From an uncultured Ruminococcus sp. (GTDB lineage Bacteria; Bacillota; Clostridia; Oscillospirales; Acutalibacteraceae): 37,395 nucleotides of DNA. A model generated the notes under the pieces. It saw only the letters and a program-made list of their open reading frames with translations. It had not been told where the DNA came from and made no database searches. This document shows positions 1-37,395 of the stretch, piece by piece; the stretch's first letter is position 1, and the number at the start of each line of letters is the position of its first letter. Position numbers and translations under genes: made by a program. The stretch lies in NCBI GenBank assembly GCA_902777275.1, contig CACYTI010000029.1, positions 1 to 37,395 on the forward strand, in the 5' to 3' direction.

Positions 1-1
1 A

Positions 2-379
2 ATACAGAATCTCGACCGAACGCTGGCGGAATACCATTTCCTTCGTGACCACAATGTGGAATGCGCAGAGGATTTTGTAGCTTGCCGAAAGGAAATCGCT
101 GAGCAAATCAAGGCTTATGAAACCGAGCGACAGCATATCCGCAACCGAATCCGCAGAGCGAAAACACCCGAAGAAGATTATTCTCTAAAAGAACAATGCA
201 GAGAAATCACAAAGAAGCTAACACCCTTGCGCAAGCAGCTCATAATCTGCGGGCGCATTGAAAACAAAGTGCCTCGACTCCGTGCTTTGATCGAACAGGA
301 AAAGCAACTGGAGCAAGGCAGATACAAGTACAAATATTATCACCAAAATAAATCAAAACAAAGGAGTTATGAAAGATGA
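2..379 (+). CDS. C-terminal part of a relaxase/mobilization protein (partial)
   Basis: The frame is open from base 2, so the true start lies outside the window; the GTG at 56 is probably internal. The visible 125 residues are almost entirely charged helix with many Lys, Arg, Glu and Gln, and contain the stretch IRNRIRRAKTPEE. This resembles the helical tail that follows the nuclease domain in relaxases of Clostridia integrative elements. No catalytic residues are visible because the N-terminus is missing. The stop overlaps the ATG of the ParB-like gene by 4 bases, so the two were probably co-translated. The identification rests on tail character and on the neighbouring ParB, TnpW and recombinase genes. 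Confidence 0.55.
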   Translation: MQNLDRTLAEYHFLRDHNVECAEDFVACRKEIAEQIKAYETERQHIRNRIRRAKTPEEDYSLKEQCREITKKLTPLRKQLIICGRIENKVPRLRALIEQEKQLEQGRYKYKYYHQNKSKQRSYER

Positions 380-1232
380 CCAATATATCAATCAACAAAT
401 TACACAAATTCAGGGATCACCCTTATCAGGTGCTCGACAACGATGAGATGAACAGCTTAATCGAGAGCGTTCAGCAGCAGGGCATTATGACGCCGCTGAT
501 CGTTCGACCGTTGGAAAACACAACCGACGAGTATGGAATCATATCCGGACACCGCCGTTTTCGTGCGGCACAGAAGGCAGGGCTTGCAGAAGTTCCTGCC
601 TTTATTCGTCCCGTCAGCCGTGACGAAGCGGCGATTATGGTGGTGGACAGTAATCTTCACCGTGAGCATATCCTGCCCTCGGAAAAGGCGTTTGCTTACA
701 AGTTGAAAGCAGACGCGCTCAATCATCAAGGTAAGCGTAACGATCTAACTTCGGGACAAATTGTCTCAAAGTCAGACGATAGACGCACAACCGCAATTAT
801 TGGCGAAAAATCAGGCGAGAGTTATAAAACAGTTCAGCGCTATATCCGTTTGACTAACCTTATCCCGGAATTGCTTGAGTTGATGACGAGGGCAAAATCG
901 CCTTTTCCGTCGGTGTAGAATTGTCCTACCTCAGTGTTAATATGCAGTATTATTTGCTGGATATTATCGAGCGTGACGACTGCACGCCGTCCTATTCACA
1001 GGCGTTTCATATACACAAGGAAATGCACAACGGAACACTCACAATGCAATATGTTGACAAGCTGATGGCAACAGAGAAGCCTAATCAGCGTGAGATGCTG
1101 AAAATCCCTGCCGAGCGTGTGAGAGCCTTTGTGCCGAAGAACTACACAGACAAACAAGCCGAAGATTTTATTGTCAAGGCGGTCGAGTATTACAACAAAT
1201 ATCTGCGTCGCCTGCGTGACAGGGAGAGGTGA
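376..1232 (+). pseudogene. ParB/RepB-family nuclease-domain protein, frameshifted
   Basis: Residues 1-100 are a ParB N-terminal domain, with the GHRRFRAA motif near residue 58 and the NLHREHILPSEKA segment typical of the family; a helix-turn-helix region follows. Frame 1 ends at 918 (180 aa). The expected continuation (DEGKIAFSVGVELSYL) lies in another frame and runs to 1232. One missing base near 883-886 explains this, since GATGACGAGG would normally read GATGGACGAGG. The complete protein would be about 285 aa. In mobile elements such genes aid partition or element regulation. It is either a decaying element gene or a single-base sequence error. The start overlaps the relaxase stop. Confidence 0.8.
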
Positions 1233-1237
1233 GATAA

Positions 1238-1441
1238 ATGAAAACCGATATGAATGACCACACCAAGCAGTACCGTTTTATTGACGGACACCGCGTCGTT
1301 ATCTCTTTTTCAAAAGATACCAATACCGACTTATTCGGAAATATCAGGGGTATTTTGCTCACCTGCGCAGATACCTCGCACATTTGTCGGAGCAAACAAT
1401 CTGTTGATAAAATGATGGTATCAAATAAGGAGGCATCGTAA
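1238..1441 (+). CDS. tnpW: TnpW-like transposon-encoded small protein
   Basis: This is a 67-residue protein. The core YRFIDGHRVVISFSKDTN resembles the short TnpW family, which sits directly upstream of TnpX-type serine recombinases in Clostridia elements; the biochemical role of that family is not established. The stop codon overlaps the recombinase ATG as TAATG at 1439-1443, so translation is probably coupled. The C-terminal half (TCADTSHICRSKQ) is longer than the family core I remember. The name is based on the core pattern and the position. Confidence 0.5.
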   Translation: MKTDMNDHTKQYRFIDGHRVVISFSKDTNTDLFGNIRGILLTCADTSHICRSKQSVDKMMVSNKEAS

Positions 1442-3057
1442 TGGAGAAAAACAGAGTTTGCTGTTTGTACCGTGTTTCGACGGACAAGCAGGTGGATTAC
1501 GACAATAATAATGAAGCGGATATCCCAATGCAGCGCAAAGCCTGCCACCGCTTTGCTGACAAAATGGGCTGGACGATCGTCCACGAAGAACAAGAGGACG
1601 GCGTATCCGGTCACAAAATCCGTGCCGAAAACCGTGACAAAATACAGGCTATCAAAGAGCTTGCCCGCAAGGGCAAGTTCGATATCCTCCTCGTGTTTAT
1701 GTTTGAGCGTATCGGACGTATTGCCGATGAAACACCTTTTGTAGTAGAATGGTTCGTCAAAAACGATATTCAGGTCTGGAGCACGCAGGAGGGCGAACAG
1801 CGCTTTGATAATCATATTGACAAGCTGCTCAACTATATCCGATTCTGGCAGGCTGACGGTGAGAGCGAGAAAACATCTATCCGTACACGCACCAGTCTCG
1901 GTCAGATGGTAGAGGAAGGACACTATAAAGGCGGTAATGCCGCACTCGGTTATGAGCTTGTAAAAAGCGGCAGGCTGAATAAACGCAAGCACGAGCTTTA
2001 TGATTTGAAGGTCAAAGAGGAGGACGATGCTATTGTCCGCCTGATCTTTGATAAGTACACCAAAGAGGGATTGGGCGTTCAGAAAATCGCCAATTTTCTG
2101 AATAACGGCAGTTATTCCAATCCCACGGGCAACCGCTGGTCGTACAACACCATTCGCAACGTGCTACACAATCCGACTTACACCGGTTATCTGCGTAGCG
2201 GTGACAGCCGATCGCCGTTTATCCCTGAGTTGCAAATTATTTCGCAGGAGCAATTCGACAGAGCGCAGGAGATTCTGCGGCAGCGTGCCGACGTTCTGAA
2301 AAACACACCGCGTGTTCCATTGAATATGAAAGGCAATGCGCTGTTGTCCGGAAATGTGTTCTGCGGTCACTGCGGAGCGAGGCTGCACTTATCCACAGCG
2401 AACAAGTGCTACACCAAAGCCGACGGCACGAAGGTCAAGAAGCCCCGAGTTCGCTACGTCTGTTACGGCAAGACAAGAAAGATCACGAAGTGTGACGGTC
2501 AATCCGCCTATATGCAACATAAGCTCGACAGTATGGTAGAGAAAGTCGTAAAAGAAATCTTTGACCGTATTAAGGGCGTTCCCAAAAGCGCTATCATCAA
2601 CTCACGATACAAGGAGGAACTGACTGTCAGAAAAGCCAACCTCAAACGCACTCAGTCTGAGTATGCCAAATAGCTTGAAAAGCTGAACAAGCTCCGTGAG
2701 GAGGTTGTAAAGTCGATTCAGGGCGATAGTGCCTTTTCTCAATCTATGCTGGCAGGACTTGTCGAGGATTCCGAAAAGAAATGCGAATCGCTCAAAGTAC
2801 ATTGCGAAAAAGCAGAAACTGAGGTCGAATCTTCAAAGAACCTTATCAAAGACCTTAACGAACAATACGACGAAATCATTTCTTGGTCGAGCCTGTACGA
2901 CAGCGCTCCGATTGAAGCAAAGAAAATGATAGTCAATTCGATGATCAAACGCGTTGACGTTTACCGCAACTATGACCTGAACATCGAGCTGAATATGAAT
3001 ATCCGCCAGTTCTTCCTCGGGATGGAGGAAACAGAGAATATTCCGATTACGGCATAA
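1441..3057 (+). pseudogene. Large serine recombinase, copy 1, with an internal amber stop
   Basis: It begins with a resolvase catalytic domain (YRVSTDKQ; nucleophile Ser13, residues 1-150). A recombinase DNA-binding domain follows (about 165-290), then a zinc ribbon (CGHCG near 311 with later paired Cys), then a coiled-coil C-terminus. Codon 411 is TAG (2671-2673) where copy 2 has GAA. Beyond it the same frame stays open to 3057 and matches copy 2 to the final PITA. The intact length would be 538 aa, identical to copy 2. The 410-residue product would keep the catalytic, DNA-binding and zinc domains but lose the coiled coil that such enzymes need for synapsis. An AAGGAGG site precedes the ATG. 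Such enzymes excise and integrate TnpX-type elements. Confidence 0.9.
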
Positions 3058-3063
3058 AATTTA

Positions 3064-3100
3064 CCCGCCTGTTCACGTTACGTGAGCAGGCGGGGTTTTG
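3064..3100 (+). terminator. Rho-independent terminator of recombinase copy 1
   Basis: The arms CCCGCCTG and CAGGCGGG enclose an inner stem TCACG/CGTGA with loop TTA, followed by GTTTTG. It starts 6 bases after the recombinase stop. Equivalent hairpins follow copy 2 and the copy 3 relic, with paired base changes in the stem. Confidence 0.9.
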
Positions 3101-3137
3101 TTATAGTTAGCATTATAATCTGGTAAATCGGAATATA

Positions 3138-3338
3138 TTATTTTCTTCTAAGTTCTTTTATAAATCTCACGCTGACAACTATCATAATAGCTGCTAATGC
3201 ATCTGAAGCAATTAGCTGTCCAATCGCGGCCGCTGGAATTGGCTGTAATGGCCATGGTTCAATAAAACTGGCAAGGCACGCTCTAAATATCCAAACCATG
3301 GTAAGAAAGAAATAGAAATAAATTACTTCATGATTCAT
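3138..3338 (-). CDS. Small two-helix membrane protein, unknown function
   Basis: A 66-residue hydrophobic protein with one segment near residues 5-25 and another near 40-58, ending in the basic tail RFIKELRRK, which suggests a cytosolic C-terminus. I chose the ATG preceded by AAAAAGG at 8-base spacing; an ATG 11 codons upstream lacks a good ribosome site. It lies alone between the element's right end and a gene-poor stretch. I do not recognise a family. Confidence 0.5.
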   Translation of the reverse strand: MNHEVIYFYFFLTMVWIFRACLASFIEPWPLQPIPAAAIGQLIASDALAAIMIVVSVRFIKELRRK

Positions 3339-3769
3339 TGCAAAAGCCTTTTTACCCAACACAATCAACATTACGCTTACTATATTTTTTTAGGTAATCT
3401 TGTTATTACAGTTGAAATATATAGAATACAAAAACTTCTGTGATGTGCGTGACAAATGTGAGCGGAGCATGCGCAACAAAACCTATGCTCCGCTTTTTTT
3501 CTTCTGTTGGTATTCAGTGTAGACAAGCCATTCCTGAGGACGTGTGTGTGGTACGAGTGGTCATAACAGACTTATGAAAAATTCAGGTTTTATCGGCAGT
3601 TACACACATTTCTCGCTCGCATATTTGTGATTTGTTCAATTTCTTCCTATAAAATAAGCATAATATCAAGGAGAAAACGACAATGAGAATAGTATAACAG
3701 CCTGATTAGATTAAAAAATAATCTGTTGTTACAAGGAAAGTATACCGACAGTGTTGATGAATGCTTGGT
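3339..3769. other. Gene-free interval with one terminator-like hairpin
   Basis: I see no convincing reading frame here. A hairpin at 3461-3494 (AGCGGAGCAT paired with ATGCTCCGCT) runs into seven T on the plus strand and would terminate rightward transcription. No gene is visible directly upstream of it on that strand, so it may end an unannotated short RNA or be a remnant of a lost gene. Confidence 0.5.
3461..3500 (+). terminator. Rho-independent terminator without an obvious upstream gene
   Basis: A perfect 10-bp stem with a 14-base loop is followed by TTTTTTT. Confidence 0.7.
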
Positions 3770-4579
3770 TCAAAACGCTTCTCTGCACGTCAGAAATATA
3801 TGCAGAAGATCCTTGAAGATCATCGCCCATGCGCTTTCGTGGTGCGGCTGATCGGGGAGGATATTTACCTTTAGCTTTTCTTTAGGATAGAATTCGGATA
3901 TCGCTTCAACGACAGTCTTTGTACTCTCGCAGATCTCCTGCTCCATTCTGTCATTCGCGCCGCTGTATATGTAGAGATAAGGCTTGATCTCCCCAACCGT
4001 TTCCTTTGTCCAGTGGATAACGTTTTTGGTATACAGCATCGGAAATGTCGGAGAAAAAACGCCTGCCATGCAGAACTTATCGGGGTGGCTGAGAGAAGTG
4101 AAATACGCCTGCAAGCCTCCCGAGGAGCTGCCGCAGAAGGCGGTGTTCTCTCTGCCTGTCAGAACGGGAAACCGTTTTTCGATTTCCGGCATCACCGTGT
4201 TTACAACGAAATCATCAAACGCTTCACCTTCGGGAGCCATCATTTTTCTGATATGCTCGGGCATATCGTCAGGGAATTTGATCGCGCCCATGCTTTTGGG
4301 CGTCAGTTCCTTTGCCCGTTGAACGGGACTTTCGTCGTTATGGATACCGACAATGATTGCCGCCTTACCGCTGCTTTCACGTTCCTCTTTTACGGCTTCG
4401 CGCGTATACCAACAGCCGAATTGACGCGGACGATTATCCTCAAACAAATTCTGTCCGTCCGTCATATAGATAACGGGCAGCAATTCTTCGTCGCTGTGTT
4501 CGGGAACAAACACACGGACGGTTTTTGTTTTGGTTCCGAGATAAGCCAATTCCAATGTAATCAGTTTTTCGCTGTTCAT
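3770..4579 (-). CDS. Alpha/beta-hydrolase, esterase D / enterochelin-esterase type
   Basis: A 269-residue cytosolic hydrolase with the putative-esterase fold. The nucleophile elbow is GSSSGG with Ser152, the acid is Asp210 in SGANDRMEQ, and the base is His246 or His247 in PHHESAW. The N-terminal VFVPEHSDEELLPVIYMTDGQ is the strand and oxyanion region common in ferulate, enterochelin and S-formylglutathione esterases. There is no signal peptide. The ATG overlaps the stop of the MutS-like gene as TAATG, so it is the last gene of an operon led by the XRE regulator. The substrate cannot be read from the sequence. Confidence 0.85.
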   Translation of the reverse strand: MNSEKLITLELAYLGTKTKTVRVFVPEHSDEELLPVIYMTDGQNLFEDNRPRQFGCWYTREAVKEERESSGKAAIIVGIHNDESPVQRAKELTPKSMGAIKFPDDMPEHIRKMMAPEGEAFDDFVVNTVMPEIEKRFPVLTGRENTAFCGSSSGGLQAYFTSLSHPDKFCMAGVFSPTFPMLYTKNVIHWTKETVGEIKPYLYIYSGANDRMEQEICESTKTVVEAISEFYPKEKLKVNILPDQPHHESAWAMIFKDLLHIFLTCREAF

Positions 4580-6210
4580 TATGATCTCCTTTCAACGGTC
4601 ATCTTCATCAGCTGACTGTATGTCACTCCGTACTTTTCGGCGATGTCTCTGGCGTAGCTGATACCGTCGGGCGGCGCGCAGTACACCTTGTAGGAACGAC
4701 GTCCTTCGTGGATACCCGTCACCAGCGAGGCGACCTTGATTTTTCCGTCCGGGGCGTTGATTTCCTCTAAATTCATCGCAAGCTCGTGCATATGCGTATT
4801 AAAAATCGTTCTCGCGCCGAGGCTTCTCATTGCCTTGACCACGTCCTTTGCTATATATAGTCCCTCCGTGAACGAGGTCGTCGCAAGGGATTCGTTGAAG
4901 AGCAGAAGGCTGTTCTCCGTTGAAAGAGAGAAAATCTCACTGATTCTCTTGGATTCCTCGCCTAAACGACCGAGGTTGACGGTCTGGTTTTCGTCAGCGG
5001 GAAAATGAGTGAAGACATTATCGCAGGGAGACAGGCTGAGCGCTTCGCATGGAACATACAAGCCGTTTTGCGCTAATAAAACGATCAAGCCTACCGCCTG
5101 CGTAAAGGTCGTTTTTCCGCCCCTATTAGGTCCGGTCATAATATAGATCCCGTGTTCCTTTGAAAACTCAAAGTCATTTTTTACAACGTCAAGCTGTGAG
5201 CCGTCGAGGATTTGAATTGCCAGCTTAAGATTATACAAACCCTTTGCTGAGAGCTTGCCGCTGCCTTCATCAAGGATCTGCGGCTTTGTCATCGGCAGTC
5301 CGCTCTTTATTACCTGTTCACAGAACTCCGCCCATCTGATATAAAACGTAAAATCGGGGATCAGTCTGGTCAGGCTGTAGCCGCTGATATTGACATACTG
5401 AGACAGCTTGCTTTTCAGGTGCTTCACGTTGGTCGAGAGCATATCGGACACCTCTCGGCTGAGATTCTGCATCAGCGGATTGTCCGCTCCGGTCGCTCCG
5501 GAAGAACGTATCTTTGACATACCGTTAAAGTTACCGTTGCTTTTGCCGTCCAGCAAGCCGCCGAGCTGAGAGAGAAATCCGATAAAGTTGTCAAAGGCGT
5601 TTGAGTGGTCAAATCTCTTTTTGTTGATGGAAACGATGCCGACCTCGACCGGACGCATGGTTTCGTCAAGATTAACGCCGAGCGTAATGCTCTGTATCTG
5701 GGAGGTCTCCGTTATCAGCTCTTTTATGTCAGCCTTAAGATATTCAAAGCCGCTGTCGTTGTAAACGGAAGCGACATAATCCTTCAGCTGCTTCAAACCA
5801 TCGGATCTGACGTCGATCTCTTTCAGCGCGGAATAGATCTCTTCGATGCAGCCGATATAAACATCAAGCTCCTGCAGACGGTTTATCAATTGCCAAATCG
5901 GCGCGACAGAGTCGTCGTTAAAGCTCCGTCCAAGTGTTTTGAGATAATCAAGCCGGTCGAGCGAGTCTCTGATTTTATCCTTGAAAGACGGAAAATTGAT
6001 AAAGTCATCAAAAATATCACTGCGGTAGCGGATCACCTCGGGGCAGCTTTCAAGCCCCGTCATCATACGCTTGATGAGGTTTTTCTCATATTCGTTCTTG
6101 GCGACATGAGAAAGAATGTATTCCAGCGACAAATCATTGCAGGCGGTCTCACTTATTTTTTGAAACCCGGGCGCTGTTCCCTGCGGATACAGCAGATTGA
6201 ATTCGTTCAT
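4579..6210 (-). CDS. MutS-related DNA-binding ATPase (MutS domain V protein)
   Basis: A 543-residue protein. The C-terminal third is a MutS-type ABC ATPase: Walker A GPNRGGKTT near residues 357-365, then the ENQ segment (PADENQTVNLGRLGEES), then a Walker B region LLLFNESLATTS. Canonical MutS has Asp-Glu there; here it is Asn-Glu. The N-terminal mismatch-recognition domains are missing and the remainder is helical lever-like sequence, so it is not the housekeeping MutS. I chose the ATG at 6210 because AAGGAG stands 9 bases upstream; the frame is open further but without a ribosome site. It is translationally coupled to the esterase downstream. The role is unknown. Confidence 0.8.
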   Translation of the reverse strand: MNEFNLLYPQGTAPGFQKISETACNDLSLEYILSHVAKNEYEKNLIKRMMTGLESCPEVIRYRSDIFDDFINFPSFKDKIRDSLDRLDYLKTLGRSFNDDSVAPIWQLINRLQELDVYIGCIEEIYSALKEIDVRSDGLKQLKDYVASVYNDSGFEYLKADIKELITETSQIQSITLGVNLDETMRPVEVGIVSINKKRFDHSNAFDNFIGFLSQLGGLLDGKSNGNFNGMSKIRSSGATGADNPLMQNLSREVSDMLSTNVKHLKSKLSQYVNISGYSLTRLIPDFTFYIRWAEFCEQVIKSGLPMTKPQILDEGSGKLSAKGLYNLKLAIQILDGSQLDVVKNDFEFSKEHGIYIMTGPNRGGKTTFTQAVGLIVLLAQNGLYVPCEALSLSPCDNVFTHFPADENQTVNLGRLGEESKRISEIFSLSTENSLLLFNESLATTSFTEGLYIAKDVVKAMRSLGARTIFNTHMHELAMNLEEINAPDGKIKVASLVTGIHEGRRSYKVYCAPPDGISYARDIAEKYGVTYSQLMKMTVERRS

Positions 6211-6314
6211 TGCTCTCAACTCCTTACACATATATTGTAAGGCACAGAAGCGAGGATAACAAGCAACGCGTGCCGGCTTTGCGCAACGACCGGGACTGCA
6301 AGTCAACGGGCAGT

Positions 6315-7157
6315 TTATAAAAATGGCTTTTTCCGGTCAAATGTGCCGAAGAAGGGGCGTGGATTATTCTTTGCTATTTCGTCTGCAAAGCAGAGCAGCG
6401 GAACGGCAAATCCCTCCGGTCGTACCGAGTAGGAGCTCATTTCGCCGTCGGCGGTAGCAATCATAGTTCGGATAACAAGATGATTGTCGCAAAGTCGCCT
6501 CATTATTTTTTCAACCTCGATATGGTTGTATCCCGTGTGCTTGCAAATCAGAGAAACAGCGACCGGCATATGCGGAAGCGAATAGAGATAACAAATGATA
6601 TTTAGGGTCTTTTCATCCGCAAAAACGGCAAACACCTTTTTCAGCTCGGAAATGTTCTCAAAATGCGGCATAATGCTTTTGCCCGCAGACTCCGCCATCA
6701 GAAAGAAGTGCGAAAAATCAGGCGACATACGGGTCAGAGCGATACCGCTGTCATTGATCAGCTTGGCAAAGTAGTCCGCCGACTTCCCGCTTTCCGTAAA
6801 GGTGCGGTCGATAAACATATCCATAAAAAAATCATCAATTGCCGACGCTTCGCCCGACAACCCAATCTCGATCGCCCAGCAAATGCCGAAGGCGTAACGA
6901 TACGCGTCCTCCTGCTGCATTTTGCACAGCTTTTTTGCAAGCTGAACCGCCAAGCTGAGTTCCTCGCGCCCGTAAAGCGCGTCAACGCTGACGCCGAGAG
7001 CGTCTGCAATCAAGGGCAGTATTTCTGCGTCGGGCGTACTGCCCCGCTCCCATTTCGACACTGCCTGCGTTGTAACGCCTATCATTCTTCCGACCTGTTC
7101 CTGAGTAAGGCCGTTCTCCATACGGTACTTTTTGATTTGTTGTCCTATAATACTCAT
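6315..7157 (-). CDS. XRE-family transcriptional regulator with C-terminal winged-helix-like domain
   Basis: Residues 1-63 form a Cro/C1-type helix-turn-helix (GLTQEQVGRMIGVTTQAVSK) and the linker ends in VSVDALYG. Residues 170-270 look like a second small DNA-binding or dimer domain (ICKHTGYNHIEVEKIMRRL), suggesting an ArsR-like reader. The ATG at 7157 has GGAGG 7 bases upstream; a TTG two codons earlier is less likely. It is first in an operon with the MutS-like ATPase (104 bp downstream) and the esterase, so it probably controls them. The inducer is unknown. Confidence 0.8.
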   Translation of the reverse strand: MSIIGQQIKKYRMENGLTQEQVGRMIGVTTQAVSKWERGSTPDAEILPLIADALGVSVDALYGREELSLAVQLAKKLCKMQQEDAYRYAFGICWAIEIGLSGEASAIDDFFMDMFIDRTFTESGKSADYFAKLINDSGIALTRMSPDFSHFFLMAESAGKSIMPHFENISELKKVFAVFADEKTLNIICYLYSLPHMPVAVSLICKHTGYNHIEVEKIMRRLCDNHLVIRTMIATADGEMSSYSVRPEGFAVPLLCFADEIAKNNPRPFFGTFDRKKPFL

Positions 7158-7186
7158 AATCAACCCTCCGTTGATTTTCTGATTCT

Positions 7187-7215
7187 ATTGTAGCAAATCA
7201 TACGGCGTTTGTCTA
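7187..7215 (-). promoter_or_regulatory. Sigma-A-type promoter for the XRE-MutS-esterase operon
   Basis: Reading leftward, TAGACA (7210-7215) is separated by 17 bp from TACAAT (7187-7192), about 30 bp upstream of the XRE start. Confidence 0.6.
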
Positions 7216-7329
7216 TATGCACTATACCGCGCTATGTCTGTCAATAGTAATATCGCTCTGAATTATTGCAATTATTTAGTGCTTATGATAGAATTGATTA
7301 TACAGAAAACAGTCTCGGAGTCTTAAGCT

Positions 7330-8538
7330 ATGTATCTGAAAAACGGTCTTATCAAATTTTTAAAAGTGAAAAATGTGATTTTATTAATTCTTGGTGTATT
7401 TCTTGTATCGAGCTCCGTGGCAATCATAACGCAGTTGATCGTCGGTTACTTTGGTGACTGGTTCACGATTCTTCACGCCCGTGCTTTCCCCGAATCGGTT
7501 TTCCTTATCATCATCGGGATCGTATTGATCGTTTGCTCCAGAATATCACGAAGACTGATCAACGACGCTGTCTTTTTCTCCGGATATTTTGAAGGCGACC
7601 TGAACGGATATGTCGATTTTGCGGAGCTTGCCGAGGTGACGGGCAAAACGACCGAGCAGATCAGAAGCCGCGTCGGACTCGTGCGTCCGCTTTATATGAA
7701 GAATTTCAGGATAATCAAAACCGTCAACTATCGCTATCCCGAGATCATCGAGCTTTACAGCAAAACAATTACCTGCTCCTGCCGGAGCTGCGGCGGTTGG
7801 ATGGAAAAGCGCGTGTACTTTGAAGGTATGTGTCCGTATTGCGGAAGCTCTGACCTGACTGCGCAGGTCGTATCGGGACAGAGGCTTTACTTCATCAACA
7901 ACAACACCAACCGCAAGCCGAACAACCCTGCCTATTATGAAGGCTCGTCCTTGCAGGCAAAGCGTATCGGTTACGCTGTCGGCTTTGGTATTGAGCTGTT
8001 CTTTTTCCTGATTTTTCTGATCGTGTTTTTGACGATGGTGAACAATTACAATAACGAGCCGTATTTCAGAGATATGTTGGGACGCGGCATCACTTCATAC
8101 AGTTTGTTCCAATCAGAGCTTCTCAACGCAATCATCCTTTTCGCGTTTGCGCTCGCCGCGATAGTTGTGACAGCTCCTATAACCGTTGTGCGAATGATAA
8201 CTATCGAATCCTCACAGCGTTACGCAAGGGATTTTGCGCGCTTTCCAAGACCGTTTTTGACCTTGCAGGACCTTGACCGGATACAAAAGGCAAAGAATCC
8301 TGACAGCGGCGTTACTCCCGAAGCGCAGTACAAGCATATCGTCGGCGCCGTCAAGGAAGGCTATCTGCGCGGGTGTTCTCCCGAAAAGCACGGCGGCGTG
8401 CTGCGGATCGCCCTTGCAAAACAAATCGTAAAAGATCGCTGCCCCGGCTGCGGCGCGCCGATCGTCGGAGCAGTCACCGAAAGCTACTGCTGCCGTTACT
8501 GCGGAAGATGGATAACGGGCGTTATACGAAAAAAATGA
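7330..8538 (+). CDS. Membrane protein with two zinc-ribbon modules, unknown function
   Basis: A 402-residue protein. There are hydrophobic helices near residues 18-38 and 53-73, then a soluble segment with a helix-turn-helix-like stretch (FAELAEVTGKTTEQIRSRVG), then a first zinc ribbon (CSCRSCGGW...CPYCGSSDL, about 149-177). Two more helices lie near 215-238 and 260-285, and a second zinc ribbon near the end (CPGCGAP...CCRYCGRW). Both ribbons keep paired CxxC motifs. CGGAG lies 9 bases before the ATG. It is divergent from the XRE operon. I do not recognise a named family; the layout suggests a membrane-bound sensor or scaffold with cytosolic zinc fingers. Confidence 0.75.
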   Translation: MYLKNGLIKFLKVKNVILLILGVFLVSSSVAIITQLIVGYFGDWFTILHARAFPESVFLIIIGIVLIVCSRISRRLINDAVFFSGYFEGDLNGYVDFAELAEVTGKTTEQIRSRVGLVRPLYMKNFRIIKTVNYRYPEIIELYSKTITCSCRSCGGWMEKRVYFEGMCPYCGSSDLTAQVVSGQRLYFINNNTNRKPNNPAYYEGSSLQAKRIGYAVGFGIELFFFLIFLIVFLTMVNNYNNEPYFRDMLGRGITSYSLFQSELLNAIILFAFALAAIVVTAPITVVRMITIESSQRYARDFARFPRPFLTLQDLDRIQKAKNPDSGVTPEAQYKHIVGAVKEGYLRGCSPEKHGGVLRIALAKQIVKDRCPGCGAPIVGAVTESYCCRYCGRWITGVIRKK

Positions 8539-8558
8539 TAAATATGCAAAATGCAAAA

Positions 8559-8588
8559 GGTCGGCTCAAAATAATAGAGCCGGCCTTT
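8559..8588 (+). terminator. Rho-independent terminator of the zinc-ribbon gene
   Basis: GGTCGGCTC pairs with GAGCCGGCC (one G-T pair) across an 8-9 base loop, followed by TTTT. It lies between convergent genes and may serve both. Confidence 0.85.
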
Positions 8589-8600
8589 TATCATTCGATT

Positions 8601-8921
8601 TTATTTTGCTTTTGAATCGCCCGGGTCGGCTGAATTGTACAGCACCTTGCAGGGCTTGTCCTTCATTTTTGCAACGTGACCGCTGTTGTATGAAACGCCT
8701 GTTTTAGCTCTGCGGTATGTCGTACCGTTTACCGTGTGTTCATAGACGGGATAGCGCATATTTCCACCCGCGTGCGCGGTGTTAAAGCCGATATACGCCT
8801 CAACCTGAATGCCGTCAGTCGGAGCAGTGCCGCCCGATTCATTAAAACGTCTGCCGTCGATCACACCCTCGCCGGTATATCTTCCCTGACATTCACTGTC
8901 ATACTTTTTCCTGCCAAACAT
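8601..8921 (-). CDS. Small soluble protein, DUF3592-like, unknown function
   Basis: A 106-residue protein without a membrane segment. The middle (RYPVYEHTVNGTTYRRAKTG) and the CKVLYNSADP segment recall the beta-rich domain of DUF3592 proteins, which usually also carry membrane helices absent here. GGAGG lies 6 bases upstream of the ATG. It follows a truncated gene by 26 bp and is probably the surviving end of an operon whose promoter was removed by recombinase copy 2. The family link is tentative. Confidence 0.55.
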   Translation of the reverse strand: MFGRKKYDSECQGRYTGEGVIDGRRFNESGGTAPTDGIQVEAYIGFNTAHAGGNMRYPVYEHTVNGTTYRRAKTGVSYNSGHVAKMKDKPCKVLYNSADPGDSKAK

Positions 8922-8947
8922 TTTTTACCTCCGTTGGATTTTTCTAA

Positions 8948-9133
8948 TTATATACTTTTGCGAGCGCTGTAAGCGTCTTTAATGAATTGCTCCACACGCT
9001 CGTTTTCATCTTTGCCGAAGTGTTCGGCAATGAATCTTTTATTGTATTTTTTACTGTTTTTATCAAAGGTATAGGTCGTATTTGCACGCCGCCCCTTTGC
9101 GATTTCGCCGCTGTGGTTGTGATAAAGAAAATC
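8948..9133 (-). pseudogene. 3' fragment of a gene cut off by recombinase copy 2
   Basis: The last about 60 residues are a well-formed charged protein end (KNSKKYNKRFIAEHFG, then ERVEQFIKDAY, stop at 8948). To its right the same frame runs into the antisense strand of recombinase copy 2, which is not homologous coding. No in-frame start or ribosome site exists on its own side. The N-terminal half does not reappear after the recombinase (10800-10865). I do not recognise the family. It looks like the upstream partner of the 106-residue gene. Confidence 0.55.
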
Positions 9134-9136
9134 ATA

Positions 9137-10753
9137 ATGGAGAACAACAGAGTTTGCTGTTTGTACCGTGTTTCGACGGACAAGCAGGTGGATTACGACA
9201 ATAACAATGAAGCGGATATTCCGATGCAGCGCAAAGCCTGCCACCGCTTTGCCGACAAAATGGGCTGGACGATCGTACACGAAGAACAAGAGGACGGCGT
9301 TTCGGGACACAAGATCCGTGCCGAAAACCGTGACAAAATACAGGCTATCAAAGAGCTTGCCCGCAAGGGCAAGTTCGATATCCTGCTTGTATTTATGTTT
9401 GACCGAATCGGACGTATCGCCGACGAAACACCGTTCGTTGTCGAGTGGTTCGTCAAGAACGGTATTCAGGTCTGGAGCACGCAGGAGGGCGAACAGCGTT
9501 TTGATAATCATATCGATAAGCTGCTCAACTATATCCGCTTTTGGCAGGCTGATGGTGAGAGCGAAAAGACTTCTATCCGTACACGCACCAGCCTCGGTCA
9601 AATGGTAGAAGAAGGACACTACAAGGGCGGTAATGCCGCGCTTGGTTATGAGCTTGTTAAAAGCGGCAGGCTCAACAAGCGAAAGCACGAGCTGTATGAT
9701 TTGAAGGTCCAAGAGGAGGACGCTGCTATTGTCCGCTTGATTTTCGATAAGTACACCAAAGAGGGCTTGGGCGTTCAAAAAAACGCCAATTTTCTCAATA
9801 ACGGCAGCTATTCCAACCCTACGGGCAATCGCTGGTCGTACAACACCATCCGAAACGTACTTCACAATCCGACCTACACGGGTTATCTGCGAAGCAGCGA
9901 CAGCCGATCGCCGTTTATCCCTGAGTTGCAAATTATCTCGCAGGAGCAATTTGACCGTGCACAGGAGATTCTGCGGCAGCGTGCCGATGTTCTGAAAAAC
10001 ACACCGCGTGTTCCTTTGAATATGAAAGGAAATGCACTATTGTCAGGCAATGTATTCTGCGGTCACTGCGGCGCACGGCTTCATCTGTCAACTACCTGCA
10101 AATACTACACTAAAGCCGACGGCACAAAGGTCAGAAAACCCCGAGTTCGTTACGTCTGTTACGGCAAGACACGAAAGATCACGCCGTGCAAAGGTCAGTC
10201 CGCATATATACAGCACAAGCTCGACAGTATGGTAGAGAAAGTCGAAAAAGAAATCTTTGAACGTATCAAGGGCGTCCCCAAGAGCGCCATAATCAATTCA
10301 CGATACAAGGAAGAGCTTGCAGTCAGAAAAGCAAACTCCAAACGCCTGCAATCCGAATACGCCAAAGAACTTGAAAAGTTGAACAAGCTCCGTGAGGAAG
10401 TCGTAAAGTCGATTCAGGGCGAAAGCGCTTTTTCTCAATCTATGCTGGCAGGACTCGTCGAGGATTCCGAGAAGAAATCCGAATCTTTGAAAGTACAATG
10501 CGAGAAAGCGGAGCGTGATGTAGAATCCTCAAAAACGCTCATCGAGGATTTGAACGACCAATATGACGAAATCATTTCTTGGTCGAGCCTGTACGACGGC
10601 GTTTCTATTGAGGCGAAGAAAATGATCGTCAATTCGATGATCAAACGAGTTGATGTTTACCGCAATTACGAATTGAATATCGAGTTGAATATGAATATCC
10701 GCCAATTTTTCCTTGGTATGGAGGAAACAGAGAATATTCCGATTACGGCATAA
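9137..10753 (+). CDS. Large serine recombinase, copy 2, intact
   Basis: A 538-residue enzyme with the same layout as copy 1: catalytic domain with YRVSTDKQ (Ser13), recombinase domain, zinc ribbon (CGHCGARLHL, then RVRYVCYG), and a coiled-coil C-terminus near 405-480. The two copies are the same length, and most differences look like synonymous third-base changes. I chose the ATG at 9137, where similarity to copy 1 begins; the frame is open 50 codons further but that part overlaps the truncated minus-strand gene. There is no clear Shine-Dalgarno sequence before this ATG (AAAGAAAATCATA), unlike copy 1. Isoleucine in KIANF of copy 1 is Asn here (KNANF). Confidence 0.92.
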   Translation: MENNRVCCLYRVSTDKQVDYDNNNEADIPMQRKACHRFADKMGWTIVHEEQEDGVSGHKIRAENRDKIQAIKELARKGKFDILLVFMFDRIGRIADETPFVVEWFVKNGIQVWSTQEGEQRFDNHIDKLLNYIRFWQADGESEKTSIRTRTSLGQMVEEGHYKGGNAALGYELVKSGRLNKRKHELYDLKVQEEDAAIVRLIFDKYTKEGLGVQKNANFLNNGSYSNPTGNRWSYNTIRNVLHNPTYTGYLRSSDSRSPFIPELQIISQEQFDRAQEILRQRADVLKNTPRVPLNMKGNALLSGNVFCGHCGARLHLSTTCKYYTKADGTKVRKPRVRYVCYGKTRKITPCKGQSAYIQHKLDSMVEKVEKEIFERIKGVPKSAIINSRYKEELAVRKANSKRLQSEYAKELEKLNKLREEVVKSIQGESAFSQSMLAGLVEDSEKKSESLKVQCEKAERDVESSKTLIEDLNDQYDEIISWSSLYDGVSIEAKKMIVNSMIKRVDVYRNYELNIELNMNIRQFFLGMEETENIPITA

Positions 10754-10759
10754 AATTTA

Positions 10760-10797
10760 CCCGCCTGTTCACATAATGTGAGCAGGCGGGTGTTTTT
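10760..10797 (+). terminator. Rho-independent terminator of recombinase copy 2
   Basis: CCCGCCTG/CAGGCGGG arms with inner TCACA/TGTGA and loop TAA, followed by TGTTTTTG. The inner pair differs from copy 1 by a compensated G-C to A-T change. Confidence 0.9.
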
Positions 10798-10865
10798 GCT
10801 TTGAGCCATTATTATAGGTTTCCTTGCGTTAGCTAATCATAACGATCGCCAAAATGCCTATCGCT

Positions 10866-11543
10866 TCACGAATGAGAATTAAGCCATTCGGTGACTATTG
10901 ATTTGACACTTTCAGGATCGTTCTGCGCGTCGGTTCCGGCGATGGCGAGAACCTCTTTGACGGTTGCGTTTGGTGCGGCGGACTGGATTTTGCTCTGTGT
11001 TCCGGCGTTGCCTGAGCCTGCGTGCGTACAAAACGGTATGATTGTCTTTCCGCTGAAATCGTAGCTTTCGAGGAAAGTGTAGCAAATCATCGGCAGATCT
11101 CCCCACCAAATCGGGTAGCCAAGGTAGATGGTATCATATTGGTCGAAGTTCGCAATAGTGTCCTTGGTTTCGGGACGGGCATTATTGTTTTGCTCTTCCT
11201 TTGCAACGTTGGTCAGCTCCTTATAAGTCGTCGGATAGTTGTCCTCCTTGGGCAGTATCTCAAAACTGTCAGCGCCTGTTTGCTCAGCGATCATATCCGC
11301 AACGATAGCAGTGTTGCCCTTCTCTATCACACCGACTTCATATTGTTCTCCTGTGCGTGAAAAGAAAACAACAAGCGATTTGTTGTCAGTCGTAGTTTTA
11401 CTGCTATCCGCTTTTGTCTCATTCGTTTGGAGTGTAGATTTTTCGGCAGAAGTCGTACTCTCTGTCGTGTTATTATTTGTAGAACAACCCGCAAAAGCTA
11501 AAATGATCGACAAGACCATCAGTATAGAAATTACTCTTTTCAA
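10866..11543 (-). CDS. Flavodoxin-domain lipoprotein
   Basis: A 225-residue protein with a lipoprotein signal (cleavage before Cys20 in LAFAGC) and a Ser/Thr-rich linker to about residue 55. A flavodoxin fold follows: VVFFSRTGEQYEVG is the phosphate-binding loop, YLGYPIWWGDLP the flavin-ring loop. It should sit on the outer face of the membrane and carry FMN. The start is TTG with GGAGG 7 bases upstream. It is the last gene of the LysR-linked redox operon and a close relative of the cytosolic flavodoxin at its head. Extracytoplasmic flavodoxins suggest a role in surface electron transfer; the partner is not visible. Confidence 0.85.
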   Translation of the reverse strand: MKRVISILMVLSIILAFAGCSTNNNTTESTTSAEKSTLQTNETKADSSKTTTDNKSLVVFFSRTGEQYEVGVIEKGNTAIVADMIAEQTGADSFEILPKEDNYPTTYKELTNVAKEEQNNNARPETKDTIANFDQYDTIYLGYPIWWGDLPMICYTFLESYDFSGKTIIPFCTHAGSGNAGTQSKIQSAAPNATVKEVLAIAGTDAQNDPESVKSIVTEWLNSHS

Positions 11544-11555
11544 AACAATCCTCCG

Positions 11556-12398
11556 TTACGCTTTTTCATATGCAGGACTCCAAACGGCAAATTGCTCCAG
11601 CTGTTCATCTGTGCGGTAATAGTATCGCTTGCCCTTGTCGAGCTTCGCAATTTCAGCCATCTCCTCGTCTGTCAGAGAGAAGTCTAAGATATCGAGATTA
11701 TCCCTGATGTGATTTACATTTTTACTGCCGGGGATTACGGCAAAGCCCATTTGTGTATGCCAGCGCAGAATCACCTGAGCCGGTGATTTGCCGTACTTTT
11801 TGCCGAGTGCAGTAAAAACAGGCTCTTCCATAAGGCTCTTGTCGCCGTGTCCCAACGGATACCAGCTCATCAAACGGATACCGTATTGATCAAGCGTGTT
11901 CCTAAGTTCCTTTTGAGTGAAATACGGATGCGCTTCCACCTGAACAAACTGCGGTATGATCTCCCACTTGTTCTGCAATTCATCAATGTATTTACCCTCG
12001 AAGTTTGAAATGCCTATCGCTTTAGCCTTGCCTTCTTTATACGCCTTTTCAAGCTGACGGTAGCCTGCAAGCCAGTTGCCTGCCGGCTGATGGATATAAA
12101 GCAGGTCGACATATTCAACGCCTAAACGCGCTAAGGTTTCATTGACCGCATCCGGATTTTCGTACTCCGTCGGCCAGAGCTTTGTTGAAAGAAAAATATC
12201 CTCGCGTTTTACACCGCTGTCTTTCATACCGCGTCCGACAGCGCGCTCGTTCACATAAACATTAGCCGTGTCAATCAGCTGACAACCCATTTTCAGAGCT
12301 TCTCTGACGCTGTTTTCCGCATCGGCAGGCGCAAGCAAATAGGTTCCGATTCCTGTGACCGGGCATTTTTGTCCGTTGTTTAATGTTAAATAATCCAT
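11556..12398 (-). CDS. Aldo/keto reductase
   Basis: A 280-residue (beta/alpha)8 NADPH-dependent oxidoreductase. The catalytic tetrad is complete: Asp43 and Tyr48 in DTANVYVNE, Lys73 in STKLWP, His103 in YIHQP. The cofactor phosphate region is VIPGSKNVNHIRDN. It is close to the 2,5-diketo-gluconate reductase / YvgN-type group. AAGGAGG lies 6 bases before the ATG. It stands between the NTF2-like gene and the flavodoxin lipoprotein (12-bp gaps), so the operon reads as one carbonyl or quinone reduction unit. The substrate is undetermined. Confidence 0.92.
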   Translation of the reverse strand: MDYLTLNNGQKCPVTGIGTYLLAPADAENSVREALKMGCQLIDTANVYVNERAVGRGMKDSGVKREDIFLSTKLWPTEYENPDAVNETLARLGVEYVDLLYIHQPAGNWLAGYRQLEKAYKEGKAKAIGISNFEGKYIDELQNKWEIIPQFVQVEAHPYFTQKELRNTLDQYGIRLMSWYPLGHGDKSLMEEPVFTALGKKYGKSPAQVILRWHTQMGFAVIPGSKNVNHIRDNLDILDFSLTDEEMAEIAKLDKGKRYYYRTDEQLEQFAVWSPAYEKA

Positions 12399-12409
12399 TA
12401 TTATCCTCC

Positions 12410-12778
12410 TTAGTATGTTGAAGCCTTAGAGCTTGTAAATTCCCAATTTCCGTTTTCTTTTCGCAGTGTAAAATCTCCCTGCAAATGCCATAAATGCTTT
12501 GAGCCGCCGTATACAGCCGCCGTTACACGGCTTCTCCCGGTCATCACTGCCATATCTACGTTTATCAGGACATCTATCGCGTCGTGTTCGGCAGAATAAT
12601 AGTTGAAGGTTCCGTCAAGCAAACCTTTGATAAAGGTTTCTTTTGACTGCCTAACGCCTGTCATATGCAACAAATAATAATCATCAGCCAAAAGACCTTT
12701 CAAACCTTTTTCATCTTTGTTGATCATATATGTCCAATAGCGGCGGTAAAGCTCTTTGATTTTTTCTTCATCGTTCAT
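12410..12778 (-). CDS. NTF2-like (SnoaL/DUF4440-type) small protein
   Basis: A 122-residue protein with an N-terminal helix (IKELYRRYWTYMINKD), then LKGLLADDYYLLHMTG, and ending in the strand pair GDFTLRKENGNWEFTSSKAS, the usual NTF2-like pattern. The ATG overlaps the acetyltransferase stop as ATGA at 12775-12778, so translation is coupled. The frame is open further upstream, but that part is antisense-like Arg/Cys-rich sequence from the acetyltransferase gene. Such proteins bind small molecules or act as simple isomerases; the function here is unknown. Confidence 0.8.
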   Translation of the reverse strand: MNDEEKIKELYRRYWTYMINKDEKGLKGLLADDYYLLHMTGVRQSKETFIKGLLDGTFNYYSAEHDAIDVLINVDMAVMTGRSRVTAAVYGGSKHLWHLQGDFTLRKENGNWEFTSSKASTY

Positions 12779-13359
12779 TCTTTCATGTCCTCCGGATTTA
12801 GGTAGCGAATGACCTTTGCCGGCACACCGCCCACCACCGCGTAATCCGGCACAGACTTTGTGACGACCGCGCCGGCTGCAACCACAGCATATTTTCCGAT
12901 AGTGACGCCCGGACAGATTGTTACGTTCATTCCCAGCCACGCATTTCTTTTGATTAGTACTTTAGCATAGGTGTAAGTGATATGCCTGTCATACATGTCG
13001 TGATTTATGGCAGCGATTTTTAGTCCCGGAGCCGCCATTACGCCATCCTCAAACTCAATTCCTCCCGATGCAGAAAGAATTGCCGAATGGTTGATAAATA
13101 CATTTTTTCCAAAGGTAACGCGGTTGCCAAAATCACAAATAAACGGAGTCAGAATTCTGACGTCGTCGAGCTTTCTGCCAAATAACTCTTCAAGATACTC
13201 CACATAAGACGGATCGTTGGGCAATACGGCGTTTGCTTTGGCGCATAGCGTTCTGGCGCGTATCATTTCATCAGCCGCTTCTTTGAAATACGGTTCGCGG
13301 TTATCGGTAGGTCCCCCCTGTTCCATCAATTCATAAACATATCCGGCTTTGTAATCCAT
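12775..13359 (-). CDS. Maltose/galactoside O-acetyltransferase family protein
   Basis: A 194-residue left-handed beta-helix acetyltransferase. The N-terminal segment (YKAGYVYELME, with ARTLCAKAN) is the maltose-acetyltransferase cap. Hexapeptide repeats include FGKNVFINHSAIL, VTICPGVTIGKYAVVAAGAVV and YAVVGGVPAKVIR. The presumed catalytic His is in AINHDMYDRH. GAGG lies 8 bases before the ATG at 13359; GTG 13368 and ATG 13365 are possible but sit too close to it. It is 12 bp from the flavodoxin upstream. It acetylates a sugar or other hydroxyl acceptor from acetyl-CoA. Confidence 0.85.
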   Translation of the reverse strand: MDYKAGYVYELMEQGGPTDNREPYFKEAADEMIRARTLCAKANAVLPNDPSYVEYLEELFGRKLDDVRILTPFICDFGNRVTFGKNVFINHSAILSASGGIEFEDGVMAAPGLKIAAINHDMYDRHITYTYAKVLIKRNAWLGMNVTICPGVTIGKYAVVAAGAVVTKSVPDYAVVGGVPAKVIRYLNPEDMKE

Positions 13360-13371
13360 ATCCATCACCTC

Positions 13372-13893
13372 TTACATCAGACCGTTGGCAGCCAGCCAGC
13401 GATGTACGCTTTTTTTACAACCGTTGGCATTGCTTCCGGTTATCGGAAGTCCCTTCTTCACGTTTGCGCCCTTCGCCAGCTTTTCGATGTCACGCTCGCT
13501 TTTGCCCATACCGCTGCCTTCGTTGGTGCAAAGCGGAAGAATCGTTTTGCCGCTGAAATCATAGCGCTCCAAAAAGGTAAAAACAGCCATCGGCATCGTA
13601 CCCCAGTAATTGGGATAGGCGAGAATGATCGTATCATAACTGTCAAGGGTATCGGGATAAGCCTTCAACTCCGGACGTGCGTTATTGCGCAGATCCTTTT
13701 TTGCCTCCTCAATACAGGTCATATAGACGGGTGAGTACGGCTCATTCATCTCGATTTTGAAGCTGTCGGCATCCATCATTTCTTTGATGATATCGCATAC
13801 GATCTCGGTGTTGCCGACCTTCACATAACGCATTGCTCCGCTAAAGTAGTTTTCATCCGCTCTCGAAAAGAAAGCGATCAATGTTTTTGCCAT
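13372..13893 (-). CDS. Flavodoxin (cytosolic, Flavodoxin_4 type)
   Basis: A 173-residue FMN-binding protein. It begins with the strand LIAFFSRADENYFSG; the flavin loop is LAYPNYWGTMP and the third loop CTNEGSGMGKSERD. There is no signal peptide, in contrast to the lipoprotein paralogue at the other end of the operon. GGAGG lies 8 bases upstream of the ATG. It is the first gene after a promoter that overlaps the LysR promoter, so the LysR protein probably controls it. In comparable loci such flavodoxins accompany aldo/keto reductases. Confidence 0.88.
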   Translation of the reverse strand: MAKTLIAFFSRADENYFSGAMRYVKVGNTEIVCDIIKEMMDADSFKIEMNEPYSPVYMTCIEEAKKDLRNNARPELKAYPDTLDSYDTIILAYPNYWGTMPMAVFTFLERYDFSGKTILPLCTNEGSGMGKSERDIEKLAKGANVKKGLPITGSNANGCKKSVHRWLAANGLM

Positions 13894-13925
13894 AATAATG
13901 TCCTCCGTTCATTTTTTCTGTTTAA

Positions 13926-13955
13926 ATTATAGCACCAGACTATTGCAAAGTCCAA
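13926..13955 (-). promoter_or_regulatory. Promoter of the flavodoxin/aldo-keto reductase operon
   Basis: Leftward: TTGGAC (13950-13955), 18-bp spacer, TATAAT (13926-13931). Its -35 overlaps the LysR -35 and the palindrome at 13942-13956. Confidence 0.65.
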
Positions 13956-13956
13956 T
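13942..13956. promoter_or_regulatory. Probable LysR-type operator (T-N11-A box)
   Basis: ATTGCAAAGTCCAAT is an interrupted palindrome (ATTG, 7 bp, CAAT) that fits the T-N11-A rule of LysR operators. It covers both divergent -35 elements, so binding would affect both directions. Confidence 0.6.
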
Positions 13957-13972
13957 CGAAATAGTGTATAAT
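13943..13972 (+). promoter_or_regulatory. Promoter of the LysR-type regulator
   Basis: Rightward: TTGCAA (13943-13948), 18-bp spacer, TATAAT (13967-13972), 36 bp before the start. Confidence 0.65.
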
Positions 13973-14008
13973 TGATTTAATTATTAAATAGCAGAGCGAG
14001 GTTACTAT

Positions 14009-14899
14009 ATGACAACAAAGCAAGTTGATTATTGTATTGAATTGGCGCGGACGCTTAATTTCAGCCGCGCGGCCGAGAATCTGTTTGTCAGCCAACCGAC
14101 CTTTTCATATCAAATCAGGCTGTTGGAGGAAGAGGTCGGCTTCACGATCTTTGAGCGCAGCGGCAAAGGAGCTGTGCTTACACCTGCCGGGACACCACAG
14201 TTTGTCGGGTTCCTTGCCAATATGCGTGAAGAATTGAAGCGATCGATCGAGCAGGGACAGAATTTCAGCGCTCAATATAATGATGATATTTCCATCTGTA
14301 TGATGGTCAGACAGGCGGTTTATTTTCTGCCGGAAGCAATGCGTCAGTTTGCCCGGATTCATCCCGATGTGCTGATCACACCTCAATTCCGTTATGAAAA
14401 CGGAATGGAAGGCTTTTTAGAAAACGAGTCGGATATTGTATTTGCCCTCAAAGAACAGACTAAACAGATGCCGAATATCAAAATACACGAACTGTTTGAA
14501 AGCGGGATCTATCTGATCGCACGCCGGGATGATCCGCTCGCCCAAAAGAATCTGATCACCGAAAGCGACCTTTACGGAAGGACGCTGATGGTCGGCGGCG
14601 GTTCTCCTCCGGCGCTGAAGGCTGTTCAGCACAGACTGATCGCCACCGGAAAAATCACGTATTTCAACAGCGCCGACCACGATACAACGCTTACCAATGT
14701 TGCGGCAGGCAGAGGGATTTGCCTTGCGCCCGGATTTCTTAACGATCACAGCGGTCAGTTTGCGTGGATTCCGTTTGACTGCAAAGAAAGTTTTTCCTGC
14801 GTTCTTTGCACCCATAAGAATGATAACAGAGCTACGTTGACAGATTTTATCGACATACTAAAAAAGCTCTACCTTGAAGCCGTCGCGTTTCCACTGTAA
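14009..14899 (+). CDS. LysR-family transcriptional regulator
   Basis: A 296-residue regulator. Residues 1-60 are the winged helix-turn-helix (LNFSRAAENLFVSQPTFSYQ, then LEEEVGFTIFER). A linker helix and a periplasmic-binding-like effector domain follow (about 90-290). It is divergent from the five-gene redox operon with overlapping promoters, so it most likely activates that operon and represses itself. The effector is unknown; the operon content suggests a reactive carbonyl, quinone or redox cue. The stop lies only 11 bp before the relic of a third recombinase copy. Confidence 0.92.
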   Translation: MTTKQVDYCIELARTLNFSRAAENLFVSQPTFSYQIRLLEEEVGFTIFERSGKGAVLTPAGTPQFVGFLANMREELKRSIEQGQNFSAQYNDDISICMMVRQAVYFLPEAMRQFARIHPDVLITPQFRYENGMEGFLENESDIVFALKEQTKQMPNIKIHELFESGIYLIARRDDPLAQKNLITESDLYGRTLMVGGGSPPALKAVQHRLIATGKITYFNSADHDTTLTNVAAGRGICLAPGFLNDHSGQFAWIPFDCKESFSCVLCTHKNDNRATLTDFIDILKKLYLEAVAFPL

Positions 14900-14910
14900 A
14901 AAGCAGTGCT

Positions 14911-14946
14911 ATGGAGGAAAGTGAGAGTATTCCTATTACAGCATAA
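14911..14946 (+). pseudogene. Relic of a third serine recombinase: last 12 codons
   Basis: The frame MEESESIPITA-stop matches the ends of copies 1 and 2 (MEETENIPITA), and the next bases TAAAATTTACCCGCCTG are the same as behind those copies. Similarity stops abruptly about 2 bases before the ATG. The fragment directly follows the LysR gene. Confidence 0.85.
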
Positions 14947-14952
14947 AATTTA

Positions 14953-14988
14953 CCCGCCTGTTCACCAAGTGTGAGCAGGCGGGTTTTA
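14953..14988 (+). terminator. Terminator from the third recombinase relic
   Basis: CCCGCCTG/CAGGCGGG arms with inner TCAC/GTGA and loop CAAGT, followed by TTTT. It now ends the LysR transcript. Confidence 0.85.
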
Positions 14989-15056
14989 ACTTTTTTATAC
15001 TCTAAAACAACAAATCAGAATTTGCCGGGAGCCCCGGCAGCCAAACGGGAGCATGC

Positions 15057-15281
15057 TTATTGCTTATCGTCCGTGCCATCCTCATTATCATTTTCACTGT
15101 TATGACGCAGCACCAAACCGAGACACAACCCAACAGATAGTCCGATGGGCATCCACAATCCGATATTGTGCGTTGCCACTCCGATAGCTGTCCCGATCGA
15201 AATTCCTATACACATACCAATCGCAAGTCTGGATGAATTATTGCCGTTCTTCTTGTTCTTGTTATTCTTATTTTCGTTCAT
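15057..15281 (-). CDS. Small glycine-rich membrane protein, unknown function
   Basis: A 74-residue protein with an Asn/Lys-rich start. Two hydrophobic helices with Gly every fourth residue follow (IGMCIGISIGTAIGVA and LSVGLCLGLVL), a glycine-zipper pattern suited to tight helix packing, and the tail is acidic (NSENDNEDGTDDKQ). GGAGG lies 7 bases before the ATG. The gene stands alone downstream of tRNA-Ala. Similar short proteins are common in Firmicutes without an assigned role. Confidence 0.7.
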   Translation of the reverse strand: MNENKNNKNKKNGNNSSRLAIGMCIGISIGTAIGVATHNIGLWMPIGLSVGLCLGLVLRHNSENDNEDGTDDKQ

Positions 15282-15323
15282 TGATGTTCCTCCGCAAATT
15301 CCGACTTATCGGGATGTTAATAT

Positions 15324-15355
15324 AATAGAAATGCCGCCCGAGCAAACTCGGGCGG
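15324..15355 (-). terminator. Terminator-like hairpin behind tRNA-Ala
   Basis: CCGCCCGAG pairs perfectly with CTCGGGCGG across a 4-base loop, 3 bp beyond the tRNA 3' end. The following leftward sequence CATTTCTATT is only moderately T-rich. Confidence 0.6.
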
Positions 15356-15358
15356 CGG

Positions 15359-15434
15359 TGGTGGACCATAGGGGGATCGAACCCCTGACCTCCAGATTGC
15401 GAACCTGGCGCTCTCCCAGCTGAGCTAATGGCCC
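15359..15434 (-). tRNA. tRNA-Ala (anticodon CGC), CCA encoded
   Basis: Read leftward, the acceptor arm GGGCCAT pairs with ATGGTCC, the D-arm is AGCTCAGCTGGGAGAGC, the anticodon loop is TTCGCAA and the T-arm contains GGTTCGATCC. The encoded CCA occupies 15359-15361. The anticodon bases are 15399-15401; CGC reads GCG, alanine. I assigned identity by anticodon only. Confidence 0.92.
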
Positions 15435-15458
15435 TTGTCAATTGTATGAAATTGTAGA

Positions 15459-15512
15459 TTGTTTTGTGGTGCGTAAACTACCCTGCCGGGCTACCATATG
15501 AGCTATACCCCC
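15459..15512 (-). other. tRNA-like 5' fragment (degenerate)
   Basis: Read leftward, GGGGGTATAGCTCATATGGTAG looks like a tRNA acceptor and D-arm, including the GG of the D-loop, but no matching anticodon stem, T-arm or acceptor partner follows before tRNA-Ala. It is probably a tRNA remnant 25 bp upstream of the intact tRNA. Confidence 0.35.
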
Positions 15513-15635
15513 ACGTATGGGAAATTTGCCATTGATATTCTATACCAAATCTTCAGGTTTATAATTCCAATATAGAATATTCGCAAAATTTTTTGAAAAA
15601 TTCTCAAAACGCGGGGAAATAGCTTCATTTTTTCT

Positions 15636-15980
15636 TTATGTCAACCCGAATGAAATTGAAATCGCGTTGTTTACGGCGGTCATCGCGGCTTCGTCTGCCG
15701 TTCCCATTTTTTCTTTAAGCCGGCGCTTGTCGATTGTGCGCACCTGTTCGAGCAGCACAACGCTGTCCTTTGATAGTCCCGACGCTCCCGAGCAGAGCGG
15801 TATGTGCGTGGGCAGCTTTGCCTTTGACTGCTGGCTTGTTATCGCCGCCGCTATCACCGTTGGGCTGAAACGGTTGCCCACGTTGTTCTGTACGATCAGT
15901 ACAGGGCGTACTCCGCCCTGCTCTGAGCCGACCACGGGACTGAGGTCGGCGTAATAAATATCTCCGCGTTTTATATTCAC
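15636..15980 (-). CDS. mazF: MazF/PemK-type mRNA endonuclease toxin
   Basis: A 114-residue protein of the MazF (NdoA/EndoA) group: [20 protein letters not shown], then [11 protein letters not shown] and AAITSQ. With the GTG start at 15980 the catalytic Arg is residue 25 and the Thr residue 48, matching the numbering of the Bacillus subtilis enzyme. GGAG lies 10 bases upstream; the GTG at 15989 is too close to it. It cleaves specific RNA sequences when freed from its antitoxin. No antitoxin gene is visible next to it. A LolA-like lipoprotein gene lies upstream on the same strand. Confidence 0.9.
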
Positions 15981-16087
15981 AGCTTTCACGCTCCAAAAAT
16001 ATTCTGTTTATATTTTTGCCTGTCGGCAAAATTTTATTCCGCCATTAATATAATATTTTTGGAGACGGGTTAAGTTCTGAGTTTATC

Positions 16088-16597
16088 CTATTCAAGCGGC
16101 TTGCTGTTCGAAAACTCGACGCTGAACTCCGCCGAAGGGATAACAGCGCTTTGGGGCAAGCCGTTTTCATCGGTTTCAAGCACGCTCTCCCCGGCGGTTA
16201 TGTTATATGTGTACGAGTTGTCCTCGGCTTTTACGGCGTCCCCCGTCGCGGCGGCGCGCAAAAGCTCTTCAAGCAGCGACGGAAAAGCGTTGCAGGGCAA
16301 ATATCCCTCGTCGGCGGTCGCCTCTGCTCCTCCGCGCCGGAGAGATGCTTCGCCGTTCTTAAAGCTAATTCCGAGTCCATCCAAAGTGTCGGGCGAGCTG
16401 AACCGCATTGAGCAAACGCCCTGCCGCAGGCTTGTAAGACTGCCTTTAAGCCCCAGACCTCTGTATTCGGCTGTAAAATCCGCTGTAAAGCTCAGCTCGG
16501 GCTTTACTCCCGCGCTCTTTTCCCCGCCGCAGCCGCAGAGCAGAACCGCCGTAACAGCCAAAAAAGCGCAAAGCAAATCAATTATCCTCGCAGCCAT
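16088..16597 (-). CDS. Lipoprotein, possibly LolA/YdcC-like
   Basis: A 169-residue lipoprotein with signal peptide and lipobox LLCGC (Cys23). The body is beta-rich (ELSFTADFTAEYRGLGLKG) with repeated short strands and ends SAEFSVEFSNSKPLE. The pattern of paired strands reporting a 'tensor' of the substrate resembles LolA/YdcC-type lipoproteins, but I see no diagnostic motif. GGGGGG precedes the ATG at 6-7 bases. It is 107 bp upstream of mazF on the same strand. In B. subtilis a ydcC lipoprotein also precedes the alr-ndoAI-ndoA genes, so the pair may be a reduced version of that order. Confidence 0.65.
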   Translation of the reverse strand: MAARIIDLLCAFLAVTAVLLCGCGGEKSAGVKPELSFTADFTAEYRGLGLKGSLTSLRQGVCSMRFSSPDTLDGLGISFKNGEASLRRGGAEATADEGYLPCNAFPSLLEELLRAAATGDAVKAEDNSYTYNITAGESVLETDENGLPQSAVIPSAEFSVEFSNSKPLE

Positions 16598-16711
16598 ATC
16601 GTACCCCCCGTTCCGCTATACTTAATTATATGCGGGCGTTCCCGAAAACATTCTCGACTGACGCGATACAATTACAATAGGCAGTTTGCGACACATAGTT
16701 ACCCAACCTGC

Positions 16712-16747
16712 CCAAATAAAACTTTTATAACCAAATAAAACTTTTAT
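16712..16747. repeat. Two tandem copies of a 17-bp sequence, period 19
   Basis: CCAAATAAAACTTTTAT occurs at 16712-16728 and again at 16731-16747, separated by AA. Confidence 0.85.
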
Positions 16748-16865
16748 TCCAAAATCAATTTTTTATCCTTTTTTGTTTCTTAATTATATAATTTCTCTAA
16801 TTTTTTTGATATTTTTGTTGATTTTGCTGTTTCGTTGTGATACAATAAATTTGAAACATAAAATG

Positions 16866-16877
16866 TTTCCCGGGAAA
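16866..16877. promoter_or_regulatory. 12-bp perfect palindrome, possible operator
   Basis: TTTCCCGGGAAA stands out in otherwise AT-rich DNA about 130 bp upstream of the lipoprotein start. No promoter can be assigned with confidence beside it. Confidence 0.3.
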
Positions 16878-17003
16878 ATTTGTGTTTGATTAATAACACT
16901 AAAAAATCAAAATAAAAAACGTTGATTTTATTGCATTCTGCTTTTGGATGTGATGGAATAAATGGGATACGCATTTTTATTTGTAAAAAAGGAGAGAAAG
17001 GCA

Positions 17004-17465
17004 ATGAAACTAAAGAGAATAGGAACGTGTATTTTAATTGGCGTACTTGCAACATCAATGCTTGCTTTTAGTGGGTGTTCATCTACCCAAAATTCAAACG
17101 AATCATCAGCAGTTGAAGAAACAACAGAAGACCCAAATGCGTTAAATGAAAAAGAGAAGATTGTTTCTGAAAAACTTATTACTGTTTTTCTTGAAGGAAA
17201 GTTTGATCCAACTGGATATAAGGTATTCGAAATTGCGGATTATGATAGTAGTAATGAAAGGTTCGTTGCAAAGATTCAAGTAACTAATACTGTTGGCAAC
17301 ACGCAAATAAAGTATGTAGTATGTGATTTTGATGCTAATAATAAATATGTAGAGGACGATCCTATCTATTATTCATATAAAATTGGCAAAGCAGATGATA
17401 TAGACGTTGGGAAAGTTAATAAAGCAATAAAAGAACGATGGGAAAGTTTGGGGTTAATTGATTAG
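17004..17465 (+). CDS. Lipoprotein of unknown function
   Basis: A 153-residue protein with a lipobox LAFSGC (Cys26), an acidic Ser/Thr linker, and a compact domain containing KVFEIADYDSSNERFVAKIQ and TQIKYVVCDFDANN, which looks like a small alpha/beta or beta-sandwich domain. The ATG at 17004 has AAAGGAGAG upstream. Its DNA is visibly more AT-rich than the genes on either side, with AAA/ATT/TTT codons dominating, which suggests acquisition from elsewhere. I do not recognise the family. Confidence 0.75.
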   Translation: MKLKRIGTCILIGVLATSMLAFSGCSSTQNSNESSAVEETTEDPNALNEKEKIVSEKLITVFLEGKFDPTGYKVFEIADYDSSNERFVAKIQVTNTVGNTQIKYVVCDFDANNKYVEDDPIYYSYKIGKADDIDVGKVNKAIKERWESLGLID

Positions 17466-17550
17466 CAGATAAGTCAAATCGTACTGTCAAAATAGAGCAA
17501 GGTTGTCACGCCTCGGGCAGTATAACGCTTAAATAATCGCAATATTTACA

Positions 17551-17590
17551 AACCTCCCGGTTATCCTTTGCGGAAAACCGGGAGGTTAAT
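17551..17590. terminator. Bidirectional terminator hairpin
   Basis: AACCTCCCGGTT (17551-17562) pairs perfectly with AACCGGGAGGTT (17576-17587). It lies between the convergent lipoprotein and HAD genes, with T-rich sequence on the right and A-rich on the left. Confidence 0.85.
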
Positions 17591-17607
17591 ATTATTTCTA
17601 TAGTATT

Positions 17608-18240
17608 TTACTCTTTCAGATGGATATTCCATCCCGTGTCGACTTTCTCATGTACTTTTTTCATAGTTTCCTCGTCTAAATCGGGCCAGTCGACCACAGT
17701 GCTTGCGTTTTTGGTTACCAGGTGGGCTTTTTCGGCGCACAGGGCGAGCGGCGTATCGGCAAGGGAGTCGGAATAGAAATTCTCGATAAGCGGAAAGCCG
17801 TTGTCGATTATATACTTTGCCTTTTCCTTAGCGTACATATGATTATTCACAAACACTCCGAATTCACGGTCGAATTCCGTAGCCATAAAGTTAACGCCGA
17901 GCCTGTTCGCGATAGGCTCTATAATGCAGCTGGGCGACGCGCTGATGATAAGATCGTCAGATCTCTTTTGCTTGAGATACCAAGAGGATATCTTCTTTTC
18001 GTTTTTGTCCCAATAACGCTCGATTTGTTCGTCAAAGTCATCTACAAGCGTCAGATACCCGAAAAACCTGCGCTGCATCAGATACTCCGGCATTTTCCCA
18101 AGCTTACGCAAAATCAGGTTCTTTAACGCTTTCGGAAAAAAGGTGAAATACATCTTTGGGTGCCGTTTCATGCACCAGAAGCAAAAGCCGATCGAGCAAT
18201 CCCCGGGGAAAATCGTTTTGTCAAAATCGTATACATTCAT
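17608..18240 (-). CDS. HAD-superfamily phosphatase, subclass IB
   Basis: A 210-residue phosphohydrolase. Motif I is VYDFDKT (Asp5 nucleophile, Asp7), motif II SASPS near residue 100, and motif IV DSLADTP (Asp158, Asp162), with a Lys in KEKAKYI. The helical cap (residues 15-90) is of the type in phosphoserine-phosphatase-like HAD-IB enzymes, which act on small phosphomonoesters. GAGAGG precedes the ATG. It starts 3 bp after the stop of the symporter gene, so it is the last gene of the leftward operon. The substrate is unknown; the link to transporter and decarboxylases suggests processing of a small carboxylic or amino acid phosphate. Confidence 0.88.
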   Translation of the reverse strand: MNVYDFDKTIFPGDCSIGFCFWCMKRHPKMYFTFFPKALKNLILRKLGKMPEYLMQRRFFGYLTLVDDFDEQIERYWDKNEKKISSWYLKQKRSDDLIISASPSCIIEPIANRLGVNFMATEFDREFGVFVNNHMYAKEKAKYIIDNGFPLIENFYSDSLADTPLALCAEKAHLVTKNASTVVDWPDLDEETMKKVHEKVDTGWNIHLKE

Positions 18241-18243
18241 TTT

Positions 18244-19869
18244 TTACCTCTCCGGTTTTATCTCATTTTGCGAGAATTGTTTTTTCTTGTATTTTTGCTC
18301 CTCTATGGCTACCGTGACGATATCTCCGATCACATTGATGATATTCTGCAGCCAGCCGAAAAATACTTCGGAAAATATGGCGATGATGATCAGCTTATCC
18401 GCTTTTAAATACATGGTGATGATAAGTATACCGATCATAATAGAGCCCGGCTGATTAGGCGCGCCGACAGAGAGGAACAGGATCAGGAAAGCTATGCCGA
18501 CGATCTGTAACCACGAGATCTCTATCCCCAGCAGAAAGATGATGCTCATCGAGATCAGCATGATCAAAAAGCAGTTTCCGTCCAGATTGGAATGAGCGAG
18601 TATGGGAAGACTATCCGAGAGCCTCTTTCTGTCGTATCTGTATTTGCGCGAGCAATATCTGATATTAAACGGGACCGCGTCAATTACCGAACTGATTTTG
18701 AAATTCTCCCATAGCAGCGCGGGCAGATGTTTTGAAAAGGACTTGATGTTTACTTTGCCGATGATCAGGCGTAACAAATAGAACACCGATATGACTACCA
18801 TACTGAGCGCGACGATAAGGAGTAACTCTAACAGGATCATAAGATTGGCGACGCCGTCGATCATCAGTATTGAGAGAGCCGCGAAAAAGCAGAAAAACGG
18901 CAATGTGAACATCACGACCGTCAGCATTTTAGAGAATACCTCTAAACTGATATGGATAAATTTGTGTACCGCGCCGAAATACTCTCCGATCGAACATAAC
19001 GCATAGGTCAGAAGCAGCGATAAAATAATGATCGGGAACGGCATGATAGTCTCGAACGGTTCAAATATGTTGCTCGGAACCAGTGAGTTGATGAACTCCG
19101 TCATATTCATACCGCTTGAGAACAAGCCTATCTTCGCGAAATAGCCCTGATGCAAGTATAAAACATCCGCAATGAGAGGACCCGTAAGCAGCGCAAGTAC
19201 GACTGCAATGAAGGAAGTGACGATCGTTTTTATTTGCAGTTTTCGGGCGGAGGAATTTTTTTCCGAAACGATATAGATGTCTGTCAGATTCCTGACAAGA
19301 GAAAAGAACGTGACCGGTGCGCCGATCATCAGCATTGCATTTGCGAACTGCTTGATGACAGGTTGAATATACTTATCATCGAGCGATATTAAATTGTCGT
19401 TACTGACGAACATGATCAACGCTATGCTGGCCGGCACAGCAAGAAGGATAGCGATAAAGCAGTAAATCAGAGATCTGTTGTTATTTCTTTTGACAACGAT
19501 GCTGACGCGGTTATAGCCCATGCGGTACCTATAGCCCACCTTGTCGCTGTATGCCTGAACTATCTGCAGCTCGGGCGAAATGCTCTTCTGATCTTTTTTC
19601 ATGCTCGGGATATATGCTTCGCCCTCAAAGCCGAGAGTGATCGTATATTCGCCGAAGTTTTTTTGCGCCTTTATGGTCACGAGGGTATCCTGACCGTAAT
19701 CCTGTTCGATCAAATCCTGAAACAGAGCCTCAAACAGCAGCATAGTCTCAAATGTACTTCTTTCGCCGATTCGCTTTTGTATCATCCACTGTTTGATAAA
19801 CTGATCGGCGGTCTCATAGCTTTCCGGTTTGAGCGGTATCTCAATTGAGTGTGTTTTTGCAAAACTCAT
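18244..19869 (-). CDS. SDF-type (dicarboxylate/amino acid:cation) symporter with N-terminal RsbW-like domain
   Basis: A 541-residue fusion. Residues about 130-510 hold about eight hydrophobic segments and the transporter core, with PFPIIILSLLL, a serine-rich SILMIDGVANL region and SVGAPNQPGSIM, resembling the helical-hairpin signature of sodium:dicarboxylate symporters. Residues 1-125 are soluble. FETMLLFEALFQDLIEQDYG aligns with the kinase motif of the RsbW-like protein encoded at 21897 (ISIAIDELFGNIARYAY), but the catalytic Asn is Asp, the ATP-lid DNG is lost, and no GLG box is seen. The domain is therefore probably a non-catalytic sensor or docking module. GGGGAG precedes the ATG. It follows the second decarboxylase by 36 bp. 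Confidence 0.8.
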   Translation of the reverse strand: MSFAKTHSIEIPLKPESYETADQFIKQWMIQKRIGERSTFETMLLFEALFQDLIEQDYGQDTLVTIKAQKNFGEYTITLGFEGEAYIPSMKKDQKSISPELQIVQAYSDKVGYRYRMGYNRVSIVVKRNNNRSLIYCFIAILLAVPASIALIMFVSNDNLISLDDKYIQPVIKQFANAMLMIGAPVTFFSLVRNLTDIYIVSEKNSSARKLQIKTIVTSFIAVVLALLTGPLIADVLYLHQGYFAKIGLFSSGMNMTEFINSLVPSNIFEPFETIMPFPIIILSLLLTYALCSIGEYFGAVHKFIHISLEVFSKMLTVVMFTLPFFCFFAALSILMIDGVANLMILLELLLIVALSMVVISVFYLLRLIIGKVNIKSFSKHLPALLWENFKISSVIDAVPFNIRYCSRKYRYDRKRLSDSLPILAHSNLDGNCFLIMLISMSIIFLLGIEISWLQIVGIAFLILFLSVGAPNQPGSIMIGILIITMYLKADKLIIIAIFSEVFFGWLQNIINVIGDIVTVAIEEQKYKKKQFSQNEIKPER

Positions 19870-19905
19870 AAATCTCCCCCACTATCCTGATTTTGTCCTG
19901 AATCA

Positions 19906-20634
19906 TCAACCGTTTCCCTGTTCTACTTCCTCGATCTCGTCCTTTGACGCTTCTTTAAGTGAATACGTGTCGAACGCTGCGTCCTTTGGCAGTTGTATTT
20001 CGATTCTGTCCATTTTTTGCAGCAGACATTCTCCGGAGTCTATGACTGCCTCAAAGACGTGTCCTCCGAGCTTTTTATCCTTAGACAAAAAGTGCATATG
20101 CCATCCCGAAGCGTTGATCCCGTCCATATAATCGGGGAAATACACACATACGAGCGTTCCGTAAAGCCCCTCGAAAGAAAAGTCCTTCTGAGTTTTTGAA
20201 AGGATATTTTTCAAAGAAACGTGCTGTGAGCGATACGGTGCTCCGGCGCGCGCGTGAATTCTTTTAAAACATCCGTCTATCCGCGCGATATGGATGCTGT
20301 TAAGACCGAAATCTTCTTCTATTTTCAGGGTCAGTTCCAGTTTTATGGCTTCAAGATTAGGCATTTCTTCTATTTTAAAGCTTCGTCCGTCTTTGACGAA
20401 TCCGGAAACCGCAAAGGGCACGCCTGCCGCGTCCTCCGACCGGACTATACTTCCGTCATCTTTAGCCTGATAACAGACTCCGTCTAAAACGATCATCTCG
20501 CCGTCTACATTCTCGAACGTACCGAGCCCCGTATCGCCGTGCTCAAGTAATTCACGGACCGTGACAACAGGCTTTGTATATCCGAGAGCCAAAGCCTGCA
20601 ATGTGGAAGCCTGGTATATTTTATTTGATTTCAT
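19906..20634 (-). CDS. alsD: Alpha-acetolactate decarboxylase, cytosolic
   Basis: A 242-residue enzyme that should convert 2-acetolactate to acetoin. Family motifs are GDTGLGTFENVDGEMIVLDG near residues 33-52 and GWHMHFLSKDKKLGGH, which gives the zinc ligands His179, His181 and His192 with the 2 and 11 residue spacing of known family members. An Arg in HARAGAPYR fits the substrate carboxylate site. There is no signal peptide. GGGGAGA precedes the ATG. It lies 38 bp downstream of a lipoprotein paralogue and upstream of the symporter. No acetolactate synthase is in the window, so the substrate may come from elsewhere or be a related beta-keto acid. Confidence 0.9.
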   Translation of the reverse strand: MKSNKIYQASTLQALALGYTKPVVTVRELLEHGDTGLGTFENVDGEMIVLDGVCYQAKDDGSIVRSEDAAGVPFAVSGFVKDGRSFKIEEMPNLEAIKLELTLKIEEDFGLNSIHIARIDGCFKRIHARAGAPYRSQHVSLKNILSKTQKDFSFEGLYGTLVCVYFPDYMDGINASGWHMHFLSKDKKLGGHVFEAVIDSGECLLQKMDRIEIQLPKDAAFDTYSLKEASKDEIEEVEQGNG

Positions 20635-20672
20635 AAGCGTTTCTCCCCGTTATGCTGATTTTGGAATCAGTA

Positions 20673-21560
20673 TTATTCCTCGTTTGTTTCAACCTTCTTT
20701 ATGGCGTCGCTGACGTCCTTTGAAAGCTCCATTTGCTGGAAATCACCGTTGTCAGTCAGGCACATATCAAATTCGGGCGTAGCGTCAAACTCCGCCGCTG
20801 CCTTGGCGAATTGAAGGTCAAGAATATGACCGCCCTTTGTTTTGTCATCGGAGATGAAATGGAAATGCCAGCCGGGGGTGTTCAGCCCACCCATATAATC
20901 GGGGCAGTACAACGCGACAACGGTACCGGTTATGTTGTCATAATTAAATTCCCGCTGATCTGTCGCAAGCGCTTCGTCGAGCGGCTTATAGGGCTTTTCC
21001 TGCTTTATTTCGCTGCGAACGTTCATCACATCAAAGGTGCCGCTTACTTTTACAAAGTAAAAGAGGTTTTTGCCGTTTTCCTCAACCATCGCATTTAGCT
21101 TTTCCTTTAAAGCGTTAATGTTATTGATGTCGGAAAGCTCCAAGCTGCCGTCCTTGTCAAAGAAGGTGACATTTGAGAACGGAACGGTTTCATTATTATC
21201 CGCTTCCTGAACCGTGCCGTCGCCGAGCGCCTGATACACCGTGCCGTCGAGCACGATCATCTCGCCGTTGACGCCCTCAAAGGTGCCGATACCTGTGTCG
21301 CCGTGCTGCTTTAGCTCGCTTACCTTGATAATGCCGTCATAGTAGCCCTGCGTGAGTGATTGCAGCAGCGCGACCTGGTAAATAGTTTCTCTGTCGTTTT
21401 CGGTCTGTGCGTTTGCGTTCACGGGCTGTTCGCTTTTGGTCTCCGATTGTTCGGCTTTGGTCTCCGACTGTGCACTCGTATCACCGGACTGCTGCGCGGA
21501 ACAGGCTGTCAAAGACGCCAACATTGCTGCCGATAAAAGAATTGCTGTGATTTTTTTCAT
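20673..21560 (-). CDS. alsD: Alpha-acetolactate decarboxylase, lipoprotein form
   Basis: A 295-residue protein with a signal peptide and lipobox LTACS (Cys19), a Ser/Glu/Thr-rich spacer to about residue 60 with the repeated ETKAEQSETKSEQ, then the decarboxylase domain. Motifs: GDTGIGTFEGVNGEMIVLDG and GWHFHFISDDKTKGGH, with zinc ligands His232, His234 and His245. It should act on the outer face of the membrane. The ATG at 21560 has AAGGAAGGA about 10 bases upstream. It is the first gene of the leftward operon. Secreted family members are known in Bacillales; a lipid-anchored one beside a cytosolic paralogue is unusual. Confidence 0.9.
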   Translation of the reverse strand: MKKITAILLSAAMLASLTACSAQQSGDTSAQSETKAEQSETKSEQPVNANAQTENDRETIYQVALLQSLTQGYYDGIIKVSELKQHGDTGIGTFEGVNGEMIVLDGTVYQALGDGTVQEADNNETVPFSNVTFFDKDGSLELSDINNINALKEKLNAMVEENGKNLFYFVKVSGTFDVMNVRSEIKQEKPYKPLDEALATDQREFNYDNITGTVVALYCPDYMGGLNTPGWHFHFISDDKTKGGHILDLQFAKAAAEFDATPEFDMCLTDNGDFQQMELSKDVSDAIKKVETNEE

Positions 21561-21636
21561 AATATAATTGTCCTTCCTTACAAAGTTTTTTGTTTTCACT
21601 GCTAAAAGCAGTTGACTTTTATATTTCCGCATATAT

Positions 21637-21665
21637 ATAATAAACAAAAACAACGCACAAATCAA
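21637..21665 (-). promoter_or_regulatory. Promoter of the decarboxylase-symporter-HAD operon
   Basis: Leftward: TTGATT (21660-21665), 17-bp spacer, TATTAT (21637-21642). The leader carries a small ACTGC/GCAGT hairpin near 21600-21612. Confidence 0.6.
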
Positions 21666-21685
21666 TATTTTTTATTAAATTAGCT

Positions 21686-21700
21686 GTTCCATTCTGGAAC
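21686..21700. promoter_or_regulatory. Palindrome between the two divergent promoters, probable shared operator
   Basis: GTTCCATTCTGGAAC is a 6-bp inverted repeat with a 3-bp centre. It stands 20 bp from the leftward -35 and 6 bp from the rightward -35, so one protein could control both operons. Confidence 0.5.
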
Positions 21701-21706
21701 ACCTGA

Positions 21707-21735
21707 TTGAAAAATACAAGAAAATGATGTACAAT
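21707..21735 (+). promoter_or_regulatory. Promoter of the RsbW-STAS-NRPS-esterase operon
   Basis: Rightward: TTGAAA (21707-21712), 17-bp spacer, TACAAT (21730-21735). It implies a leader of about 155 nt before the first gene. Confidence 0.65.
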
Positions 21736-21846
21736 AAAAAATAACAGACCATACCGAACCTATCATAACGAAGAAAATGAATCGGCATAAGTATTGATGC
21801 TGACTTCTTTGAAAAGGAAGCGCCCCGGTTTGAGTAACTGACAGCG

Positions 21847-21891
21847 CCTGGTCCGGAATACAACGGTCCTGAAAAATACCGGAACAGGGGG
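21847..21891 (+). promoter_or_regulatory. Leader hairpin overlapping the first ribosome binding site
   Basis: CCTGGTCCGG (21847-21856) pairs with CCGGAACAGG (21879-21888) with one mismatch. The 3' arm runs into the Shine-Dalgarno AGGGGG (21887-21891), 6 bases before the ATG at 21897. It could limit translation of the kinase gene. Confidence 0.5.
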
Positions 21892-21896
21892 AAAAT

Positions 21897-22307
21897 ATGA
21901 AAGAACTCAAGTTGGAAGCGGCAATAAAGAATATAGAAGCGGTAACGGATTTTGTAAACGCGGAGCTTGACCAGCTGAACTGTTCGCGGAAAGCGAGAAC
22001 TCAGATTTCAATAGCTATTGACGAGCTGTTCGGAAATATTGCAAGGTATGCCTACACCCCCGACGTCGGCAGCGCCGAGGTGCGGTTTGAGGTGGAGGAA
22101 GAACCGTTGTCGGTCATCATCACCTTTATCGACAACGGAAAGCCCTTTAATCCTCTGAAACGGGCTGATCCCGACACCAAAGCTTCGGCAGAGGAACGTG
22201 AAATCGGCGGACTCGGCATATTTTGGGTAAAGAAAGCCATGGATATGGTCGAGTATGAGTATAAGGACGGGCAGAACATCTTAAAAATCAAAAAAAAACT
22301 GACATAA
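21897..22307 (+). CDS. RsbW/SpoIIAB-like serine kinase (anti-sigma-type HATPase)
   Basis: A 136-residue GHKL ATPase. The N-box is IDELFGNIARYAY (Glu43, Asn47), the G1 box FIDNGKPFNP (Asp79, Gly81) and the G2 box GGLGIF (104-109). This set is complete, so it should bind ATP and phosphorylate a STAS partner. The STAS gene follows 98 bp downstream. In known systems such kinases sequester a sigma factor or other target until the unphosphorylated STAS protein frees it. No sigma factor lies in the window, so the target may be distant or not a sigma factor. AGGGGG precedes the ATG. Confidence 0.9.
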   Translation: MKELKLEAAIKNIEAVTDFVNAELDQLNCSRKARTQISIAIDELFGNIARYAYTPDVGSAEVRFEVEEEPLSVIITFIDNGKPFNPLKRADPDTKASAEEREIGGLGIFWVKKAMDMVEYEYKDGQNILKIKKKLT

Positions 22308-22405
22308 AAATACATAATTACAGATTTTGATCCGACCAAAAAGTCAGTCATCTCAGTATGTCTGAGTTAAAAATAAATAATAATAAAATTAAAAGGAGAA
22401 TAACA

Positions 22406-22708
22406 ATGAACATTAAGAAGAAAAAAGACGGAAACACACTGACCGTTGTTATTTCGGGAAGAATCGATACGGCAACTGCACCCGGGGCGAGCGCAAGCAT
22501 CAACGAAAGTCTTGATGATGTACAAAGCCTGATCCTTGACTTTACCGGTGTGGATTATATATCCTCGGCAGGTCTGCGTATGCTTCTTGCTCTTCAAAAG
22601 AAGATGATGGCAAGGGACGGAATGAAGCTTATCGGCGTTAACGATGATGTGAACGATGTGTTTGAAGTGACAGGCTTTGACGAGATTCTTACTTACGAAA
22701 AAAGGTGA
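22406..22708 (+). CDS. STAS-domain anti-anti-sigma-type antagonist
   Basis: A 100-residue STAS protein. The conserved site is DYISSAGLRML, with Ser54 the likely phosphorylated residue and Asp50 upstream of it; the fold begins TLTVVISGRIDTATAPG. AAAAGGAG precedes the ATG at 22406. The frame is open 16 codons further upstream without a ribosome site. It is the natural partner of the kinase encoded just before it. Its stop TGA lies 5 bp before the NRPS-like start, and AGGTGA across the stop serves as that gene's ribosome site, so the regulator and the biosynthetic gene are tightly linked. Confidence 0.92.
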   Translation: MNIKKKKDGNTLTVVISGRIDTATAPGASASINESLDDVQSLILDFTGVDYISSAGLRMLLALQKKMMARDGMKLIGVNDDVNDVFEVTGFDEILTYEKR

Positions 22709-22713
22709 GTGCA

Positions 22714-25701
22714 ATGACTGTTTTACAAATGCTTGAGGAATACACAAAGCAAAAGCCCAACGCGACTGTGCTTTTTGACGATGCTCACGCAAAGGGCATC
22801 ACATACACTCAGCTTGACGATCTGAGCGGAAGAGTTTTCGCGTATCTTTCCGACAAAGGGATAGGCAAAGAGGATTTTGTGCTTATCAATCTTCCGCGCG
22901 GAATCATGCCGATAATCGCGATGATCGGCGTATGGAAGTCGGGTGCGGCGTGGGCGCTTGTGGAGGATACCTACGCTCCCGATCGCATTGAGTTTATCAG
23001 AAATGACTGCGGCTGCAAAACCGAGCTTTCCGCCGAAAACTGGGAAGATATTATGGCGACCGAGCCAAAAAAGGGTTATGTTACGGCTGACGACCATGAC
23101 GCGGCTTACGCTATTTACACATCGGGAACGACAGGAAACCCGAAGGGCGTGCTGCATGAGTACGGCAACCTTAAAAGAGCCATTGACTCGATCATGGTAG
23201 ACGGAGAGACTCCCTTTAGCGGCAAAGACAGGATCGCTCTGCTCGCGCCGATGAACTTTGTCGCGTCGGTTATTGTAATTCTAAAGGCTCTCAGCATTTG
23301 TTCAGGCAGGATCTATGTTGTCAGCTACGCCACGATAAAAAATCCAATGGCACTCAAAATGTTCTTTATCGAAAAGCGGATCACGATCACGTTTTTAACC
23401 CCCTCTTACGTTCGTATGCTCGGAAATCAGACGGGACCGTTCCTTCGTATGCTCTTTGTCGGCAGCGAGCCTGCTAACAACGTGTACAACAAAAGCCTTG
23501 ATTTGATAAATATATATGCCGCGTCTGAAAGCGGCTTTGCCGTAGGCGTGTTCAAAATTGACAGGTCATACGAAACCTGTCCTATCGGCAGACCGGAAAT
23601 TGAGTGTGAGATCACGCTGATCGCCGAGAACGGCGAAACGGCTCCCGACGGAGAGATCGGTGAGCTTTGCTTTGACAATCCTTATGTGCGCGGTTACATA
23701 AATCTGCCCGAGGAAACTGAAAAGGCGTTCAAGGACGGCATTTATCACACCGGCGACCTTGCCCGTATCGACGAAAACGGCAACTATGTGCTGCTCGGAC
23801 GTTCCGGCGACATGATCAAAATAAACGGAAACCGCATTGAGCCAGCCGAAATCGAAGCCTCGGTAAAGCAGGTTCTCGGAATAAGCTGGGCGGCGGCGCG
23901 CGGATTTGAGGAAAGCGGCAAAAGCTACCTCTGCGCGTATTACACCGAGGACATCGAGGTAGATCCCGTCAAAATGCGCGAGGAGCTTTCAAAGCGACTG
24001 CCTTATTATATGATCCCCGCGTACTATATCAAGATCGACAAGGTGCCCCTCAAGGCGAACGGAAAAATGGACAGAAAGGCGCTGCCAAAGCCCGACGCGT
24101 CCGACTTCAAGACCGACTATGTCGAGCCCGAAAACGAGACCCAGCAGAAGCTCTGCACCGCAATGGCGGCGGTTCTCGGACTTGAGCGGGTCGGGATCAA
24201 CGATGACTTTTATGAGCTTGGCGGCGATTCCCTCGGCTCGATCAAGGTGATCACGGAAAGCGATTTGCCCGGACTTAACGCGAGTGAGATCTTCCGCGGC
24301 AGAACACCGAAGAAAATTGCCGAGATGTATGAGGAGAATCACAAAAACGATGACGGGGAGGATCCCGTTATCAAGAACGCTCGGGCTATGAAAACCGACC
24401 ATCCCCTCACGGTCGAACAGCTTTATATGGTTGACTATCAGCTTTACACGCCGAAATCGACAATGTACAACCTGTTCACGATGATGAAGTTTGACAAGGA
24501 TACGTTCGATACCGGAAAGATGGCTCAGGCAATGCGCACCGCTATCCGCAATCATTCCGCGCTTCTCACAACCTTCCGGTTTAACGATGACGGAGAGATC
24601 GTACAGCGTTACACGCCCGAGGTGCTGCAGGATATCCATGTAGAAAAGCTCAGCGAGTTTGAGTTTAATAACATCAAAGACAACTTAGTTCAGCCGTTTA
24701 AAATCATCGGCGGCTGTCTGCACCGCTGCCGCGTGTTTGAAACCGAGAAAAACGGTTATATATTCTTTGACGTTCACCACACACTTTTTGACGGAACCTC
24801 GCTAAAGGTGTTTATGCAGAACGTCGGCAAGGCGTATATGGGTATGCAGCCCGACCCGGATCTGTACTATCTGATTTTGCAGAACCGCGAGGAGGAGGCT
24901 AATACCGAGTTCTACGAGGAGAGCAAGCGCTACTTTGAGGAACACTTTGAAAATGTTGAGTGGTCAAGCTATCCCGAAACAGATCACGAGTCACGCAAAA
25001 ACGAAATGGGTGAGCTTTTCGCACCTATCGGAATCGAACAGCCGCAGATGAAGGCGATGGAAAGACAGTACCGTGTAAGCCGGAACGAATTCTTTATCAC
25101 CGTAGCAGTGCTTTCGATTTCTATATACAACAAAAAGGATGATATAAAGCTTTGCTGGATCTACAACGGACGCGAGGATATGACAGCCATGACCTCGGTC
25201 GGACTGCTGTTCCGAGAGCTGCCGGTAGGTATCCGTCTGAAGGACAGCACCACGCTCCGCGAGCTTTTTGCCGATGTTCATAACCAGGTACAAAGGGGAA
25301 TCGAGCACAGCTGCTATCCGTATGTTGACATTAACCACCGTGCCGGAAGCGAGGAAGCGGCTTATCTGCTGTATCAGCAGGATATCCGCGACATGGGCGG
25401 TTTGGATGGAATGGATATAGAAACCATTGACATCCGCCAGAATCAGGCGGCGTCGCAGACTGTTTTGGATATGGAGATCCTTGACGGCGAGGACGGTCTT
25501 GAGCTGATGATCGACTATACCGCAAGTCTGTATGACGACGCAAGCATGGATAGATTCAAGGATATCTTTATCAATGTAGCGCAGGGTCTGGTTACACACA
25601 ATTCTCAAACAGACGTAACTGTCGGCGAGCTCAGGAAAAAATACAGCAGCAAAAACACCTTCTTTGAAACGATTATGGCTATTTTCAGAAGAAAAAGATA
25701 A
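22714..25701 (+). CDS. NRPS-like enzyme with adenylation, carrier and condensation domains (A-T-C)
   Basis: A 995-residue multidomain enzyme. Adenylation (about 1-460): YTSGTTGNPKG near 134, TGDLARI near 345, GDMIKINGNRIEPAE, and ANGKMDRKAL with the catalytic Lys near 452. Carrier (about 470-550): GGDSLGS, phosphopantetheine Ser near 506. Condensation (about 560-980): VHHTLFDGTSL near 687, catalytic His intact. In the A4 region the sequence APMNFVASV has Val183 where alpha-amino-acid-activating domains have Asp, so the substrate probably lacks a normal alpha-amino group. There is no N-terminal condensation, thioesterase or reductase domain; release must come from the condensation domain or the esterase downstream. 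The ATG at 22714 is preferred over GTG 22705. Confidence 0.9.
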   Translation: MTVLQMLEEYTKQKPNATVLFDDAHAKGITYTQLDDLSGRVFAYLSDKGIGKEDFVLINLPRGIMPIIAMIGVWKSGAAWALVEDTYAPDRIEFIRNDCGCKTELSAENWEDIMATEPKKGYVTADDHDAAYAIYTSGTTGNPKGVLHEYGNLKRAIDSIMVDGETPFSGKDRIALLAPMNFVASVIVILKALSICSGRIYVVSYATIKNPMALKMFFIEKRITITFLTPSYVRMLGNQTGPFLRMLFVGSEPANNVYNKSLDLINIYAASESGFAVGVFKIDRSYETCPIGRPEIECEITLIAENGETAPDGEIGELCFDNPYVRGYINLPEETEKAFKDGIYHTGDLARIDENGNYVLLGRSGDMIKINGNRIEPAEIEASVKQVLGISWAAARGFEESGKSYLCAYYTEDIEVDPVKMREELSKRLPYYMIPAYYIKIDKVPLKANGKMDRKALPKPDASDFKTDYVEPENETQQKLCTAMAAVLGLERVGINDDFYELGGDSLGSIKVITESDLPGLNASEIFRGRTPKKIAEMYEENHKNDDGEDPVIKNARAMKTDHPLTVEQLYMVDYQLYTPKSTMYNLFTMMKFDKDTFDTGKMAQAMRTAIRNHSALLTTFRFNDDGEIVQRYTPEVLQDIHVEKLSEFEFNNIKDNLVQPFKIIGGCLHRCRVFETEKNGYIFFDVHHTLFDGTSLKVFMQNVGKAYMGMQPDPDLYYLILQNREEEANTEFYEESKRYFEEHFENVEWSSYPETDHESRKNEMGELFAPIGIEQPQMKAMERQYRVSRNEFFITVAVLSISIYNKKDDIKLCWIYNGREDMTAMTSVGLLFRELPVGIRLKDSTTLRELFADVHNQVQRGIEHSCYPYVDINHRAGSEEAAYLLYQQDIRDMGGLDGMDIETIDIRQNQAASQTVLDMEILDGEDGLELMIDYTASLYDDASMDRFKDIFINVAQGLVTHNSQTDVTVGELRKKYSSKNTFFETIMAIFRRKR

Positions 25702-25703
25702 CT

Positions 25704-27371
25704 ATGACAGAAAAAGAAAAAAACAGGATCCGTGGCAGCTACGGCGTTAATATGCCGATTTCGGGCAACTATGATAAAAGCCTTTCCGCAAGGTGCGAGA
25801 ACGGAGTTTTTGTCGGAAAAAAATCAGATCGCGTTTGCGAGTTCCGCGGAGTTCCGTTTGCAGAGCCTCCGGTGGGTGAGCTGAGGTGGAAGGCGCCAAG
25901 ACCGGTCGAAAGCAGCGGCGTTACAATGCAGGCGTACTACAACGGAAAATCGCCTATTCAGACCGAATGGCCGACTGAGCAGGCGTCGTATTACCGTCAG
26001 GGCGAGGACTGTCTGTATCTCAATATTTGGAAAGATTTTTACGACAGCACCCCCAACAAGCCCGTTATGGTGTTTTTTCACGGCGGCTCATACGGCTGGG
26101 GAGGTACAGCCGACCCGATGTATGACGGAAAACAATTCGTAAGTGCGCACCCGGATATAATCCTTGTTACCGTGGGCTACCGCACAGGTCTTATGGGATT
26201 TGTCGATCTGTCATATTTTGAGGGCGGTGAGGATTATCCCGACGCTCCGAACCTCGGTATTCTCGACCAAATAGAGGCACTTCGCTGGATACAAAGAAAT
26301 ATCCGGGCTTTCGGAGGTGACCCTGAAAACGTCACCGTATTCGGCGAATCAGCGGGAGGCGGAAGCGTATCGCTTTTGCCTATCATTCCCCGTACAAAAG
26401 GCTTGTTCCGCCGCGTTATTGCCGAAAGCGGGTCGGTGGCGCTGACATTCTCCAAGGAAGAGTGCCGCGAGTTTTCAAGACGGCTTAAAACCGTGAGCGG
26501 TGCCGTGTCGGTTTCGCAGCTGAAAGATCTCAGCGAGTTCGATTTGAAGCGGATCAACGAAAAACTGAACGAATACAATAATTTTCCTCAGCGTGACGGA
26601 AGGCTTATCCCGCTTAATCCGTATGAGCCTTACACAAAGGGCGAAACCGCGGACATTGATATGCTCATCGGCACAAACTCGGAGGAAATGAATTACTGGA
26701 TAGGAGAAATCGGCGGGATCATCCCGTTCCGATTCAGCGTTCCGATCAAATTTGAAAATGATCTCAGAAGGCTGTCGCACTCCGACAAAAAGTTGGTAAA
26801 TAAGTTTATGTCCTCGCAAAAGGGACACAGTCTGTGGCGTATGGCGCGGTTTTATGATGAAATGATGTTCCGACTTCCTGCCGTTGAGCAGGCTCGTCTG
26901 CACAGCAAAAACGGCGGAAGGGCATATATGTACTACTGGACAGTTCCCTCGGCTTTGCCGCTGCGCAAGGCGTGTCACGCTGTAGAGCTTGCGTATGTGT
27001 TCGGAAATATTGAAGAAACCATTTATACCGGCAAAACCGCAAACAAATTGCTTTCAGATACGGTAATGCGTATGTGGACGAACTTCGCGCGGACCGGCGA
27101 CCCCTCGATCGAGTCCGTGAAGTGGGAAAGGTACAGTGAGCCTAAGCGCGCGACAATGGTGATAGCCCGCCGCCCGCATATGGAAAATAATATTATGCAT
27201 AACCGGTGGAGGCTGTTGTCGCCGCTGCTGCGGCATATGATCAATCCTTCGTACGCTACGCTTGACTACAACGTGCCGTTTGTCAGAAAAGCGGTCGCCG
27301 GCGGATTGGCGCTCACCGCGGGGTTGGCAGCGGCTGCGATAATCGCTGTTAAGACACTCGGCAAAAGCTGA
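25704..27371 (+). CDS. Type B carboxylesterase with C-terminal membrane anchor
   Basis: A 555-residue carboxylesterase. Family start: CENGVFVGKKSDRVCEFRGV then PFAEPPVGELRWKAP; a QGEDCLYLNIW motif near 98; the oxyanion FFHGGSYGWGG; nucleophile GESAGGG (Ser about 215); acid in GTNSEEMNYW; base in KACHAVELAYVFGN. The last 25 residues are a hydrophobic helix (GGLALTAGLAAAAIIAV) ending KTLGKS. With no N-terminal signal, this would be a tail anchor with the catalytic domain in the cytosol. It starts 2 bp after the NRPS stop with a weak ribosome site, implying coupling. It may release or hydrolyse the NRPS-bound product. Confidence 0.88.
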   Translation: MTEKEKNRIRGSYGVNMPISGNYDKSLSARCENGVFVGKKSDRVCEFRGVPFAEPPVGELRWKAPRPVESSGVTMQAYYNGKSPIQTEWPTEQASYYRQGEDCLYLNIWKDFYDSTPNKPVMVFFHGGSYGWGGTADPMYDGKQFVSAHPDIILVTVGYRTGLMGFVDLSYFEGGEDYPDAPNLGILDQIEALRWIQRNIRAFGGDPENVTVFGESAGGGSVSLLPIIPRTKGLFRRVIAESGSVALTFSKEECREFSRRLKTVSGAVSVSQLKDLSEFDLKRINEKLNEYNNFPQRDGRLIPLNPYEPYTKGETADIDMLIGTNSEEMNYWIGEIGGIIPFRFSVPIKFENDLRRLSHSDKKLVNKFMSSQKGHSLWRMARFYDEMMFRLPAVEQARLHSKNGGRAYMYYWTVPSALPLRKACHAVELAYVFGNIEETIYTGKTANKLLSDTVMRMWTNFARTGDPSIESVKWERYSEPKRATMVIARRPHMENNIMHNRWRLLSPLLRHMINPSYATLDYNVPFVRKAVAGGLALTAGLAAAAIIAVKTLGKS

Positions 27372-27414
27372 AAATATCCGGTAAGACGCTTAGCATTAAC
27401 GACAGAAATATTTT

Positions 27415-27456
27415 ACAGGGCGTGTGAGTCAATTGCTCACGCGCCCTGTTTATCTT
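27415..27456. terminator. Terminator of the NRPS-esterase operon
   Basis: ACAGGGCGTGTGAG (27415-27428) pairs with CTCACGCGCCCTGT (27436-27449) with one G-T pair, then TTATCTT. It overlaps the stop of the convergent lipoprotein gene and may act both ways. Confidence 0.85.
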
Positions 27457-27683
27457 AATGCATTTAATTCGCTTTCCAGTTTTTTGTAATTATCCCAGTC
27501 ACTTTGAAAATCATTGATTCTTTCTTGCTGTTCACGTACTTGATTGCCTAATTGTTCTGCTGAACGTCTTAATCTTTCAGCTTTTTCATCTGTACTTTCT
27601 TCACAACTGCAAAGACAAAAGCAAATCAACAAAAACAAAAGTAAAGCTACTATTCTTTTTCCTATTTCTATTTTGTTTTTCAT
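27450..27683 (-). CDS. Small coiled-coil lipoprotein, unknown function
   Basis: A 77-residue protein with a hydrophobic signal ending CLCSC (lipidated Cys near 29), then a single charged helix with heptad character (AERLRRSAEQLGNQVREQQ, then FQSDWDNYKKLESELNAL). AGGCGG precedes the ATG at 27683. The frame is open further upstream but without a ribosome site. It would stand out from the membrane as a short helical rod. It lies between the NRPS and pilus loci and could belong to neither. Confidence 0.6.
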   Translation of the reverse strand: MKNKIEIGKRIVALLLFLLICFCLCSCEESTDEKAERLRRSAEQLGNQVREQQERINDFQSDWDNYKKLESELNALR

Positions 27684-27809
27684 TTTTATAAACCGCCTTT
27701 CTGCGAAAATCATCGATGGAGTTATGAAAAGGTGCTTCCGCGAATAGAATGAATAAGATGTAATGTAGTTGATGAGTACGGTCAACTACAGAAACCGTGG
27801 AGGTGAGTA

Positions 27810-27841
27810 GCGGGGCTGCATCGCGGCAACCCCGCATTTTT
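27810..27841 (+). terminator. Terminator-like hairpin
   Basis: GCGGGG pairs with CCCCGC around an inner CTGC/GCGG-type stem, followed by ATTTTTAT. Confidence 0.65.
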
Positions 27842-27965
27842 ATATGTTTCGGCTCTCCGTTAAGGCATCAATGATTGGCGCAGACAAGTAGCCCGTAAAC
27901 TTATCTCTTTCAAATCGACTCGAATCGACTCGATAAGGATGGTATGTCACAGATATACAAAACGA

Positions 27966-28005
27966 GCATAGATCTCATCATCGAGAAATCTATGCCCGTT
28001 TTTTT
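27966..28005 (+). terminator. Rho-independent terminator, upstream transcript unknown
   Basis: GCATAGAT (27966-27973) pairs with ATCTATGC (27988-27995). Flanking ACG/CGT can extend it, and seven T follow. Confidence 0.75.
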
Positions 28006-28190
28006 GTTATATGATGTGAGATAACACCATCATTACCATGCTTCTGCTAATCAGTTTCGTTTAATGTAATCTGCTTTTTTGATTCTGTTTCCCTAACCGC
28101 TCTAAATTCATCAGGTAGTAGACAATCCCAATCGGAAGAAAAGGATTTATAAAACTGAGATAAAAATACAATCATGCAGTACGGAAACCT

Positions 28191-28946
28191 TCAAACTCGA
28201 TACGCTGCGACTACAAAGCGTCCGTTTTCCGTGTGGTAACTGCAGGTCGAAAGCATAATGATCTGTGTTTTCTTATCAGGACACTCGCCTGTAAACATTA
28301 CGGAAGCATCCTTTATATCATTAACAAACGCCTTATAATCCTCATCGCTGAGTTTACCTGCTCTTTCGTAGTATTTGAACTCGCTCTCGCTGCCGAGGGC
28401 GGTCTGAAATGCGGAAAAAACTCTATAGACACGGTTTTCGTCCAAGATGTCAAAATTGATATACTTGTGCTGCTCAGCCCACTCCTTATCGGCATAATAA
28501 TCAAGGGTGCCAAACATCGTACCGTTGTTCATATTATGGGCATATATAACAAACGCGTCTGCGTTGGAATAGTTCCTATCAAAATCGCGATGAAGATAAT
28601 ATTCGGGATCGTCTTCGCTCGATTTCATTACAGGATAATCTATGACCGTATCCTCGATTTTAAGCCAACCTTTGTAATTATCGTTGATTGCTGTTAAATC
28701 GTTAAACGCCGAGTGAGTTTCCTCTTTATAGGAGCCCGGACGGGTTTCTGCTTCCGCCGGTTGAGTCGAGCCGTTTTTTCCTTCTCTCTCCTGTTCGACG
28801 ATTTGCCGAATCTCGTCAAAGCGCTTTTGTTCCTGCTTTTGAGGAATGTAGATGATCAACCCCTGGTAAAGAGAGTACAACAACGTACAAACGCAAATCA
28901 CGGCAAGCAAAACCAGTATGATGTTTTTGGCTTTGATTTTTTTCAT
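28191..28946 (-). CDS. srtB: Class B sortase (second of the pilus locus)
   Basis: A 251-residue membrane transpeptidase with an N-terminal anchor (residues 8-34), a linker to about 75, then the sortase domain. Active site: His137 in YAHNMNNG, Cys235 in LSTCSYHT, Arg243 in NGRFVV; VIDYPVM is the usual class B lead-in. GAAGAGG lies 7 bases before the ATG at 28946. It starts 12 bp after the adhesin gene and closes the pilus operon. It should link a sorting-signal protein either to the pilus or to the cell wall; its substrate preference is not readable, but adhesin linkage is likely by position. Confidence 0.92.
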   Translation of the reverse strand: MKKIKAKNIILVLLAVICVCTLLYSLYQGLIIYIPQKQEQKRFDEIRQIVEQEREGKNGSTQPAEAETRPGSYKEETHSAFNDLTAINDNYKGWLKIEDTVIDYPVMKSSEDDPEYYLHRDFDRNYSNADAFVIYAHNMNNGTMFGTLDYYADKEWAEQHKYINFDILDENRVYRVFSAFQTALGSESEFKYYERAGKLSDEDYKAFVNDIKDASVMFTGECPDKKTQIIMLSTCSYHTENGRFVVAAYRV

Positions 28947-28958
28947 TAGCAAACCTCT

Positions 28959-31900
28959 TCAGGATCGTGCTTCAGGTCTTCTTTTTTGGGTGCGCAGTAA
29001 GAGGATCGCCATAAAAACAAGCAGGCAAATAACCATAACAATAACGCACGGTATGACGTTCATCAAATTATACAAGCCTGTCGAGACAACCGTGTTGCGA
29101 TCATTGGTTACGGCAAGCGTTGAATCCTCATAAATTTGGAAGATCTTGGTATTGCCCTCAGTCGCGGCAGCATCATCAAGCTTCATGCTCACAGAATAAT
29201 CCAGATTGTTTTCCCGGATGGTAATATCCTTTTTCACCGGCAACATGATCTTTACGACGTCGCCGTTCCTGAGGGTAAACGTCGAGTTGTTGTGCAGCGG
29301 TGCAGCTTGCTGGACGCCGTTTTTAGTCCAGGCGTATTCATCGGTAACATTCGCGCCCTCAACAGTCAAAGTAAACACAAATTCTTTTGTCTTGTCGCCT
29401 AAGGAGCCGGTAACGGTTTTTGTTATCGTCAATTCCGCGGGAATGGCGTCGTAATCGCGCAGATTTTCCGCTTCGACTCTATTGCTGGAGGTTGAAATGT
29501 CCGCGGCAGACTGCATAAAGTCACTCGGAGCGTTGTGCGGAGCTGATGCGTACTTACTGAACCAAAAATAGAAAGGCGGGGGATTCTCCGGGAGGATATA
29601 CCCGGGAGGCGCAGTGGTTTCCATGATACAATAGGCAGTGTCCGTTTGATATGCACTTGTTCCGTTGTCGTATTTATCGGTCAGTCTTATTGTGATTTTT
29701 CCGTCAGAGTTTGTTGTGTATGTTTTGGGGGTCGCAGACCATTTTTCGTTAACGGCATCCCAGATATATACGGTGAACACGGCATTGGACAGCGGTCTTC
29801 CGTCTTCTTGATCAGTTTTTATGAGCCAGAATTCCTCAATTATTGATTCACCGTACGTTTCGAAGTCCTCAGCTTTGATATGCGTGTTGTCATTTCCGGA
29901 CTCGTCTCCGTGTCCTTCCAGCGTTGCAGAGTTGGAAAGCGTAATTCCGCCATCCATAGTACTGTTGACCTGATAACTGTAAGTCAGACGCAGGTGCGTG
30001 CTGTCGGGAACCTGCATTTCGATGAACGCATGCTTTACGGTCGGATCAACGGAATCGGTTTCGGTATGTGCAGTCCATTGTATATTATGCAGTTCGGACC
30101 AGACGCCGTTTTCCTCTTTTTCGAGTCGAACGGAATTCAAGCTGAGGATCGCCTCTCCGGTACCCGTTCCCTGCCTTGCCTCATACGTAAGCACATCCGT
30201 AAGCGACAGCCATTCGGGATCGTCCGTTCCGCCGCTGCCTGTGAGAAGGTTTTCGGCAGACGGGTTGATATCCACCGCATAGTTGAGCATATGCAGGTCT
30301 TTGTCCCAGCTGCTGGCCTTGTCAACGATTTTTTCCTTTTTGGTCGCGTCAATATTGATCTGATTGTCCGCCTCGCCATAATTATTGCCGTTTGTCTCAA
30401 CACTTACTGTGTTGTTGAGTTCAAGATGAACTGTACCGTTTTGAGGCCACACATCCTCAGCGAGCTGACAGTAATAGATCACAAAGAAAGTATTGTTGAA
30501 CAAATCGGAACTATTATATTTTGGCTTCAGCGTAATGTCAACCACTTGTCTGCCGGAGGTTGAGAGCTGTCCGGATGCCAATGTCTCGCTTTGCCAGAGA
30601 TTGCCGATTTCTCCGGAAATCACACCGTCAGCATCAATTGTCAATAAGTTGTACGGGCCGTCATTCATCCCGTAATTATACGGGGTCAAAGGAGCCGGAA
30701 TCACTTTGACGCCGATCAGTTCAACCCCTTCCGGAAGCGTGTCTGTAACGCTATACTGCTGCAAACCCGGAGTTGGTGTAACCTGCGCGATCCAGACGAA
30801 AGACTTGTCTTCGTCTTCATAATCAAGCGAGATAGAATAGGGCTGCTCCGAAAAGTCCGTTTGCCAATCGCTGATCTTTTGCACATTCAGCTTTTTGACG
30901 TTAGGGCTGATATTGTTGATGACCGGCAGTGTCTTTTGTCCGTCTGAAAACGTATTGACGAACGACTCCGAAACTTTGCCGCTCATATCCCCGGTGGTCT
31001 GATGATATTGCCATGTGATATCTTCAACCGTTCCGTCATCGTCATCAAAAAGATATCCGCTGCCCGCTGTGCCGACGGTAAATGTATATCCGGTGATATT
31101 GCCTCCGGTATACACAGGCGTGACAGACACATTCGGACCCCAGGCTGTTTGAAGCGCGGAAACAAGCGCGACATACTGAGCCTGAGTCATATAGTGACCG
31201 TCGGGACTCAGCGTATCGGAGAATGATGTGCCGGACTTAATGCCGCCCACGGGGATCTGAACGTTGATCGTCCAGTTCATCCCGTGCAGATCGTTTCCGA
31301 GGCTCTGTTCTCCGTCCGCCGTTTTTTCAATATCGCCGCCCGTAACAACAACGTCGTAAGACGCGGTATCACCGTCGAAGTTCGCGTCGTTATGTACGAT
31401 GGCGGTCTCGCCGTACAAGAAAGCGAACGCCGATGATCTTGTTATCGTTATTGTAAACAAACTCGTAATCTACGCCGGGCGTCGCATCATCCCAGCCCCT
31501 CTGAACGAAGATGCCGTTGGTTCCGAGGATCGTTTCATTCTGCGCATCCGCAAAGCCGTTGTCATAAATGACTTTTCCGGCAATATCGCTTCCGCGGTCG
31601 TTGACGGAAATATACCACTGAATGTATTCGCCGAAAGGAATACCGTCTTTTCCGACCTTTTGGGGCTGCTTATTATAAATGAAATAATCCGCGTGATCCG
31701 TTGTTGTGTCATGGTTGTTTGTTGAGGTGGCTTCAAGCGTGTTGTATGCCGAAACAGCCGCGTTCTGATCCGGCAAACCGGTCACCCCGTATTCATATAC
31801 AAGGGTATAATACTCGTTATCATCGAGCTGGGGCAGATTGAGCGATATCTCGTATATGATCGGCGAAAAAGCGTCAATATGTCCCTGTGTGGAGATAACG

Positions 31901-32877
31901 GAGGTCTCGATGGTTCCGTCCGCATTATGCTTTACGACCGAGATCTCTGTCGGCGGGCTTACTGTTCCGCCGCCCGAATACGTAAAGGTATCCGTAACGT
32001 CTATGTCGGACGGCGTACCGTGTACGGAACTGACAGTGACCTCATAGCGAAGCTTGCCGTCGGCAGTGTAAGAACCTGTCTTCTGCGTCGTGATATCATA
32101 ACCCTCATTGATATCCTCCGGCGGAATATGCAGCGACTGGCTGTCGGTAAAGACAATATCCAGTCCATCGTGACTGGCATCGCCGTCGTATCTGATAAAA
32201 CACCTGCACCTCAGAATGTTGTTGATATATGGGACTCCGCTTTCAACGGCTTCCTGAACAAAATCATCATCGTAAACGATTTCTATTCTGTAATGACCGT
32301 CGCCGGTAAGTATAAAATCATATGTGAACGCCAGTTCAAGCTCGGGGTACTTGTCGAACAGGTACGCATAGAACGAACCATCGATGATAAGCTCCTCAGG
32401 GATGACCACTTCTTCCGGGATATCATACACGAACTTATATCCGGCGTTTGTTACTGCGTCGATGCACTCTGTATCGATTTCAAAATGGAACTCAAGTGTT
32501 GACTGATAATAATTATCTTCGATCTTAGTCGTTCCTGACGCGGCAACATTTGTTATGTAGCTGTCGAGCGGCACATCTCCGTTCGGTGCCGATCTCAGCT
32601 GACCGGACGGCGCTTTGCGCGCCTTCGTTTTGGTTTTTTTCGATCCGCCGGAAAAGCTTGAGGAAGCCGTAGGAGTGTTTGAATTGTTGAAACGATTATC
32701 GTCGACGGCAGAAACAACAGGAGCAAGGTATCCTCCAAGGCTTCCCGTCATAAGAATCACGACAAGGATGAACGTTACCGCTCTGCTGATATTATGCTTT
32801 GCGGTTCGTAAATCAGCCACGATAAAGGAGGATAAGCGCAGTGCGGCTGCTGATATTGATTTTTTTAGCTGATACAT
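28959..32877 (-). pseudogene. Large pilus-type adhesin, frameshifted once
   Basis: Two frames join near 31411-31420, where one extra base (CTTGTACGG; CTTTACGG would continue the frame) separates NNDNKIIGVRFL from YGETAIVHNDANF. The joined protein would be about 1305 aa. It has a long basic N-terminus with a membrane-spanning signal (about 37-58), several beta-sandwich domains (DTLPEGVELIGVKV-type), an SpaA/Cna-B domain near residue 1030 (LIKTDQEDGRPLSNAVFTVY, then TAPPGYILP), and a C-terminal domain homologous to that of the major pilin. The end reads VVSTG, a hydrophobic helix and RTQKRRPEARS. Position and size suggest a pilus tip adhesin. It may be inactivated, or the extra base may be an error. 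Confidence 0.8.
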
Positions 32878-32924
32878 ACGCAAACCCTTCTTTCTTTTTG
32901 ATTTGTTATGTATATGTTATGGTA

Positions 32925-33560
32925 CTAATTTTCTTTTTTGTTTTTCCTGTTTATCATTTTCTGCGTATCAATAAGATACACTATCGACAGCGCAAGCAAT
33001 CCGGCGGACGCGATTATGGCGAACAGAAAGTATATCTCCATTCTGGTATCGTCATTTGTCTTGGGATTTCTGTTTTTGTCGAGAGGCGAACCGTCGCTAT
33101 CACTTGAGTCCGTTGGAGTGTCTTTCGGATTGGTAGTCGGTTCATCGCCGCCCTTTTCGGTGTTGACAAAGATGAGGCGGCTGAACTTTTCCTCACCCTT
33201 TGAGGCGATCACAGTCGCTTCGAGCCTGCCGTCATTGTCGGTCACATAAAACTTAATATTATAAACCGTGTCGTCAAACTCGATATCTCTGTCATCGGGG
33301 ACTGTTTTGACAGTATAGTCGAAAACGCCAACCTCGGTAAAAACTATTTCAAACTTTCCGATTTCTCCGTCTTTAAGCGTCAGCTCTGTTTTTTCGGGGA
33401 TCGGACAGTTAACGTTCGGTATTATCGCTACCGTGCCGCCGAGAGTGACCTCAACTTCTATCTCAGTCCTAACGGGCTGATACGCATAGGCGTATGCGGT
33501 AAACCCGAATAAGCCCGGCATAAGTAATATTAAAATGCAAAATGTAAGTATTTTCTTCAT
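32925..33560 (-). CDS. Small pilin/anchor subunit with NPKTN sorting signal
   Basis: A 211-residue surface protein: signal peptide (1-26), one beta domain of the Spy0128-like pilin type (GKFEIVFTEVGVFDYTV, then NIKFYVTDNDGRLEATV, then RLIFVNTE), a Pro/Thr/Asp-rich linker, then NPKTNDD, a hydrophobic helix and the tail KMINRKNKKEN. The signal fits class B sortases. It may be the basal subunit that links the pilus to the wall. AGGGA precedes the ATG. It starts 2 bp after the first sortase stop, so the two are coupled. Confidence 0.85.
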   Translation of the reverse strand: MKKILTFCILILLMPGLFGFTAYAYAYQPVRTEIEVEVTLGGTVAIIPNVNCPIPEKTELTLKDGEIGKFEIVFTEVGVFDYTVKTVPDDRDIEFDDTVYNIKFYVTDNDGRLEATVIASKGEEKFSRLIFVNTEKGGDEPTTNPKDTPTDSSDSDGSPLDKNRNPKTNDDTRMEIYFLFAIIASAGLLALSIVYLIDTQKMINRKNKKEN

Positions 33561-33562
33561 TT

Positions 33563-34282
33563 TTATCCCTGATCCTGTGGTGTTAATACTCCGAAAACGA
33601 TAATTCTCTCGTTGTTTTCGGCAGATTGACAGGTAGAAAGCGCTATCAGCTTGGAGCCGGCGCTGACTCCGCGCGGGTCATATATTACAGCGTGTTTATT
33701 CAGATATTCAAGCAGTGCTTGATTGTTGCTTTCGGGGGGGTCAAAAATGACCTTCTCGGTTGCCTGCGCTTTACACGCGGCAAAAAATCTAATATGGTAT
33801 TCGTCGCCGTCTACAACGGTAAGCGAGCCTGTTTTGTGTTTTTCAAGGAATATTTTATCCTTATACTCGTCAAGCGCTCCGAACATCGCGCCATATTCCA
33901 TATGGTGACCGTAAATCAGCGAGTATGGGTCGCTGAATGTTTTATCGTTCCTGCTGTCAAGGAAGATACTGCCTGACAGCGAGAACTCGCCATTAGGGGC
34001 TTTGTTCAGGTATTCCGTGTTGTTTTCTCCCTGCATAACAGGGTAGTCTATCCTTGTATCGTCGACCGTGAGCCACGCAACAGCGTTTTCTGACAGCTCA
34101 CGCAGTTTTTCCGTATTGCCGGACTCAGGCTTGTATTTCATAATTCCCTGGTCGTTTGCATTGACGTAGACAATATAAGCATCGATCATTGCGTAAAGGC
34201 AAATCAAAAACATAAGCGTCGCGACAATAACTACGATAGCATTTATCGTTTTATGGGAAAAGATGATGCTTTTGCGTAACAT
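33563..34282 (-). CDS. srtB: Class B sortase (pilus polymerase candidate)
   Basis: A 239-residue sortase with an N-terminal membrane anchor (14-40). Active site: His126 or His127 in YGHHMEYG, Cys218 in LSTCQSAE, Arg226 in NERIIVFG; TRIDYPVMQG is the class B lead-in. AGGTGAG lies upstream of the ATG. It follows the major pilin after a 321-bp gap holding a perfect 16-bp inverted repeat, and precedes the small pilin by 2 bp. Its place next to the major pilin makes it the likely polymerase, as class B (SrtC2-type) sortases do for Spy0128-like pilins. Confidence 0.92.
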   Translation of the reverse strand: MLRKSIIFSHKTINAIVVIVATLMFLICLYAMIDAYIVYVNANDQGIMKYKPESGNTEKLRELSENAVAWLTVDDTRIDYPVMQGENNTEYLNKAPNGEFSLSGSIFLDSRNDKTFSDPYSLIYGHHMEYGAMFGALDEYKDKIFLEKHKTGSLTVVDGDEYHIRFFAACKAQATEKVIFDPPESNNQALLEYLNKHAVIYDPRGVSAGSKLIALSTCQSAENNERIIVFGVLTPQDQG

Positions 34283-34603
34283 TATCTCACCTGTTTAAGG
34301 CAATACCGCATGATTCAGGTATGCGGATTGCATAGCAAGATTTTTCGTCAGACTGTACAAACAAATCGAGGTAAGGCTGACGGAATAATATTCAAGCAAA
34401 GCGTGCGCCGCAAGTTGTGCGGTGTTGCCTGAATAGCCTGTCAGGCAGCGGAAATGATCCATTCTATTTTCCTTGCGGATCATTTCCGCTGCTCTGTAAA
34501 ACTACGGATTCGCACGAAAGGGGGTCAGCTTCACCTTCAAACTTCCCCTTTATCCGATTTGAGTTTCAGCCGTGACAGAATCAAACCATCATCAGCTGAA
34601 TTA
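34283..34603. other. Intercistronic gap between major pilin and sortase
   Basis: No credible gene. It contains the perfect inverted repeat described separately, an adjacent GCCTGA/TCAGGC repeat (34427-34446), and a short CCGCAT/ATGCGG repeat at 34306-34326. Confidence 0.6.
34445..34492. repeat. Perfect 16-bp inverted repeat with 16-bp loop
   Basis: GCAGCGGAAATGATCC (34445-34460) and GGATCATTTCCGCTGC (34477-34492) are exact reverse complements. On the mRNA strand no U-run follows, so it is not a classical terminator; it may protect or split the message. Confidence 0.9.
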
Positions 34604-35725
34604 TCAATAGTTGCGTCTTTTTCTTCTGCAGATGATGAAGATGATGATCGCACCGAATCCGCAGATACCGATAGCGAAGGGCGCTATTGTCATAATAATG
34701 CCTGTCGGGATGATACCTTCACGCGTATTGGTGAAGGCAACGCTGTGGTCGCTGTCCGCGAGCGTGACCTCACCCGAGCTTTCACCGGAAACTGCTTTGC
34801 CGCCGTCAAGGCTGTGAGTCGCGGTGTAGTCATCGGGGATCTCCGTAACGGTGCAGACTGCGCCTGCGTTAAGACCGATCACCTTAACGGTACTGCCGTC
34901 TGTGAGAGAATACTCAGCGGTAGCTGTTCCGTCGGCGCCGACAGTGATAGAGGTGGGGTTACCCGTTACATCATGTGCAATTATGGGATATGTACCCGGG
35001 TTAGCGCCGGTGATGGTGAGTGTGAATTTGAACCTCTTGTTCTTGTCACCCTGATTACCGGAGATCGTTTTGCTGAAATCGAAATCATACTGTGTGAGGC
35101 TGTTGGTATAACCCGAGCTTTTAACACCGGGATCCTCTACATATTCGCCGTTTGTGCCAATGTCTGTTGCAGCATCACGAAGAACATAGCTGTCAACGCT
35201 GAGCTCATTGTTCTCATTCGCGACGACAAAAACATCCAGATAGCGTGTCGGGTTTGCGTCATAGGTCACGCCGGGCAGGTTATTGTTTGTTTCGTTGATA
35301 ACAAATCTGTATACGCCCGGCTTTGTGAACGTGCCGACAGGGAATGTTATCGAAACAGATTTCTGAACGTACTTTTTGTCTGCAGTCGGATTTGACGGGT
35401 CAGCGTCGGACGGAAGACCGTCCTTAGCATTTTCTGTGTCGGAATTTGAAAATTCAGCGCTACCGATACTTATGCCGTCGAAAGTAGACCCGAGGATCTC
35501 AATGGTGGTAGCGGTTGCATCCTTAGGAGTGCCGCTGCTGATGGTGTAGTTGAAGGTGATGGCGGGGATATTTGCGTCATCATCAACAACAAGATTCTTA
35601 ATTACTGTTGTTGAGCCGCCGATGGGTTCGTAGGTGGTTTCCGCCGAGGCGGTGATTGCGGTAGTGCCGATAAGCAGTGCGAAAGCTAAAAGCATTACCA
35701 GGGCTGTTGTAAATCTTCTTTTCAT
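34604..35725 (-). CDS. Major pilin, Spy0128-like, with IIPTG sorting signal
   Basis: A 373-residue protein: signal peptide ending near SASA-E (29), an N-terminal pilin domain (VIKNLVVDDDANIPAITFNY, then GVYRFVINETNNN), and a C-terminal domain YDFDFSKTISGNQGDKNKRF with candidate isopeptide residues Lys in FSKTI, Glu in VTEIP and Asn in FTNT. The end is REGIIPTG, a hydrophobic helix and CRRKRRNY. AAAGGAGG lies 6 bases before the ATG. It should polymerise into the pilus shaft through sortase. It follows the SipA-like gene by 89 bp, which holds a CAAGAA/TTCTTG hairpin. Confidence 0.92.
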   Translation of the reverse strand: MKRRFTTALVMLLAFALLIGTTAITASAETTYEPIGGSTTVIKNLVVDDDANIPAITFNYTISSGTPKDATATTIEILGSTFDGISIGSAEFSNSDTENAKDGLPSDADPSNPTADKKYVQKSVSITFPVGTFTKPGVYRFVINETNNNLPGVTYDANPTRYLDVFVVANENNELSVDSYVLRDAATDIGTNGEYVEDPGVKSSGYTNSLTQYDFDFSKTISGNQGDKNKRFKFTLTITGANPGTYPIIAHDVTGNPTSITVGADGTATAEYSLTDGSTVKVIGLNAGAVCTVTEIPDDYTATHSLDGGKAVSGESSGEVTLADSDHSVAFTNTREGIIPTGIIMTIAPFAIGICGFGAIIIFIICRRKRRNY

Positions 35726-35814
35726 GGTTTTCCTCCTTTGTTGTTATTCAAGAAAATTCTTGCTGGATTTATCTGCACCCGTTTCCGGGTTTGCATTTGT
35801 AATGAGTGTTGCCG

Positions 35815-36390
35815 CTAAAAACCTCTGCGTCGCAGGGACAGGATAATCGGTCCTTCTATATCGCTCATATCGACCGCGCCGAAAGCGCGGCTGTCGTTGG
35901 TATCTTCTCGGTAATCGTTGAGGATAAACGCCTTTCCTTCTTCGACCGTGTACGGATAGCTGACGGTCGAATTCTCTGCTTGATAGGTCGGATAATAGAT
36001 ATCCTCCGATGCGATCGCGCCGTTGACGATCAATTCGCCGTTCTCAGATAGTTCGATAACGTTCTCGGGCAGCCCGATGACTCTTCCCGTGCGAGTCTTA
36101 CCGTCGTGCCTGTACAGCACCGCAGCGTTAAGATACGGGCGCTGGAGCTTCAGCGAAACAACCAGATCGCCGTCGTTGATCGCAGGATGCATATTATTCC
36201 CGTAGTTGATTTTGATCCCGAGAACGAAGGTGAATAACAAAAATATCGCAAGGGCGATCGCCGCGATCTTGATCAGCAAGCTGATCAAGAGCCGCTTGGT
36301 CGATATTGGTTCCGGCGGATCTTTGTTCTCCTTCGTTTTTTCATCCGGAGTCCGCTCTCGTATCTCTTCTTTGTTTCTCTTCAATTTCAT
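35815..36390 (-). CDS. Signal-peptidase-I homologue lacking both catalytic residues (SipA-like pilus assembly factor)
   Basis: A 191-residue protein with a charged N-terminus, one membrane helix (about 37-60) and the type I signal peptidase fold. In the family the nucleophile precedes Met in GxSMxP; here it is GNNMHPAINDGD, so the Ser is Asn66. The general base Lys in KRVIGLPGD is Gly102 in GRVIGLPEN. The enzyme is thus expected to be inactive. SipA of the S. pyogenes pilus region has the same two positions replaced (Asp and Gly) and is needed for pilus assembly. It is the first gene of this pilus operon. AAGGTG precedes the ATG at 36390; GTG 36399 is less likely. Confidence 0.85.
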   Translation of the reverse strand: MKLKRNKEEIRERTPDEKTKENKDPPEPISTKRLLISLLIKIAAIALAIFLLFTFVLGIKINYGNNMHPAINDGDLVVSLKLQRPYLNAAVLYRHDGKTRTGRVIGLPENVIELSENGELIVNGAIASEDIYYPTYQAENSTVSYPYTVEEGKAFILNDYREDTNDSRAFGAVDMSDIEGPIILSLRRRGF

Positions 36391-36446
36391 ATCGGACACC
36401 TTAAATTATGCAAAAAACTAAAAGCAGCAACCATTTATTCATAATT

Positions 36447-36475
36447 ATTATACCACAAAACATCAACAAAGTCAA
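36447..36475 (-). promoter_or_regulatory. Strong promoter of the pilus operon
   Basis: Leftward: TTGACT (36470-36475), 17-bp spacer, TATAAT (36447-36452), 57 bp before the SipA-like start. Confidence 0.75.
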
Positions 36476-36539
36476 TATTTTATTAAAAAAATCCACAAAA
36501 AGCGTAAAATGAAGAAGCAGAGTTTTTATTTCAGACTGA

Positions 36540-36701
36540 GTACTCAACAAAATCAAGTTACAGGCGGAGGAGTGGGAAGCAGGTATAATGCACCACGCAA
36601 AACTCGTTGACGAATACGAAAAAGGAAGTCAAGCATTTGGTGATGAAACCGCAACGGAATATTTCACAGACTATTTTAACCGCTTTTGGGGCAGAGAATA
36701 G
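36540..36701 (+). pseudogene. C-terminal fragment of an unknown protein
   Basis: After a TGA at 36537 the frame reads coding-like sequence: LQAEEWEAGIMHHAKLVDEY, later TEYFTDYFNRFWGRE, stop at 36701. An ATG at 36588 could start a 37-residue peptide, but the sense-like residues begin before it, so a truncated gene is more likely. I do not recognise the family. Confidence 0.35.
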
Positions 36702-37237
36702 GCGCAAAAAGGGACAGTGAACAATTTGTCCACCATCCCTGCATAATTCTTTCTTCTGTTGGAAATTGTAATCGGATTGTAATGATATTCGACATAATTC
36801 GATTGACAATTATCGGCAACTGCTAAATAATCTAATTTGGTATGGTTTATATAAAGAAAAGACAGCCCACGTCTACCAAACAAAGCTGTATTTTCACAAT
36901 ATTGAACTGTGCCATAAAACTGAATAGGATCACTGTATCCGGTACTCAACCGTCAAATATGAGTTACGCGATGACCTCTGACTTTTATAATAAGCCAGCC
37001 TTGCGCCAACAGGGAAGCGACCAACACACAGTTGTTATTCTGAGGAATAACCTTTTGTACGGAGTAAGAGCCTGATCCACTCTGCAAGATTGCAAATCTG
37101 TGTGAAATTCCGTTCTTAGTTTAGTAACTACATCGGCAACTCACTCTCATGTTGGGAAACATCAAGAGGATAGTGCGTGTAACACTGTTTACATGACGTT
37201 GTTGAATGGGGTTAAAGATACGATAGAACCCATTATC
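36702..37237. other. Gene-free interval
   Basis: I see no credible gene. A small hairpin GTTATTC/GAATAAC at 37034-37051 is followed by CTTTTG. Composition is AT-rich and typical of element debris near a tRNA attachment site. Confidence 0.5.
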
Positions 37238-37296
37238 CAATAAAAATTGGAAAGGCTAAAGCAGTTATTGAGCCAATGAACTGCTTTAACCTTTCC
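37238..37296 (-). terminator. Terminator behind the tRNA-Arg 3' half
   Basis: GGAAAGG-C-TAAAGCAGTT (37249-37266) pairs with AACTGCTTTA-A-CCTTTCC (37279-37296) with one mismatch. Read leftward it runs into AATTTTTATTGG. Confidence 0.8.
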
Positions 37297-37298
37297 TT

Positions 37299-37346
37299 TG
37301 GCGCGCCGGAAGAGACTCGAACTCCCGACCTTCTGATTCGTAGTCA
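37299..37346 (-). other. 3' half of tRNA-Arg (anticodon ACG): probable attachment-site scar
   Basis: Read leftward: GACTACGAATCAG (anticodon loop, ACG at 37339-37341), the T-arm with AGTTCGAGTCT, the acceptor strand CCGGCGC, then G and CCA. The expected 5' half (acceptor GCGCCGG, D-arm AGCTCAG) is absent from 37347-37380, where unrelated sequence begins. Confidence 0.75.
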
Positions 37347-37356
37347 TAAATCGAAA

Positions 37357-37377
37357 CAGATTACAATTTGTAATCTG
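37357..37377. repeat. 9-bp inverted repeat beside the tRNA scar
   Basis: CAGATTACA (37357-37365) and TGTAATCTG (37369-37377) around ATT. Its place at the tRNA junction suggests an integrase or excisionase arm site. Confidence 0.6.
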
Positions 37378-37395
37378 TTGACTTTGCGCGTAATG

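What the first reader, a model, noticed from the sequence alone, without database searches (positions are those of the whole stretch)
17608..27371. Two divergent operons join acetolactate decarboxylases, a sensor-fused symporter, an RsbW/STAS switch and an A-T-C NRPS-like enzyme
The sequence shows eight genes in two tight operons (gaps 2-98 bp) leaving one 336-bp region. Each family is known alone; the combination is not one I can match to a described pathway. The shared motif is the kinase fold: a complete RsbW-like protein starts one operon and a worn copy of the same fold is fused to the transporter in the other. Inference: substrate uptake sensed at the symporter is passed to the kinase/STAS pair, which sets production of a compound made by the NRPS-like enzyme and esterase, while the decarboxylases and phosphatase handle a keto-acid-type substrate or by-product.
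Basis: partly seen in the sequence, partly recalled or inferred. Interest (0 to 1): 0.75.

Follow-up and report, generated by a model that had tools for sequence, protein, structure and literature searches.

The report
Partner-switch modules: synthetase beside a transporter
Two separate gene modules of a gut Clostridia bacterium lie side by side here: an on/off protein switch tied to a small peptide-synthetase-like enzyme, and a sodium-driven transporter that carries a dead copy of the same switch kinase; such switches are best known for controlling gene readers (sigma factors), and here they seem to be tied to enzymes and transporters instead.

Summary
In detail: eight genes, two divergent operons, a kinase fold fused to the symporter. 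They are not one pathway. The right half (RsbW-STAS-[A-T-C synthetase]-carboxylesterase) is a conserved module of the genus: synthetase at >=70% identity in 70 of 161 genomes; STAS directly upstream in 57 of 66 loci, esterase directly downstream in 54 of 63; SpoIIE phosphatase nearby in 22 of 40, a MATE exporter with a fused kinase-like domain in 15 of 40. The left half (symporter, two acetolactate decarboxylases, HAD) is beside it in none of 67 other loci; the sister genome has them 17 kb apart. The fused domain has lost its ATP site. The synthetase pocket lacks the Asp that holds alpha-amino groups, so it may load a keto, hydroxy or acyl acid. Sigma genes hardly ever accompany the modules. 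Best reading: partner switches whose outputs are transporters and a synthetase; eight literature searches found no such system.

The parts
17608..18240 (-). HAD-IB-like phosphatase (210 aa), last gene of left operon
   Evidence: PF12710 E 2.1e-8; DFDKT motif; ortholog 91% identical behind the symporter in L287
18244..19869 (-). SDF (glutamate/dicarboxylate-type) symporter with an N-terminal pseudo-RsbW domain (residues about 1-130)
   Evidence: PF00375 E 1.8e-30; N-domain vs RsbW profile prob 95.2; AlphaFold model matches GltPh-type folds; ATP-site residues lost
19906..20634 (-). Acetolactate decarboxylase without signal peptide (probably cytosolic)
   Evidence: PF03306 E 6.2e-62; HMH...H motif, no hydrophobic N-terminus
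20673..21560 (-). Acetolactate decarboxylase, probable lipoprotein (lipobox-like LTAC, read by eye)
   Evidence: PF03306 E 8.1e-76; aligned over its length with 4bt2; HFH...H motif and N-terminal hydrophobic stretch
21561..21896 (.). Divergent intergenic region; DNA homology to the sister genome breaks between 21613 and 21808
   Evidence: blastn to G106 loci
21897..22307 (+). RsbW/SpoIIAB-like serine kinase (136 aa), ATP-site residues intact
   Evidence: PF13581 E 1.9e-20; N-box, D79-x-G81 and G104-G105-x-G107 present; below RsbW/SpoIIAB equivalog cut-offs
22358..22708 (+). STAS (RsbV/SpoIIAA-like) protein with conserved SSAG serines
   Evidence: PF01740 E 2.4e-16; both serines in 73 of 73 STAS aligned
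22705..25701 (+). A-T-C NRPS-like synthetase (998 aa), pocket code V-A-I-F-L-V-I-F-A-K
   Evidence: PF00501, PF00550, PF00668; pocket and catalytic motifs in 68 aligned orthologs
25704..27371 (+). Type-B carboxylesterase with C-terminal hydrophobic stretch
   Evidence: PF00135 E 6.8e-97; GESAGG and hydrophobic stretch at 531; directly downstream of the synthetase in 54 of 63 loci

Best explanation
Two partner-switching modules lie next to each other. Right module: RsbW kinase and STAS protein form a phospho-switch (phosphatase SpoIIE supplied from elsewhere in this genome; in many relatives it is in the same gene cluster). The switch does not serve a sigma factor encoded with it; its output is the A-T-C synthetase and, in relatives, a MATE exporter with a fused kinase-like domain. 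The synthetase adenylates a carboxylic acid without an alpha-amino group (keto, hydroxy or acyl acid), loads it on its carrier domain, and its C-terminal condensation domain passes it to a free amine or hydroxyl acceptor; the membrane-anchored esterase trims or releases the product, MATE exports it. Left module: a symporter whose N-terminal pseudo-kinase domain docks a STAS protein, so that the phosphorylation state of STAS gates uptake; the two decarboxylases (one outside on the membrane, one inside) and the HAD act on the transported acid. Shown: gene content, conservation, dead ATP site, intact switch residues, pocket residues. Inferred: docking of STAS, direct protein-level output, substrates, acceptor, product.
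For: STAS directly upstream (-56 to +26 nt) of the synthetase in 57 of 66 loci, esterase directly downstream in 54 of 63; RsbW in 22, SpoIIE in 22, fused MATE in 15 of 40 loci with >=4.5 kb on both sides. Genome-level co-occurrence: MATE fusion (>=57% identity) in 41 of 70 synthetase genomes vs 4 of 91 others, Fisher p 6e-15, not corrected for relatedness. Named records with synthetase relatives show the theme too: L150 (72%) synthetase-MATE-STAS-SpoIIE, L155 (51%, titled Lachnospira) synthetase-MATE-RsbW-STAS-SpoIIE. Symporter loci with their own switch genes. Graded loss of the ATP site: Asn47 and Asp79 kept in 34 of 35 RsbW (one gap), 22 and 23 of 24 MATE-fused domains, 3 and 0 of 43 symporter-fused domains, which still keep Asn127 of the last strand in 40 of 43. 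Sigma B/F/G-type gene in 3 of 121 loci checked, one being the genome's own spoIIA operon (a control). Pocket position 235 is Val/Ile in 68 of 68 and position 325 is not Pro, as in keto-acid A domains. A PPTase-family gene in a 216-aa frame is in the genome.
Against: 16 of 40 synthetase loci show no RsbW, SpoIIE or MATE nearby, and the most distant stand-alone relative, L156 (43%), shows none of STAS, RsbW, SpoIIE or MATE at the cut-offs used, so control must often act in trans or be absent. 9 of 66 loci lack STAS in front. The genome has a SigF-like and another SigB/F/G-family sigma factor, so a sigma output in trans is not excluded. The full pocket code matches none of the five printed keto-acid codes, and McyG shows that Val at this position can go with Phe. 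17 of 24 genus symporter loci (window counted) and 8 of 17 distant ones have no such switch gene nearby, though several flanks are short. No interaction data; the AlphaFold model of the synthetase failed (pLDDT 48).
Confidence: 0.5

Rival explanations
1. Canonical partner switch in trans: this RsbW is an anti-sigma factor for a sigma factor encoded elsewhere (SigF/SigG-type), and the switch sets transcription of the two operons.
For: RsbW and STAS catalytic residues are intact; SigB/F/G-family sigma factors are matched in 161 of 161 genus genomes at E<=0.001 and over the curated cut-off in 137.
Against: The genome has a separate SpoIIAB (195.6 bits, cut-off 135) in a SpoIIAA-SpoIIAB-SigF-like operon, whereas the window RsbW scores 29-42 bits against equivalog cut-offs of 135-155; sigma genes are in only 3 of 121 loci, the spoIIA control included; the sigma factors also occur in genomes without the synthetase, so they do not track it.
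Confidence: 0.25
2. One eight-gene pathway: symporter takes up a substrate, switch senses it, synthetase and decarboxylases process it.
For: Divergent adjacency from one 336-bp region; one distant locus (L067) joins fused symporter, STAS, an NRPS, SpoIIE and RsbW; symporter and synthetase co-occur at genome level, 19 of 25 symporter genomes vs 51 of 136 others, Fisher p 7e-4, not corrected for relatedness.
Against: Adjacent in the window only, in 0 of 67 other synthetase loci; 17 kb apart in the sister genome; 6 of 25 symporter genomes lack the synthetase; the symporter operon has its own divergent RsbW-SpoIIE-STAS set in L286 and L287.
Confidence: 0.12
3. Juxtaposition without function: both modules are ordinary accessory genes brought together by rearrangement, and the STAS/RsbW pair is a remnant without its phosphatase.
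For: DNA homology to the sister genome breaks inside the intergenic region; SpoIIE and MATE fusion are missing from the window; the genome's close MATE fusion lies on contig C12 and its six SpoIIE genes on C1, C11, C12 and C27.
Against: Genes are intact, with 82% (RsbW), 81% (STAS) and 89% (synthetase) identity to G106 and 76% (esterase) to G013, and active-site residues are conserved.
Confidence: 0.13

Closest known systems
RsbV/RsbW/RsbU (sigma-B) and SpoIIAA/SpoIIAB/SpoIIE (sigma-F) partner switching
   Same: Kinase of the RsbW fold with intact ATP-site residues, STAS protein with the serine, SpoIIE phosphatase in the cluster in many relatives
   Different: No sigma gene in the module; RsbW below the equivalog cut-offs; transporter-fused (pseudo-)kinase domains and an NRPS-like enzyme in the cluster instead
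Non-canonical STAS-only switches (SypA/SypE of Vibrio fischeri, BtrV/BtrW of Bordetella), passages of PMC8256260 seen
   Same: STAS/kinase pair whose output is not a classic freed stress sigma factor
   Different: Those act on biofilm genes and type III secretion; in the 12 of 45 passages shown, transporters appear only as SLC26/SulP proteins that contain a STAS domain, not as outputs of a partner switch
A-T-C part of NRPSs such as AusA (NF047350 positions 413-1304) and LgrA
   Same: Domain order and core motifs
   Different: Stand-alone 998 aa, no second module, TE or reductase found by Pfam; pocket without Asp235
Keto-acid A domains (CesA, CesB, StsA)
   Same: Val/Ile in place of Asp235; Pro of YGPTE replaced, as in StsA
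   Different: Rest of the pocket hydrophobic, not VGMWNG; no ketoreductase domain found
GltPh/EAAT (SDF) transporters
   Same: Fold; NxDG motif and C-terminal NV-x-GD aligned
   Different: Arg-Thr pair and neighbouring Asp of the substrate site replaced in the alignment; N-terminal pseudo-RsbW domain

Membership tests
Canonical RsbW/SpoIIAB-sigma partner switch | Kinase with intact N-box and glycine boxes | tested here: met
Canonical RsbW/SpoIIAB-sigma partner switch | STAS protein with conserved serine | tested here: met
   73 of 73 aligned STAS
Canonical RsbW/SpoIIAB-sigma partner switch | Reaches the equivalog score of RsbW or SpoIIAB | tested here: not met
   41.9 of 145, 34.7 of 155.05, 29.2 of 135 bits
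Canonical RsbW/SpoIIAB-sigma partner switch | Cognate sigma factor encoded with it | tested here: not met
   none in the window; sigma B/F/G-type gene in 3 of 121 loci: spoIIA control, L076, L156
Canonical RsbW/SpoIIAB-sigma partner switch | SpoIIE/RsbU phosphatase in the cluster | tested here: inconclusive
   absent in the window, present in 22 of 40 relatives; six SpoIIE genes elsewhere in the genome
NRPS | A, T and C domains with core motifs (A10 Lys, T Ser, HHxxxDG) | tested here: met
   67-68 of 68
NRPS for alpha-amino acids | Asp at GrsA position 235 | tested here: not met
   Val 66, Ile 2 of 68
Keto-acid A domain | Pocket code of the printed examples (starting V-G-M or G-I-F) | tested here: not met
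   V-A-I-F-L-V-I-F-A-K; with the V-G-M codes it shares little beyond the first Val and the Lys
GHKL kinase (symporter N-domain) | ATP-site Asn and Asp | tested here: not met
   Asn47 in 3 of 43, Asp79 in 0 of 43
GHKL/RsbW fold (symporter N-domain) | Homology to RsbW over the domain | tested here: met
   hhalign prob 95.2; model strand order
SDF symporter | Pfam SDF above cut-off and GltPh fold | tested here: met
   106.7 bits vs 27.9; Foldseek E 1.2e-9
Acetolactate decarboxylase | Pfam score above cut-off and HxH...H motif | tested here: met
   the 242-aa copy is just under the TIGR01252 equivalog cut-off, 172.8 vs 180.65
Partner switch with transporter or synthetase output | Physical binding of STAS to the fused domains or the synthetase | not testable with these tools
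   only gene order and residue conservation are available

The most novel reading that the evidence does not exclude
A family of partner switches in gut Clostridia in which the phosphorylation state of a STAS protein directly gates membrane transporters (SDF importers with a dead RsbW domain, MATE exporters with a half-intact one) and an NRPS-like synthetase, replacing the sigma factor as output: post-translational control of uptake, synthesis and export by one switch.
Probability: 0.35. Interest if true: 0.85.

Novelty: new variant of a known kind. Interest (0 to 1): 0.6.

Why it matters
Partner switching is best known (recalled; also the passages) as a way to release sigma factors. If STAS proteins here dock on dead kinase domains fused to transporters, the same switch controls flux of small molecules directly, and an uncharacterised synthetase found in 70 of 161 genomes of a Ruminococcus-like genus would be under its control. 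It gives a concrete, testable target for an unknown rumen/gut metabolite.

Tried and rejected
One eight-gene pathway: rejected as the main reading after the neighbourhood counts. Presence or absence of SigB/F/G sigma factors as a discriminator: failed, they are matched in all 161 genomes, so only co-location was used. AlphaFold of the synthetase: unusable (pLDDT 48). Foldseek with the whole symporter model: the 50 rows shown of 407 are SDF transporters, so the N-domain was tested by profile comparison instead. Promoter and terminator patterns: promoter-like sites near the shuffled expectation (19 vs 14.4, sd 4.3), terminator-like 19 vs 11.6, sd 3.5; two plus-strand promoter-like sites lie in the divergent gap and a strong stem follows the esterase at 27415-27449. 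Rfam at gathering scores: only a tRNA. Literature: eight searches (listings seen) showed nothing that describes such a module; a ninth served the pocket question. Only open-licence PMC papers are held. Of papers I saw passages of PMC5238615, PMC11253843 and PMC8256260, no whole text.

Caveats on counts: loci come from draft genomes and many flanks are short. Genome counts of synthetase (70 of 161 at >=70% identity, plus G060 at 51%, treated as without it in the Fisher tests), MATE fusion (45 of 161 at >=57%) and symporter (25 of 161) were tallied by hand from the rows. Neighbourhoods were fetched for 67 synthetase loci (66 genomes; contig-edge fragments in G171, G107, G122 and G173 were left out) and for 24 of 25 symporter genomes (G073 left out). 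'Nearby' means on the synthetase strand and within 3 kb, anywhere in the fetched stretch. One search counted 16 MATE neighbours over 400 aa; one search splits them into 15 fused (>=560 aa) and 1 unfused. In one search one RsbW (L070, 158 aa) also gave a weak hit to the symporter profile. In one search STAS stretches inside larger proteins of 404-429 aa (L289, L303) were not counted. One search left out symporters under 450 aa, MATE under 560 aa, STAS of 150 aa or more, fused SpoIIE-RsbW proteins and identical copies. Fisher tests ignore relatedness. The family profiles used were built in my scripts from the loci themselves.


Full report
What is there. The eight genes exist as described. The left operon reads ALDC lipoprotein, ALDC, symporter, HAD on the minus strand; the right operon reads RsbW, STAS, A-T-C synthetase, carboxylesterase on the plus strand. 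The symporter's first 130 residues align with the RsbW family in a profile comparison (probability 95.2, E 2.7e-8), and the AlphaFold model shows a matching order of strands and helices. The transport part matches GltPh-type structures.

Host. The window is contig C29 of a 2.59-Mb genome for which no name is given. The genus is therefore Ruminococcus-like, from the gut of ruminants at least in part.

Right module. The synthetase is at >=70% identity in 70 of 161 genus genomes (hand tally), plus one at 51%. Of 67 fetched loci other than the window, 66 have >=300 bp upstream and 57 of these have STAS directly in front (-56 to +26 nt); 63 have >=1,400 bp downstream and 54 of these have the esterase directly behind, with overlapping ends in 52. 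Of 40 loci with >=4.5 kb on both sides, RsbW is near in 22, SpoIIE in 22, a MATE exporter with a C-terminal kinase-like domain in 15 (one more has an unfused MATE), RsbW, SpoIIE and fused MATE together in 13, none of them in 16. One recurrent order is SpoIIE-RsbW-MATE fusion-STAS-synthetase-esterase, another has RsbW-SpoIIE behind the esterase; in some genomes SpoIIE and RsbW are one protein. Pfam was run on one MATE fusion (L046; MatE and HATPase_c_2); the others were recognised by profile. Relatives among public records mostly keep the theme: L150 (72%, Ruminococcus sp.) has synthetase, MATE, STAS, SpoIIE; L155 (51%, Lachnospira sp. UBA5912) has synthetase, MATE, RsbW, STAS, SpoIIE; L149, L151 and L154 have MATE behind the synthetase; L152 and L153 have the esterase; L156 (43%) has none of these at the cut-offs used. 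In the window's own genome a SpoIIE-RsbW-MATE fusion-STAS set without synthetase lies on contig C12, and SpoIIE genes lie on C1, C11, C12 and C27; the window therefore needs a phosphatase in trans.

Left module. Symporter orthologs (57-87% identity) are in 25 of 161 genus genomes, 19 of which also have the synthetase. In 24 loci examined (window included) an ALDC gene lies within 2.3 kb in 7, a small STAS gene is near in 7, SpoIIE in 5. L286 and L287 show the window's divergent design with another partner: ALDC-ALDC-symporter faces STAS-SpoIIE-RsbW. L287, L294, L295 and L298 add HAD and an FGGY-type sugar kinase, the first three also a GtrA-like protein. Of 17 further loci (16 in other genera of the order, one in G060) 9 have at least one of SpoIIE, STAS, RsbW; L146 holds SpoIIE, MATE fusion, HAD, FGGY kinase, RsbW, STAS and symporter in one run, L067 holds symporter, STAS, a C-A-T-reductase NRPS, SpoIIE and RsbW. 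With six SpoIIE genes per 2.59 Mb about one SpoIIE neighbour would be expected by chance among 24 stretches of at most 19 kb (my arithmetic); five are seen. Most genus symporter loci (17 of 24) show no small STAS.

The join. Neither the symporter nor a decarboxylase appears in the flanks of the 67 other synthetase loci (0 of 67). In the nearest relative, G106 (synthetase 89%, symporter 86%), they lie about 17 kb apart on one contig and point the same way; DNA homology to the window stops at 21613 on the left side and resumes at 21808 on the right. The window's RsbW and STAS are of the synthetase type (82% and 81% to G106's), not of the symporter type (50-54% for RsbW, 38-42% for small STAS). 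So this looks like a recent neighbourhood of two modules.

Residues. Aligned kinase-like domains show graded decay: RsbW (35 sequences) keeps Glu43, Asn47 and Asp79 in 34 with one gap; MATE-fused domains (24) keep Glu43 in 24, Asn47 in 22, Asp79 in 23, Gly107 in 22 but Gly81 and Gly105 in only 2 each; symporter-fused domains (43) keep Glu43 in 18, Asn47 in 3 and Asp79 in none, yet Gly81 in 42 and Asn127 in 40. A dead ATP site in a conserved fold suggests a docking role; that is inference. The STAS serines are in 73 of 73.

Synthetase chemistry. By alignment with LgrA (GrsA motif positions recalled) the ten pocket positions read V-A-I-F-L-V-I-F-A-K and hardly vary over 68 orthologs. The position of GrsA Asp235, which binds the alpha-amino group, is Val (66) or Ile (2), and the Pro of the YGPTE motif is Ala, Ser, Met or Cys. 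Four of the five printed keto-acid codes start with Val, StsA has Ile there and Met for the Pro, and a McyG domain with Val still takes Phe (passages only). The pocket as a whole matches none of the five printed codes. I read this as a hydrophobic acid without alpha-amine: keto, hydroxy or acyl. The terminal condensation domain keeps HHxxxDG (67 of 68, one gap). A PPTase-family gene in a 216-aa frame is present. Acceptor and product are unknown.

Symporter chemistry. In the alignment with a solved aspartate transporter the NxDG motif and the C-terminal NV-x-GD residues are kept, while the Arg-Thr pair and the neighbouring Asp are replaced. From recalled knowledge of GltPh (R397, D394) this speaks against glutamate or aspartate as substrate. 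The decarboxylases, one a probable lipoprotein and one without signal, point to acetolactate-like acids, but only by association.

Sigma question. The genome has a spoIIA-type operon on C12: SpoIIAA-like, SpoIIAB (195.6 bits, cut-off 135) and a SigF-like sigma factor (209.6 bits, below its own cut-off of 321.45). The window RsbW reaches 29-42 bits against cut-offs of 135-155. A sigma profile found a gene in that operon, in L076 and in L156, and in no other of 121 loci including the window. A sigma target in trans cannot be excluded, since all 161 genomes match sigma factors of this group.

Verdict. Observation confirmed; interpretation partly right. Novelty: a new variant of partner switching. 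Eight literature searches showed no description, within an open-licence library only.

Noticed in passing
window 1435-3099 and 9131-10796: Two 88.5% identical stretches 7.7 kb apart that read like serine recombinase genes (by eye, no profile search); the first copy is in two frames (410 and 103 aa), the second in one frame of 588 aa.
   Followed up: partly
window 28191-36399, minus strand: By eye two sortase-like proteins, several large surface or pilin-like proteins with a C-terminal membrane stretch and a signal-peptidase-like protein: perhaps a pilus or surface-fibre cluster.
   Followed up: no
L104 (G000:C2:4500-17000), 1-7796, minus strand: A MATE-type gene (584 aa, 24% to the MATE fusion, kinase-like C-terminus) lies directly upstream of a large NRPS-like frame (>=2012 aa, runs off the stretch): a second exporter-synthetase pair in the same genome.
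   Followed up: partly
L166, 5863-19077: In an uncultured Firmicutes record a SpoIIE-RsbW fusion lies divergent to a 2457-aa protein with three synthetase-like stretches and a MATE-fusion-like gene behind it.
   Followed up: no
L046 16126-17253; L073 2876-4009: A STAS domain fused to an APH-type phosphotransferase domain (Pfam on L046; L073 by clustering) near the synthetase module.
   Followed up: no
L046 11831-12679 and five other loci of the same cluster: A Bax-inhibitor-1-like protein (Pfam on L046) next to or near the esterase, in some loci on the other strand.
   Followed up: no
L069 5622-7217: A 531-aa protein without Pfam match directly behind SpoIIE-symporter-STAS-RsbW.
   Followed up: no
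L284 about 7190-7399; L285: The second decarboxylase gene is mostly missing in G106 (69-aa remnant) and in two frames in G092, while the lipoprotein copy is one frame in both.
   Followed up: partly
L296-L298, L066, L146: An FGGY-type carbohydrate kinase is a frequent neighbour of the fused symporter, also where no decarboxylase is found.
   Followed up: partly
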